Translations under genes and position numbers: made by a program
Notes under the pieces: model-generated
Told to the model about the DNA's origin: nothing
The model's database searches: none
What the model saw: only the letters and a program-made list of their open reading frames with translations
Source of the DNA: Gemmatimonadota bacterium
Lineage (GTDB): Bacteria; Gemmatimonadota; Gemmatimonadetes; Gemmatimonadales; Gemmatimonadaceae
Assembly: GCA_031127225.1 (NCBI GenBank)
Contig: JARIEV010000008.1
Coordinates: forward strand, 1 to 51,531
Reading direction: 5' to 3'
DNA length: 51,531 nt
Part shown: one piece after another, positions 1 through 51,531 of the stretch
Layout: the number at the start of each line of letters is the position of its first letter
Numbering within the stretch: the stretch's first letter is position 1

Positions 1-258
1 CGTCCAACGCTGCGCGGCTGGATTGAGGTCGACGCCGATGATGCGCGCGTCGTTGCCAAGAAACTGTCGCCACATATGTAGCGACCCGCCGTTCAGGACG
101 CCGATCTCGACGAACGTGACGGGGCGTCCGCGGTACCGGGTCAGCAGCTCATCGTAGATGGCGAAATAGTTCGCGTGCTTGATCGACAGGTACGGCGCGC
201 TGTCGTAGCAACGGCGGGACGATGGACCGTCGTGCAGCGGAGCCGACGGGTCGGTCAC
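1..258 (-). CDS. Class I SAM-dependent methyltransferase, partial
   Basis: The 5' part of a minus-strand gene that runs off the left edge. Read from a GTG at 258 it gives about 86 residues, including TFVEIGVLNGGSLHMW followed by RIIGVDLNP. These match motif I (E-x-G-x-x-x-G-x-S) and the acidic end of beta-2 (GVDL) of Rossmann methyltransferases of the Methyltransf_24 / CmcI type, which often modify sugars or antibiotics. The frame stays open upstream of the GTG, so the start is uncertain; the GTG is preferred because conserved sequence only begins about 25 residues later. It lies 138 bp downstream of a glycosyltransferase on the same strand, so a role in modifying a surface glycan is likely but inferred. 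Confidence 0.7.
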   Translation of the reverse strand, partial: MTDPSAPLHDGPSSRRCYDSAPYLSIKHANYFAIYDELLTRYRGRPVTFVEIGVLNGGSLHMWRQFLGNDARIIGVDLNPAAQRWT

Positions 259-396
259 CGGTGGCGCCTCAGCCACACCGTGTACCCACACCCCGTACCC
301 GCACCGGCAACCGCAGGGCGCGCCGCGGCACGGCCGCCAACTCCCCGACCAACGTGCGCGCGGTCGCGAGCAGAAACGTTCATCATGCCGGCAAAG

Positions 397-1461
397 CTAC
401 GCGCGCAGGAGCTCGTCCACCATCACGAGCACCCGCGCCGACGACAGCTCCGTCAAACACCGGTTCAACGCGCAACGGGCATACGCGCGCCCGTCATAGC
501 ACGGCGCACAGGGCAATCCGGCGGCGGCACTCGCAACCACGACCGGCATGCCGGCGGGGACGCGCTCCGCCGGCGCCGTGGGACCGAAGAGCGCCACGGC
601 TGGGGTACGCGTCAGCATCGCGAGATGCAGTGTGCCGGAGTCATGACTCACCAGCAAACGCGCGCGCGAAAGCAGCGCCACCAGCTCCAGCAGCGACGTC
701 CGTCCGACCGCCGTCTCCACGCCGGGCACCGCCGTCATGATCGCCTGACTCTCCGGCCGATCCTCCGCAGCGCCAACCAGGAGCACCCGGTGCCCCCCGT
801 CGCGCAACGCCCGCGCGAGCGTGATCCAGTGGGCGATCGGCCAGCGGCGCAGCGGGTCGTCCCGCAGCACATTGCGGGCGCCGCCGGGCGCCAGGACAAC
901 GGCACCAGCCGCCTCGCTGGCCGCGTCCACCAGCGCGGGCTCAAGCGTCAGGCGCGCCAGACAGGGTGACGATCCGTCGGCGTCGTCAACGTCGTCGGGC
1001 AAGACCAACCGGGCGTAGTCGGCGCCCATCCACTGGCCGGGACGGGGCGCACGTGGCCGGTCGTCGCGCGCGCCCAGCGCCCCCAACAGGCCGGGGCCAC
1101 GCCCATTCCGCAACGCCCGTCGCTCGCGCACCCGCACGCCCCACAGCAGGGCGTCGTATCGTGCGTCGGTGTGCGCGACCACGCCGAGGTGGTATACCGG
1201 CCCGTGCAGCCGGCGCCACACCGCCTGCAAGGCGTACGCCCGCGCGCCCCATCCGCCGCGCAGCAGCTGCGTCGTGTTCACGGGCACGACGCGATCGATG
1301 CCTGACAAGCGCGTCACCAGCGGCGCGAACGCCTCTCCCGTCACCCACGTGAGGTGTGCGTTCGGCCACCGGGAGCGGATGGCGTCCACCAGCGTGGACG
1401 CCATGACCACATCACCCAGCGCGGCCAGCTTGACGACGACGATGTGGGGGGACTCGGACAT
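397..1461 (-). CDS. Glycosyltransferase family 9 (heptosyltransferase-like)
   Basis: 354 residues, the usual size for GT9. The N-terminal half opens with a Rossmann strand (IVVVKLAALGDVVMA) like the start of ADP-heptose:LPS heptosyltransferases. The C-terminal half has the nucleotide-sugar site: LAPGGARN, RRWPIAHW, and SHDSGTLHLA followed by ALFGPTAPAER. Members transfer a heptose or other sugar from a nucleotide donor to lipopolysaccharide core on the inner face of the membrane; the sugar here cannot be told from sequence. The ATG at 1461 is supported by the conserved strand starting at once. It follows the flippase by 78 bp and precedes the methyltransferase, consistent with a surface-polysaccharide operon. 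Confidence 0.88.
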   Translation of the reverse strand: MSESPHIVVVKLAALGDVVMASTLVDAIRSRWPNAHLTWVTGEAFAPLVTRLSGIDRVVPVNTTQLLRGGWGARAYALQAVWRRLHGPVYHLGVVAHTDARYDALLWGVRVRERRALRNGRGPGLLGALGARDDRPRAPRPGQWMGADYARLVLPDDVDDADGSSPCLARLTLEPALVDAASEAAGAVVLAPGGARNVLRDDPLRRWPIAHWITLARALRDGGHRVLLVGAAEDRPESQAIMTAVPGVETAVGRTSLLELVALLSRARLLVSHDSGTLHLAMLTRTPAVALFGPTAPAERVPAGMPVVVASAAAGLPCAPCYDGRAYARCALNRCLTELSSARVLVMVDELLRA

Positions 1462-1539
1462 GCGACGAAATAAACACCGGGCGTGTGCGCCCGGGCTGGG
1501 AGACGGTTCAAAAAGCGAGGAGGGCGGCGGCCCCGTTGT

Positions 1540-2838
1540 TCACGCCGCGCCCCTGCGACGTTGCCGCCAATACCACACCACCAGCATGGTGGCCACCACG
1601 GCTTCGGCGATCACGACGCTCATGGCCATCCCGGACGCGCCGAACCGACGCGCCAGCGGCAGCGCCAGCAGCAGGTTGGTGCCGCCGGCGGCCATCGTAC
1701 CCGACAGGACGATCCGATCGTGCCCACGGGGCACCGCGAAGAAGATGCCGATGCTGGTCGCCAGCGCGATGATCGGCAGCACGAGGAGCAGCAGTCGGAA
1801 CACCGGCACCGCCGCGTCGTACCCCGGGCCCAGCAGCAGCCCCACGAACCATGGCGCCAGCGCCGCGGCGCCCGCCGCCGCCACGGCAGCGCCCGTGCCC
1901 AACACGATGACCAGGCGCGCGGCGAGCCGACTGGCGGCCGCGCGGTCCACGCCCTGCAGGTAGCTGAGTCGCGCCACCAGCACGCGGGTGACCGGGTCGA
2001 GGAGACTGACCCCCGCGCGAACGATGCGTTCGGCCCCGCCGAACATCGCCACCGTGACGGGCGATGCCACCGCGCCGATGAACAGGGTGTTGAGTTGCAT
2101 GTACAACGAGCCCGACGCCCGTGCCGCAAAGAGCGTGAGCCCATCGCGCAACACGGCCACGCCACCGGCCCATGCGCGTGGCGTCTCGCGCAGTGCCGGC
2201 AGCTCCTGCCGGAGCTGGCGGTTCAGCAGCAGGCACGCGACCACGGCCGCCAGCGCTTGGGCGCCCAGCACACGCCAGCCGTGCGACGGGTGCTGCACGA
2301 GCAGGAAGACGGCCAGCGCACCCACCACGCGTCCGGCCGTATCGATTAACACCGCGCGGTGCACCCGCTCCACGCCCAGAAAGTACCAGAGGGGCGTGAA
2401 TCCGCGCGCCAGCGCAAAGACCAGCGCGGCGGCCGCCATGCGCCAGTCAGCGGCCAACGCAGGAACGGCCGCGACGGCGCCGGCCCACACCACGAACGCC
2501 ACCGCCGCCAGCATCAGGCGGGCCGACGTTGCGTCGGCCACCGTGCGGACCAGCGGACCGTCTGCCCCCCCGGCGGCGCGCGCCTCGGCCAGCCGACGGG
2601 TCACGCTCAAGTCAAAGGCGTACTCGATGAGCAGCACCAGCCAAGTGGCGAGCGCCTGGGCCAGCAGCACCGGCCCCCACCCCTCGGGGCGCAGGACGCG
2701 CGCCAGATAGGGGACCGTGACAAAAGCGGCCGCCAACCCGGCGAGGTGGCTCCACAGCAGCACGCTGATGTTCCCCAGTAGGAACCGGGTGACAACACCG
2801 TCGCCGGCAACCGATGGGGGGGGAACCGATGCGCTCAC
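1540..2838 (-). CDS. Polysaccharide flippase, Wzx/MATE-like
   Basis: About 432 residues, almost entirely hydrophobic, with roughly 12 predicted membrane segments. The first helices read SVLLWSHLAGLAAAFVTVPY and ARVLRPEGWGPVLLAQAL, the pattern at the start of O-antigen/teichoic acid exporters (Polysacc_synt family). It should flip lipid-linked oligosaccharide across the inner membrane. The open frame extends to 3069, but that would cover the opposite-strand sulfatase signal sequence; the GTG at 2838 is the best start before the first helix, though no strong Shine-Dalgarno is visible. The C-terminus ends in a basic tail (WRQRRRGAA). It is the first gene of the minus-strand glycan locus and is divergent from the sulfatase. 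Confidence 0.8.
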   Translation of the reverse strand: MSASVPPPSVAGDGVVTRFLLGNISVLLWSHLAGLAAAFVTVPYLARVLRPEGWGPVLLAQALATWLVLLIEYAFDLSVTRRLAEARAAGGADGPLVRTVADATSARLMLAAVAFVVWAGAVAAVPALAADWRMAAAALVFALARGFTPLWYFLGVERVHRAVLIDTAGRVVGALAVFLLVQHPSHGWRVLGAQALAAVVACLLLNRQLRQELPALRETPRAWAGGVAVLRDGLTLFAARASGSLYMQLNTLFIGAVASPVTVAMFGGAERIVRAGVSLLDPVTRVLVARLSYLQGVDRAAASRLAARLVIVLGTGAAVAAAGAAALAPWFVGLLLGPGYDAAVPVFRLLLLVLPIIALATSIGIFFAVPRGHDRIVLSGTMAAGGTNLLLALPLARRFGASGMAMSVVIAEAVVATMLVVWYWRQRRRGAA

Positions 2839-2978
2839 GCGCGCAAGTTGACCGGCATCGGAGACGTCGGCAACCGTGGCGCACCATGTTCGCGGCAACG
2901 GTCGGCCAGCCGCCCGGCGGGGCCGCGGGTCATCTCGCGCTGAGTGGCGCGGGTGCCCGGCGCGGCGCACCTTGGGGC

Positions 2979-4436
2979 ATGCGCCCCTCTCTTCCCCTCC
3001 GCGTGCTGTCACGCGCCGCCATCCTGTGCGGCGCCGCCATGCTCCTGAGTAGTTGCCGGTCGTCGTCACGCGCCGAGCGCCGCGCCGACACGGATGCCCG
3101 TGCGAATGCGCCCGTCCCCCCCAACATCGTCGTCCTCCTCGCCGACGATCTCGGCATCGGGGAGCTCGGCGCCTGGGGGCAGCAGGACATCACCACGCCG
3201 CACATCGACCGCCTCGCGCGCGAAGGGCTGCGCTTCACCGAGTTCCGCTCCAGCGCCGCGGTATGCGGGCCGGCGCGCTGCTCGCTCATGATGGGACTGC
3301 ACAACGGCACGTGCCGACTGGACGACAACGACAACGATTATCTGCGTACCGCCGATATCACGCTCCCCGAGCGCTTGCACGACGCCGGCTATGTCACGGG
3401 GCTGTTCGGGAAGTGGGGACTGAGCTGGGACAGCGAGCCCGAGAGCTGGCCGAACGCGCAGGGCTTCGACGAGTTCTTCGGATATCGCGATCAGGTGCAC
3501 GCGCACAACTTCTACCCGGAGTGGCTGCTGAGTGGCACCGACTCCGTGCGCACCCGCAACGTGGTGCCGAATGCCGGACGCATGGGCGCCGGCCGCGCCA
3601 CCACGCGCCTCGATTACGCACCCACGCTCATCCGCGATCGAGCCTTCCGCTTCGTGCGCACGCATCGCGACCGTCCGTTCTTTCTGTACTGGGCCACCAA
3701 CCTCCCGCACATCAACAACGAGGGGAGCAAGGGCGAGGCCGATGGCGGCTACGAAATTCCGTCGCTCGGCGCGTACGCCGCCAAGCCATGGCCCGTGGCC
3801 AAGCAGAGCTACGCGGCGCAGGTGTCGCGCCTCGATGAAGACCTCGGCGGATTGCGTTCTCTCCTCGATTCCCTCGGCATCGCCGAGCGCACGCTGATCG
3901 TGTTTCTGTCCGACAACGGCGCCACGTTTCTGCGGCGCGCCAACGACGGGACCACCGACACCGTGGGCCGCTGGTTTAACGGCACCCAGCAGTATCGCGG
4001 CTTCAAGGGCGATCTGTACGAAGGCGGACTGCGCGTCCCCGGGATCGCGTACTGGCCCGGCCGCACCACGCCGGGCAGCGCATCGGCCATCCGCGTGGAC
4101 TTCACCGATCTGCACGCCACGCTCGTGGAGGCGGCGGGGCAAACGCCGCCGCGTGACATCAGCGGCCGCTCGTTCCTCCCCGCGCTGACCGGCACGGGCA
4201 CGCTGTCGCTGCGGCCGTATCAGGTGTGGTACTCCCCCGACCGCACGCAGTCGGCGGTGCTGGAGGGTGCATGGAAAGCCGTGTGGATGCGTGACACCAT
4301 GCAATTGTTCAATCTTCAAACAGATCCGGGCGAACGCACGGACATGGTCATGCGCGAGCCCCGCATCGCCGCGCGCCTCGACACGATTCGTCGCGCGGAA
4401 GATCGACGTCGGGTGCATCCCATACTGCCGCGATAA
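2979..4436 (+). CDS. Sulfatase lipoprotein (type I, Cys formylglycine)
   Basis: 485 residues. The ATG at 2979 gives a typical lipoprotein signal ending LLSSC, so the enzyme is probably anchored in the envelope. The arylsulfatase fold follows: NIVVLLADDLG supplies metal-binding aspartates, VCGPARCSLMMG holds the C-x-P-x-R signature with Cys96 as the residue converted to formylglycine, and GLFGKWGLSW and FLSDNGA match later conserved blocks. It should hydrolyse sulfate esters; the substrate is not evident. Maturation needs a formylglycine-generating enzyme, which is not in this window. The open frame extends upstream to 2814, but that part is basic, signal-less and overlaps the flippase. Confidence 0.9.
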   Translation: MRPSLPLRVLSRAAILCGAAMLLSSCRSSSRAERRADTDARANAPVPPNIVVLLADDLGIGELGAWGQQDITTPHIDRLAREGLRFTEFRSSAAVCGPARCSLMMGLHNGTCRLDDNDNDYLRTADITLPERLHDAGYVTGLFGKWGLSWDSEPESWPNAQGFDEFFGYRDQVHAHNFYPEWLLSGTDSVRTRNVVPNAGRMGAGRATTRLDYAPTLIRDRAFRFVRTHRDRPFFLYWATNLPHINNEGSKGEADGGYEIPSLGAYAAKPWPVAKQSYAAQVSRLDEDLGGLRSLLDSLGIAERTLIVFLSDNGATFLRRANDGTTDTVGRWFNGTQQYRGFKGDLYEGGLRVPGIAYWPGRTTPGSASAIRVDFTDLHATLVEAAGQTPPRDISGRSFLPALTGTGTLSLRPYQVWYSPDRTQSAVLEGAWKAVWMRDTMQLFNLQTDPGERTDMVMREPRIAARLDTIRRAEDRRRVHPILPR

Positions 4437-4539
4437 CGTCCTGGTGCGTGTGACGCGCCACGCCCTCCAGTTTGCTTTCTTACCTCGCGAGGCATCCGTA
4501 CCTTCTTCGTGTTGGCAGAGTCACCGAGCCAATCGCGGC

Positions 4540-4860
4540 GTCTTGATCGGCGGCACACACCTGCGCGGCAAGCGCTGGCAATACACGCTCGAGAAGCCGG
4601 ACGGCACATCGCAGCTGGTGCTGGATGTGCCGCGATATGACTTCAATTGGCAGACGTACTACTTCTTCAACGCACCGATCGACATCCCAGCGGGCGGCAA
4701 GCTGATCTCGACGGCGTGGTATGACAACTCGGCGACGAACAAGAGCAATCCCGACGCCAGCACGGACGTGAAGTGGGGCGAACAGACGTGGGAGGAGATG
4801 CAATACACCGGCTTCATGTCCACCGTCCCCAGCCGTCGTCTGAAGCCGGCCCCGAAGTAG
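4540..4860 (+). pseudogene. Remnant of a copper type II monooxygenase-like protein (C-terminal part)
   Basis: Only the last ~105 codons look like a real protein: HLRGKRWQYTLEKPDG, DVPRYDFNWQTYYFF, LISTAWYDNSATNKSNPD and WGEQTWEEMQYTGF. I recall these as the C-terminal end of bacterial proteins with an ascorbate-dependent copper monooxygenase-like domain, usually fused to cytochrome c or thioredoxin-like parts. The copper-ligand segment normally reads P-H-M-H-L-R-G-K; here it is GGTHLRGK. The open frame runs back to 4267, but that part overlaps the sulfatase end and looks like frame noise. No start codon or signal peptide precedes the homologous part, so I read it as a 5'-deleted relic. The exact left boundary is uncertain. 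Confidence 0.7.
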
Positions 4861-4867
4861 CCGCGCC

Positions 4868-5485
4868 TTAGCGCACCACCCAGTCAGCCGTCAGCATGAC
4901 GGTATCCCATCCGATGCGCAGCTCGCCACGCTGTACACCGGGTGCGGTGGACGGCATGAGCCAGATGGAAAGACTTTCCAGCGGGGTCGCGATGGTGCTC
5001 TGGCGCAGATCGATCCGCGCCGCGTCTTTCTTCGCATCATACGGCGTCGGGTTCACCGACGCCGCACCGGTCGTTTCGGCCTGCAGAATCAGCGTCCAAC
5101 CGGTGCGTGCGGGGAGCACCTGCGCGATGTAGCGTCCCTTCGGCACGTCTTTGCCGCCGATGGTCAGATCGACGTCGGTCGAGAACAGCGTGGCCCCGTT
5201 CGCACCAAGGCGCCACACGGTGCCGAACGGCACCAGGCTGTCGGTGTTGATGTGACGGCCGCGCAGATGTGGCTGCCCGTAGTCGATGCGCATCACCGCC
5301 GCCTTTCCGGCCGCGCGCTGCGCCGCCGTATCGACGAGCGTGAGCGAAACTTCGGTGATCGCACGCGTGCTGGGGGCCGCGCGGCGCGCGCCGGCCTGCG
5401 CCGCGAGTGGCGTCACGAGGGGGGCGAGGACCAGCACGGACAGGACACACGCGACGCGCAGCGGCGCCGTAAGCGGGAATTCCAT
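4868..5485 (-). CDS. DUF2911 domain protein, exported
   Basis: 205 residues from the ATG at 5485. The first ~30 residues form a signal peptide (VACVLSVLVLAPLVTPLAAQA). The rest matches DUF2911: RIDYGQPHLRGR, LVPFGTVWRLGANGAT, DLTIGGKDVPKGRYIAQVLP, and a C-terminal beta-rich half ending RIGWDTVMLTADWVVR. Proteins of this family are periplasmic or outer-membrane associated in Bacteroidota and Gemmatimonadota and have no established activity. An upstream TTG at 5530 is in frame but would put charged sequence ahead of the signal. It is convergent with the monooxygenase remnant (7-bp gap) and divergent from ppsA. Confidence 0.85.
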   Translation of the reverse strand: MEFPLTAPLRVACVLSVLVLAPLVTPLAAQAGARRAAPSTRAITEVSLTLVDTAAQRAAGKAAVMRIDYGQPHLRGRHINTDSLVPFGTVWRLGANGATLFSTDVDLTIGGKDVPKGRYIAQVLPARTGWTLILQAETTGAASVNPTPYDAKKDAARIDLRQSTIATPLESLSIWLMPSTAPGVQRGELRIGWDTVMLTADWVVR

Positions 5486-5693
5486 TGGCGGGGCGGGAGA
5501 GGGAAGAAGGACGAACGACGTACTGCTCAACTCTATCGATCTCCGGTCTTCCGCGCAGGCACCGGCGCGTGTCCGACGGCGCCGCCGGCACCGATGGGCG
5601 CAATGCAGGACGCGCCTGTCAGGGAATGCCTCTCACCGCGGCATGCATCGGCCCGTGACATTCACCGCTGAATGCATCGCCCCGGGAGACGAC

Positions 5694-8051
5694 ATGTTGC
5701 ATTGGTTCGAGGACATTACGCGCGGCGACGTGGCACGCGTCGGTGGGAAGAACGCCTCGCTGGGCGAGATGATCCGACATCTCGCCGGCGAGTGGATCCG
5801 TGTGCCGGGCGGGTTTGCCATCTCGGCCGATGCGTTCCGCCATTTCCTCGCCCACAACGCGCTCGAGCCGCTCATGCGCGAGCAGTTGGCGCGACTGCAG
5901 GCGGGCGCCCCGCTGGCCGAGGTGGGCCTCGCCATCCGCACAGCCATTGGCGGTGGCGCGCTGCCCGACGATCTCGCGGCCGCGATTCGCGAGGCGTACG
6001 GCACGTTGAGCGAGCGCAGTGGACTCGCCGCCGCACCGGTGGCCGTACGCAGTTCGGCCACCGCGGAAGACCTGCCGGAAGCGAGCTTTGCCGGACAGCA
6101 GGAGACCTTCCTCAACGTGATAGGCGCTGACCCGTTGCTCGAGGCCGTGCGAAAGTGTTTCGCGTCGCTGTACACCGACCGCGCGATCACGTATCGCGTG
6201 CATCACGGCTTCCCGCATCTCAAGGTCGCGCTGTCCGTCGGCGTCCAGCGGATGGTCCGCTCTGACATCGGCGCCGCCGGCGTGGCCTTTACGCTCGATA
6301 CCGAAACGGGGTTCCGCAATCTCGTCGTCATCGACGGCGCGTGGGGACTGGGCGAGAACATCGTGAAGGGCACGATCACGCCCGATGAATGGCGCGTCTT
6401 CAAGCCGCTGCTGGGCGATGCCACCTGCGCCCCGATCCTCGACCGCACCATCGGCCCGAAGCACCTCAAGATGGTGCTCGATGCGCACGGGACACCGACG
6501 AATGTGGAGACCACCGCCGACGAGCAGACGCGGGCGGTGCTCGACGACGCACAGGTGCTGGCGCTCGCGCGCTGGTGCGCACGCATCGAGCAGCACTACG
6601 ACATGCCGATGGACATCGAGTGGGCGCTCGACGGCGAAACGGACGAGATGTTCATCGTGCAGGCGCGCCCCGAAACGGTGCGCGCGCGTGAACAGGCGTC
6701 CACACTCACCACCTTTACGCTGGTGGGCACCGGCGCGGTGCTGGTGCACGGCGTCGCCGTGGGGCAGCGCATTGCCAGTGGCCGCGTGTTCCGCCTGGAG
6801 AGCATGGCCGAGGCCGCGCGGTTCGAGGACGGCGGGATTCTGGTGGCCCGCATGACCGACCCCGACTGGGTGCCGCTCATGAAGCGCGCCGCGGCGATCG
6901 TGACCGACGCCGGGGGACGCACCAGCCACGCCGCCATCGTGAGCCGCGAGCTCGGTATCGCTGCCATCGTGGGCGCCGGGAACGCCATGCAGGAACTGGT
7001 GGACGGGACCACCGTGACCGTGAGCTGCGCCGAGGGCCCGGTGGGTTCGGTGTACGCCGGCGCGGTCCCGTGGCGCGAGACCAAGGTGGATCTCTCGGCC
7101 ATCCGTGAAACGCGCACCCAGATCATGCTCAACGTGGCCGACCCGGAAACCGCGATGCGCTGGTGGCGCCTCCCCACCCGTGGCGTGGGACTCGCGCGCA
7201 TCGAGTTCGTGATCGAACACATGGTGAAGGCGCACCCCATGGCGCTGTTGCATCCCGAGCAGGTGGACGCCGCAGACCGCGCACAGATCGCCGCGCTCAC
7301 CGCCGGATACGCTGACCCCGCCGAGTATTTCGTGGACCGCATGGCCGCCGGTGTGGCGGTAATCGCGGCCTCGCAGTGGCCGCATCCCGTGGTCGTGCGT
7401 TTCAGCGACTTCAAGACCAACGAGTACGCCGGTCTGCTGGGCGGGCGGACGTTCGAGCCCACCGAGGAGAATCCGATGCTCGGCTTCCGCGGCGCGTCCC
7501 GCTACTACAGCGATCGCTATCGTGAAGGATTTGGCCTCGAGTGCCGGGCCATCCGCCGCGTGCGCGAACAGATCGGCCTGCGCAACGTGGTCGTGATGAT
7601 CCCCTTCTGCCGCACGCTCGACGAGGCCGATCTGGTGCTCGCCGAACTCGCCACGCACGGACTCGTGCGCGGGCTGCGCGGACTGGAAGTGTACGTGATG
7701 GCGGAGATTCCCAGCAACGTGATCCTGGCACGGGAGTTCGGCGCACGCTTCGACGGCTTCAGTATCGGCAGCAATGATCTCACGCAGCTCACGCTGGGTG
7801 TGGACCGTGACAACGCGCTGCTCACCGCGCTGTTCGACGAGCGGAATCCCGCCGTGATGCGCTCGATCGAGCATCTCATCCGCGAGGCGCACGCGGTGGG
7901 GTGCAAGGTCGGTATCTGCGGGCAGGCGCCCAGCGACCATCCGGAATTCGCCGAGTTTCTTGTGCGCGCCGGCATCGATTCGATCTCACTCAACCCCGAC
8001 AGCGTGGTACCGGTGCTGACCCGTGTGGCGGCGCTGGAAGCCACGCCGTAA
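5694..8051 (+). CDS. ppsA: Phosphoenolpyruvate synthase
   Basis: 785 residues, the normal length. It converts pyruvate, ATP and water to phosphoenolpyruvate, AMP and phosphate (EC 2.7.9.2), feeding gluconeogenesis. The ATP-grasp domain covers roughly residues 1-340 (VGGKNASLGEM, VRSSATAEDLPEASFAGQQET). The swivelling phosphohistidine domain has GGRTSHAAIVSRELG, with His412 the phosphorylated residue. The C-terminal barrel has VRFSDFKTNEY, FSIGSNDLTQ and KVGICGQAPSDHP, with Cys742 the catalytic acid. The ATG at 5694 is preceded by GGGAGA at a suitable distance. The upstream open frame to 5286 is antisense to the DUF2911 gene and is excluded. An SDR follows 25 bp downstream, probably on the same transcript. 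Confidence 0.95.
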   Translation: MLHWFEDITRGDVARVGGKNASLGEMIRHLAGEWIRVPGGFAISADAFRHFLAHNALEPLMREQLARLQAGAPLAEVGLAIRTAIGGGALPDDLAAAIREAYGTLSERSGLAAAPVAVRSSATAEDLPEASFAGQQETFLNVIGADPLLEAVRKCFASLYTDRAITYRVHHGFPHLKVALSVGVQRMVRSDIGAAGVAFTLDTETGFRNLVVIDGAWGLGENIVKGTITPDEWRVFKPLLGDATCAPILDRTIGPKHLKMVLDAHGTPTNVETTADEQTRAVLDDAQVLALARWCARIEQHYDMPMDIEWALDGETDEMFIVQARPETVRAREQASTLTTFTLVGTGAVLVHGVAVGQRIASGRVFRLESMAEAARFEDGGILVARMTDPDWVPLMKRAAAIVTDAGGRTSHAAIVSRELGIAAIVGAGNAMQELVDGTTVTVSCAEGPVGSVYAGAVPWRETKVDLSAIRETRTQIMLNVADPETAMRWWRLPTRGVGLARIEFVIEHMVKAHPMALLHPEQVDAADRAQIAALTAGYADPAEYFVDRMAAGVAVIAASQWPHPVVVRFSDFKTNEYAGLLGGRTFEPTEENPMLGFRGASRYYSDRYREGFGLECRAIRRVREQIGLRNVVVMIPFCRTLDEADLVLAELATHGLVRGLRGLEVYVMAEIPSNVILAREFGARFDGFSIGSNDLTQLTLGVDRDNALLTALFDERNPAVMRSIEHLIREAHAVGCKVGICGQAPSDHPEFAEFLVRAGIDSISLNPDSVVPVLTRVAALEATP

Positions 8052-8076
8052 CAACCCACCTTCACCGGAGCACCTC

Positions 8077-8835
8077 ATGGGCGTCCTGCAGAACAGAGTC
8101 GTGATCGTCACCGGCGCGGCCAATGGAATCGGCAAGGCTATTGCGCAGCGGTTTGCCGCCGAGGGCGCCCGCGTCGTGGTGTCCGATCTCGATGCGGCGC
8201 ACGGCGAAGCGCTCGTGCAAGCCATCACCGCCGGTGGCGGACACGCGATCTTTGTGCGGGCCGATGTGTCGCTCGAGAGCGCCGTCCGGACGTTGTTCGC
8301 GCGGACCATCGAGACGTACGGTGGCGTGCACATCCTGGTCAACAACGCCGGCATCGAGGGGGACAGCGCCCCCATCGGCGAGTACGACCTCGCACAGTTC
8401 GATCACGTGCTGGGCGTGAACGTGCGTGGGGTGTTCCTAGGCATGCGCGCAGCGCTCGCGCACATGGTGCCGGCCGGCGGCGGCGTGATTCTCAACATGG
8501 CCTCGGTGGCCGGCCTGAAGGGCTTTACCAATCTGGCCCCGTACACGGCGTCGAAGCACGCCGTGGTGGGCCTCACCAAGTGCGCTGCCCTGGAGTACGC
8601 CACGCAGCACATCCGCGTGAACGCGATCTGCCCCGGCGCGGTGGTCACCGACATGATCCATCGCATCGCGAAGCACGATCCTGCCGCCGAAGAGGGCTTT
8701 GCCAAGCTGCAGCCCATCGGCCGCATGGGCACGCCGGAGGAGATTGCGGAGGTGGCGCTGTTCTTGTGTTCCGACGCGGCCAGTTTTCTCACCGGTGTCG
8801 CGCTCCCCGCCGACGGCGGGATTATGGCCGGCTAG
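8077..8835 (+). CDS. Short-chain dehydrogenase/reductase (classical SDR)
   Basis: 252 residues. The cofactor motif is TGAANGIGKAIA with SDLDAAHG at the end of beta-2; an aspartate there favours NAD over NADP. The catalytic set is intact: NNAGIEG, Ser143 in MASVAG, Tyr156 and Lys160 in YTASKH, then the PGAVVTDM loop. Length and motifs fit FabG-like or sugar/alcohol dehydrogenase members; substrate unknown. The start is supported by CCGGAG upstream. It follows ppsA by 25 bp. Its last 14 bp overlap, tail to tail, the end of the acyl carrier protein gene on the other strand, so the two transcripts converge. Confidence 0.92.
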   Translation: MGVLQNRVVIVTGAANGIGKAIAQRFAAEGARVVVSDLDAAHGEALVQAITAGGGHAIFVRADVSLESAVRTLFARTIETYGGVHILVNNAGIEGDSAPIGEYDLAQFDHVLGVNVRGVFLGMRAALAHMVPAGGGVILNMASVAGLKGFTNLAPYTASKHAVVGLTKCAALEYATQHIRVNAICPGAVVTDMIHRIAKHDPAAEEGFAKLQPIGRMGTPEEIAEVALFLCSDAASFLTGVALPADGGIMAG

Positions 8836-9112
8836 CGCCGCGCGCGTCGAGATACGCCAGCAGGCCGTCCAGCGTGGCCACCTGCGCGTAGTCGCGCTCC
8901 GGAATGTCCACGCCCGTGGCGTGCTGCAGCGCAATCAGGAAGTGCAGGTAGTCCACCGAATCGATGTCCACCTGCGCGCGCAGCGGGCGATCGCCGGCCA
9001 GCGTGGCGCCGTCCACCTCCGGTGCTACGGTGGCCAGCGCAGCGAGCACGTGCGTGCGCCACAGCGTCGGTGCGCTGCCGGTGGGTGGTGCGACTGGGTG
9101 CGGCTCGTTCAC
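8822..9112 (-). CDS. Acyl carrier protein
   Basis: 96 residues, slightly long for an ACP because of a proline-rich N-terminal tail of ~16 residues. The four-helix core follows; DIDSVDYLHFLIAL is the phosphopantetheine attachment region with Ser52 as the modified residue (usual motif D-S-L; here D-S-V). The GTG start at 9112 overlaps the TGA of the E2 gene as GTGA, showing translational coupling. An ACP as the last gene of a 2-oxoacid dehydrogenase operon suggests it receives or carries an acyl group made there, but this is inference. No ketosynthase or phosphopantetheinyl transferase is present in the window. Confidence 0.85.
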   Translation of the reverse strand: MNEPHPVAPPTGSAPTLWRTHVLAALATVAPEVDGATLAGDRPLRAQVDIDSVDYLHFLIALQHATGVDIPERDYAQVATLDGLLAYLDARGASRP

Positions 9113-10296
9113 AGCGCCTCCGGATGTTGCAGCAGGTCGCGAATCGTGCTCAAAAACAGGCCACCGCGGTGCCCGTCGCTCACGCGGTGATCGGCCGCCA
9201 GCGTGATCGTGACCACCGGCCGCACATCCAGCATCCCCTGCACCGCCCACGGCCGGTCGGTGATCGTGCCGAGGCCGATGATGGCCACCTGTGGCGGGTA
9301 GATCACGCCGTACACCGTGCCCACGCCGCGGTCGCCGAGGCTGGTCACACTGATCGTCGCGTCGGTGAGTTCCGAGGCGCGCACACCGCCGGTGCGGGCG
9401 CGATGCACCACATCGAGCAGCGCCGTGTTGAGCGCGTCGAGTGGCATCGTGTTGGTGTCGGGGATGGCCGGCGCCAACAACCCACCACCACGCAGCGCCG
9501 TCACGATCCCGACGTGAATGGCGTCGCTCGGCGCCGCGCGGCCGTCGAGATAGAAGCCGTTGAACTCACGGTGTGAGGCGAGGGCGGTCGCGATCGCCTT
9601 GATCAGCAGCGTGGCCGGCAACAGCCGTTCCGCCACGGTACGCTCGGCATTCACCTGCTGCAGCCACACCATCGCCGCCTGCAGATCGATGTCGTGCGCG
9701 AGATAGTAGTGCGGAATCTCGCGCTTGCTGCGGGTTACGGCCGCGGCGATCGCCGCCCGCATCCCGTCAGCCGATGCACCCGTCGGCGTGACCGTTGGCG
9801 CAACGACCGGCGTAACAACCGGTGCAACGACCGGCGCAACAACCGGCACAACAACCGATGCCGCTCCCCCCAGCGCGCGACGGACGTCGTCGAGGGTGAT
9901 CACGCCATGCGGCCCGCTCCCCACGACACCCGCGAGATCGCAGTGCTGCTCCTCGGCCAGCCGGCGGGCCGCCGGTGACGCCCGCACGATCGGCGCGGCG
10001 GGCACCGACGGCATCGCCACCGTCGCCGGCGCCACCGCCACCGCGCCGAAACGCAGGATCGGCGTGCCCACGGCCACCTTGGTCCCCGCGGGCACCAGCA
10101 ACGCGCCCACCGCGCCGCCCTCGCGCACATCCACGTCGAACACCCCTTTGTCGGTCTCCACTTCGGCCACCACGTCGCCGCGCGCCACGGTGTCGCCCGG
10201 CTTCACCAGCCAGCGCACCACGGTGGCGGCGTCCATGTCGGCGCCCAGCGATGGCATGCGGAACTCCCGCGCGGCCGCTGTCTCCACGTCGCTCAT
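9109..10296 (-). CDS. Dihydrolipoamide acyltransferase (E2) of a 2-oxoacid dehydrogenase complex
   Basis: 395 residues. Domain order is clear: a single lipoyl domain (1-80) with Lys50 in [10 protein letters not shown] as lipoylation site; a peripheral-subunit-binding domain (about 110-150, [11 protein letters not shown] then [13 protein letters not shown]); an Ala/Pro/Val/Thr linker; and the catalytic acyltransferase domain ending [12 protein letters not shown], with His370 and Asp374 as the H-x-x-x-D-G active site. It transfers the acyl group from E1 to CoA. The ATG at 10296 overlaps the E1-beta stop as ATGA. The linker is encoded by six 12-bp repeats. Acyl specificity (pyruvate, acetoin or branched-chain) cannot be fixed from sequence. 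Confidence 0.92.
9785..9856. repeat. 12-bp tandem repeat, 6 copies, in the E2 linker
   Basis: Six consecutive 12-bp units of the form GGCGCAACGACC, with substitutions mostly at units' positions 3-4 and 9, encode the flexible V-V-A/T-P linker between the binding and catalytic domains of E2. The period is a multiple of three, so copy changes would alter linker length without a frameshift. Confidence 0.9.
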
Positions 10297-11273
10297 CGCC
10301 CGAGCATCTCCCGCACCGCCGCCACGATGCGCGCCGGGTTCGGACGCGCGGCCTCCTCGAGGTGACGCGGATACGGCATCGGCACCTCCGCGCTGCACAC
10401 GCGGGCTACGGGCGCATCGAGGTCGTAGAACGCCTGCTCCATGATGCGAGCCGCGATCTCGGCTGAGAGACTGCCGCTGCGCCACCCCTCGTCGATGATC
10501 ACGGCGTGGTGCGTCGCGCGCACCGACGTCATGATCGTGGCGTCGTCGAGCGGGCGCAGCGAACGCAGGTCGATCACCTCGGCGCTGATCTGGCGCGCCG
10601 CCAGCTCCTCGGCGGCCGCGAGTGCCGGCCAGAGCATCCCGCCGTACGTGATCAGCGACACGTCGGTGCCCGTTCGACGCACCGCGGCGCCTTCGATGGA
10701 GTACGCCGGCGACACCGCCGGGAGTTCGCCCTGCATGGCGTACAGCAGCGCATGCTCGAAGAGCAGCACCGGGTCGGGGTCGGCCAGCGCCGGCGCGAGC
10801 ATGCGGCGGGCGTCCTCGATGGTGGCCGGGGCGAGAATCCGCAGCCCCGGGATGTGCGCATACCACCCTTCGAGACTGTGCGAATGCTGCGCCGCCAGCT
10901 GCCGTCCGCCGCCGGTGGCCATGCGGATCACGAGCGGCACGTTGAACTGCCCACCCGACATGTGCAGCAGCGTGGCCGCCGTGTTCATGATCTGATCGAG
11001 GGCGAGCAGCGAAAAGTTCACCGTCATGATTTCCACGATGGGGCGCATGCCCCCCAGCGCGGCGCCGATGCCGAGTCCCGTAAAGCCGGACTCGGCCAGC
11101 GGCGTGTCGCGGATGCGCTCGGGGCCGAACTCGTCGAGCAGCCCTTTGCTCACGGCGTACGTCCCGCCGTACTTGCCCACGTCCTCGCCCATCAGGAACA
11201 CGCGCGGATCCGCCAGCAGCGCCTCGCGCAGCGCCTGACGCATCGCCTCACGGTAGGTGATCGTCTCGCTCAT
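10293..11273 (-). CDS. 2-oxoacid dehydrogenase E1 component, beta subunit
   Basis: 326 residues, standard for E1-beta. It forms the alpha2beta2 thiamine diphosphate decarboxylase with the product of the next gene upstream. Seen: [14 protein letters not shown] at the N-terminus, [46 protein letters not shown], and the transketolase C-terminal part with [16 protein letters not shown] and [11 protein letters not shown]. These are the usual PdhB/AcoB/BkdB blocks. ATG at 11273 overlaps the E1-alpha TGA (ATGA), and its own stop overlaps the E2 start the same way. The open frame continues upstream in the E1-alpha region but is antigenic noise from another frame. Confidence 0.93.
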
Positions 11274-12331
11274 GCGGGGAGTCGCTCGCTGCACACAAAC
11301 CGCGCCAGATCGGCCACGTCTTCCCACTCGCTCGCTTCGGCGAACGCCACCGCCTCGTCGATCTCGGCGAGCACGGCCGCCTCGATGGCGGCCAGCGCCG
11401 CGTCGTCGAGCAGACCGGCGGCGCGCAGCCGCGCCACGCTGCGATCGATTGGGCATCGGGTTTTCCACGCCTCCACTTCGGCCTTGTCGCGATACAACTC
11501 GGCGTCGAACATCGAATGCGCCCGGAAGCGGTACGTGCGCAGCTCGAGAAAGTGCGGCCCCTCGCCGCCCCGGATCGCCTCGACCGCACGGTGAGCCGCA
11601 TCCGCCACCGCATCGACATCCATGCCGTCCACCGGCCAGGCTGGCATGCGATAGGACGCGGCACGCAGTGCGACATCCGTTTCCACCTGCGCGCGCGCGA
11701 TCGCCGTGCCCATGGCGTACAGGTTGTTCTCGCAGCAGAACAGCACCGGCAGTTTCCACAGCGACGCCAGATTCATCGCCTCGTGGAACTCCCCCTCCGT
11801 GGTCGCGCCTTCGCCGAAGAAGCACGCGGTCACACCCGGCCGCTCCTGCATCCGATCGGCGAGCGCCAGCCCCACCGCCAGCGGCAGCCCGGCGCCCACA
11901 ATCGCGTTGCCGCCGAAAAAGCGGGTGGCCGCATCGAACAGATGCATCGACCCGCCCCGCCCACGACTCACGCCGGTGCGCTTGCCATACATCTCCGCCA
12001 TGATGCGCCCCGCACTGATCCCGCGCACGAGCGCATGCCCATGCTCCCGATACGTGGCCACCACAGCGTCGCCGGGCAGGAGTCGCGGGATCACGCCCGC
12101 GGCGATCGCTTCCTCGCCGATCGCCAGATGCAGGAATCCGCGGATCTTCTCGTCGCGATAGAGATCACTGCATCGCTCCTCGAAGCGGCGGATGCGTAGC
12201 ATCTGTCGCAATCGCTCCTGCGCCGGTGCGCTGGGCGTACCATTGTCAGTCCTCCGCATTGCATCACTGCCATGGTCACGCATTCCATCAGCCATTGGCT
12301 CATTCATTGGTCCATCCATTCCGTCACTCAT
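11270..12331 (-). CDS. 2-oxoacid dehydrogenase E1 component, alpha subunit
   Basis: 353 residues. The thiamine diphosphate motif is [17 protein letters not shown] with the trailing N in [10 protein letters not shown]. Also present are [47 protein letters not shown] and [14 protein letters not shown], all normal E1-alpha blocks. It decarboxylates the 2-oxoacid and passes the acyl group to lipoyl-E2. The ATG at 12331 overlaps the acyl-CoA synthetase stop. The first 30 residues are odd, rich in Met (seven ATG codons in a degenerate ATGGATGG-like stretch); a start at the later Met before RRTDNG (about 12259) is possible. No E3 gene is in the operon, so E3 is presumably shared with another complex. 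Confidence 0.92.
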
Positions 12332-14070
12332 TGCGACGGTCCTTCCAACGTCGAGAGGTCCCCTTCGGGGAGCCCGAGCTCGCGCGCCTTGAGCAGACGG
12401 CGCAGAATCTTGCCGCTGCGTGTTTTCGGGATGCCGGCCACGAACGCAATGGTCTTCGGCGCCACCGCGGCACCCAGCCGAGTGCGCGCAAAACCACGCA
12501 ACGTGTTCGCCATCGCATCGCTGGCCGTCTCGCCGGGCTTCAGCACCACGAACGCCTTCACCAGTTCGCCGGCCATGGGATCGGGGACACCGATCACGGC
12601 TGCCTCCGCCACCGCCGGGTGCGCCAGCAGCGCGCTCTCCACCTCGAACGGGCCGATCAGATGCCCCGACGACTTGATCACGTCATCGGCCCGCCCCACG
12701 AACCAGAAGTAGCCGTCGGCATCGCGACGGGCGTGGTCGCCGGTGAGGTACCAGCCGTCGGCGAAACAGGCCGCGTAGCGTGCCTCGTCGTGCAGATAGC
12801 CGCGAAACATCGAGGGCCAGCCGGCGCGGAGCGCGAGCTCGCCCTGCACACCGGGCGCCGTCTCGACCGCCACCCCGCCGGACGCCACCCGGTGCACGAT
12901 CGCCGCCTCGATCCCCGGAAGCGGACGCCCCATCGAACCGGGACGCACCGCCATCGCGCGGTAGTTCGCGATCATGATCCCGCCGGTTTCCGTCTGCCAC
13001 CAGTTGTCGTGGATGGGCTGCCCGAAGGCGTCCACACCCCACACCACGGCATCGGCGTTGAGCGGCTCCCCGACGCTGGCCACGAAGCGCAGCGCCCGTA
13101 GGTCGCGCGCCTTCGGCAGCGCCGTCCCCGCACGGATAAGCATGCGGATCGCGGTCGGGGAGGTATACCACACGGTCACGCGCTGCGTCTCGAGCACCTG
13201 GTACCAGCGCGCCGCGTCGAAGTCGCCTTCGTCGATGATGCTGGTCACGCCGCACACGAGCGGCGCGACAATCCCGTACGACGTGCCGGTCACCCAGCCG
13301 GGATCGGCGGTACACCAGAACACGTCGTCATCGTGCAGGTCCAGCACCAGCCGCCCGGTGGCCGCGTGCGCCACGACCGCGCCGTGCACATGCATCGCAC
13401 CTTTGGGGCGTCCGGTGGTGCCACTCGTGAAGTGCAGCAGCGCCAGCGTGTCGGCGGTGGTGGAGGCCACCGCGGTGTCGGTGGGCGCCGCCGCCAGCAG
13501 TGCGCGGAGGTCCTTCGTGTCGGGAAGCGCCGCGATCTCCGCCGCGTCACCGATCAGCAGCACCTGCGTCAGTGACGGCAACGCCGCGCGCATCGGCTGC
13601 ACCTTCGCCCGATAGTACGCGGGGGTCGTGACCAGCACGCGCCCCTCGCCCAACGTGAGGCGTGACGCGATTGGCTCCGGACCGAACGCGGAGAACAGCG
13701 GCGCAAACACGCCCCCGTGCCACAGCGTGCCAAGGGCCGCGATGTACAACTCGGGCACGCGGTCGGCGAGCACGAATACCGCCGACCCCGGTGATACACC
13801 CAACGACGTGAGCACGCCGGCGAAACGGGCGATCTCCACCGCGAGGGCCGCGTACGTGAGATCGTGCACCGTCCCGTCGCGGCGCAGAAAGCGCAGCGCC
13901 ACCTGCGTCGCCCGCGCGCCGGCGGCATGCCGCCCGACGGCCTCGTAGGCCATGTTGAGCCCGCCGTCGGGCAGCCCCCTCAGCGCCGTGCGCGCCTGCG
14001 CCCACGTGAAGCGGCGGCAGGCGTCATCGTAGTCATCCAGGTTTGGCGCAACAGGCTGGGCATCGGGCAT
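12328..14070 (-). CDS. AMP-forming acyl-CoA synthetase (acetyl-CoA synthetase-like)
   Basis: 580 residues of the ANL superfamily, closest in layout to AcsA of Gram-positives. Adenylation motifs: [17 protein letters not shown] (A3, P-loop-like), [11 protein letters not shown] (A5), [19 protein letters not shown] (A7) and [14 protein letters not shown] (A8). Lys554 in [10 protein letters not shown] is the catalytic lysine that PatZ-type acetyltransferases modify in this family. It activates acetate or another short acid with ATP and CoA. The ATG at 14070 (MPDAQPVAP) is chosen over an in-frame upstream start at 14121 because that extension is basic and non-conserved. It heads the operon with E1-alpha, E1-beta, E2 and ACP, all overlapping by 4 bp. 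Confidence 0.9.
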
Positions 14071-14152
14071 GCCGCAACGTGCGCGCGGCGGGTGAGACGC
14101 GCGTCGGGCGGTGCCTGACACGCCTGACAGGCAACGACGCGTTTTCTGTCAG

Positions 14153-15781
14153 CTACCAGTCGGTTGGCGCGTAGTCTTTCAGGAACTGGCCCCACACATG
14201 CTGCCCCGTGGCCACCCCCGCAATGATCGGATCGACGATGCGCGCCGCACCATCGACGATGTCGAGCGGCGGGTGAAAGCGATGGTTCTCCACTTTGCGC
14301 GCCGCGATCTCCGCCACGTCCTCGTCGGTGATCCACCCGGTATCCACACTGTTCATGTGGATCCCGTCCTGCATGTAGTCGGCCGCCGAGGTGCGCGTCA
14401 TCATGTTGAGCGCGGCCTTGGCCATGTTGGTGTGCGGGTGCCGCGTGGTCTTGTTGTTGCGGTAGAACTGCCCTTCCATCGCCGACACGTTCACGATGTG
14501 CTTATCGCGGTTGTCGGTGCGCTGCATCAGCGGCTTGAGGCGCGCGTTGAGCAGGAACGGTGCGATCGCGTTCACGAGCTGCACTTCCAGCAGCTCCACA
14601 CTCGGCACTTCGTCCATCAGCAACCGCCACGAGTTGCGGTCGCGCAGATCGATCTGCTGTAAATCCTGATCGAGCTGGCCGGCCGGAAACAGCTGGGCCA
14701 CGACCTGCTGATCGTGCTGATCGTCCGGGAGCAGCGCGACCTGCGAGAGCGCCGCCGCATGGGTCAGCCCCACGCGCGCGCGTGCGCCGTCGCCCGCCGC
14801 ACCGCCGCGTGACACGAGGGCACCGCCCTGCGGGTCGGGGAGCAGCTCGACGCCGCGCAGCCCTTCGTAGGCGCCCAGCACCTTGCGCGCCCCGGGGCTG
14901 AGCGTGGCGGCCGCCGCGGTCTCGCCGTCCATCATGTGCGCGTAGAACGCCGGCGGGCGGCGCACGGTCTGGCAGGCGTTGTTGACGATGAAGTCCAGCC
15001 GTGGTTCGGTCTGCAGCAGCTCGCGGCAGAACGCTTCCACGCTGGGCGTGTGCCGCAGGTCGAGACCGAACACCTCGAGCCGGTCGCTCCACTGCTCGAA
15101 GTCGGGCTCCGCCGCGTAGCGCATGGCCGAATCACGCGGGAACCGCGTGGTCACCAGCAGCCGCGCCCCGCAGCGCAGCAGTTTGAGGCCGGCCTGATAG
15201 CCGATCTTCACGCGGCCGCCGGTGAGCAGCGCCGTCCGTCCGCTCAGGTCCACCAACTCCGTGCGCTTCCGGAAGTTGAAGTCGGCGCACGGGGTGCACA
15301 TCTGATCGTAGAAGTGATGGATCGTGGTGAACTTCTGCTTGCAGATGTAGCAGTGCTGCGGCACCACGGCTTCCGGTCCCGGCGGCGCGGACACGTCGGG
15401 GGTCTCCCCCTCCACGCCATGGACGGACGAGCTGCCAGCGGCGGGATCACCCAGCAGGTACACGTTGGGCGTGGTGAACACGGGCTTGCGGCGAAGCGCA
15501 CGGATCCCGGTCTCCTGCAGGACACTGTCGTCGCGCTGCGCGGCATCGAGCTTGCGCTGGCGCGACGTGGCCTTCACCATCGCGCGCCGCGCCCGCACGT
15601 CGGGCTGGAACACGGTGGCCACGGCATCCACGAAACGCTGCCGCTCGGCCCCGCTGGCCTGCATCAGCAGCGTGCGATCGGCGATCACCTGCTCCAGCAG
15701 GGCCGTGGCGGCCAACAGCGCCTCGCGGAACGAGTCGTCCGGCGGCTGCGGCGCGTGCGTCGGGAGGTCGGGGTCCGTCAT
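14153..15781 (-). CDS. Zinc-ribbon SDR family protein with altered active site
   Basis: 542 residues, twice the length of a classical SDR. The N-terminal ~140 residues are unrecognised and helical. Then comes a four-cysteine zinc ribbon, CYICKQKF and DQMCTPCADF (C-x2-C, C-x2-C). The Rossmann domain starts RTALLTGGRVKIGYQAGL, continues with TTRFPRD and VNNACQTVRRPP, and after a long insertion (about 100 residues) ends with NVSAMEGQF, NMAKAALNMM and NSVDTGW. The S is present but the Y-x-x-x-K catalytic tyrosine reads T-N-M-A-K, so either chemistry differs or catalysis is lost. The ATG at 15781 is chosen; a GTG at 15814 is in frame. Substrate unknown. It sits 82 bp upstream of the acyl-CoA synthetase operon. 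Confidence 0.75.
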   Translation of the reverse strand: MTDPDLPTHAPQPPDDSFREALLAATALLEQVIADRTLLMQASGAERQRFVDAVATVFQPDVRARRAMVKATSRQRKLDAAQRDDSVLQETGIRALRRKPVFTTPNVYLLGDPAAGSSSVHGVEGETPDVSAPPGPEAVVPQHCYICKQKFTTIHHFYDQMCTPCADFNFRKRTELVDLSGRTALLTGGRVKIGYQAGLKLLRCGARLLVTTRFPRDSAMRYAAEPDFEQWSDRLEVFGLDLRHTPSVEAFCRELLQTEPRLDFIVNNACQTVRRPPAFYAHMMDGETAAAATLSPGARKVLGAYEGLRGVELLPDPQGGALVSRGGAAGDGARARVGLTHAAALSQVALLPDDQHDQQVVAQLFPAGQLDQDLQQIDLRDRNSWRLLMDEVPSVELLEVQLVNAIAPFLLNARLKPLMQRTDNRDKHIVNVSAMEGQFYRNNKTTRHPHTNMAKAALNMMTRTSAADYMQDGIHMNSVDTGWITDEDVAEIAARKVENHRFHPPLDIVDGAARIVDPIIAGVATGQHVWGQFLKDYAPTDW

Positions 15782-15853
15782 CGTGTCACCATGACGGAAT
15801 TTAGTCGATTCCACCGGCGGGACGGATCACAGCCCACGCCGGTGGCCATCTCC

Positions 15854-16276
15854 TCAGCGACCCATCAGCCCCAGCTGCGCCGCCACCGCCAACCGATCGA
15901 CCACCTGACGATGGCCGGTGAGGTACCCGTCCGCGAACGTATAGATCGTCATCCCCTGCACCGCGATCGCACGGCCCGTGGCCGGCATCGCCCCCATCGC
16001 CGCGAGGTGCGTCCCGCGCATGATCCAGCTGATGGCGACACGGTCCCCCTCGGCCACCGTGTCGGTGACCTCGAAGCGCAGGTCGGGGAACGGGGCCCGC
16101 GAGATCTGCATCCGCTCCGCGAATCCCTCGCGCGACAGCGTCTGCCCCTCCCACGGATCACCGGGATCACTGTGGACCGTGTACTGCTCGGCCACGAACG
16201 TAGGGACCAGCGACACATCCCCCGTGTTCCACACGAGATCCATGAACTGGTGCAACCGCTGGGTGTTGTCGGGCAT
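15854..16276 (-). CDS. SnoaL-like ester cyclase family protein
   Basis: 140 residues, a single alpha+beta barrel of the SnoaL/NTF2-like type. Typical features: FMDLVWNTGDVSLVPTFVA, YTVHSD, FAERMQISRAPFPDLRF, ISWIMRGTHLA and GMTIYTFADGYLTGHRQVVD. Family members include polyketide cyclases and many uncharacterised proteins; substrate prediction is not possible. No signal peptide. It is on the same strand as its neighbours, with 72 bp to the SDR gene and 47 bp to the CIA30 gene, so it may be in the same transcript. Confidence 0.85.
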   Translation of the reverse strand: MPDNTQRLHQFMDLVWNTGDVSLVPTFVAEQYTVHSDPGDPWEGQTLSREGFAERMQISRAPFPDLRFEVTDTVAEGDRVAISWIMRGTHLAAMGAMPATGRAIAVQGMTIYTFADGYLTGHRQVVDRLAVAAQLGLMGR

Positions 16277-16323
16277 GGGGTTGGGATCCCGGAAGGTGTG
16301 GAGCCGTACGCGAGCCGCGAATC

Positions 16324-16854
16324 CTACGGCTCACACCAGAGATCGGCCACCGCGATGTCCGCGCGGAACGCCGCCGTGGCCGCCACGATCCCGATCCGCA
16401 ACACACTGCTCACGTTGAGCGGCGTGCTCAACGAGGCAGGGCGGAAGGCACCCCACTCGATCACCACGTGCGTCCACTCCGGCGACACCGGCAGCGGCGC
16501 GGCGTAATACTGCCATGGCGCGCGCGTATCGGCGGTGCGCAGATGCACGAAGTACGGACCGGGCGTGCCGCGCACCGTGAGCGCGAGGCCGCGGTACGCG
16601 CGCGCGTCGATTCCGGTCCCGGGCGGGTCACCCAGCGCGCAGGCCACCTGAATGAACCCACCGTTGCGCTCCAGCGACACGGTGCCCGTGAGCTGCAGGG
16701 CGCGGCGGCCATGGACCGTGGTCATCGCGCCGTGGGCCACGCTCACGCCCCCCATCACGCGGTCCGAAAACACCGCCCAGCGGCGCGACATCGCCGCGGG
16801 CGACGCGCCGAAATCATCGAGACGCTGAGGCTCCGGTGTCGTCCCCCCGCTCAT
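16324..16854 (-). CDS. CIA30 family protein
   Basis: 176 residues. The pattern WAVFSDRVMGGVSVAH, then SLERNGGFIQVAC, then YRGLALTVRGTPGPYFVHLRT is diagnostic of the CIA30 / NADH:ubiquinone oxidoreductase intermediate-associated protein 30 fold, a beta-sandwich found in complex I assembly factors and in bacterial proteins of unknown role. The ATG at 16854 overlaps the stop of the epimerase gene as ATGA, so the two are translationally coupled; an earlier in-frame start at 16875 would overlap more. Coupling to an exported NAD-binding epimerase suggests a common pathway, not respiratory complex I assembly; that is inference. Confidence 0.85.
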   Translation of the reverse strand: MSGGTTPEPQRLDDFGASPAAMSRRWAVFSDRVMGGVSVAHGAMTTVHGRRALQLTGTVSLERNGGFIQVACALGDPPGTGIDARAYRGLALTVRGTPGPYFVHLRTADTRAPWQYYAAPLPVSPEWTHVVIEWGAFRPASLSTPLNVSSVLRIGIVAATAAFRADIAVADLWCEP

Positions 16855-17969
16855 CGCGAGGGGCGCGCCTTCCACAGGGCCAGCAGCGCCTGCTCACGCT
16901 CCGGCGTGAACCCTGTCTTGATGGCCGCGCGACGATCGGCCGGCAGCGTGTTCCACCAGGCCAGCGTGTCACGCGCCGTGTCTTCCATGGGGCGCACCGT
17001 CAGCCCCGCCGTGAGTTCCGGCGTGATGTCGAAGCGCGCAAAGCCCGCCGTGCGGCCGCGCATCACCTGATACACCGGCAACTCCTTGCCGTACGGATTG
17101 GCGCCGTTCGCCCGCAGGAAGTCGGCGTCCACCCACGTGTACGACGGATTGCTCCCGACGCCCTGCTGAATGCGCGTCACGAACTCCCGGAACGGCTGCC
17201 CCATCTGCGGACCGACCCCGTTGAACACCCCGTAGGTGCGGTTCTCCACGAGCGTGACGCAGAACTTCACGAGATCGCGCACGTCGATGATCTGCACGTG
17301 ATCGGTGCCGTCGCCCGGCACGAGCACCTCGCCACCGCGGGCAATGCGCACCGGCCAGTACGTGAAGCGGTCGGTGTCGTCTTCGGGGCCCACGATCAGC
17401 CCCGGGCGCACCACCGTGACACGCCCCGGCATCGCCGCGTGCGCGGCCTTTTCGGCGTACGCCTTCGCGTGCCCGTAGCTCAGCGGCTTCCCCGCCTCGA
17501 TGGGGGAATTCTCGAGCGTCAGCACCGGCGCGTCGATCGACATCGGCACGCGGCTCAGGTCCGCATACGTGGAGCGCGTGGAGATGAACAGATACTGATC
17601 CACGCGGTCCCTCAGCAGCTCGGTGGAGAGCTTCACCCAGTCGGGCGCGCTCGCCAGCGACGCCGACTCGTCGATCACGGCATCCCACGTACGCCCCCTG
17701 AGCGCGGACAGGTCGGACGCCCGGTCGCCGGCCAGCTCCTCGACATCCTTGCCGAACATCCCCGGCGCACTCTTGCCGCGGTTGAAGATCGTGACCTGAT
17801 GCCCGCGCTTCAGCGCCTCCCGCACGTCGTGCGGACCCACGAAGCCCGTACCACCGAGGATTAGGATCTTCTTGGGCGCCCGGGCCGCGAGAAACGCACG
17901 CGAATCAAAAGCGGACACAGCGCCCAGGGCGGCCAGCCCGGTGCCGAGAAACTCACGACGGCTGTACAT
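16851..17969 (-). CDS. NAD-dependent epimerase/dehydratase, Tat-exported
   Basis: 372 residues. The N-terminus is a twin-arginine signal (SRREFLGTGLAALGAVSA) so the folded protein, perhaps with bound cofactor, is exported. The extended SDR part starts ILILGGTGFVGPHDVREAL (G-G-x-G-F-x-G), continues with TIFNRGKSAPGMF, YLFISTRSTYAD, SYGHAKAYAEKAA (Y-x-x-x-K is replaced by Y-G-H-A-K, matching) and VVRPGLIVGPEDDTDR. It resembles atypical epimerases related to isoflavone reductases. ATG at 17969 is chosen because the R-R motif follows directly. Substrate unknown. The downstream CIA30 gene overlaps by 4 bp. It is 83 bp downstream of the small leader-peptide gene. Confidence 0.87.
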   Translation of the reverse strand: MYSRREFLGTGLAALGAVSAFDSRAFLAARAPKKILILGGTGFVGPHDVREALKRGHQVTIFNRGKSAPGMFGKDVEELAGDRASDLSALRGRTWDAVIDESASLASAPDWVKLSTELLRDRVDQYLFISTRSTYADLSRVPMSIDAPVLTLENSPIEAGKPLSYGHAKAYAEKAAHAAMPGRVTVVRPGLIVGPEDDTDRFTYWPVRIARGGEVLVPGDGTDHVQIIDVRDLVKFCVTLVENRTYGVFNGVGPQMGQPFREFVTRIQQGVGSNPSYTWVDADFLRANGANPYGKELPVYQVMRGRTAGFARFDITPELTAGLTVRPMEDTARDTLAWWNTLPADRRAAIKTGFTPEREQALLALWKARPSR

Positions 17970-18052
17970 GATCGGGGGACTCGAGGGGAGGAACGGACGG
18001 GGCGCGAGGCAGCGAACGTGTGGCAACGACCGCGACGGGTCGCTGGGGTCAG

Positions 18053-18283
18053 CTAGCCGCCGAAGTCACCGCTGCGTGTGCCGCCGGTGCGTGTGGCGGT
18101 TGCACTGCCATTGCACGACTGCAGGATTCCGTTTGCATCCTCGACATAGTGCGGGATGTACTGTCCGGCGTGCAATGGGCATGGCGTGGCGGTACCATTC
18201 CCCCCGACCACGCCGTCCAGCTCGTCGTCTGACAGCGCCGCATCAGCGTCATGATGGGATGAAACAACGGGTTCACGCGACAT
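18053..18283 (-). CDS. Small peptide with double-glycine leader (candidate NHLM exporter substrate)
   Basis: 76 residues. Residues 17-28 read LSDDELDGVVGG, the classical double-glycine leader that C39 peptidase-ABC exporters cut after Gly28. That would release a 48-residue core, NGTATPCPLHAGQY onwards, with two cysteines (Cys35, Cys57), two histidines and a Gly/Thr/Ser-rich tail ending GDFGG. ATG at 18283 has TGAGG 8 nt upstream. Base composition is lower in GC than neighbours, as is the 79-bp leader region before it. It is the last gene of the cluster containing an NHLM peptidase/ABC exporter, which strongly suggests it is that exporter's substrate. No lanthionine synthetase, YcaO or radical-SAM gene is nearby, so the core may be unmodified or disulfide-bonded. 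Confidence 0.75.
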   Translation of the reverse strand: MSREPVVSSHHDADAALSDDELDGVVGGNGTATPCPLHAGQYIPHYVEDANGILQSCNGSATATRTGGTRSGDFGG

Positions 18284-18361
18284 ACGGCGGCCTCAGAGTG
18301 CGGAAAAGTGAGTGATACATAAAGACAACTTCATTATGGTACCGCCGACTCGGCGCCAGCG

Positions 18362-19054
18362 CTACTTCACCACGATGTCCGCCGCCTGCCGTGGGGCCAC
18401 TTCGTAGCTGCTCTCGTACTGTGCCGACAGCCCCGTCACCTGAATGGTCTGGGCGGTAGTTAGCGCCCGCAACGTGCTCGTGGGCACGCCCGCAAACAGG
18501 TGCACGAAGATCTGCATCTCCCCCGAGCCGTCGTTCACGTACAGCTTGTATCCGTAGGGCGAGTCGTCCTGGAAGGTCTGCGTCACGCGTCCTGTGACCC
18601 GCACCAGCTTCCCTTCGGTGGCCTCGCCCACCGCGCCCGTGGTCACCACCTCGGGCGCCACCGTGCGCGTGCCGCTCAGCAGCTGCACCGACGCCGACTC
18701 GGCCGACAAAATGCGGAACTTCGCCTCGTCCGCCAGCGTGCCGGTCACGCGCACGTGCGCGCCCAGCGCAAACGCGAGACGCGTCGTGAGCTTCACGTAG
18801 ATCCCAGCGCTGTTGTCCTGCAGCGCAAATCCGGGGTTGCCCATCGCCGATTCGAAGGCGCCGGGCGCCACCGTGACGTAGCCCTCCACGGTGGCCTTCG
18901 TGCCGGCGGCCTGCGCGCGGGCCTGCGCCACCGTCGGTACCGAGGGATCATCACTGCACGCGGCCAGCCCACCAACGGCCGCCGCGACCGCGAGGGCCAG
19001 CATGCCGGTGCGGGCGCGCCGCGCCACGTGGCGCGCCGTGAACGCCGTGATCAT
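18362..19054 (-). CDS. OB-fold lipoprotein
   Basis: 230 residues. The signal ends GGLAACSD, a good lipobox, so it should be lipid-anchored. The mature part appears to hold two OB-fold-like repeats: ATVEGYVTVAPGAFESAMGN with GFALQDNSAGIYVKL, and KLVRVTGRVTQTFQDDSPYG with YVNDGSGEMQIFVHL. This resembles DUF5689-type and nuclease-associated OB domains; ligand unknown. The ATG at 19054 follows the TGA of the ABC ATPase gene after 2 bp, so it is in the same operon. Placed between an uptake transporter and the double-glycine peptide, it could be an envelope accessory or immunity protein, but nothing in the sequence shows this. Confidence 0.75.
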   Translation of the reverse strand: MITAFTARHVARRARTGMLALAVAAAVGGLAACSDDPSVPTVAQARAQAAGTKATVEGYVTVAPGAFESAMGNPGFALQDNSAGIYVKLTTRLAFALGAHVRVTGTLADEAKFRILSAESASVQLLSGTRTVAPEVVTTGAVGEATEGKLVRVTGRVTQTFQDDSPYGYKLYVNDGSGEMQIFVHLFAGVPTSTLRALTTAQTIQVTGLSAQYESSYEVAPRQAADIVVK

Positions 19055-19056
19055 GG

Positions 19057-20148
19057 TCAGCTCGTCCGCAGCCGCATCGTGAGGCGGTTCAGGGTGTCTT
19101 TCCGTTCGTACTCCAGCGCATCCGTCATGCCGCGCAGCAGCACGACGCCCAGATCGTCGGGGGCGTCCTCGTTCTCCAGCGGATTGAAGGGCCCACCATG
19201 CCCTTCCCACACCAGCTCCAGCGTCTCCTCGGTTTCCGAGTAGCCGATGGACAGATCGACCGGCGCCGATGACAGGTGCGGCACGTACAGCTGCAGCGCC
19301 TCCTCCACCACCAGCAGCAGCCGCTCGCGCGTCGTGCGCGGCAGGATGTGCTTGTCGCAGAAGGCGATGATCTCCGCGTTCATCGCGTACAGATCGTAGT
19401 CGGGCGACGTGAAGCGCTGCGTGTAGCTGCGGATGCGGTGAATGAACGCGCGCGTCTTCTCGCGGGTGGGGTGGTCGAAGATCTGCGCCGGCGGCCCCTG
19501 CTCGTAGATCACCCCTTCGTCCATGTACATCACGCGCGACGACACGTTGCGGGCAAATTCCATCTCGTGCGTCACGATGATCATCGTCATCCCGTCGCGC
19601 GCCAGACTGCGGATCACCGCCAGCACTTCGCTCACCGTGGTCGGGTCGAGCGCCGAGGTGGGCTCGTCGAAGAGGATCACTTCGGGCTCCATCGCGAGGC
19701 AGCGCGCAATCGCGACGCGCTGCTTCTGCCCCCCCGACAGTTCGTCGGGGAGATGATCCGCCTTCTCGCCCAGCCCCACCACGCGCAGCAGGTCGCGCGC
19801 CTTCGCCTCGGCCTCCTGCGGCGACTTCCCCAGCAGCCGCATTGGGCCGAGCGTGAGATTCTCCAGGCAGGTGAGATGCGAGAACAGGTTGAACCCCTGG
19901 AACACCATGTTCATGCGCTGCCGGATTTTTGGCACGTCGACGTCGGCGCCCAGCACGTTCGTGCCGTCAAACCAGATGGCGCCGCTGGTGGGCTGCTCCA
20001 GCAGGTTGAGACAGCGCAGGAACGTGCTCTTGCCGGTGCCCGAGGGGCCGATGATCGAAATCACCTCGCCCTTTTGAATGTCGCAGGAGATGTCCTTCAG
20101 CACGGCCACGGTGCCGAACTGTTTCGCGAGCCGTTCGACACGGATCAT
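19057..20148 (-). CDS. Polar amino-acid ABC transporter ATPase fused to an RsbW-like domain
   Basis: 363 residues; GlnQ-type ATPases are about 245. Residues 1-245 are a full ATPase: [12 protein letters not shown] (Walker A), [14 protein letters not shown] (Q-loop), [15 protein letters not shown] (signature), [13 protein letters not shown] (Walker B) and VTHEMEFA (H-loop). From about 250 a second domain resembles anti-sigma HATPase proteins: [16 protein letters not shown] (N-box position, but the usual Asn is absent), [15 protein letters not shown] (G1-like) and [18 protein letters not shown] (G2-like). ATG overlaps the permease stop as ATGA. It powers import through the neighbouring permease; the extra domain may link uptake to a partner switch. 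It probably does not bind ATP in the normal GHKL way. Confidence 0.9.
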
Positions 20149-21749
20149 GCGGTGCTCCGCGCCTGACGGCGCTGCCGGGGATCAGTCCGACGCTCGAGGG
20201 CATCGAGCGCCCGCGTGAGGACCCACGCGATGAGGAAATACAGGATGGCGACCAGCACCAGCGGAAAGAAAGCGTCGAAAGTGCGGCTGCGGATGATGTC
20301 ACTGGCCTTGGTGAGGTCCTGCACCGCAATGTAGCCCACGATCGAGGTCATTTTCACCAACGAAATGAACTCGCCCTTGTACACCGGCAGCACCCGCTGC
20401 ACCGTCTGCGGCAGCACAATGTGCGTGAACGTGGCGACCTTCGTGAAGCCCATGGAGAGGCCGGCTTCCGTCTGGCCGCGGTCGATCCCCTCGATCCCCG
20501 TGCGGAAGATCTCCGCCACATAGGCCGCGAAGTTCATACCGAAGGCCAGCACCGCCACCACGACCGGACTGATGTTCACCGAGGCGAACACCACGTAGAA
20601 CACCAGCATGAGCAGCACCACCACCGGTGTGCCGCGCAGCACCGCGATGTAGCCCATCGCCACGCGCGACAGCAACCGGTGCTCGGACATGCGCAGCGCG
20701 CACACCAGCGCGCCCAGCAGTGTGCCGAACAGCGTGGACAACAGTGCAATCAGCACCGTGGTCTGCAAGCCGTCCAGCAGCAGCAGATAGCGCTGTTCCT
20801 GAATCAGATTGGACTGGATGCTGGCGCCGATGCCCTCGAGCCACGACGGCGCCGCCGCGTTGTTCGCGTCGAGGCCGAGCGCGCCGGTGGCACCACCCGG
20901 CTTGCTCACCATCATGCGTTGCGCATTTTCGTAGTACGTCGTGGAGAAGGCCACCCGCTTCCGACGCTCGGGCGTGTCGGACATGCCGGTCACCACCATA
21001 TCGATTTTCCCCGACTGGAGCGCGGGGATGAGCGCCATGAATTTTGAGTTGGCGAAGACCACTGGGCGATGCAGCAGCGCCCCGAGACGCCGCGCCAGTT
21101 CGCCGTCATGTCCGGTAATGCGTCCGTCGCCGTCTACGAAACTGAATGGTTCGCGCGTGGCCGACACGCCGATCGTGAGCGGCTCTCCCGTGGGGGAGGG
21201 CGGAATGTCCGGTTCGTTGTACGGACTCAGGTCGGGTTTGAACCAGCGCGTCTTCATCGCACTCAGCGTGCCGTCCCGCCGCAGCGAGTCGAGGGCGACG
21301 TTCACCGCTGCCAGCAGCGCCGTGTCGCCCGGACGCACCGCCACGGCGGTGTTTTCGGCGGTGAGCGGTTCGGCCACCAGCGTCAGATCCAGGTTTTTCT
21401 TCGTGACCTGCAAGGCGCCCGGAAAGGCCGTGACCACCGCATCGAGCTGTCCGGCGCGGATCGCGGCCACGGCGTCCATGACGTCGTCGAACGTCTTGAT
21501 GTCGGCCTTCGGAAAGCGCTCCAGGACGATCTGTTCGCCGCTCGAGCCGGCCATCACGCCGATGCGCGCCGTGGCGGCGTCGTCGAGAGTGGTGATCGGG
21601 GCGTCCGTGCGTTGGCAGCCGGCGGCCGCGAGCGCCAGCAGGCCGCTCATCACGCCGCCCATCAGGCGTACGAACCGTCCCGCCCGCGTCGCCCGTCGTC
21701 GCGCGGCATCCTGTCGGCCCATCACGGGCTCGCGCATGAACGTCTCCAT
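20145..21749 (-). CDS. Polar amino-acid ABC transporter, substrate-binding domains fused to permease
   Basis: About 534 residues. A lipoprotein signal ends [12 protein letters not shown] (Cys45 from this start). Two tandem type-II substrate-binding-like regions follow: a first one ([18 protein letters not shown], residues ~50-170) lacking a clear lobe repeat, and a second ([21 protein letters not shown] with [13 protein letters not shown], ~190-300). The C-terminal permease (~310-520) has [20 protein letters not shown] and the EAA-like loop [20 protein letters not shown]. The ATG at 21749 with TGAGG upstream is preferred over GTG 21791; a Met nearer the signal (21722) is possible. Stop overlaps the ATPase start. 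Imports a polar amino acid or analogue; substrate not predictable. Confidence 0.85.
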
Positions 21750-21859
21750 CGCCTCAGGGGTCGGATGCGCAGCCTGCACCGGAATCACCACGCGCCCGAC
21801 GGGTACATCGAACCATCGCCGGCGCGATCACGCCGGACGACCACGACGCCAACAGACCG

Positions 21860-24826
21860 CTACACCAGCTGACGGCGCACGAGATCGCGGAATACGCCGT
21901 CTTCCGCCATCAACGCCGCGTACGTGCCGGACTGCACGATCCGTCCGGCCACCATCACGTGAATCCGGTCGGCATTGATCACGGTGCTGAGCCGGTGCGC
22001 GATCACCACCCGTGTGGCCTGCAACCGGTCGAGACTCGCGCTCACCACCGCTTGCGTCGCGTTGTCCAGCGCACTCGTGGCTTCGTCGAAAAAGAGCACC
22101 CGCGGCCCCTGCGCCAGCGCCCGCGCGATCAGCAACCGCTGTCGCTGGCCGCCGGAGAAGGTGCCGCCCCCTTCGCTGATCATGGTGTGCATCCCCATGG
22201 GCATCAGCGTGATGTCCTCCTCCAGCGCCGCGCGCCGCGCCGCGTCCCACGCATCATCGATGGTGAGCAGCGTGCTCCCCACGATGTTCCGGTAGATATC
22301 CCCCGGCATGATCTTGCTGTGCTGCAGCACCACGCCCAGCTGCCGCCGCACGGCGGAGACATCCAGCGCGGCCAGATTCTGCCCGTCGTACTGCACCGTC
22401 CCGCGCTCGGGCGTTTCGAAGCCCAGCAGCAGGCGCAACAACGTGGACTTCCCCGACCCCGACGGCCCCACGACCGCCACGAATTCCCCCGCGCGCACCT
22501 CGAGCGACACGTCATCGAGCACGGGCGGCCCCGAGGGGTCGTAGCGGAACGTGACGCGGCTCAGCGCAATGTCCCCCGACAGCTCGCCGGGATCCTGCTG
22601 GTTGGCCGCGACTTCGGGGATGGCCTCGAGGATGGGACGGACGCGCTGATACAGCGGCTGCACACCCAGCACGGTCATCGCCGTGCTCCCGAGCGAGATG
22701 GCCGCCATCAGCACCTGCGTGAACGCCGCGTTGAACGCCAGAAACGTGCCCGTGGACATCCCGCCGTCACCCGTGGACGACGCCACGCCGCCGAACACGG
22801 CCACCACGGCCAGCACCGGGAGCGCCCCCTGGAAGGTGGTCAGCAGATTCGTGGCCAGCCGCGCCTCGTACGACACCCGCCGCTTCTCGCTGAACGTGGA
22901 CGCCCACACGCCAAACGCGTACCCCTCGGCCCCCGCCACCCGCAGCTTCGAAATACCGGTCAGCAACTCGAGCACCACGCCGGCCAGCTTCCCCTCCAGC
23001 CGCTGCTCCACGCGCGAGCGCTGCAGCTGGCGGTACCCCACCGCCACCGTGACACCCGTCGTGAGGGCCAACACCCCCATCGCCAGCAGCGACAACCGTG
23101 GGTCGTAGTACACCAGCAGCCCCACGCTCGGCAGCGCCGTGAGCGCCGTGAACACGGCCCCCGTGACCGCCCCCGACAGCACCTGACGGATGTTCGAGAA
23201 CGCCATCGTGCGGGTGCCCAGATCGCCCGACGAGAATTGCCGGAAAAACGATGCCGGCAACCGGAGAATCCGGTCCATCACCGCCGCGTTCATCGTCGCG
23301 TCCAGCCGGTTCTCCACCCGCAGCATGGCCAGCGACCGGGTCACGGTGAACAACGCCGCGGCGATCGACGCCACCGCCAGGCCGAGCCCGAGCTGCATCA
23401 GCGCCCCACGCTGCGCCTGCGGCACGAGCGTGTCAAAAATCAGCCCGGTGGCCATCGGCATGACCACCGCCAGCGCACCACCCAGCAGCGCCATCAGCAA
23501 CACGCGCCGGAGATCGGGACCGCAGTCGCGCAACCCGAGCGCCAGCAAGCGGGCACCCGTGACCGCCTGGGCGGCCATGCTGGGGTAAAACATCGTCGCA
23601 CCGGGCGCGATGGTGGACGCCGCCGTCGGCGTGATGGGGGTCGTGGTGCCCGCCGTCGGGTCGTACAGGCTGTAGCTGGCGTGCGACGTGGGGAGCAGCG
23701 CCACCGGCAAGCCGCTCTCGCGCCGGAACCCCAGCAGCGCCCCCTGATCGGTTCGCCACCACCCGTCGGTGAGCTGCACCGGCCGGGTGCGGGTCTGTGA
23801 GGCCTTGGCAATTTCCACCAACGGGTTGGCGGCGCGCGCGCGCGCATCGTCGGTGCGCTTGGGTGGCACACGCATCGTGATGCCCATGACGCGGCCCACG
23901 GCCGCGCAGGCCAGAAACAGCGGATCGTCGCTGGCCTCGGCCGGCGCTGACGCTGCCGGGCTCCCACCCAACACCGCGGTGAGCTGCGCGAGCGCCGCCT
24001 GCTGCGTGCGCAGACGGCGCGCCGCCTTCTCCGTGAGCCGGTTGTATTCGTCCACGGCCACCAGCGACGTGTTGAACAGCTCGCACGACAGCACCAAACT
24101 GTGCAGCGTCAGGAGCGCCGGCCACACGGACGCCTCGCGCAGCGCCGTCTCGGTGTCCACGGCGTCCACGGCCGAGTCCTGCAAGAGTTGCAGCCACGTG
24201 TCAGGCGTAATGGGCACGCGCGACGGCACCCCTCCCGCCTCACTGCCGGCCGTGTCCGCGCTGGTCGCCTCCATGTCGATGAACAGCGCGGCACCGGCGG
24301 TCTGGCGCAGCCAGGCCACGCCGCGCGCCGGCCGCACCCGTTGCCCCTGCCCCACCGCCCCCGTGGTACCTGGCATGACCAACACGTCGGCCCGCGGCTT
24401 GGGCGTGATGTGACGCGTGACGCCCGACGACACGCCCGCCACCCACCGGTCGATCCCCGCCACCACCTCCGCCATCGCCGCCGCGTCATCGGCCGGATCG
24501 GCCGTCGACGCCACGGCGGCGCGCAGCGCGTCGAGGGGCACCTCCACCACCTCCGTGCCCACCACGCCCGAGGCCAGCAGGGCGAGACCGAAGTCGGTGT
24601 CCATGCCGAACAGCAGATCGCCGGCCCGCGCGCTCAGAAAGTGATGGCGAATCCCGCGTTGCGACGCGTCACCCGTGCGCACGAGGAACAGTTCGAGCTG
24701 GCCGGTGCGCACCAGCCACACGCGTGCCGCGCCGTCCAGCAGGAACGGGGCGTTCCCCGCCACCGCGCGCGGGGTGCCGGTCTCGAACAGGGCGCGCAGC
24801 CGCGCCGACGTGAACGCGGGCGTCAA
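21860..24826 (-). CDS. NHLM-type bacteriocin ABC transporter, ATP-binding/permease protein (second ABC)
   Basis: 988 residues, the large partner of NHLM exporters. The first ~300 residues are a cyclic-nucleotide-binding-like region (VWLVRTGQLELFLVRTGD) and linker, then a transmembrane ABC domain (~420-700) and a C-terminal ATPase with GPSGSGKSTLLRLLLGFE, FSGGQRQRLLIARAL, VLFFDEATSALDNAT and VIAHRLSTV. It lacks a C39 cysteine protease domain. The start is a TTG at 24826 overlapping the peptidase/ABC stop as TTGA; conserved sequence begins soon after, so a later start would cut the domain. It probably forms a heterodimer with the product of the preceding gene. The next gene downstream is 110 bp away. 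Confidence 0.92.
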   Translation of the reverse strand: MTPAFTSARLRALFETGTPRAVAGNAPFLLDGAARVWLVRTGQLELFLVRTGDASQRGIRHHFLSARAGDLLFGMDTDFGLALLASGVVGTEVVEVPLDALRAAVASTADPADDAAAMAEVVAGIDRWVAGVSSGVTRHITPKPRADVLVMPGTTGAVGQGQRVRPARGVAWLRQTAGAALFIDMEATSADTAGSEAGGVPSRVPITPDTWLQLLQDSAVDAVDTETALREASVWPALLTLHSLVLSCELFNTSLVAVDEYNRLTEKAARRLRTQQAALAQLTAVLGGSPAASAPAEASDDPLFLACAAVGRVMGITMRVPPKRTDDARARAANPLVEIAKASQTRTRPVQLTDGWWRTDQGALLGFRRESGLPVALLPTSHASYSLYDPTAGTTTPITPTAASTIAPGATMFYPSMAAQAVTGARLLALGLRDCGPDLRRVLLMALLGGALAVVMPMATGLIFDTLVPQAQRGALMQLGLGLAVASIAAALFTVTRSLAMLRVENRLDATMNAAVMDRILRLPASFFRQFSSGDLGTRTMAFSNIRQVLSGAVTGAVFTALTALPSVGLLVYYDPRLSLLAMGVLALTTGVTVAVGYRQLQRSRVEQRLEGKLAGVVLELLTGISKLRVAGAEGYAFGVWASTFSEKRRVSYEARLATNLLTTFQGALPVLAVVAVFGGVASSTGDGGMSTGTFLAFNAAFTQVLMAAISLGSTAMTVLGVQPLYQRVRPILEAIPEVAANQQDPGELSGDIALSRVTFRYDPSGPPVLDDVSLEVRAGEFVAVVGPSGSGKSTLLRLLLGFETPERGTVQYDGQNLAALDVSAVRRQLGVVLQHSKIMPGDIYRNIVGSTLLTIDDAWDAARRAALEEDITLMPMGMHTMISEGGGTFSGGQRQRLLIARALAQGPRVLFFDEATSALDNATQAVVSASLDRLQATRVVIAHRLSTVINADRIHVMVAGRIVQSGTYAALMAEDGVFRDLVRRQLV

Positions 24827-26994
24827 CTGGCGATCAACCGCGCGTAGGCGCCATCGAGCGCTTTCAGCTCATCGTGCGTGCCGCGCTGCACCACGACGCC
24901 GCGCTCGAGCACGATGATCTCGTCGCAATCGCGGATCGTGCTGAGCCGGTGCGCCACGATCAGACAGGTGCACCCGCGCCGGCGCAGGTTGTCGTCCACC
25001 CGCTTTTCCGTGGTGGCATCGAGCGCGCTCGTCGCTTCGTCGAGCACCACGATGGACGGATCGCCCACCAGCGCGCGCGCGATCTCCAGCCGCTGGCGCT
25101 GCCCGCCGCTGAAGTTGCGTCCCCCTTCGTCCACGCGCCCATCGTATCCGCCCGGCCGCGCGGCGATGTCCTCGTGAATGCACGCATCGTTGGCCGCCTG
25201 CACGATGCGCGCCTCGGCCAGCGTGCTGTCCCACATCGTGAGGTTGTCGCGCAGCGTACCGTCGAACAAAAAGATCTCCTGATCCACCAGCCCGATCGAA
25301 TCCGTCAGCACGCGGCGCGGAAAGGCACGGCGCGGCTGCCCGTCGAACAGCACCTCACCTGACCACGGCTCCTGCAGCCCGGTGACCAGACGCGCCACGG
25401 TGGACTTACCGCTGCCGGTGCCGCCCACGAGTGCCACGCGCTCACCGGGACGCACCGTGAGGCTGAAGTCCGTGATCAGCGGCGGCTCGAGGCGGCTGTA
25501 TCCGAAGGTCACGTTCCGCAGCTCGATCTCCCCCGACAGCTTCACCACCCGTGCCGCATCCGCCATCGTCCCCGCTTCGGCCTCGGGGGCCAACTGCGGA
25601 TCGATCGGGTACTGCATCACGTCGTCCAGCCGGTTCATGTCGGCTTCCAGCATCTGCACGGTGGCGCCGAGTCCCACCAGCTGCGTCACCGGCCCCATGA
25701 AGCTGGCCGTCAGGGTCTGAAACGCCATCAACGCGCCGATGGTAAGCACGCCATCCATCACGCGCAGCCCGCCGATCCACAAAATCGCGACCGTGGTGAG
25801 CGCCGACAGCACCGTGGGCACCGAATTCACGAGCAGCGATGGCACCGCAAGTTCACCGGTGCCCGTGACCACCTTCGCCTGAAAGCCCGCCCATCGCGTG
25901 AAGAAGTCCGACTCGTTGCCGCCGGCCTTCAACGTTTCGATGGACTGCAGCCCGTACATCGTGGTGCCCACGAGATTGCCCTGATCGGCCTGCAGCTTGC
26001 GGTTGCCGGCCGCCCGATGCTTCCCGACCAGGCGGAGCGCCACCACGTTCAGCACGGCGGCCACGAGCGCCACCAGCGCCAGCACGATGTCATACGAGAA
26101 CAACACCACCAGATAAAACACCGACGTAAGCAAACTCAGCGCCGTGGTGGCGAGCTGCCCCGACAGCACCCCCGCGATGCTGTCGTTCGTCGCCACGCGC
26201 GAACCGATGTCACCGCTTGAGCGCTGCGTGAAGAACGTCATCGGCGCGCGCAACACATGCCACAGGAATTGCCCCGACGAGGCCACCGACAGCTTGGTCT
26301 CGAAGCGCAGCAGATAGTGTTGCTGCAACCACGTGGCCGCGCTCGTGATCAGCATCGTGGCCACCATCACGAGCAGCAGCGGACGCACTAGCGTGGTGGA
26401 CTTGGCCACCAGCACGCCGTCGATGAACAGGCGCGTGAAGGTGGGCGACGCGAGCCCGGGGACCACCAGCAGGAGCCCCAGCAGCACCGAGAAGAGCAGC
26501 GCCGCGTGCGAGCCCTTCAGCCGGCGACCGAGGGCCGTGACGATAGAACGGGACTGCCCGCCGCGCTGGAAGCTGGCCGACGGGCGCAATTCGAGCACCA
26601 CGCCCGTGTAGGAACGATCGAACTCGTCGTCGCTCACCGTGCGTCGGCCGCCCGCGGGATCGCTCAGGTACACCACGCCCCGGCCAAACCCCTCCACCAC
26701 CAGGAAGTGATTGAACTTCCAGAAAATGATCAGCGGCCCCTGCATCTCGCGCAGCGCCGCGATCTCCTTACGCCACCCCTTCGCGTCCATCCCGTACGTG
26801 CGGGCGGCACGGATCACGTTGCTGGCCTTGCTGCCGTCGCGCGAGACGCCGCACGCGATACGCAGCTCCTCGAGCGGGACGATCCGGCCGTAGTACTCCA
26901 GCACGATGGCCAGCGAGGCGGCGCCGCACTCCACGGCCTCCATCTGGATGACCGTCGGCGTGACCACGCGGCGCGTGCGCAGGTTAAAGGCCAA
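24823..26994 (-). CDS. NHLM-type bacteriocin ABC transporter, C39 peptidase/permease
   Basis: 723 residues. The N-terminal C39 peptidase domain carries the catalytic Cys23 in MEAVECGAASLAIV, His96 in FWKFNHFLVVEG and Asp112 in YLSDPAGG; this triad cleaves leaders after Gly-Gly. Six transmembrane helices follow (~165-445), then the ATPase with VGGTGSGKSTVARLV, FSGGQRQRLEIARALVG, IVVLDEATSALD and IVAHRLSTI. It should process and export a double-glycine peptide; the 76-residue peptide at the end of the operon is the obvious candidate. The open frame starts at a TTG (26994) that overlaps the adaptor gene by 11 bp; a GTG at 26967 is an alternative and both retain Cys23. Confidence 0.94.
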   Translation of the reverse strand: MAFNLRTRRVVTPTVIQMEAVECGAASLAIVLEYYGRIVPLEELRIACGVSRDGSKASNVIRAARTYGMDAKGWRKEIAALREMQGPLIIFWKFNHFLVVEGFGRGVVYLSDPAGGRRTVSDDEFDRSYTGVVLELRPSASFQRGGQSRSIVTALGRRLKGSHAALLFSVLLGLLLVVPGLASPTFTRLFIDGVLVAKSTTLVRPLLLVMVATMLITSAATWLQQHYLLRFETKLSVASSGQFLWHVLRAPMTFFTQRSSGDIGSRVATNDSIAGVLSGQLATTALSLLTSVFYLVVLFSYDIVLALVALVAAVLNVVALRLVGKHRAAGNRKLQADQGNLVGTTMYGLQSIETLKAGGNESDFFTRWAGFQAKVVTGTGELAVPSLLVNSVPTVLSALTTVAILWIGGLRVMDGVLTIGALMAFQTLTASFMGPVTQLVGLGATVQMLEADMNRLDDVMQYPIDPQLAPEAEAGTMADAARVVKLSGEIELRNVTFGYSRLEPPLITDFSLTVRPGERVALVGGTGSGKSTVARLVTGLQEPWSGEVLFDGQPRRAFPRRVLTDSIGLVDQEIFLFDGTLRDNLTMWDSTLAEARIVQAANDACIHEDIAARPGGYDGRVDEGGRNFSGGQRQRLEIARALVGDPSIVVLDEATSALDATTEKRVDDNLRRRGCTCLIVAHRLSTIRDCDEIIVLERGVVVQRGTHDELKALDGAYARLIAS

Positions 26995-28240
26995 AGAGGC
27001 TCCGCACGAACGGCAGCACCAGCTCGATGGGGCGCTGCGTGCGCTCGGTGATCAGCGCCGTCGCCATCGTCCCGCTGAACAGTCCCACCGCCGGACCGGC
27101 GCCTGAGGTCCAGCGGTACCCGCTCACGGTGGCCGTATCCGGGGTAAGCGTCACGAACACTTCGAACGGCGTGCCCTTGGCCGACAGCGTCGTCACCAGC
27201 CCGTCGTTCTGCAGCACCCGCTTCATCCCCTTGGTCGTGGCCGGAAAGCTGGACACCGTACGCACCCGGCCGGTGATGTAGCCGAATTCCTCGGGCTTTA
27301 CCGTGACCGGCGCCAGGCGCACCGTCATACCGGGCAGCACCTTTTTGCCATCGGCCGCCGGCAGATAGATCAGCGCTTCCAGCGGACCCGCCACGGGCTC
27401 GAGGCTCAGCACCGACTCGCCGGCCGTCACGAGCTGCCCATCGGCCACGATGACTTCCACCACCCGGCCATCAGCGGGGCTCACGACCGCCGAGGCCGCG
27501 CGCACCCGCTGCACGAGACCGGCAACCGTGCGCTCCGCCTTCTCCGTGGTCAGGCGCGCCGTTGTCATCTCCTGCGCCGCCCGGTTCTGCCACGTCCCCT
27601 CGGCCAGGGCAATCTCTTTCAGCTTGGTCCGCGCCGTCTCCTGCCGCGCCTGTTCGGTGAGCGCCGCGCGGCGCGTGTCGAACAGCTTGTCTTCCAGCAG
27701 CAGGCGCTGCGCCAGCAACGTTTCTTCCGCCTTCACGCGCTCCGCGTACCACCGCGCCTGCTCCCCGGCCTCGGCGATCGTGCGCGTGGCCTCCTCACGC
27801 TGGCTCCGGAACAGCGTGGTCTGCTGTTCCACGTCCACCGCCTGAAACTGCGCCAGCGCGGCCTGCTGAAGGCGCGCCGCGGTGAGCTCCGCCCGGGCGT
27901 TCTCGAGTTCGACGAGGAGATCGGGCTGCGCGACGTTGCCCAGCACCTGCCCGCGCTGCACCAGATCACCCGCCGTGACCGTGAAGCCGGTGAGCCGCCC
28001 ACCTGACACCGATACGATCTGCGACACGCCGCCGGTGCGGAGCAGAATGCCTTCGCCGGTCACCTGCGTGGGAATTTCGCCAACCACCGACCAGAACAGC
28101 GCCATCACCACGATCGCCGCCAACGCGCCCAGCGCCAGCCACGCCCGCGGGCTCGTCACCCGCAGCGCCCGATCGAGTTCGTCGGGCGACGACAGTTGAT
28201 CGAGTGCGGCTTTCCGGAACAGCGACGATTGACCGCTCAC
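26984..28240 (-). CDS. NHLM-type HlyD-like secretion adaptor
   Basis: 418 residues. A short cytoplasmic N-terminus is followed by one membrane helix (WLALGALAAIVVMALFWSVV), a lipoyl/biotinyl-like half (GRLTGFTVTAGDLVQRGQVL) and a long coiled coil (~110-250, LENARAELTAARLQQAALAQ onward), then the matching beta half (ADGRVVEVIVADGQLVTAGE). This is the membrane-fusion protein layout used by peptide exporters; the size and position before the C39 transporter match the NHLM HlyD-like subunit. The start is GTG at 28240, overlapping the ATPase stop as GTGA. It should connect the two-ABC exporter to an outer-membrane channel; no TolC-like gene is present here. Confidence 0.93.
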   Translation of the reverse strand: MSGQSSLFRKAALDQLSSPDELDRALRVTSPRAWLALGALAAIVVMALFWSVVGEIPTQVTGEGILLRTGGVSQIVSVSGGRLTGFTVTAGDLVQRGQVLGNVAQPDLLVELENARAELTAARLQQAALAQFQAVDVEQQTTLFRSQREEATRTIAEAGEQARWYAERVKAEETLLAQRLLLEDKLFDTRRAALTEQARQETARTKLKEIALAEGTWQNRAAQEMTTARLTTEKAERTVAGLVQRVRAASAVVSPADGRVVEVIVADGQLVTAGESVLSLEPVAGPLEALIYLPAADGKKVLPGMTVRLAPVTVKPEEFGYITGRVRTVSSFPATTKGMKRVLQNDGLVTTLSAKGTPFEVFVTLTPDTATVSGYRWTSGAGPAVGLFSGTMATALITERTQRPIELVLPFVRSLFGL

Positions 28241-29046
28241 GCCGACGTGGGCGCCGAGAGTTCCTGCGTGAAGCGCATCTCGGCCGTGTAGCGCAGTGCC
28301 GCGAAGCGGGCCAGCAAATCGGCTTCCGACACACCACGACGTTCATCGCCCTCGAGGTCGGCAATCACATTACCGCGATGCATCATCACGGTGCGATCGC
28401 CGTACTGCACCGCCTGCTCCATGCTGTGCGTGACCATGAACGCGGTGAGCTTGTGCTCGCGCACCACCGCGTCGGTCACACGCATCACCTGTTCGGCCGC
28501 GCGCGGATCCAGCGCCGCCGTGTGTTCGTCCAGCAGCAGCAACTGCGGCCGACGGAGCGTGGCCATCAGCAGCGTCACCGCTTGACGCTGGCCGCCCGAG
28601 AGCGTGCCCATCGACGCCTCGAGGCGCCCCTCGAGCCGCATGCCGAGCGACGCGAGCAACGTGCGGTAGCGATCGAGCGCCGCGCGATCGAGTCCGCGGC
28701 GCAGTCCGCGTGACAGCCCGCGCAGCTCCGCCATGCGCATGTTCTCCGCCACGGTGAGCGTGGGACAGCTCCCCTTGAACGGATCCTGAAACACGCGGCC
28801 GATCAGACCGGCGCGCTGATGCTCGGCCAGACGCGTCACGTCGGTGGTGCCGATGCGGATCGTGCCGGCGTCCGGGAGGAACACGCCGGCGATGGCATTC
28901 AGGATGGTGGACTTCCCCGATCCGTTGCTGCCGATCACCGTGAGGAACTGGCCTTCGGGGAGCGAGAGATCGATGCCGCGCAGCGCGTGCACCTGCTCAC
29001 CGCCGGGCTGTTCAAAGGTCTTCTCGAGATTGGTGATCGTGATCAT
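28237..29046 (-). CDS. ABC transporter ATP-binding protein (TrpZ-like)
   Basis: 269 residues. ATPase motifs: GSNGSGKSTILNAIAG (Walker A), FQDPFKGSCPTLTVAENM (Q-loop), LSGGQRQAVTLLMA (signature; slightly atypical Q-R-Q-A-V) and LLLLDEHTAALDP (Walker B, with DEHT in place of DEPT, usual for the TrpXYZ-like family). The C-terminus ends QELSAPTSA without an added domain. The ATG at 29046 overlaps the upstream permease stop as ATGA and its stop overlaps the HlyD GTG start, showing that the uptake transporter and the exporter are translated from one message. It energises import through the fused binding protein/permease upstream. The solute is unknown. Confidence 0.92.
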   Translation of the reverse strand: MITITNLEKTFEQPGGEQVHALRGIDLSLPEGQFLTVIGSNGSGKSTILNAIAGVFLPDAGTIRIGTTDVTRLAEHQRAGLIGRVFQDPFKGSCPTLTVAENMRMAELRGLSRGLRRGLDRAALDRYRTLLASLGMRLEGRLEASMGTLSGGQRQAVTLLMATLRRPQLLLLDEHTAALDPRAAEQVMRVTDAVVREHKLTAFMVTHSMEQAVQYGDRTVMMHRGNVIADLEGDERRGVSEADLLARFAALRYTAEMRFTQELSAPTSA

Positions 29047-31040
29047 CGGGTGGCTCCAGTGCGGGAGGCGCCCGACCGCAGCTTCGGTAGGACGAGCGCG
29101 GCCAAAACGAACACCGCCGTGGCGAGTTTGAGATCGACCGGGTTAAGCCCGATGCGCAGCGCCACCGCGATCAGCGCGCGGAAGCCCAGCGCGCCGAGGG
29201 CCACCATGATGATCGTGGCGCCCAGCCCCCAGCGTTTCGGCTTCAGCGTTTCGCCCAGGATCACGGCCGCCATACCGCCCACCAGCGTGCCCACGCCCAT
29301 CCCCACGTCGGCGAAGCCCTGATACTGCGCAATGAGCGCGCCAGAGAACGCCACGAGCCCGTTGGCCAGCGCGAGTCCCAGTTCGACCATCCGGCGACGA
29401 TCGACGCCCTGCGCCGTGATCATGGCCGGGTTGTCACCCACGGCGCGCATGGCGAGCCCGAAGTCCGTGCGCAGATACCAGACCAGCACGAGTCCCAACA
29501 CCACCATCATCGCGGCGAACAGCAGCCCGAACGCGAGGTCCGCGCTCCAGCCGGCCGTCATCGGAAACACGTCGTGCAGAGTGGTCGCCACCGAGGGCTG
29601 GTCGAGCATCGAGAGATTCGACCGCCCCATCACGCGCAGATTCACCGAGTACAACCCGGTCATCACCAGAATGCCCGTGAGCAGTTCCGTCACGCCGAAG
29701 CGCGTGTGCAGCACGCCGGTGAGATAGCCCGCCGCCATGCCGACCACGAACGCCGCCAGTGTGGCCAGCACCGGGTGCACCCCGCCCAGAATCATCGCCG
29801 CCGCCACGGCGGCGCCGAGGGGGAAGCTCCCGTCGGGGGTGATGTCGGGAAAGCGCAGCACGCGTGAACTGAGGTACACGCCCCACGCCAGCGCCACGTA
29901 GGCCAACCCCTGCGCCAGCGTGGACCACCAGAGCGCCCACGGGGAATCCGACGGGGCGGCCGGCGCCGCCGGCGTCGCCTTTGCCGCGCCCGCCTCTGCC
30001 GCACCGGCCTTCGCCGCACCCGATGCCGGCGCACCCGATGCCGGCGCACCCGATGCCGGCACCACGTTGTCCGCGCGATCGATGACCGCCTGCGGGATCA
30101 CCACCTCATAGCGTTTCGCCGCCGCCAGATCGACGTCCAACCGGGCCTTGTTCGTGGACTGAAACGGGATCGTGGCCGGCGACGTGCCGCGCAGCACCCG
30201 GATCATGATCAGCCCCATGTCGTAGCCGTTGTCGCGGAAGCTCGCGCCGAGCGCGACGGGCGGGCCGGGGGTGCCGGTGCTGGCCGACACGAACGGCATG
30301 CCGGCGTCGCGGGTCGCCTTCACCATCGCCGGCATCCCACCCACAATCATCACGCTCGGGATCTGCATGATCCCCTGCGCCCCCTGCGCCCGCAGCGTCT
30401 GCACCCCCGTCACGATGTCGGAAGGACTCGTGCAGGCCACGATCACCAGCTTGACGCCCAGCGCCGCCGCGGCCGCCTTGGTCTTTCCGATGTAGAACTC
30501 GGCAAAGGGATCCGACGGATCGTACAACGTGCCCCACGTTTTCACGGCGGGAAACACTTCGATCGCCACCGCCAGTGACTTGTCGACCGGCAGCGGAATG
30601 TCAGCGCCGGTGACATTCGGACGGTGATCCGTGGGGGTGGTCCCGGCGCCGATGAGATAGGGATTCGCCACCGCGCCAAAAATCAGCGGCCGGTCGGTGA
30701 TCACCTTCATCGCGCTCTGCAGCGTCACAGTGGCCAGCGTGGCCACGTGCGTCACGCCACGCTGCTTGAACTCGTTCGCGATCAGCGACAGGGTGGGGAT
30801 GTCCCCCTGCGCGTTGCGTTCCAGGATCGTGATGGTCGAATCGGCCACGTACCCCGAGTCGGCCAGCGCCTGGAGGAAGCCATCCTTGGCCTCCTCGAGC
30901 GGGGCAATCGCCGCCACCTGCATCAGGCCGATCACGGGGCGCTCGGGGGCTGGCGCCTCACCACCGCAGGCCGTGAGCACAAGGGCCAGCACCGCCACGC
31001 GGCACCGGGGCGGCCGTAAGTGGCCTCGTGTCAGAAACAT
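29043..31040 (-). CDS. ABC transporter substrate-binding protein fused to permease (TrpX-TrpY-like)
   Basis: 665 residues. Lipoprotein signal ends VLTACGGE. Residues ~30-345 are a type-I ABC_sub_bind fold (PVIGLMQVAAIAPLEEAKDG, TDRPLIFGAVANP, NVTGADIPLPVDKSL, FRDNGYDMGLIMIRVLRG). A low-complexity Ala/Gly/Pro linker (~345-385) containing 15-bp DNA repeats joins it to a permease (~395-655, YVALAWGVYLSSRVLRFPDI with FPLGAAVAAAMILGG, then FADVGMGVGTLVGGMAAVI). Separate TrpX and TrpY proteins are the norm; here they are one chain. ATG at 31040. It heads the transcription unit; the divergent kinase starts 178 bp away. TrpXYZ systems import tryptophan or other aromatic amino acids in streptococci; here the solute is unassigned. 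Confidence 0.9.
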   Translation of the reverse strand: MFLTRGHLRPPRCRVAVLALVLTACGGEAPAPERPVIGLMQVAAIAPLEEAKDGFLQALADSGYVADSTITILERNAQGDIPTLSLIANEFKQRGVTHVATLATVTLQSAMKVITDRPLIFGAVANPYLIGAGTTPTDHRPNVTGADIPLPVDKSLAVAIEVFPAVKTWGTLYDPSDPFAEFYIGKTKAAAAALGVKLVIVACTSPSDIVTGVQTLRAQGAQGIMQIPSVMIVGGMPAMVKATRDAGMPFVSASTGTPGPPVALGASFRDNGYDMGLIMIRVLRGTSPATIPFQSTNKARLDVDLAAAKRYEVVIPQAVIDRADNVVPASGAPASGAPASGAAKAGAAEAGAAKATPAAPAAPSDSPWALWWSTLAQGLAYVALAWGVYLSSRVLRFPDITPDGSFPLGAAVAAAMILGGVHPVLATLAAFVVGMAAGYLTGVLHTRFGVTELLTGILVMTGLYSVNLRVMGRSNLSMLDQPSVATTLHDVFPMTAGWSADLAFGLLFAAMMVVLGLVLVWYLRTDFGLAMRAVGDNPAMITAQGVDRRRMVELGLALANGLVAFSGALIAQYQGFADVGMGVGTLVGGMAAVILGETLKPKRWGLGATIIMVALGALGFRALIAVALRIGLNPVDLKLATAVFVLAALVLPKLRSGASRTGATR
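30021..30063. repeat. 15-bp tandem repeat, 3 copies, in a SBP-permease linker
   Basis: Three head-to-tail units of CGATGCCGGCGCACC (last one diverges at its end) encode the G-A-P-A-S linker of the fused binding protein/permease on the minus strand. The length is in frame, so slippage would only lengthen or shorten the linker. Confidence 0.85.
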
Positions 31041-31218
31041 GAAGAATCCGGGGAGGGGGAGCGCGTCGGCGCGCGGGCGCGCGGACCCGTGCGCACCTGT
31101 CCCGGCAAACTACTCCCCGCCAGCAGCGGCCGCGAGCACAGGATATACTGCGTGCATCGAAGCGGTTGCGGACGCACGCGCCGCGCTCCCTCTGCCGCCG
31201 GCCGGAGCCGGTTCTCCC
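31041..31218. promoter_or_regulatory. Divergent intergenic region between the transport operon and the kinase
   Basis: 178 bp separate the first transport gene (minus) from the kinase GTG at 31219 (plus). A candidate -10-like GGATATACT is on the plus strand at 31141-31149, 70 bp before the kinase start. No convincing -35, operator palindrome or riboswitch is visible. The region must contain the minus-strand promoter too; the best AT-rich stretch is around 31034-31055. Confidence 0.35.
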
Positions 31219-33498
31219 GTGACGACCTTTCAGCAGGCCCTCGCCGATCGCTACCGCATCGAACGGGAACTCGGCGTCGGTGGCATGGCGCGGGTCTACC
31301 TCGCGCGCGATCTCAAGCACGACCGGCTCGTCGCCGTCAAGGTGATGCTCCCCGAGGTGGCCGCCTCGTTCGGCGCCGAACGGTTTCTGCGCGAGATCCA
31401 GCTGGCGGCGCGACTCACGCACCCGCACATCCTCCCGCTTCTCGATTCCGGCACCGCCGACGGCGTCCCGTTCTACGTGATGCCCTTTGTCGACGGCGAA
31501 GACGTGCGTGCGTGGCTCGATCGCGAGGGACGGCTCGGGGTGGCCGACGCCATTCAGGTGGCCCGTGAAGTGGCCGACGCGCTCAACTACGCGCACGCCG
31601 CCGATGTGCTCCACCGCGACGTGAAGCCGGAAAATATCCTGATGCTCGCCGGGCACGCCGTGATGCTCGACTTCGGGGTCGCGCGCGCGATGTCCGCGTC
31701 GATGGAAGAAGACGCCGGCGCCGATGGCACCGATGGTGAGGGCGCCGGCGTGGCGGTCGGGACGCCGGCGTACATGAGCCCCGAGCAGGCGGCGGGGGAG
31801 AGGGGGATCGACGGCCGCAGCGACCAGTACGGCCTCGGCCTCATGCTCTGGGAGATGCTGGCCGGCGAACAGCCGTTTACCGGCCCCACCGTGCAGGCGG
31901 TCATGGCCAAGCGCTTCATCGAAGTGCCGGCGCCCATCGACACCAAGCGCCCCGAGGTGCCGCCGCACGTGGTCCAGGCGCTCACCAAGTCGCTGGCCGG
32001 CGATCCGGCCGACCGCTTCCCAACGGCCGGCGCCTTCGCCACGGAACTCGGACGCGCCACGGCTTTCGCCCCGGCCGCCGCGGCGCCGGCGTTCCCCTCG
32101 ATCGCCGTGCTGCCGTTCACCAACATCGGCCAGGATCCCGAGAACGCCTTCCTGGCTGACGGCATCGCCGACGAAGTCATCAGCGCCCTCGGACGGCTGC
32201 GCACGCTCCAGGTGGCCGCCCGCACGTCCAGTTATGCCTTCCGCGGCAAGACCGACGATCTCGCGTCCATCGGCGCCGCCCTCAAGGTGGCGCATGTGCT
32301 CGAGGGGAGCGTGCAGCGCGGCGGCGCGCGCATCCGCGTGAAGGTCGCCCTGCTGCGCGTGGCCGACGGGCAGCAGCTGTGGAACGCCCAATTCGACCGC
32401 CTGCTCGACGACGTCTTCGCCATCCAAGACGAAATCAGCGCGAGCATCTCGGGCGCGCTGGAGACCACGCTGGTGTCGGGAGCGTCCGCGGCGCCGTCGC
32501 CGGTGGCGCATGCCCCCATGGCGCGCGCCGCCGCCCCCTCCACCGACGTCGACACCTACCAGCTGTACCTCAAGGGGCGCTTCCAGTGGAACCGGCGCAC
32601 CGAAGAGGGGCTGTCGGAAGCCGTGGACCTCTTCCGCGCCGCCATCGAGCGCGACCCGAAGTTCGCCCCCGCCTTTGCCGGACTCGCCGACAGCTACGTC
32701 GTCCTCGGCACCTACGGCGCCCGCGCGCCGCACGAGGTCATGCCGCTCGCCCGCGAGATGGCCCGCAAGGCGCTGGCCATCGATCCGTCGCTGGCTGAAC
32801 CCCACGCCGCCCTCGGCATGGTGGCCGCCTCGTACGAGCATGACTGGGCCGCCGCCGAAGCCAGCTTCGCCCGCGCCGTTACCCTCGCCCCGGCGTACGC
32901 CACCGCCTATCAGTGGCGTGCCGTGGCGCTGTGGGTGCCCCTGGCGCGTTTCGACGACGCCATGGCCGACATCGCGCAGGCCCAGACGCTCGACCCCCTC
33001 TCGCTGGCCATCAGCGCCACGGCCGGGATCGTGCTCGCCCTCGCCGGGCGCTGCCACGACGCCATCGCCCGCCACGGCCAGACGCTCGCGCTGGCCCCGA
33101 AATTCGGCATGGCGCACTTCTTTCTGGCGCAGGCGCAGCTCGGGGCCGGCCTGGTGGCCGAGGCCGAGGACAGCGTGGCGCAGGCGATCGACCTCACCGG
33201 CGGATCGCCCGAGATGTTCACGCTGGGTGCGCTGGTGTCCGCCGCCATGGGCGACCGGTCGCGCGCGGAGGAGGTGCGCGACGGCCTGCTGGGACTGCGC
33301 GAGGAGCGCTATGTCGGCGCGTCACTCATTGCCCGCGCACAGCTGGCCAGCGGGGCGCCCGACGAGGCCATCGCCTGGCTGCAGCGGGCCGTCGACGAGC
33401 GCGACGCCGACGTGATCTACCTCGGCGCGCGGCACGAGTATGCCCCGCTGCTGGGCGAGGTCGCCTTTACCGACCTGCTGGAGCGTCTCCGCCTGTAG
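31219..33498 (+). CDS. Ser/Thr protein kinase with TolB-like and TPR regions
   Basis: 759 residues from the GTG at 31219. The kinase domain (~10-275) has GVGGMARVYLARD (Gly loop), Lys41 in VAVKVM, HRDVKPENILM with catalytic Asp134, DFGVARAMS and GTPAYMSPEQ. Residues ~295-430 form a TolB-like region (IAVLPFTNIGQDPENAFLAD, DEVISALGRLRTLQVAARTS, AHVLEGSVQRGG), then about six TPR repeats to the end (YLKGRFQWNRRTEEGLSEAV, KFAPAFAGLADSYVVLGTYG). There is no transmembrane helix between kinase and sensor, unlike many Gemmatimonadota relatives, so it looks cytoplasmic. The open frame upstream to 30697 is antisense to the transporter. It may respond to conditions controlling block 5, but no link is shown. 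Confidence 0.93.
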   Translation: MTTFQQALADRYRIERELGVGGMARVYLARDLKHDRLVAVKVMLPEVAASFGAERFLREIQLAARLTHPHILPLLDSGTADGVPFYVMPFVDGEDVRAWLDREGRLGVADAIQVAREVADALNYAHAADVLHRDVKPENILMLAGHAVMLDFGVARAMSASMEEDAGADGTDGEGAGVAVGTPAYMSPEQAAGERGIDGRSDQYGLGLMLWEMLAGEQPFTGPTVQAVMAKRFIEVPAPIDTKRPEVPPHVVQALTKSLAGDPADRFPTAGAFATELGRATAFAPAAAAPAFPSIAVLPFTNIGQDPENAFLADGIADEVISALGRLRTLQVAARTSSYAFRGKTDDLASIGAALKVAHVLEGSVQRGGARIRVKVALLRVADGQQLWNAQFDRLLDDVFAIQDEISASISGALETTLVSGASAAPSPVAHAPMARAAAPSTDVDTYQLYLKGRFQWNRRTEEGLSEAVDLFRAAIERDPKFAPAFAGLADSYVVLGTYGARAPHEVMPLAREMARKALAIDPSLAEPHAALGMVAASYEHDWAAAEASFARAVTLAPAYATAYQWRAVALWVPLARFDDAMADIAQAQTLDPLSLAISATAGIVLALAGRCHDAIARHGQTLALAPKFGMAHFFLAQAQLGAGLVAEAEDSVAQAIDLTGGSPEMFTLGALVSAAMGDRSRAEEVRDGLLGLREERYVGASLIARAQLASGAPDEAIAWLQRAVDERDADVIYLGARHEYAPLLGEVAFTDLLERLRL

Positions 33499-34330
33499 CC
33501 GTCATTTCGAAGACGTGACCGGGCGCGAGCCGGGACAGCAGGTGCGGCGTGTCGATGGCGAAGATCTGGGCCATCACCCGCGCATCGTCGCCCGGCTTGA
33601 GGTGCGTGACGTGCACCGGCACCCGCCCCGGCAGCTGGCGCAGCGCGTCGGCCAGCGTGGCCGGGATCAGGTGCCCCGAGCGCACGGCCAGCGCGGCCAG
33701 CTCGTCGGGGAACGACACATCGGCCACCACATGCGCCAGCCGCTCCGTCTGCAGCTGTGCCCAGAAGGCCGGGTTGGGTCCTGAGTCGCCCGTGAACACC
33801 CACCACCCGTCGGCGGTATCGACCGCGAGCCCGCAGGTCGGCACCGGATGGACGGCGGGGAGCACCCACACCCGCCGGGCGTCGGCCCCTTCGCCGAAGG
33901 TCAGCACGTCCCCGACCGCACACGGATGGAAGGTCAGGATCGGCTGCGCGGCGCTCGGGATGGTCAGGAAGTCCGGCCAGATCGTGCCGTTGAAGAGATG
34001 CGTGCGCAGCGCGTCCAACGTCTCGGGGAGCCCGTGCACCCGGATGGCGCCGCGACCATGCGGGGCCAGGCGCGCCCCCAGCACCACGTCGGCCAGCAAC
34101 GGCAACGACTGCACGTGATCGAGGTGCGCGTGCGTGAGCACCACGTCGTCGATCCGGGTCATCGCCTCCACCGAGAGCTCGCCCACCCCCGTGCCGCAAT
34201 CGAACAGCACGCGATCGTCGAGCAGGAACGCCGTGGTGCGGCACCCCGCGGCGATCGCGCCGGAACACCCCAGCACGCGGATCTGCACGGGCGCGCGGCC
34301 GGACCGCGGCAAAAGGGCGTCGATGGACAT
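33467..34330 (-). CDS. MBL-fold metallohydrolase (cyclic-nucleotide phosphodiesterase-like)
   Basis: 287 residues. The metal site is intact: THAHLDHVQSLP (H-x-H-x-D-H), a later histidine in PAVHPVPTCGL, FTGDSGPN (acidic ligand) and HVTHLKPGDD (last histidine). The start VRVLGCSGA-like strand (IRVLGCSGAIAAGCRTTAF) and the size resemble class II cyclic-nucleotide phosphodiesterases and RNase Z-like enzymes. As a cyclase with a class III domain lies 4 kb away, cAMP or cGMP hydrolysis is plausible, but RNA or other esters cannot be excluded. ATG at 34330 fits the first beta strand; an open frame further upstream is not used. It overlaps the kinase 3' end by 32 bp on the opposite strand. Confidence 0.85.
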   Translation of the reverse strand: MSIDALLPRSGRAPVQIRVLGCSGAIAAGCRTTAFLLDDRVLFDCGTGVGELSVEAMTRIDDVVLTHAHLDHVQSLPLLADVVLGARLAPHGRGAIRVHGLPETLDALRTHLFNGTIWPDFLTIPSAAQPILTFHPCAVGDVLTFGEGADARRVWVLPAVHPVPTCGLAVDTADGWWVFTGDSGPNPAFWAQLQTERLAHVVADVSFPDELAALAVRSGHLIPATLADALRQLPGRVPVHVTHLKPGDDARVMAQIFAIDTPHLLSRLAPGHVFEMTATGGDAPAGR

Positions 34331-34466
34331 CCGGCTAATAACCGCCGGAAACACGAGTCGGGCAAGAGCGGCGTGTGCGTCATGACACGGACCCGCGCGG
34401 CTATCGGCCACGGGGACGGAGCGGTACCTTGAACCAACGCTCGTCCCCTCTTCACGCACCCGACCA
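34331..34466. promoter_or_regulatory. Divergent promoter region before the signalling operon
   Basis: 136 bp between the MBL gene (minus) and tusA-like gene (plus). GCGGTACCTTGAA at 34421-34433 resembles a -10-type element, 37 bp before the ATG; similar CTATnTT/TACCTT sequences precede other genes here. No known operator was recognised. Confidence 0.35.
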
Positions 34467-34694
34467 ATGGCCAACCACGATCTCGACTGCCGCGGCATGA
34501 GCTGCCCCATGCCCATCGTGCGGATTTCGCGCACCATGCAGGGCCTCGCCGTGGACGACACGCTCACGGTGCAGGCGAAGGACCCGTCCTTCCGCGCCGA
34601 CGTCGAAGCGTGGGTGCGGAAGCTCGGGCAGGAGCTGCACACCTTCAGTGAGCAAGACGGCATCCAGACCGCCGTCATCATCAAGCGGGTCTGA
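34467..34694 (+). CDS. TusA/SirA family sulfur carrier
   Basis: 75 residues. LDCRGMSCPMPIVRISRTM is the TusA signature with the sulfur-accepting cysteine in C-P-M-P, and DTLTVQAKDPSFRADVEAW follows with the normal alpha-beta-alpha-beta fold. TusA proteins relay sulfane sulfur for tRNA thiolation, molybdopterin or sulfur oxidation; some SirA-like members act in regulation. The ATG at 34467 is clear. Its stop lies 1 bp before the DsrE-like gene, and that gene 10 bp before a hybrid kinase, so it is the first gene of a signalling operon. A missing tusBCDE set suggests a dedicated, not housekeeping, role. Confidence 0.88.
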   Translation: MANHDLDCRGMSCPMPIVRISRTMQGLAVDDTLTVQAKDPSFRADVEAWVRKLGQELHTFSEQDGIQTAVIIKRV

Positions 34695-34695
34695 C

Positions 34696-35319
34696 ATGTC
34701 AGCATCCGCTCCGGAGTCGACCCCCATGTCGCCTGAACTCGAGGCCTTGGTTGCCCGTCTGGTAGACGAGCGGGTGCACACGCGTCTGCAACACGTGGAA
34801 TCGGCGCTCGCGGCGCTCAAGGCAGCGCCGCCGACCTGCACCGCCTGCCCGGAAGACCGTGCCTCGCTGGTCGTCTTCTCGGGTGAAATGGACACGCTGT
34901 TCGCCGCCCTCACTATTGGCGTCGGTGCAGCATCGATGGGCATGCAGGTGTCGATGTTCTTCACGTTCTGGGGGCTCACGGCGCTACGCAAATCAAAGAG
35001 CTATGCCGGAAAGAGCACCGCCCAGAAAATGGTGGCCATGATGCTCCCCGACGGGCCGGCGCATGTCCCCACCAGCCGCATGAACATGGGTGGACTCGGA
35101 CCGCCGTTCTTCAAATACCTCATGAAGCAGCGCAACGTGGAGTCGGTCCCTGACATGGTCGCGCTGGCCCAGGAGTTGGGTGTCAAAATCGTGGCCTGCG
35201 AAATGTCGATGGGTGTCATGGGTGTCACACGCGAGGAGCTACTCGACGGCATCGACTACGGCGGAGTAGCCGTGTTCCTTGACGACGCGTCGCGCAGCAA
35301 GATCAGCCTGTTTGTCTGA
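34696..35319 (+). CDS. DsrE/DsrF-like family protein
   Basis: 207 residues. A ~60-residue N-terminal helical extension with CTACP (possible redox pair) precedes the DsrE2 domain: [77 protein letters not shown] and [17 protein letters not shown]. The cysteine in [11 protein letters not shown] is the conserved persulfide-type residue. These proteins handle reactive sulfur with TusA partners. ATG at 34696 begins 1 bp after the tusA stop. It points to sulfide/persulfide sensing or transfer feeding the following histidine kinase; this is inference from order alone. Confidence 0.87.
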
Positions 35320-35329
35320 TCGTTCGGAC

Positions 35330-38188
<2,859 letters not shown>

Positions 38189-38198
38189 GGACGTTCCC

Positions 38199-39623
38199 AT
38201 GACCGCGCGCATCCTGGTCGTCGACGACACCCCAGCCAACATCCAGACGCTCGCCGCCACCCTCAAGCCGGCGGGCTATCAGGTGGTGGTCGCCACCAAC
38301 GGCGAGCAGGCGCTGGAGGTGATGCACCGCGCGGTCCCCGACCTCATCCTGCTCGACATCATGATGCCGGTGATGGACGGCTATGAGGCGTGCGCGCGCA
38401 TCAAGGCCAACCCGGCGTGGTGCGAGATCCCCGTGATCTTCCTCACCGCCAAGACCGACACGGCCGACCTGGTCAAGGCGTTCGAGCTGGGGGCGGTGGA
38501 CTACGTGAGCAAGCCGTTCAACACCCATGAACTGCTGGCGCGCGTCCAGACGCACCTCACGATGAATCAGCTGCGTGTGGGGCTGGCCGGTAAGAACGAG
38601 GAGCTGGCCCGCGTCAACGCACTCGTACGCAACGCCTTTGGCCGCTACGTGTCCGAGGAAGTCGTGGCCAGCATTCTCGAAACGCCGGACGGACTCGAGA
38701 TCGGTGGTGAGGAGCGGGAGCTCACCATTCTCATGTCCGACCTGCGTGGCTTCACCGCGCTCACGGAGCAGCTACCGCCGCAGGAGGTCATCGGTGCGCT
38801 GAATCTGTATCTCGAAGCGATGGTCGAGGTGATCTACCGGTTCGACGGCACGATCGACGAGATCATCGGCGATGCGATTCTGGTGATGTTCGGCGCGCCG
38901 GTCGCGCGCACCGACCACGCCGAACGGGCGGTGGCCTGCGGCATCGCGATGCAGTGCGCCATGACCGGCGTGAACGCGCAGTTGCAGGCGCGCCGCGGCC
39001 CCGCACTGGAAATGGGGATCGGCGTGCACACCGGCCGTGTGATCGTGGGCAACATCGGCTCCGAGCGACGCACCAAGTATGCGGCCGTGGGCGCCAACGT
39101 GAACCTGGCCGGGCGCATCGAGTCGTACACCACCGGCGGACAGTTGCTGGTGTCGGAGAGTACGCGCGACGCCATCCGCGCCCCGCTGACCGTGGCGCAC
39201 ACGTTCACGGTGGAGCCCAAGGGCTCGGCGCGAAGCATCGCGCTGTTCGAGGTCACGGGGATCGGCGCGCCGCACGATCTGGCCCTCCCCGCCAGCCACA
39301 CCGAACTGCACCCGCTGCCGGTGCCGGTGCCGGTGCAGTGCCTCCTCATCGAAGACAAAGCGGTGGGGCGCGCCGCGCACGACGGAACGCTCGTGTCGTG
39401 CTCCATGCGCGACGGCGAGCTGGCCACCACCGCGCCGCTCGTGGCGCTCAGCAACGTGAAGCTACTGGTACCCGGAACCGCCGAGGGCGCACCGGCCGGC
39501 GAGATCTACGCGAAAGTCACGCGCGTGGGCGATAGCGGCGCCGCACCGTCACGGCTGCGCTTCACCTCGATCAGCCCCGAGCTGCGGGCGTGGCTGCAGC
39601 AGCAGCAACCGCCGCAACCCTGA
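38199..39623 (+). CDS. Response regulator with class III nucleotidyl cyclase domain
   Basis: 474 residues. REC (1-120) has the VVDDTPANIQ acidic pair, phospho-Asp53 in LLDIMMPVMDG and Lys in YVSKPFN. A helical linker with RNAFGRYVSEEVV leads to the cyclase (~170-355): metal Asp181 in MSDLRGFTAL and Asp225 in IIGDAILVMFG, Asn302 and Arg306 in VNLAGR (transition-state pair). The purine-selecting positions, however, are Glu221 and Ala295, not the Lys/Asp-Thr of adenylyl cyclases, so cAMP specificity is uncertain. A C-terminal ~100-residue domain (RAAHDGTLVSCSMRDGE, RFTSISPELRAWL) is reminiscent of PilZ but lacks the R-x-x-x-R motif. ATG at 38199, 10 bp after the kinase. Confidence 0.92.
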   Translation: MTARILVVDDTPANIQTLAATLKPAGYQVVVATNGEQALEVMHRAVPDLILLDIMMPVMDGYEACARIKANPAWCEIPVIFLTAKTDTADLVKAFELGAVDYVSKPFNTHELLARVQTHLTMNQLRVGLAGKNEELARVNALVRNAFGRYVSEEVVASILETPDGLEIGGEERELTILMSDLRGFTALTEQLPPQEVIGALNLYLEAMVEVIYRFDGTIDEIIGDAILVMFGAPVARTDHAERAVACGIAMQCAMTGVNAQLQARRGPALEMGIGVHTGRVIVGNIGSERRTKYAAVGANVNLAGRIESYTTGGQLLVSESTRDAIRAPLTVAHTFTVEPKGSARSIALFEVTGIGAPHDLALPASHTELHPLPVPVPVQCLLIEDKAVGRAAHDGTLVSCSMRDGELATTAPLVALSNVKLLVPGTAEGAPAGEIYAKVTRVGDSGAAPSRLRFTSISPELRAWLQQQQPPQP

Positions 39624-39633
39624 CGCTGGTCGG

Positions 39634-40299
39634 CTACGCCATCGGGGCCCGCGCCGACGCCAGCAGCACGTACAACTCGGCCACCTCGCGCGTGAGGGCG
39701 CGGCTCACTTCCTCGAGCCCGGACAGCTGATCGATCCGCGCCCGGAGCCGCAGGTACTCCGTCTCGCTGAGCAGCCGCTCCATGATCCCCGTGGCGCGGA
39801 GCAAGCCCACCAGCATCGCGTCACGGGCCTCCGGAATGTCGTCGGTGTTCAGCAGCGTCATCACGCGACTCTTCACCTCACGCTCTTCCAGCCCGCTCGT
39901 GGGCGGGTACACGCGCGTTTTGAACACCCACAGGAACCGCTTCTCCACCGACTGCAGCACGCCGCGCTGCACCAGCTGGTCGAGAATGCGGTCGCGCAAC
40001 GTCGGTCCCGGAATGGCGAGCCGCCGCAGCCACTCCGCACTGGACAACGGCGCCGGCTCGGCTGCGATCCGGGCGAGGACCTCGTCCAGGATCGCGTGCC
40101 CCGTGGGCGCGGGCGAGAGCACGAACACGTGCTCCGGATCGGTATCGATCCGTCCCGCCAGCGTCAGGTCCATCACCAGCGCCGCCGCGATCGCCGTTTC
40201 CAGCGAGAACGGCAGCAGGTCGATCAGGCGGCCGGTGTCGTCATCGAGCGCCACCAGCACCAGCTCTTCCGTCAGTGACAGTGGGGTCGCGTTCGACAT
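39634..40299 (-). CDS. GPP34 (GOLPH3-like) family protein, copy 1
   Basis: 221 residues. LSLTEELVLVALDDDTGRL at the N-terminus, AALVMDLTLAGRIDTD and LDEVLARI are typical of the GPP34/GOLPH3 fold, a helical protein that in eukaryotes binds PI4P at the Golgi; the bacterial function is unknown. A central block (GVLQSVEKRFLWVFKTRVYP with TSGLEEREVKSRVMTLLN) is nearly identical to the second GPP34 protein at 48428. No signal or membrane segment. It lies on the strand opposite to the cyclase (10 bp gap) and next to the STAS gene (9 bp), suggesting a two-gene unit transcribed with STAS. No phospholipid role is shown. Confidence 0.85.
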   Translation of the reverse strand: MSNATPLSLTEELVLVALDDDTGRLIDLLPFSLETAIAAALVMDLTLAGRIDTDPEHVFVLSPAPTGHAILDEVLARIAAEPAPLSSAEWLRRLAIPGPTLRDRILDQLVQRGVLQSVEKRFLWVFKTRVYPPTSGLEEREVKSRVMTLLNTDDIPEARDAMLVGLLRATGIMERLLSETEYLRLRARIDQLSGLEEVSRALTREVAELYVLLASARAPMA

Positions 40300-40308
40300 G
40301 CCGCGACC

Positions 40309-40593
40309 TCAGCTGCGGATTTCGAAGATCTTATCGAAGCCGCTGATCTTGAGCACATCGAGCACCACCGACGTCGGCGACGCGAGCACCACGGCGCCGC
40401 CCTTGGCCTTGGCCATCTTGGCCGTCATCAGGAGCACGCGCAGCCCGGCGCTGCTCACGTACTCGAGCTGACTGAGGTCGATCGTGACGGAACTCGCGTC
40501 CCCGGCCAACAGGGCCTTCAGCTCCGCTTCGTGAGCGGCCGACGTAAAACCGTCCAGACGACCGGCAAGGGTGTAGGTGGCAGCTACGGACAT
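40309..40593 (-). CDS. STAS-domain anti-sigma factor antagonist
   Basis: 94 residues, the size of RsbV/SpoIIAA. TYTLAGRLDGFTSAAHEAEL, VTIDLSQLEYVSSAGLRVLL and VLDVLKISGFDKIFEI are the STAS strands. The phosphorylatable serine is one of the two in YVSSAGLR; the family uses the second-type D-S-S-G-L position, here V-S-S-A. Classical role: the unphosphorylated form binds an RsbW-like kinase, releasing a sigma factor or other target. The partner phosphatase and anti-sigma kinase are at 46844-48423. ATG at 40593; a GPP34 gene follows 9 bp on. An AT-rich -10-like CACTATATTT is at 40669-40678 (minus), 75 bp upstream. Confidence 0.9.
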   Translation of the reverse strand: MSVAATYTLAGRLDGFTSAAHEAELKALLAGDASSVTIDLSQLEYVSSAGLRVLLMTAKMAKAKGGAVVLASPTSVVLDVLKISGFDKIFEIRS

Positions 40594-40846
40594 GGGCGGG
40601 GGGCAGTGAGAGAAAAGGGCGAACCGGCGCGGGATGAGCGTCCCCGATGGGACCGCAGCCTCGACCGGAAATATAGTGCGCAGCCAGCGACTGCGGCCTC
40701 AGCCTTGACTCACGGGGGCATGACCGGCATGGTCCGCAGGTTGCGACACGCGCCGCCGGCGACGACCTGCCGGTTCCGACCACCGCCTGCCCCCGCTCCT
40801 CGGCGCCCGTCGCCGCGCTCCACGCTGATCCTGCCCGGACCAACTC
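40594..40846. promoter_or_regulatory. Divergent intergenic region between STAS and the second hybrid kinase
   Basis: 253 bp of noncoding sequence. The only strong AT-rich stretch is GGAAATATAGTGCG at 40667-40680; read on the minus strand (CACTATATTTCC) it fits the CTATnTT element seen near other starts and would serve the STAS gene. It may also serve the kinase. No terminator, riboswitch or repeat is evident. Confidence 0.35.
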
Positions 40847-43800
40847 ATGCGCATCAAGACCACCAATTCGCTGATCCTGCTCGTCGCCGTGCCGCTGCTC
40901 GGTGGCTGGTACATCACGAATCGCGCCGAACGCCAGTTTGTCGACGCGCAGACCGCGGCGGAAACGACGCTGCCGGCGGCGCTGCTGGCCCTCGATCAAC
41001 TGCGGCAGGGGTCCGACCGGCTCACCGCCGACGTCCGCGCCTTCGCCTCCACCGGTGACCTGCGCTGGCGCGAGGACTTCGAGACGGAAGTGGCGCGTGA
41101 CCGCAATCGCACCAAGGCGGTGGAGAAACTCAAAGCGCTGGGGATCACCGGCGACGAGTCGCGACTCCTCGACAACACGCTGGCCAAATCCACGGCACTC
41201 ATTGCCCTCGAAGATCAGGCGTTCGCCGCGGCCGGCGAGAAGAACTTCACCCGCGCCATTGCGCTGGTGTACGGCGAGGAGTATCGCACGCAGAAGGATG
41301 CCATTCTTGAGGGACTCGCGCAGTTCCGGGAGATCGTGACCGAGCGCCTGCAGGCGGAGGTGACCGCCGCGGAGCAAAGTGCGCGCACCGTGCGCGTCGT
41401 GCGCCAGGTATGCATCATCGCCGCGGCGCTGCTGCTGCTGTTCACGCTGGCCTTTTTTTATCGCAAGGTCGTGCGTCCGCTCGACACCCTCAAGCACGAC
41501 GTCGACGATCTCCTGACCGGAAAGACCGACGTCCGCATTCATCATCAGGACGATACGAACGAAGTCGGTGACGTGGCGCGCTCGCTGCAGCGCTACCGCA
41601 CCACCGCCGATGAGGTGGAGCGGCAGCGCCAGCTCAAAGCAATGGTAGCGCGCGTCTCGGCGGCCCTCCAGTCGGCCGACAGCCTCCCCGACTTTGGACG
41701 GCAGCTGCTCTCCACGCTCATGCCGGAGCTGCAGACCGGTGCCGCGTCGGTGTACTGCACACAGGCCGACGGGAGCACGCTCGTCTGCTTGAGCACGTAC
41801 GGGCTCGACGCCGCCGTCGCCACGCGGCAGACCGTCACGATCGGTGACGGCTTGATCGGACAATGTGCAAAAGAGCGGCAGAAGCTGACGTGGAATGACG
41901 TCCCACCCTCCTATGCGCGGCTCGCCTCGTCGCTCGGCAGCGCCACGCCGCGTTCCGTCGTGGCCGTCCCGATTGTCTCCAAGCAATCCGTGCTGGGCGT
42001 GATCGAACTCGCCCTGTTCGCCGCCCTGACCGACAGTCAGCGCACCCTCCTCGACGAGGTCATGCCGGTCGTGGCCCTGCAGCTGGAAATCCTCCAGCGC
42101 AACGTCCGGACGCAGGAGCTGCTGGAGCGCACGCAGTCACAGGCGGACGAACTCGAAGCGCAGACGGGCGCGCTGACGCAGTCGCAGGAAGCGCTGATGG
42201 AACAGCGCACGCAGCTGATCGAGCAACAGGAAGAGATGCGGGTGCTCGCCGAGATCGGGAAGGTGGTCAATGCCTCGCTCGATATCGACACCGTGTTGGA
42301 AACGATCATCACCGAAGCCGTCCGGTTGGGCGGAGCGGACTCCGGAACGCTCTACGAGTTCGACGAGGTGGAGGGGGCGTTCGATCCACGCTTCAACGTG
42401 GGGATGCCCGAAGAGATGGTGGCGGCGCTGCGCGGGTCGCGTATCCGCATCGGCCCGGGCAGCGTGGTGGGAATGGCCGCCGAGAAGCGCGGGGTCCATA
42501 TGGTGGAGGACATCGAGAACGACCCCACCTATCAGCTGCGCGCGGCGAACAAGCGGGGCGGCGGGTTCCGCGGGCTGCTGGGCGTCCCCATGATGAGCAA
42601 CGATCGCATCATCGGCGGCCTCGTGATCCGACGCCGCGAACCCGGCGCGTTCGACGCGTCGCGCGTGAGCCTGCTGCAGACGTTTGCCACGCAGTCGGTG
42701 ATGGCGATCCAGAACGCGCGCTTGTACGCCGAAATCCGCGTGAAGGGTGAGCAGCTCGACAATGCCAGCCAGATGAAGTCGCAGTTCCTGGCGAACATGA
42801 GCCACGAAATCCGCACGCCGATGAACGCGGTGATCGGGCTCGCGTACCTCGCGCTCAAGACCGATCTCACCGACAAGCAGCGCGACTACGTCTCGAAGAT
42901 CCACACCGCCGGCAACTCGCTGCTCGGCATCATCAACGACATTCTCGACTTCTCCAAGATCGAAGCCGGTAAGCTCGACATCGAGGCCACCGACTTCAAC
43001 CTCGAGGATGTGTTCCGCGCCGTGACCACCGTCACCAGCCAGAAGGCCTACGACAAGGGGCTCGAGTTCCTCGTCGATATTCCGAGCGCGGTGCCGGTCG
43101 ATCTCATCGGCGATCCGCTGCGTCTGAATCAGGCGCTCACGAACGTCATCAACAACGCGGTCAAGTTCACCGAACAGGGCGAAATCCACATCAAGGCCGC
43201 CTTGGTCGAGCGCGTGGATGACAGCGCGCTGCTGCGCTTCACAGTGCGCGACACGGGCCCCGGCATGACCGCCGAGCAGTGCGCGAAGCTGTTCCAGCCG
43301 TTCACGCAGGCCGACATGTCCACCACGCGCAAGCATGGCGGGACCGGCCTTGGCCTCACGATCAGCAAGACGCTCGTGGAGCTGATGGGCGGAGAGATCG
43401 GGCTCGAAAGCGAGCCCGGCGTGGGCACCACGTTCTTCTTTACCGTGCGCGTCGGCGTCGGTCAGGCCACCGACCGCCGGACGATGGTCCCCGAAGCGAT
43501 GCATCGCCTGCGGGCGCTCGTGGTGGACGACAACCCGGTGGCGCGCGAAATCCTGACCGACTCGCTCGGCGACCTCGTGGCCACCGTGGATTCCGTGAGC
43601 TCGGGGGCCGAAGCGCTGGCCGCGATCCGGCAGCACAACGCCGACGGCGCCGCGCCGTACGACGTGGTGTTCATGGACTGGCGCATGCCCGGGCTGGACG
43701 GCCTACAAACCACGCGTCTGCTGCGGTCGGAGACTGGGCTGACATCGCAACCCGCGGTGGTCATGGTCACCGCCTTCAGCGGCGAGGAAGTCAAGGAAGC

Positions 43801-45037
43801 CGCAGGGTCGCTGAACCTGGACGGCTTCATGGTGAAGCCGGTCAGCAAGTCGATGGTACTCGATACGCTGGTCACGCTGTTTGCCAGCGCGGCCGAAACC
43901 GGCACCATGCGCACGGCTGGCGTGTCCGACGTCGATAGCGACCTTGATCGCTGCGCCGGCGCGCGCGTGTTGCTCACGGAAGACAACGAGATCAACCAGC
44001 AGATCGCCATCGAGCTGCTGGAAGGGGCCGGCGCCCACGTCACGGTGGCGAACAATGGCCGCGAAGCCGTCATGCACCTCGAGGCGAACCCTACTGGCTT
44101 CGACGTGGTGTTCATGGACCTGCAGATGCCGATCATGGACGGGCACCAGGCCACCATGGCCATCCGCAACGATGCGCGGTTTGACGCGCTGCCGATTATC
44201 GCGATGACGGCGCACGCCTCGAATGACGAGCGCGCACGCTGCCTGGCCGAAGGGATGAACGACCACGTCTCCAAGCCCATCGCGCCGGCCATCCTCTTCA
44301 CCACGCTGGAGAAGTACTACGCGCCGGCACGGGCGGCGGCGGTGCGGGCGGCGCGGGCTGGGGCGCCCGCTTTTGCCGCAGCGCCGGCCGCAGCGCCGGC
44401 CGCAGCGCCGGCCGCAGCGCCGGTCGTCGTCGACGCCTTGCCACGCATCGAAGGGCTCGCTGTCGACGAAGGGCTCGCCCGCGTGGCCGGCAATAAAAAG
44501 TTGTACGTCAAGCTACTGCGGCAGTTCGTGGCGCAGGAAGCCGACGCCGGCGCCCGTATCCGTGCCTGTCTGGCCAGCAGCGATCGCGGCACCGCCGAAC
44601 GGCTCGCCCACACCGTGAAGGGCGTGGCCGGCTCCCTCGGGGCGGGGGCCGTGCAGGCCGCCGGGGCCGTGCTGGAAAAGGCCATCGGGGACGGTGCCGA
44701 TGCCGACGCCTGCGCGCCGTACTGCGACGCGCTGGCCGCGGAGATGGCCCTGCTCATCGAACGGCTCGGACCGGACTACGCGCCGGCCCCCGTGGTAGCC
44801 GCGGCGGCCCCCGTGGCCGCCTTCGATCCGGCCACGGGACGGCCCATCGTGGAACGCATGCTGCAGCGCCTCGCCGACTTCGATGCCGACGCCGCCGACG
44901 ATCTCGATACCCATCGCGACGTGTTCCGCGCGCTACTCGGCAATGACGGCTTCACGGCCTTCGAAGCGCATGTGCAGGGCTATGCCTTGGGTGACGCACA
45001 CGCGGCCCTCGAGGCGGCGTTGGCCGCCCACGGCTGA
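40847..45037 (+). CDS. Membrane hybrid sensor histidine kinase (HAMP, two GAF, HisKA, HATPase, two REC, HPt)
   Basis: 1396 residues. TM1 (~8-22) and TM2 (~188-208, IIAAALLLLFTLAFFY) flank a periplasmic four-helix sensor; HAMP follows (VVRPLDTLKHDVDDL). Two GAF domains (~275-395 and ~475-625, e.g. IGDGLIGQCA, GPGSVVGMAAE) are separated by a coiled coil. HisKA has His653 in [17 protein letters not shown]; HATPase [20 protein letters not shown]1 Asp944; REC2 Asp1091; HPt His1255. A linker with four 12-bp repeats joins REC2 to HPt, then the tail ends like the other kinase. From residue ~645 on it is a close paralogue of the 35330 kinase. ATG at 40847 is clear. Likely signals to partners around it. 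Confidence 0.94.
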   Translation: MRIKTTNSLILLVAVPLLGGWYITNRAERQFVDAQTAAETTLPAALLALDQLRQGSDRLTADVRAFASTGDLRWREDFETEVARDRNRTKAVEKLKALGITGDESRLLDNTLAKSTALIALEDQAFAAAGEKNFTRAIALVYGEEYRTQKDAILEGLAQFREIVTERLQAEVTAAEQSARTVRVVRQVCIIAAALLLLFTLAFFYRKVVRPLDTLKHDVDDLLTGKTDVRIHHQDDTNEVGDVARSLQRYRTTADEVERQRQLKAMVARVSAALQSADSLPDFGRQLLSTLMPELQTGAASVYCTQADGSTLVCLSTYGLDAAVATRQTVTIGDGLIGQCAKERQKLTWNDVPPSYARLASSLGSATPRSVVAVPIVSKQSVLGVIELALFAALTDSQRTLLDEVMPVVALQLEILQRNVRTQELLERTQSQADELEAQTGALTQSQEALMEQRTQLIEQQEEMRVLAEIGKVVNASLDIDTVLETIITEAVRLGGADSGTLYEFDEVEGAFDPRFNVGMPEEMVAALRGSRIRIGPGSVVGMAAEKRGVHMVEDIENDPTYQLRAANKRGGGFRGLLGVPMMSNDRIIGGLVIRRREPGAFDASRVSLLQTFATQSVMAIQNARLYAEIRVKGEQLDNASQMKSQFLANMSHEIRTPMNAVIGLAYLALKTDLTDKQRDYVSKIHTAGNSLLGIINDILDFSKIEAGKLDIEATDFNLEDVFRAVTTVTSQKAYDKGLEFLVDIPSAVPVDLIGDPLRLNQALTNVINNAVKFTEQGEIHIKAALVERVDDSALLRFTVRDTGPGMTAEQCAKLFQPFTQADMSTTRKHGGTGLGLTISKTLVELMGGEIGLESEPGVGTTFFFTVRVGVGQATDRRTMVPEAMHRLRALVVDDNPVAREILTDSLGDLVATVDSVSSGAEALAAIRQHNADGAAPYDVVFMDWRMPGLDGLQTTRLLRSETGLTSQPAVVMVTAFSGEEVKEAAGSLNLDGFMVKPVSKSMVLDTLVTLFASAAETGTMRTAGVSDVDSDLDRCAGARVLLTEDNEINQQIAIELLEGAGAHVTVANNGREAVMHLEANPTGFDVVFMDLQMPIMDGHQATMAIRNDARFDALPIIAMTAHASNDERARCLAEGMNDHVSKPIAPAILFTTLEKYYAPARAAAVRAARAGAPAFAAAPAAAPAAAPAAAPVVVDALPRIEGLAVDEGLARVAGNKKLYVKLLRQFVAQEADAGARIRACLASSDRGTAERLAHTVKGVAGSLGAGAVQAAGAVLEKAIGDGADADACAPYCDALAAEMALLIERLGPDYAPAPVVAAAAPVAAFDPATGRPIVERMLQRLADFDADAADDLDTHRDVFRALLGNDGFTAFEAHVQGYALGDAHAALEAALAAHG
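44375..44422. repeat. 12-bp tandem repeat, 4 copies, in the REC2-HPt linker
   Basis: Four perfect copies of GCCGCAGCGCCG encode the A-A-A-P linker of the second hybrid kinase. The paralogous kinase at 35330 lacks this expansion at the same place, so it arose after the duplication or was lost there. Confidence 0.9.
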
Positions 45038-45047
45038 CGCCCGCGTC

Positions 45048-46559
45048 GTGCACACGACTCTCGAGGTCCCGGCCCGCCTCGAGGCGCTGGCGCTCGTGCA
45101 CGCCCACGCGCGGGCGCTGGCGTCGCTGGTGGGGAGCGATGCCGCGCGCACGGCTGCGGTCGAACTCGCGTGCGAGGAAGGGTTCACCCTGATCCTCGAC
45201 CGCGTGGACGGGCCGACCGATTCCGTCGTGCGGATGCACGCCACGATCACGGCGCTGGCGCTCGAGATCGTCTTCGATGACCGCGAAATCCCGCCGCTCT
45301 CGGTCGCCGAGGGGCAGGGCGCTGGCGCCGCCGCGTCACTCGACGCCATCGACCTCGCGGTGGTGGCCCGACAGCTCATTCGTCACAGCGCCGACGAGGC
45401 GCGTTGGATTCCCATGGGACGGCAGGGGAACCGGCTTTCGCTCGTCTTTCAGCGCCGGGATCCCGATATCACCATGTCGGTCCCGCCCGAGTCGCTCATT
45501 CCGTTCTCCGAGGACGCGCCGCTCGCCCCGGCGCAGGAGTACCTCGTACGCGTGGCCGGCACCGACGGCGCGGATGACTGGGCCCAGATCGCACGCGCCA
45601 TCTACCGCACGTACGGCTTCAGTTACGCCGACGATCTGTACATCCCCGACCGGATCCGGGAGCTCAACCGCGCGGGGCACGTACTCTCCATCGTGGCCAC
45701 CACGATGCAGGGCGAGGTCGTGGGCCACTACGCCCTCGACGTGCGCGGCTTCGGCCAGCTGGGTGTCACGCCCTGCGCCACCGGCGAACTCGGCAAAGCA
45801 GTGGTGGATCCGGCGCACCGCAGCCGCGGCCTGATGGAGCGTATGCGGCGCCTCACCGAAGAGCGCGCGCAGACACTGGGGCTGCTCGCGGTGTTCAGCC
45901 AGCCCACCATGAAACATCCGTTCAGTCAGCGCGCCAACGAACGGCTCGGGGCCCGCGCCTGCGCCATCAACCTCGGGCTGGTGGGCGGTACCGTGGAGTT
46001 GAAGGGGATCGCGGTGGCTGACACCGCCGAGCGCACCAGCCTGGCCGTGTACTTCCAACCGCTGGTGCCGCCGGCAGCGCGCACCATTCATCCGCCGGCG
46101 CAGCACCAGGCCATGCTGCAGCGCACCTACGACGGCTGCGGCATCCCCGTCAGCATCATCGCCAGCGGTGAGCCCACCGGTGACAGCGACATCACCGTGA
46201 CGTTCGTAGGCGGCCTCGATTTCGGACTGATCGGGGTGCGGCACGCCGGCGCGGACATCGGCACGGCCCTGCGCGCCGCGCGCGACGAACTCGTGCGACG
46301 CGCGGGGGCACGGGTCATCTTCCTCGACGTGCGTCTCGACGACGCGGGGTGCGCGGCCGCCTGCGCCGTGGCCGAACAGCTCGGCTTTTTCTACGGCGGC
46401 CTATGCCCGCACTTCAGCGCGGGGCACGATGTCCTGCGGCTGCAATCCATCGACGTGCCGATCGCCGTGGAGCAACTGGCCGTAGCCGGCCCCTTCGCGC
46501 GCGAGATTCTGGACTACGTCATCGCGGATCGCGCGCGCGTCGAGCGGGTCGGCAGTTGA
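45048..46559 (+). CDS. RsbW-like HATPase domain fused to a GNAT acetyltransferase domain
   Basis: 503 residues. The first ~145 residues resemble an anti-sigma HATPase (AVELACEEGFTLILDRV, LEIVFDDREIPPLS, GRQGNRLSLVFQRRDPD), but the N-box asparagine is missing as in the ABC ATPase fusion. Residues ~165-290 form a GNAT domain (DDWAQIARAIYRTYGFSYAD, GEVVGHYALDVRGFG, GELGKAVVDPAHRSRGLMER, where R-S-R-G-L is the acetyl-CoA loop). A C-terminal ~200 residues with GVRHAGADIGTALRAARDEL may be a degenerate second GNAT. The start is GTG at 45048, 10 bp after the kinase; an open frame to 44883 would overlap the kinase tail. Probably links partner switching to acetylation of an unknown target. Confidence 0.85.
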   Translation: MHTTLEVPARLEALALVHAHARALASLVGSDAARTAAVELACEEGFTLILDRVDGPTDSVVRMHATITALALEIVFDDREIPPLSVAEGQGAGAAASLDAIDLAVVARQLIRHSADEARWIPMGRQGNRLSLVFQRRDPDITMSVPPESLIPFSEDAPLAPAQEYLVRVAGTDGADDWAQIARAIYRTYGFSYADDLYIPDRIRELNRAGHVLSIVATTMQGEVVGHYALDVRGFGQLGVTPCATGELGKAVVDPAHRSRGLMERMRRLTEERAQTLGLLAVFSQPTMKHPFSQRANERLGARACAINLGLVGGTVELKGIAVADTAERTSLAVYFQPLVPPAARTIHPPAQHQAMLQRTYDGCGIPVSIIASGEPTGDSDITVTFVGGLDFGLIGVRHAGADIGTALRAARDELVRRAGARVIFLDVRLDDAGCAAACAVAEQLGFFYGGLCPHFSAGHDVLRLQSIDVPIAVEQLAVAGPFAREILDYVIADRARVERVGS

Positions 46560-46843
46560 TGCGTAGCGACCCAGTCGTCAGTGCACTGAGTTCTGGCGTC
46601 TGACTGGGTATCGTGGTCAGAGCTCAGCAGCGACAGTCCGCAGTACCGAGCGTTTGACTGGCGGCGCGGCGATGAATGCACGGCAAAGCCGGCGCCGCGC
46701 ACGTCACACAGGCAATTCTCGACACTGTGCACCGTCGTAGCTGAACGCTGACCACTGTACACAGTCGGACGCCTGTCTCTGCCCGTCTGAAATCAGACCA
46801 CGGGGCGGTTCCGTTCCGGCTCGCCCGCCCCCGCTGACGGCGG
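46560..46843. other. Noncoding convergent intergenic region
   Basis: 284 bp between the HATPase-GNAT gene (plus) and the REC-PP2C gene (minus). GC is visibly lower than around it. No RNA gene, operator or convincing ORF is seen. A short perfect stem GGCGGC-TAC-GCCGCC at 46839-46853, across the stop of the PP2C gene, could act as a weak bidirectional terminator, but there is no T-run. Confidence 0.4.
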
Positions 46844-48010
46844 CTACGCCGCCCCGGCCCACGACAGCACCGCCACGGTGATGTCGTCGGACTGCGGAGC
46901 GGCCCCGGAGAAGCCGATCACGCTGTCGAAGATCGAGGCCACCAGCGTCTTCGCGCCGCCGCCGCCGTCGGCGCGGACCCGTTCGACGAGGCGCGCCTCT
47001 TCGTACATCTGCACGTCCACGTTGAACGCCTCGGTGACGCCGTCGGTGTAGAGCACCAGCGTGTCACCGGGGGCCAGCTGGGCGGTGTCCTGCTCGTAGG
47101 TGGCAGGGAACATCCCGAGCACCAGCCCGGCGGCGGCCGTCAGCATCTCCACGGTGCCGTTCGCCCGCCGGATCAGCGGCGGATTGTGTCCGCCGTTGGC
47201 GTACGCGATCGACCCCGTGGCCGGGTCGAACACGGCGTAGAACACCGTCACAAACAAGTCCATCGGATTCTGCGTCAGCAGCACGTCGTTCGTGCGCTGC
47301 AGGCAATCGGCCGGTCCCGACGCGGTGGCGGCCAGCGCATTCAGGTTGGTGCGCGCCACGGCCATGAAGAACGCCGCCGGCACCCCCTTGCCGGACACGT
47401 CGGCCATCACGAGCCCGATCCGGCCACCCGGCAGCTCGATGAAGTCGTAGAAGTCGCCGCCCATCGTGGTGGCGGGGAGCATGCGCGCCGAGCCGTCGCA
47501 CCCCGGTGCCACCGGAAACCGCGACGGCAGGATCGCCACCTGCATGGCCCGCGCGAGATCGAGTTCGGCGCTCATCTGCGCCTGCGCCTTCTCCAACGCC
47601 GCGTTCTTCTCCGACACGCTCGTGCGCAACCGGTCGACCGTGAGATGCGTGTGCACGCGCGCCATCAGTTCGTGCGCGTTGAACGGCTTGTTCACGTAGT
47701 CCACCGCGCCCAGTTCGAACCCCTTCACCAGATCGGCCGTCTCGGTCTTGGCCGTCAGAAAAATGATCGGGATGTCGCGCCACTCCGCGTTGGCCTTGAT
47801 GGCCGCGCACGCCTCGAAACCGTCCATCACCGGCATCATGATGTCGAGCAGGATGAGGTCGGGGCGCACCTTCGCCATCACATCGAGCGCCTGCTGGCCG
47901 TTCGTCGCCACGAGCACCTGGTAGCCCGCCGGCTTGAGCGTGGCGGCCAGGGACTGGATGTTCGACGGCGTATCGTCGACGACCAGAATTTTCGCGCTGA
48001 CTCCACTCAT
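46844..48010 (-). CDS. Response regulator with PP2C/SpoIIE phosphatase domain (RsbU-like)
   Basis: 388 residues. REC (~5-125) with LVVDDTPSNIQ, Asp in LLDIMMPVMDG and YVNKPFN; a coiled-coil linker (AALEKAQAQMSAELDLARAM); then the SpoIIE-type phosphatase (~165-385) with MGGDFYDF (metal Asp), VMADVSGKGVPAAF, YANGGHNPPLI, YTDGVTEAFN and SDDITVAVL, all metal sites intact. It should dephosphorylate a STAS protein, probably that at 40309, when its REC is phosphorylated. The REC part is a close paralogue of the cyclase's REC. ATG at 48010 overlaps the stop of the RsbW-like gene as ATGA. Confidence 0.93.
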   Translation of the reverse strand: MSGVSAKILVVDDTPSNIQSLAATLKPAGYQVLVATNGQQALDVMAKVRPDLILLDIMMPVMDGFEACAAIKANAEWRDIPIIFLTAKTETADLVKGFELGAVDYVNKPFNAHELMARVHTHLTVDRLRTSVSEKNAALEKAQAQMSAELDLARAMQVAILPSRFPVAPGCDGSARMLPATTMGGDFYDFIELPGGRIGLVMADVSGKGVPAAFFMAVARTNLNALAATASGPADCLQRTNDVLLTQNPMDLFVTVFYAVFDPATGSIAYANGGHNPPLIRRANGTVEMLTAAAGLVLGMFPATYEQDTAQLAPGDTLVLYTDGVTEAFNVDVQMYEEARLVERVRADGGGGAKTLVASIFDSVIGFSGAAPQSDDITVAVLSWAGAA

Positions 48011-48423
48011 GAAACCACCTTGTGCATCGTCAGCTGGTTGTGGGTGCCCGTGTGGGCATAGGAAACGTCGTCCATCAGTTCACGCACCAGAAACACACCG
48101 AGTCCGCCGAGCTCCCGCTCTTCGATCGGGGCGTCAATGTCGGGCGTGGCCAGCGTGAGCGGATCGAATGCGGGACCGTCGTCTTCCATCACCATCGTCA
48201 CGCGGTTGCCCTCATCGCGGAGGGAGACCACGACCTCGCGGGGCGGACCATCCGGCGTCGTGCCGTGCATGACCACGTTCATGAAGATCTCGTCGAGCGC
48301 CAGCTCGAACGGAAAAGCCGCCGCCTCGGGAAGGGCTCCCTCCTGCCACGCGCGCTGGAGAAACTCGACCAGCGCGGGCAGATGCTCCACCGTGGCCGTC
48401 GTCCGCATCGATCGCTCGGTCAT
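48007..48423 (-). CDS. RsbW-like anti-sigma ATP-binding protein
   Basis: 138 residues of the GHKL HATPase fold. LALDEIFMNVVMHG is the N-box with the conserved E and N; MVMEDDGPAFDPL is G1; LGGLGVFLVRELMDDVSYAH is G2. As an RsbW/SpoIIAB relative it should bind and phosphorylate the STAS antagonist and hold a target (sigma factor or other) in check. No sigma factor is next to it. The ATG at 48423 is clear; the stop overlaps the REC-PP2C start, and the GPP34 gene ends 4 bp upstream, so all three are co-transcribed. Of the three HATPase-like proteins in the window, this one keeps all ATP motifs. Confidence 0.92.
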   Translation of the reverse strand: MTERSMRTTATVEHLPALVEFLQRAWQEGALPEAAAFPFELALDEIFMNVVMHGTTPDGPPREVVVSLRDEGNRVTMVMEDDGPAFDPLTLATPDIDAPIEERELGGLGVFLVRELMDDVSYAHTGTHNQLTMHKVVS

Positions 48424-48427
48424 GTGC

Positions 48428-49090
48428 TCAGGCGATCCCCATGTTCGCCGCCGCGAGCAGGATCTGCAGCTCGCCGATCGTACGCGTCATCGAGCGGTTG
48501 AGCTCCTCGAAGTCCGCGATCTGATCGATGCGCGCCGTGAGCCGGTGCCGCTCGGAGCGGCTGAGCAGCGCATCGAGCAGGGTGGTGGCCCGCAGCAGCC
48601 CCACCAGCAGCGAGTCGCGCGGGTCGGGGATCTCGTCGTTGTTCAGCAGCGTCATCACGCGGCTCTTCACCTCGCGCTCTTCCAGCCCGCTCGTGGGCGG
48701 ATACACCCGCGTCTTGAACACCCACAGCAGCCGCTTTTCCACCGACTGCAGCACCCCCCGGTGCACGAGGGCCGCGATGATGCGGTCGCGCGTGTCCGTC
48801 CCCGTGGCCAGCCGGTTCATCCATTCGGCCGTCGGCCGCGGCGTGGGGTCGGCGCCGATCTGCGCGAGGACCTCATCCAACAGGGCGTTCCCCGTGGGCG
48901 CCGTGGAGAGCACCGTGAGCGACTGCTCGTCGGTGTCGATGCGCCCCAGCAGCGTGAGATCCATCACCAACGCGGCCGCGCTCGCGACTTCCATGGAAAA
49001 CGGCGGCAGCGGAAGCAGGGTGCCACGCTCGTCGTCGAGGGCGACCAGCAGCAGTTCTTCAGCCAGCGTCAGGGAAGTCAGGGTGCTCAT
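48428..49090 (-). CDS. GPP34 (GOLPH3-like) family protein, copy 2
   Basis: 220 residues, same fold as the protein at 39634. LTLAEELLLVALDDERGTL, AALVMDLTLLGRIDTD, LDEVLAQIGADPT, and the central VLQSVEKRLLWVFKTRVYPP-TSGLEEREVKSRVMTLL block. The latter is almost identical in DNA to copy 1 (about 39845-39965 versus 48650-48760), stronger than the flanks. It is the first gene in a minus-strand unit with the RsbW-like and REC-PP2C genes (4-bp gap, then overlap), and copy 1 is with STAS. The recurrent pairing with partner-switch genes suggests a real functional link. ATG at 49090. A lipid-binding role in bacteria is not established. Confidence 0.87.
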   Translation of the reverse strand: MSTLTSLTLAEELLLVALDDERGTLLPLPPFSMEVASAAALVMDLTLLGRIDTDEQSLTVLSTAPTGNALLDEVLAQIGADPTPRPTAEWMNRLATGTDTRDRIIAALVHRGVLQSVEKRLLWVFKTRVYPPTSGLEEREVKSRVMTLLNNDEIPDPRDSLLVGLLRATTLLDALLSRSERHRLTARIDQIADFEELNRSMTRTIGELQILLAAANMGIA

Positions 49091-49171
49091 CGGGTCGCCT
49101 CAGGCGCGGATGTCGGAAAGGAGAGCGCGGTTGCCCGCACGGCCAATCTACCGGCCCCACGACGGAAAGCC

Positions 49172-49186
49172 ACGTGCTATCTTCGC
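49172..49186 (+). promoter_or_regulatory. Candidate promoter -10 element
   Basis: GTGCTATCTTCGCCG lies 50 bp upstream of the GTG of the MBL-like gene. Its CTATCTT matches CTATATT before the STAS gene and TACCTT before the tusA-like gene. No clear -35 is visible, so this is only a pattern match. Confidence 0.35.
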
Positions 49187-49235
49187 CGCGTCGTCCTGTT
49201 CCGACGCATACCCGCCCCCTCCCAACGAGCCGACC

Positions 49236-50069
49236 GTGCCCCACGCTGACCCGACGTTCGTGTGCACCACCTGCGGCGTCCAGTATGCACCGGCCCCCGA
49301 GCCGCCGGCCGCCTGTGTGATCTGCACCGATGAACGCCAGTACGTCCCCGGCACCGGTCAGCGCTGGACCACCTTCACGGAGCTGCCGCGCGGCCACCGC
49401 AATGCCTTTCAGCAGCTCGAGCCGCAGCTGCTGGGGATCGGCACCACGCCCACCGTCGGCATTGGCCAGCGGGCGCTCCTGCTCCGCACGCCGGCCGGCA
49501 ACGTGCTCTGGGATTGCATCTCACTGCTCGACGACGCCACCGTCGAGATCATCACCGCGCTCGGCGGCCTGCACGCCATCGCGATCTCGCACCCGCACTA
49601 CTACGCCACGATGGTGGAGTGGAGCCGCGCCTTCGGCGACGTGCCGGTGCATCTCCACGCGGCCGACCGCACGCACGTGATGCGCCCCGATGCGGCCCTG
49701 CACTTCTGGGAGGGGAGCCAGCTGCCGCTCCTGCCCGGGGTGCAGCTGGTGCAGCTGGGCGGACATTTCGCCGGCGGCACGGTGCTGCACTGGGCAGGCG
49801 GTGCCGAGGGACGCGGGGCGCTGCTCACCGGCGACATTATCCAGGTGATTCCCGATCGCCGCTACGTGGGCTTCATGCGCAGCTATCCCAACTTCATCCC
49901 GTTGCCGCCGCAGGAAGTGGAGCGCATGGCGCGGGTGGCCCACGGGTTGCCGTTCGACCGCCTCTACGGGGCGTGGTGGGATGCGCATATCGAGCGCGAC
50001 GCGCACGCGGTCGTCCAGCGCTCCGCCGCACGCCACGCCGCGTGGGGCCGCGGGATGCCCGAACCGTAG
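49236..50069 (+). CDS. Zinc-ribbon MBL-fold-like protein with degenerate metal site
   Basis: 277 residues from the GTG at 49236. An N-terminal rubredoxin/zinc-ribbon-like part has CTTCGVQYAP and CVICTDERQY (two C-x2-C pairs). The MBL fold follows: LWDCISLLDDATVEII, ISHPHYYATMVEW where the usual H-x-H-x-D-H should be, GGHFAGGTVLHW, GALLTGDIIQV, and PFDRLYGAWWDAHIER. The D and third H of the metal motif are missing (H-P-H-Y-Y-A), so hydrolase activity is doubtful or single-metal. Similar proteins exist in many bacteria without known function. The open frame upstream to 48528 is antisense to the GPP34 gene. Start choice rests on the CTATCTT element and conserved cysteines. Confidence 0.82.
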   Translation: MPHADPTFVCTTCGVQYAPAPEPPAACVICTDERQYVPGTGQRWTTFTELPRGHRNAFQQLEPQLLGIGTTPTVGIGQRALLLRTPAGNVLWDCISLLDDATVEIITALGGLHAIAISHPHYYATMVEWSRAFGDVPVHLHAADRTHVMRPDAALHFWEGSQLPLLPGVQLVQLGGHFAGGTVLHWAGGAEGRGALLTGDIIQVIPDRRYVGFMRSYPNFIPLPPQEVERMARVAHGLPFDRLYGAWWDAHIERDAHAVVQRSAARHAAWGRGMPEP

Positions 50070-50131
50070 CCCCGCCTCCACGCCCCCGCCTCATGCACAC
50101 CGCGCCCGTCACTCCTGCCCACGAGTTCTCC

Positions 50132-50965
50132 ATGACGCTGACCCGTCGCCTCGCTCCCCTGCTCGCGGCCGTCGCCATGGTCGCGACCGTCGCGGCCTGC
50201 ACCGCACCGTCCACGCCCAAGGGCGGCGCGCTGTCTTCGGGCGCGCCATCGCAGGCCGCGTACTTCGATACCACCGGCCGACGCGACGTGTATACCGGCG
50301 GCGTGCGCATGATTCCCATCACGACGCCCAAGGGCACCTTCAACGTCTGGACCAAGCGCGTGGGCAACAACCCCACCGTCAAGCTGCTCCTGCTGCACGG
50401 CGGCCCGGGGATGACGCACGAGTATTTCGAGTCGGCGGATGCGTATCTCCCCGCCGGCGGCGTGGAGTACTACTACTACGACCAGCTCGGCTCGTTCTAC
50501 AGCGATCAACCCAATGATGTGTGCCCGTACAACCGTAAGTTTTCCAAGGAATTGTCGGAGGGTTCGCCCTTCCGGCCACGTCTCTTCTTGGACGGCGTTC
50601 CTTCTCGGGAGTTGGCACTTCGAGTGTTGGGAATGGGCGTGCCCGAGTACACCGAATTGTTTCGCGGCTCGGCCATGAAGCGCGCCAAGCTCGCGGGGCT
50701 GCGGCGCAATGCGGCCGTCGTGTTGGGCAACACCGGCTCAGTGGCTGACCTCCCTGCCCTGATCATTGCTTTGGGAGACGAGCTCCCCCTCGTGCGCGGC
50801 CACGCCGCCTGGGCGGTCGGGCGGATTGGCTCCGACGCCGGCGTTGCCGCGCTGCGAGAACGCTTGGCCGTGGAGCCGGACGAATCCGTCCGCGCGGAGA
50901 TCGAGTCTGCCCTGCGCGCAGCCGACGATGCCCCGGATGAGATTTCGAGGTCTCGCGGGACATGA
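50132..50965 (+). pseudogene. Chimeric ORF: alpha/beta hydrolase N-terminus joined to QueG C-terminus
   Basis: 277 codons without a stop, yet two unrelated halves. Residues 1-128 start with a lipoprotein signal (MVATVAACTAPS) and the proline iminopeptidase beginning LLLLHGGPGMTHEYF and YYYYDQLGSFYSDQPND; the serine nucleophile and later parts are absent. From about 50513 the frame becomes the C-terminal ~150 residues of epoxyqueuosine reductase QueG: VCPYNRKFSKEL, RGSAMKRAKLAGLRRNAAVV, LGNTGSVADLPALI and VRGHAAWAVGRIGSDAG (HEAT-like tail); its iron-sulfur and cobalamin parts are missing. GC content falls at the junction. Neither half can be active. Either a recombination scar or an assembly join; a recombinase is next to it. 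ATG at 50093 is another possible start. Confidence 0.8.
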
Positions 50966-51531
50966 GGTGACGTCCTTAACGTCACCTCGGCCGTCTTGAC
51001 GTTTGCGCGGCGCTTGCCGGGAATGCGCTCCACAACAACGAGCAGATCGAGCACCCAGTAGTCGAGGATGGCAGCACGATCGTCTGCGGAGCACCGATCC
51101 CATACCTGAGCGATGTTCTTCGTCTCGTGTATGATCGCTTCCAGCTTCGCCCATGCGTCTTCGACAGAAGCAGCAAAGCGCTCAGCCTCAGATAGGTCCG
51201 ACTTTGCAGCTTGAATCTGTCGCTTGGCAGCCGCCAGCTCGCGCATGAACGCGTCGTCCTCCGACACTTCAGTGCCTTGCTCTGCTAAGTGCGATGCAGT
51301 CCGGGCGAGCACTCTGAATTTCTGTTCGCGAACAGCAACAGTCGCCTTGGCGTCATCGACGTGACGCTGTGCGTCTTTCCGACGTTCATCGCGATCAAGA
51401 AGGACCTGACGGACGTGTGTGGCGAATTCTTCGCTCGCCCGCTCGCGAACGATCAGGTCCTTGATCTTGCCTTCGAACTCTTCGGCATCAATGCTCCACA
51501 CGCTACAGTTGGCGGTGTGCATGCGCTCAAA
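50506..51531 (-). CDS. Large serine recombinase, C-terminal part, gene truncated by window edge
   Basis: Continues beyond the right edge. The part present holds the end of the zinc-ribbon (MHTANCSVW), a long coiled coil (~30-150: IKDLIVRERASEEFATHVRQ, AEDRRKDAQRHVDDAK-like), WDRCSADDRAAILDYWVLDL and VERIPGKRRANVKTAEVTL, the usual tail of recombinase/transposon resolvase-type proteins. A native stop after about 50990 is absent; the frame reads on through the antisense of the QueG tail to a TGA at 50506, almost exactly the chimera junction, so residues after ~190 are probably not native. GC here is near 57 percent. N-terminal catalytic domain is outside the window. It may have mobilised this segment. 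Confidence 0.75.
   Translation of the reverse strand, partial: FERMHTANCSVWSIDAEEFEGKIKDLIVRERASEEFATHVRQVLLDRDERRKDAQRHVDDAKATVAVREQKFRVLARTASHLAEQGTEVSEDDAFMRELAAAKRQIQAAKSDLSEAERFAASVEDAWAKLEAIIHETKNIAQVWDRCSADDRAAILDYWVLDLLVVVERIPGKRRANVKTAEVTLRTSPHVPRDLEISSGASSAARRADSISARTDSSGSTAKRSRSAATPASEPIRPTAQAAWPRTRGSSSPKAMIRAGRSATEPVLPNTTAALRRSPASLARFMAEPRNNSVYSGTPIPNTRSANSREGTPSKKRRGRKGEPSDNSLENLRLYGHTSLG
50964..50988. terminator. Perfect 10-bp hairpin after the QueG tail
   Basis: GAGGTGACGT, a 5-nt loop, then ACGTCACCTC. The stem starts inside the TGA of the chimeric ORF (50963-50965) and also lies in the recombinase frame. No T-run follows, so it may terminate transcription weakly, or be part of a recombination site. 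Confidence 0.5.

Follow-up and report, generated by a model that had tools for sequence, protein, structure and literature searches.

The question raised by this locus is what joins a peptide exporter of the NHLM type, a double-glycine peptide and two binding-protein ABC systems in a single operon of a Gemmatimonadota bacterium (GenBank assembly GCA_031127225.1, contig JARIEV010000008.1); the window, as the term is used here, is the whole stretch of 51,531 nucleotides that was analysed. To our knowledge, many NHLM peptides have no known role. The reading that we prefer, at a probability of roughly 0.4, is that these genes serve to export small, unmodified ribosomal peptides and to sense an external ligand.

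An operon with an exporter and two binding-protein transporters

The operon occupies positions 18053-31040 of the minus strand and comprises eight genes plus the gene for the double-glycine peptide (Table 1). All nine ORFs lie where the initial annotation had placed them, and the peptide gene is real. Its remark that most junctions overlap applies to five of the eight, namely TrpXY/TrpZ, TrpZ/HlyD, ABC1/ABC2 and SBP-permease/ATPase (4 nt each) and HlyD/ABC1 (11 nt), but the other three are gaps of 110 nt (ABC2/SBP-permease; 68 nt with the GTG at 21791 as start codon), 2 nt (ATPase/lipoprotein) and 78 nt (lipoprotein/peptide). Given the last of these gaps, the peptide gene may be transcribed separately; a promoter scan of positions 16500-34000 detected no sigma-70-like sites. 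As had also been noted, no modification enzyme is found by Pfam within the operon, and neither is a protease other than C39.

Table 1. Features of the operon and of the candidate partner-switch region, with window coordinates
Feature	Position	Strand	Remarks
TrpX-like lipoprotein (ABC_sub_bind) fused to BPD_transp_2 permease	29043..31040	-	Pfam; alternative start 30998
ABC ATPase (ABC_tran), presumed partner of the TrpX-like/permease fusion	28237..29046	-	4-nt overlap
NHLM HlyD-like adaptor	26984..28240	-	TIGR03794, 331 bits, cut-off 156 (NCBIfam)
NHLM ABC1, C39 peptidase/permease/ATPase	24823..26994	-	TIGR03796, 1074 bits, cut-off 853; Peptidase_C39
NHLM ABC2 permease/ATPase	21860..24826	-	TIGR03797, 913 bits, cut-off 709
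SBP_bac_3 lipoprotein, predicted circularly permuted, fused to BPD_transp_1 permease	20145..21791	-	likely start ATG 21749
C-terminal SBP half, placed first	21228..21647	-	residues 49-188 match 127-264 of NF008426
N-terminal SBP half, placed second	20868..21179	-	residues 205-308 match 26-130 of TIGR01096
GlnQ-type ABC ATPase with C-terminal RsbW-like domain (ABC_tran + HATPase_c_2)	19057..20148	-	
RsbW-like (HATPase_c_2) domain without N-box Asn	19072..19389	-	33.1 bits, cut-off 27.4 (Pfam)
Lipoprotein, weak OB-fold similarity	18362..19054	-	
Double-glycine peptide precursor, 76 aa	18053..18283	-	
Leader ending in VVGG	18200..18283	-	
Core with C-x2-H...H...C pattern	18056..18199	-	
STAS protein, candidate partner of the RsbW-like domain	40309..40593	-	
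GNAT protein, N-terminal part RsbW-like by eye, candidate partner	45048..46559	+	
Response regulator-SpoIIE, candidate partner	46844-48010	-	within 46844..48423
RsbW/HATPase_c_2, candidate partner	48007-48423	-	within 46844..48423

The exporter is assigned to the NHLM type, with HlyD, ABC1 and ABC2 all above the curated cut-offs; the Peptidase_C39 domain (PF03412) of ABC1 scores 110 bits in Pfam, and its presumed catalytic residues were spotted by eye. Like the NHLM (NHLP/Nif11) export system (Haft et al. 2010, PMC2887384), the window has an HlyD protein, a C39-ABC protein, a second ABC protein and a double-glycine precursor. Unlike that system, it has a precursor whose leader fits none of the NHLP/Nif11 models (the whole peptide gives no match to them), an operon free of modification enzymes and two binding-protein ABC systems alongside the exporter.

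The gene names given to other members of the operon have to be tempered: the domains are present, but the 'TrpX' component scores 111 bits against an equivalog cut-off of 390, the lipoprotein misses the cut-off of the YgiW/YdeI OB-fold family (NF033674; 22.2 vs 35 bits), and the second SBP appears to be permuted. The first system resembles the TrpXYZ tryptophan transporter in combining an ABC_sub_bind protein, a BPD_transp_2 permease and an ATPase, and differs from it in the low TrpX score and in the fusion of SBP and permease; this fusion protein is 88% identical in amino acids to its counterpart in another species of the same genus (L048).

A permuted binding protein and an ATPase with an RsbW-like tail

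Pfam identifies the SBP, permease and ATPase domains of an SBP_bac_3/GlnPQ-type importer in the second system. In GlnPQ-type amino-acid ABC transporters, SBPs are fused to the permease, and the window shares with these (PDB 6h30, 4g4p) both this fusion and the GlnQ-type ATPase. Unlike them, it has an ATPase with an RsbW-like tail and a binding domain in which, as judged from the sequence, the canonical order of the halves is reversed, the C half preceding the N half. PDB sequence matches yield the same reversed order, and the binding domain is, at the level of sequence, circularly permuted. Collapse of the assembly as the source of the odd SBP was rejected, the C-half/N-half order being present, singly or in tandem, in the 11 relatives from the genus that were compared. 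A lone 277-aa binding protein in a Pelotomaculum MAG (L182) is permuted as well.

Amino-acid SBPs contact the carboxylate of their ligand through an Arg and its alpha-amine through an Asp. The Arg is kept in 29/29 aligned family members; at the position of the alpha-amine-binding Asp, seven of the 29 have Asp and 22 another residue, a difference from GlnPQ-type proteins, and the window protein has Ala. Counting against a receptor for the intact peptide, the ligands of amino-acid SBPs are small, whereas the core has 48 residues. The label of 'two amino-acid importers' is too simple, because the second system combines a permuted SBP, an RsbW-like fusion and a family in which the amine position is mostly not Asp; this 'second importer' looks like a transporter-coupled sensor. 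The same residues weigh against nutrient exchange, in which the peptide would be released, digested outside and recovered as amino acids via the two importers: each importer does have a binding protein, a permease and an ATPase, but C39 is the sole protease that Pfam finds in the operon and exporting a peptide as food brings no obvious gain, so that we regard this explanation as highly improbable.

A membrane-tethered, circularly permuted ABC binding protein has a precedent in TpMglB-2, for which PMC4990184 describes a permuted topology by crystal structure and a proposed receptor role. TpMglB-2 differs in that it binds sugar and belongs to another SBP class, and it has neither a permease fusion nor an RsbW link.

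The C-terminal domain of the ATPase has the HATPase_c_2 signature of an RsbW anti-sigma kinase and lacks kinase residues, among them the N-box Asn; the N-box Asn and the G1 Asp are motifs of RsbW kinases. Across 63 fused domains of this kind, Asn never occupies the N-box column (Gln does in 49) and the G1 Asp occurs in six; for the window domain, the PDB sequence search gave a best E of 0.54. To trace the family, a scan of genome contigs was used, and the best 80 of 200 relatives gave 79 loci (gene calls beyond the window are codon-model or longest-ORF, except in annotated plasmid records). Of the 69 loci from outside Gemmatimonadota, 58 have a co-oriented ATPase gene no more than 3.5 kb away, and 57 include an ATPase with the fused RsbW-like domain. 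RsbW, SpoIIE and STAS proteins form partner-switching modules. The 46 loci with enough flank encode, within 6 kb, SpoIIE (22), STAS (18) or standalone RsbW (15), with at least one of these genes in 23 loci, all three in 13 and none in 23. Hence the family is like such modules in having HATPase_c_2 and, in half of the well-flanked relatives, their genes nearby, and unlike them in having the domain fused to an ABC ATPase, without the N-box Asn and usually without the G1 Asp.

Counting against the receptor reading, SpoIIE and STAS are encoded outside the operon in the window, 9-17 kb upstream. At a threshold of 1e-200, a kinase gene that flanks the operon has matches in three of 41 genomes searched, all operon-bearing; shared ancestry can account for flanking genes being confined to species that have the operon. 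One operon-bearing genome (G358, 82% complete) is without the GNAT gene.

Conservation, precursor arrays and recurrence

The same 8-gene order is found in L048, the order is divided between two contigs in G289 (L212 and L050, the lipoprotein falling beyond the contig end), both operon ends are present in G399 (L214 and L051, with the middle not seen), and the 3' half of the operon is present in G358 (L049). Scattering of the genes in relatives had been named as a sign of chance arrangement; the carriers among the relatives keep them together, fully in one other Gemmatimonadota species and in split or partial form in three genomes. The seven genes compared between the window and L048, the SBP-permease gene being left out, have dN/dS ratios of 0.10-0.25 and are under purifying selection.

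Small precursor arrays occur in two relatives, with conserved leaders (86% nucleotide identity) and hypervariable cores (63% vs 60% for shuffled sequences); they arose through tandem duplication, and the diversity of the peptides suits recognition or competition. A TonB receptor plug gene adjoins the array in L049. The C-H-H-C pattern is present in 9/9 window-type cores counted, a set that includes L049_8695, without a start codon at the usual place, and leaves out two more double-glycine ORFs of L051, at positions 964 and 333, whose cores are degenerate. Four-ligand patterns are found in these 9/9 cores and in 9/11 of the L182/L181 set, against 0.7% of shuffles, the C-H-H-C and C2H2 patterns having been defined only after the peptides had been inspected. 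Double-glycine ORFs are present in 5/79 family loci (11 ORFs, against 0 in reversed sequence), all in Gemmatimonadota, Pelotomaculum or Clostridium.

Two other readings draw on these peptides. In the first, the locus produces bacteriocins, the arrayed peptides being antibacterial, the lipoprotein conferring immunity and the transporters sensing nutrients or competitors to time production. Tandem duplication and the contrast between leader and core are in line with it, and NHLM systems have been described for precursors of this kind (PMC2887384 and PMC3140520), the arrays resembling those of cyanobacteria (PMC3140520). The lipoprotein, moreover, evolves faster than the other six genes compared (dN/dS 0.25), but it has no immunity family match in NCBIfam, Pfam or the PDB sequence search (best E 0.23 in the latter), and killing alone does not explain the C-H-H-C pattern kept in every counted core; this reading seems to us somewhat unlikely. 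In the second, the cores (C2H2-like in Pelotomaculum) are extracellular ligands of zinc or copper, and complexes or breakdown products return through the transporters. The post hoc four-ligand patterns and the TonB gene in L049 would fit such metal handling, but the ligand spacing varies, the cysteines may simply form a disulfide, the binding proteins come from amino-acid-type rather than metal-type families, and none of ten peptides has a zinc-finger Pfam match above cut-off, which makes it very unlikely.

The export-and-sense reading finds parallels beyond the genus. In the Pelotomaculum MAG, NHLM genes stand together with ten double-glycine peptides and with permuted-SBP/permease/ATPase-RsbW genes; in G430, G541 and G542, about 50 kb at most separate the NHLM genes from the permuted-SBP module, and precursors lie in the interval. 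In all, four Bacillota genomes have the module near NHLM exporters and double-glycine peptides. The module is near NHLM genes in 4/16 genomes against 0.98 expected (P 0.0125) under a rough model that uses rough locus counts and treats different contigs as not near, and the NHLM matches G539:C79 and G536:C40 lie outside the fetched set. NHLM genes occur within 10 kb in only one of the 69 non-Gemmatimonadota family loci; therefore the receptor module usually works without an exporter close by. A lone Peripla_BP_6 protein follows ABC2 in 11/18 other over-cut-off Gemmatimonadota NHLM loci and is encoded within 210 bp in 7/17 NHLM loci outside Gemmatimonadota, not all of them from Bacillota. The initial annotation's pairing of export and import stands as one conserved block but is not general, eight plasmid NHLM loci (four from Alphaproteobacteria, three from Cyanobacteriota and one from Bacteroidota) having no adjacent same-strand binding protein.

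An association of TrpXYZ with NHLM as a general pairing was rejected: neither TrpXYZ nor a permuted SBP was found in any of 25 further NHLM loci inspected from Gemmatimonadota (of 46 found), and no TrpX/TrpY match of at least 60 bits lies near the 69 family loci. These absences, together with the presence of operon-type genes in just 5/30 same-genus genomes searched, would be expected if unrelated transport genes had been joined in one lineage without a common function. Against such a functionless neighbourhood, which we consider distinctly unlikely, stand the tight overlaps, the purifying selection, the order kept in several species and the fact that binding proteins adjoin NHLM genes again in Bacillota and other Gemmatimonadota.

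A possible export-and-sense circuit

Under the export-and-sense reading, HlyD-ABC1-ABC2 would cut the precursor after VVGG and export the core, as family membership suggests. The permuted-SBP/permease and the ATPase-RsbW protein would act mainly as a transporter-coupled receptor for an external ligand with a carboxylate group, possibly peptide-derived or else a cue for when to make the peptide. The RsbW-like domain could tell a STAS/SpoIIE partner-switch whether the receptor is occupied or in what state of transport it is; the 40.3-48.4 kb set is the likeliest such switch in this genome. The TrpXYZ-like system would be a second binding-protein transporter, standing in for the lone binding protein that accompanies many other NHLM exporters. 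Known systems offer analogies: BceAB-type transporters double as peptide sensors and pheromones are re-imported via Opp, so that they share the concept of combining export with ABC-based sensing, although the window components belong to different families. The peptide-signalling role proposed earlier gains weight from the recurrence of exporter and periplasmic receptor elsewhere; the ligand, the signalling output and any re-uptake of the product are inferred.

An extended version appears unlikely to us: the C-H-H-C peptides would be exported, and the permuted-SBP transporter would read the peptide or a fragment and signal via a kinase-dead RsbW-like domain to STAS/SpoIIE, giving strain-specific peptide-receptor dialects and a new class of circuit. 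If this were true, the receptor module without an exporter would represent widespread, undescribed transporter-coupled signalling.

In the open-access literature searched, we found no description of the ATPase-RsbW module or of its link to NHLM export, and the receptor module is new to that literature; NHLM export itself is known, and PMC4990184 documents a permuted binding protein from a different class. An ABC importer with an RsbW-like domain on its ATPase, often near SpoIIE/STAS genes, would tie nutrient-type transport to partner-switching, and a conserved exporter-receptor link of defined families offers a direct route to asking what NHLM peptides do.

Gene order and its conservation within the genus

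The nine genes of the NHLM operon (see the table) lie on one strand of a draft genome that is 83.65% complete and contains a single over-cut-off match to TIGR03797, the model of the second NHLM ABC protein (ABC2). The initial annotation described most gene junctions as overlapping, which holds for five of the eight; the other three are spaced by 110 (or 68), 2 and 78 nt. Lipoprotein signals in the operon proteins were judged by eye.

Features of the window and of other NHLM loci
Feature	Location	Strand	Basis or remark
ABC_sub_bind lipoprotein fused to BPD_transp_2 permease (TrpXY-like)	29043-31040	minus	domain matches; lipoprotein signal by eye
ATPase (TrpZ-like)	28237-29046	minus	
NHLM HlyD	26984-28240	minus	
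NHLM C39-ABC (ABC1)	24823-26994	minus	
NHLM second ABC (ABC2)	21860-24826	minus	
SBP_bac_3 fused to BPD_transp_1 permease	20145-21791	minus	
GlnQ-type ATPase with HATPase_c_2 tail	19057-20148	minus	
Lipoprotein	18362-19054	minus	signal by eye
Double-glycine peptide, 76 residues	18053-18283	minus	
Cluster: two hybrid kinases, response regulator-adenylate cyclase, STAS, response regulator-SpoIIE, RsbW, GNAT, two GPP34	window 34726-49090		
Peripla_BP_6 protein after ABC2	L058 8491-9678, L059 12429-13511, L060 10514-11752, L061 7865-9064, plus seven more		
Binding protein within 210 bp of NHLM genes, outside Gemmatimonadota	L175, L176, L180, L186, L199, L203, L205		
DUF7005	L221 11611-12765		Pfam; beside NHLM exporter, plasmid
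DUF7005-like	L223 1643-2866		by similarity; beside NHLM exporter, plasmid

With the SBP-permease as the query against 30 same-genus genomes (that of the window included), operon-type matches were found in five (G000, the window's own, G289, G358, G397 and G399) and paralogues in others. The G397 locus (L048) carries the same eight-gene set plus the peptide, and in G289 the order is spread across two contigs, L212 ending in ABC1 and L050 beginning in ABC2 and ending past the ATPase. In G399, the two ends of the operon were located: TrpXY adjoins the same upstream kinase gene as in the window (L214), and the stretch from the SBP-permease to the peptide is on L051. The 3' half of the operon was located in G358 (L049), where no TrpXY was detected at 1e-60. 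In G219, TrpXY-TrpZ lies at the end of a contig and a pair of ATPase-RsbW and SBP-permease genes is found at another place, with no NHLM match at 1e-180. The initial annotation had taken scattering of these genes in relatives as the mark of a chance arrangement; instead, the order is kept in L048 and continues over the two contigs of G289. The dN/dS values between the window and L048 are 0.10-0.25 (seven genes). The gene block is real and under selection, not a chance join.

The permuted binding domain and the fused RsbW-like domain

Profile matches and PDB alignments show that the binding domain of the second transporter is circularly permuted, with the residues of the second half of SBP_bac_3 preceding those of the first half; this order is kept in all 11 genus relatives compared, single or tandem, and also in a lone binding protein of L182 (a Pelotomaculum locus, see below). 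The ligand-carboxylate Arg is conserved in 29 of 29 aligned members; where amino-acid binding proteins have the amine-binding Asp, 7 of the 29 have Asp and the window has Ala (positions as in the LAO/HisJ structures). The second transporter appears to be sensor-like, with a non-standard ligand. Permutation as such has precedent: the structural report on TpMglB-2 (PMC4990184) describes a permuted ligand-binding protein, one of another class. Paralogous tandem permuted-SBP/permease genes occur at L054 7857-10178 (contig C83 of the window's own genome), L052 and L080-L082, with no ATPase similar to that of the module (the permuted SBP-permease plus its ATPase) in the fetched stretches; at L054, a divergent STAS-APH fusion gene adjoins the paralogue.

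Outside Gemmatimonadota, a single scan (the best 80 of 200 relatives) yielded 69 loci of the family. In 58 of them the ATPase gene lies no more than 3.5 kb away in the same orientation, and 57 have an ATPase carrying the fused RsbW-like domain. Among the 46 loci of this best-80 set with enough flank, SpoIIE is found within 6 kb in 22, STAS in 18 and standalone RsbW in 15; any partner-switch gene is present in 23, all three in 13, and none of the three in 23. In the fused domain, the N-box column is Asn in 0 of 63 and Gln in 49 of 63 sequences, and the G1 Asp is retained in six of 63, so that, judged from the alignment, its kinase residues are lost. The ExxxN expression matches 21 of 21 standalone RsbW proteins; since 23 of 62 domains of the fused type also contain a match at some position, it is not specific by itself.

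In the window, STAS, SpoIIE, RsbW and hybrid kinases are encoded 9-17 kb upstream of the operon, and part of this cluster also adjoins the operon in G289. Among 61 genomes searched, the GNAT/RsbW-like gene is matched over its full length in four that bear the operon and partially in G219, whereas operon-bearing G358 has no match; shared ancestry accounts equally well for this distribution.

Precursor peptides

The number of precursors 3' of the lipoprotein gene varies: the window and L048 have one each, L049 has five, of which one lacks a start codon at the expected position, and L051 has four double-glycine ORFs, two with degenerate cores. The L048 contig stops just behind the peptide, so further precursors may follow there. 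Among nine precursor genes, nucleotide identity is 86% in the leader and 63% in the core (first 90 nt), compared with 60% for shuffled cores. C-x1-2-H...H...C, a pattern drawn up post hoc from the cores themselves, is kept in all nine and matched by 0.7% of shuffled cores.

L049 and L051 contain direct repeats that include the leader sequence, the lipoprotein gene's 3' end and fragments of a TonB-receptor-like gene; none were found in the window stretch. The L049 and L051 precursors form a tandem-duplicated array, in which precursors are interleaved with repeated lipoprotein gene ends and TonB-receptor-like gene starts (L049 6977-9400, L051 1-1445). Cyanobacterial systems, as described in PMC3140520, similarly have arrays of 1-16 diverse precursors.

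Binding proteins and the module beside NHLM exporters

In Gemmatimonadota, NHLM ABC2 was detected in 47 of 395 genomes at 1e-180, 21 over the cut-off; loci were fetched for 25 of 46 places not of the window type (18/18 over the cut-off, 7/28 below). Downstream of ABC2, 11 of the 18 other over-cut-off loci encode a Peripla_BP_6 binding protein (Pfam for all 11), commonly with a DUF7005-like gene (PF22541) next; such a protein was seen in none of the seven below-cut-off loci fetched. Among 17 NHLM loci from other phyla (13 Bacillota, four others), picked for genomes carrying the module, seven, all from Bacillota, encode a Peripla_BP_6-type protein (Pfam) on the same strand within 210 bp of NHLM HlyD or ABC2. 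In eight plasmid NHLM loci (four alphaproteobacterial, three cyanobacterial, one from Bacteroidota), no adjacent same-strand binding protein, similar or annotated, was found; a complete importer is encoded on the opposite strand in two, and a DUF7005-like gene lies nearby in two. The latter (L221, L223) are on Spirosoma and Pseudanabaena plasmids. DUF7005 proteins may be a so far overlooked partner of NHLM exporters. Having a periplasmic binding protein next to the exporter is thus a common trait of some groups, not a universal one.

Among the 69 loci (best 80 of 200 relatives), NHLM genes lie within 10 kb of the module only in L100, from a Pelotomaculum MAG. Its extended form, L182, carries on one strand NHLM genes, ten double-glycine peptides, a permuted SBP, a permease and ATPase-RsbW; on the other side there is another permuted SBP-permease. 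The ten peptides (L182 3733-10030) have C2H2-zinc-finger-like cores in eight cases; C-x2-4-C...H...H occurs in 9 of 11 peptides of L182 and L181 combined. In a Clostridium thailandense contig (L200/L201), double-glycine peptides, two of them Cys-rich, flank permuted-SBP/permease and ATPase-RsbW genes ~20 kb from the NHLM exporter.

The module is scarce in phylum-wide samples (4/398 and 5/395 genomes at 1e-100) and was found in 9 of 113 genomes of the class of G401 at 1e-70. NHLM C39-ABC is present in 10 of 42 module-bearing genomes searched; of the nine from the G401 class, seven were newly searched, with NHLM in six at 1e-150, five over the cut-off. In four of 16 genomes with both (G401, G430, G541, G542), the two lie within ~50 kb, against 0.98 expected under a rough model (P 0.0125); of the remaining 12, two have them far apart on one contig and ten on different contigs.

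For the window operon, we tentatively favor a model, to which we assign a probability of about 0.4, in which the NHLM machine would export small peptides and the second transporter, as a transporter-coupled receptor, would sense and signal to STAS/SpoIIE proteins; TrpXYZ may have a role as well. Given the binding-protein counts beside NHLM loci, the window operon is an elaborate version of the pairing of exporter and binding protein.
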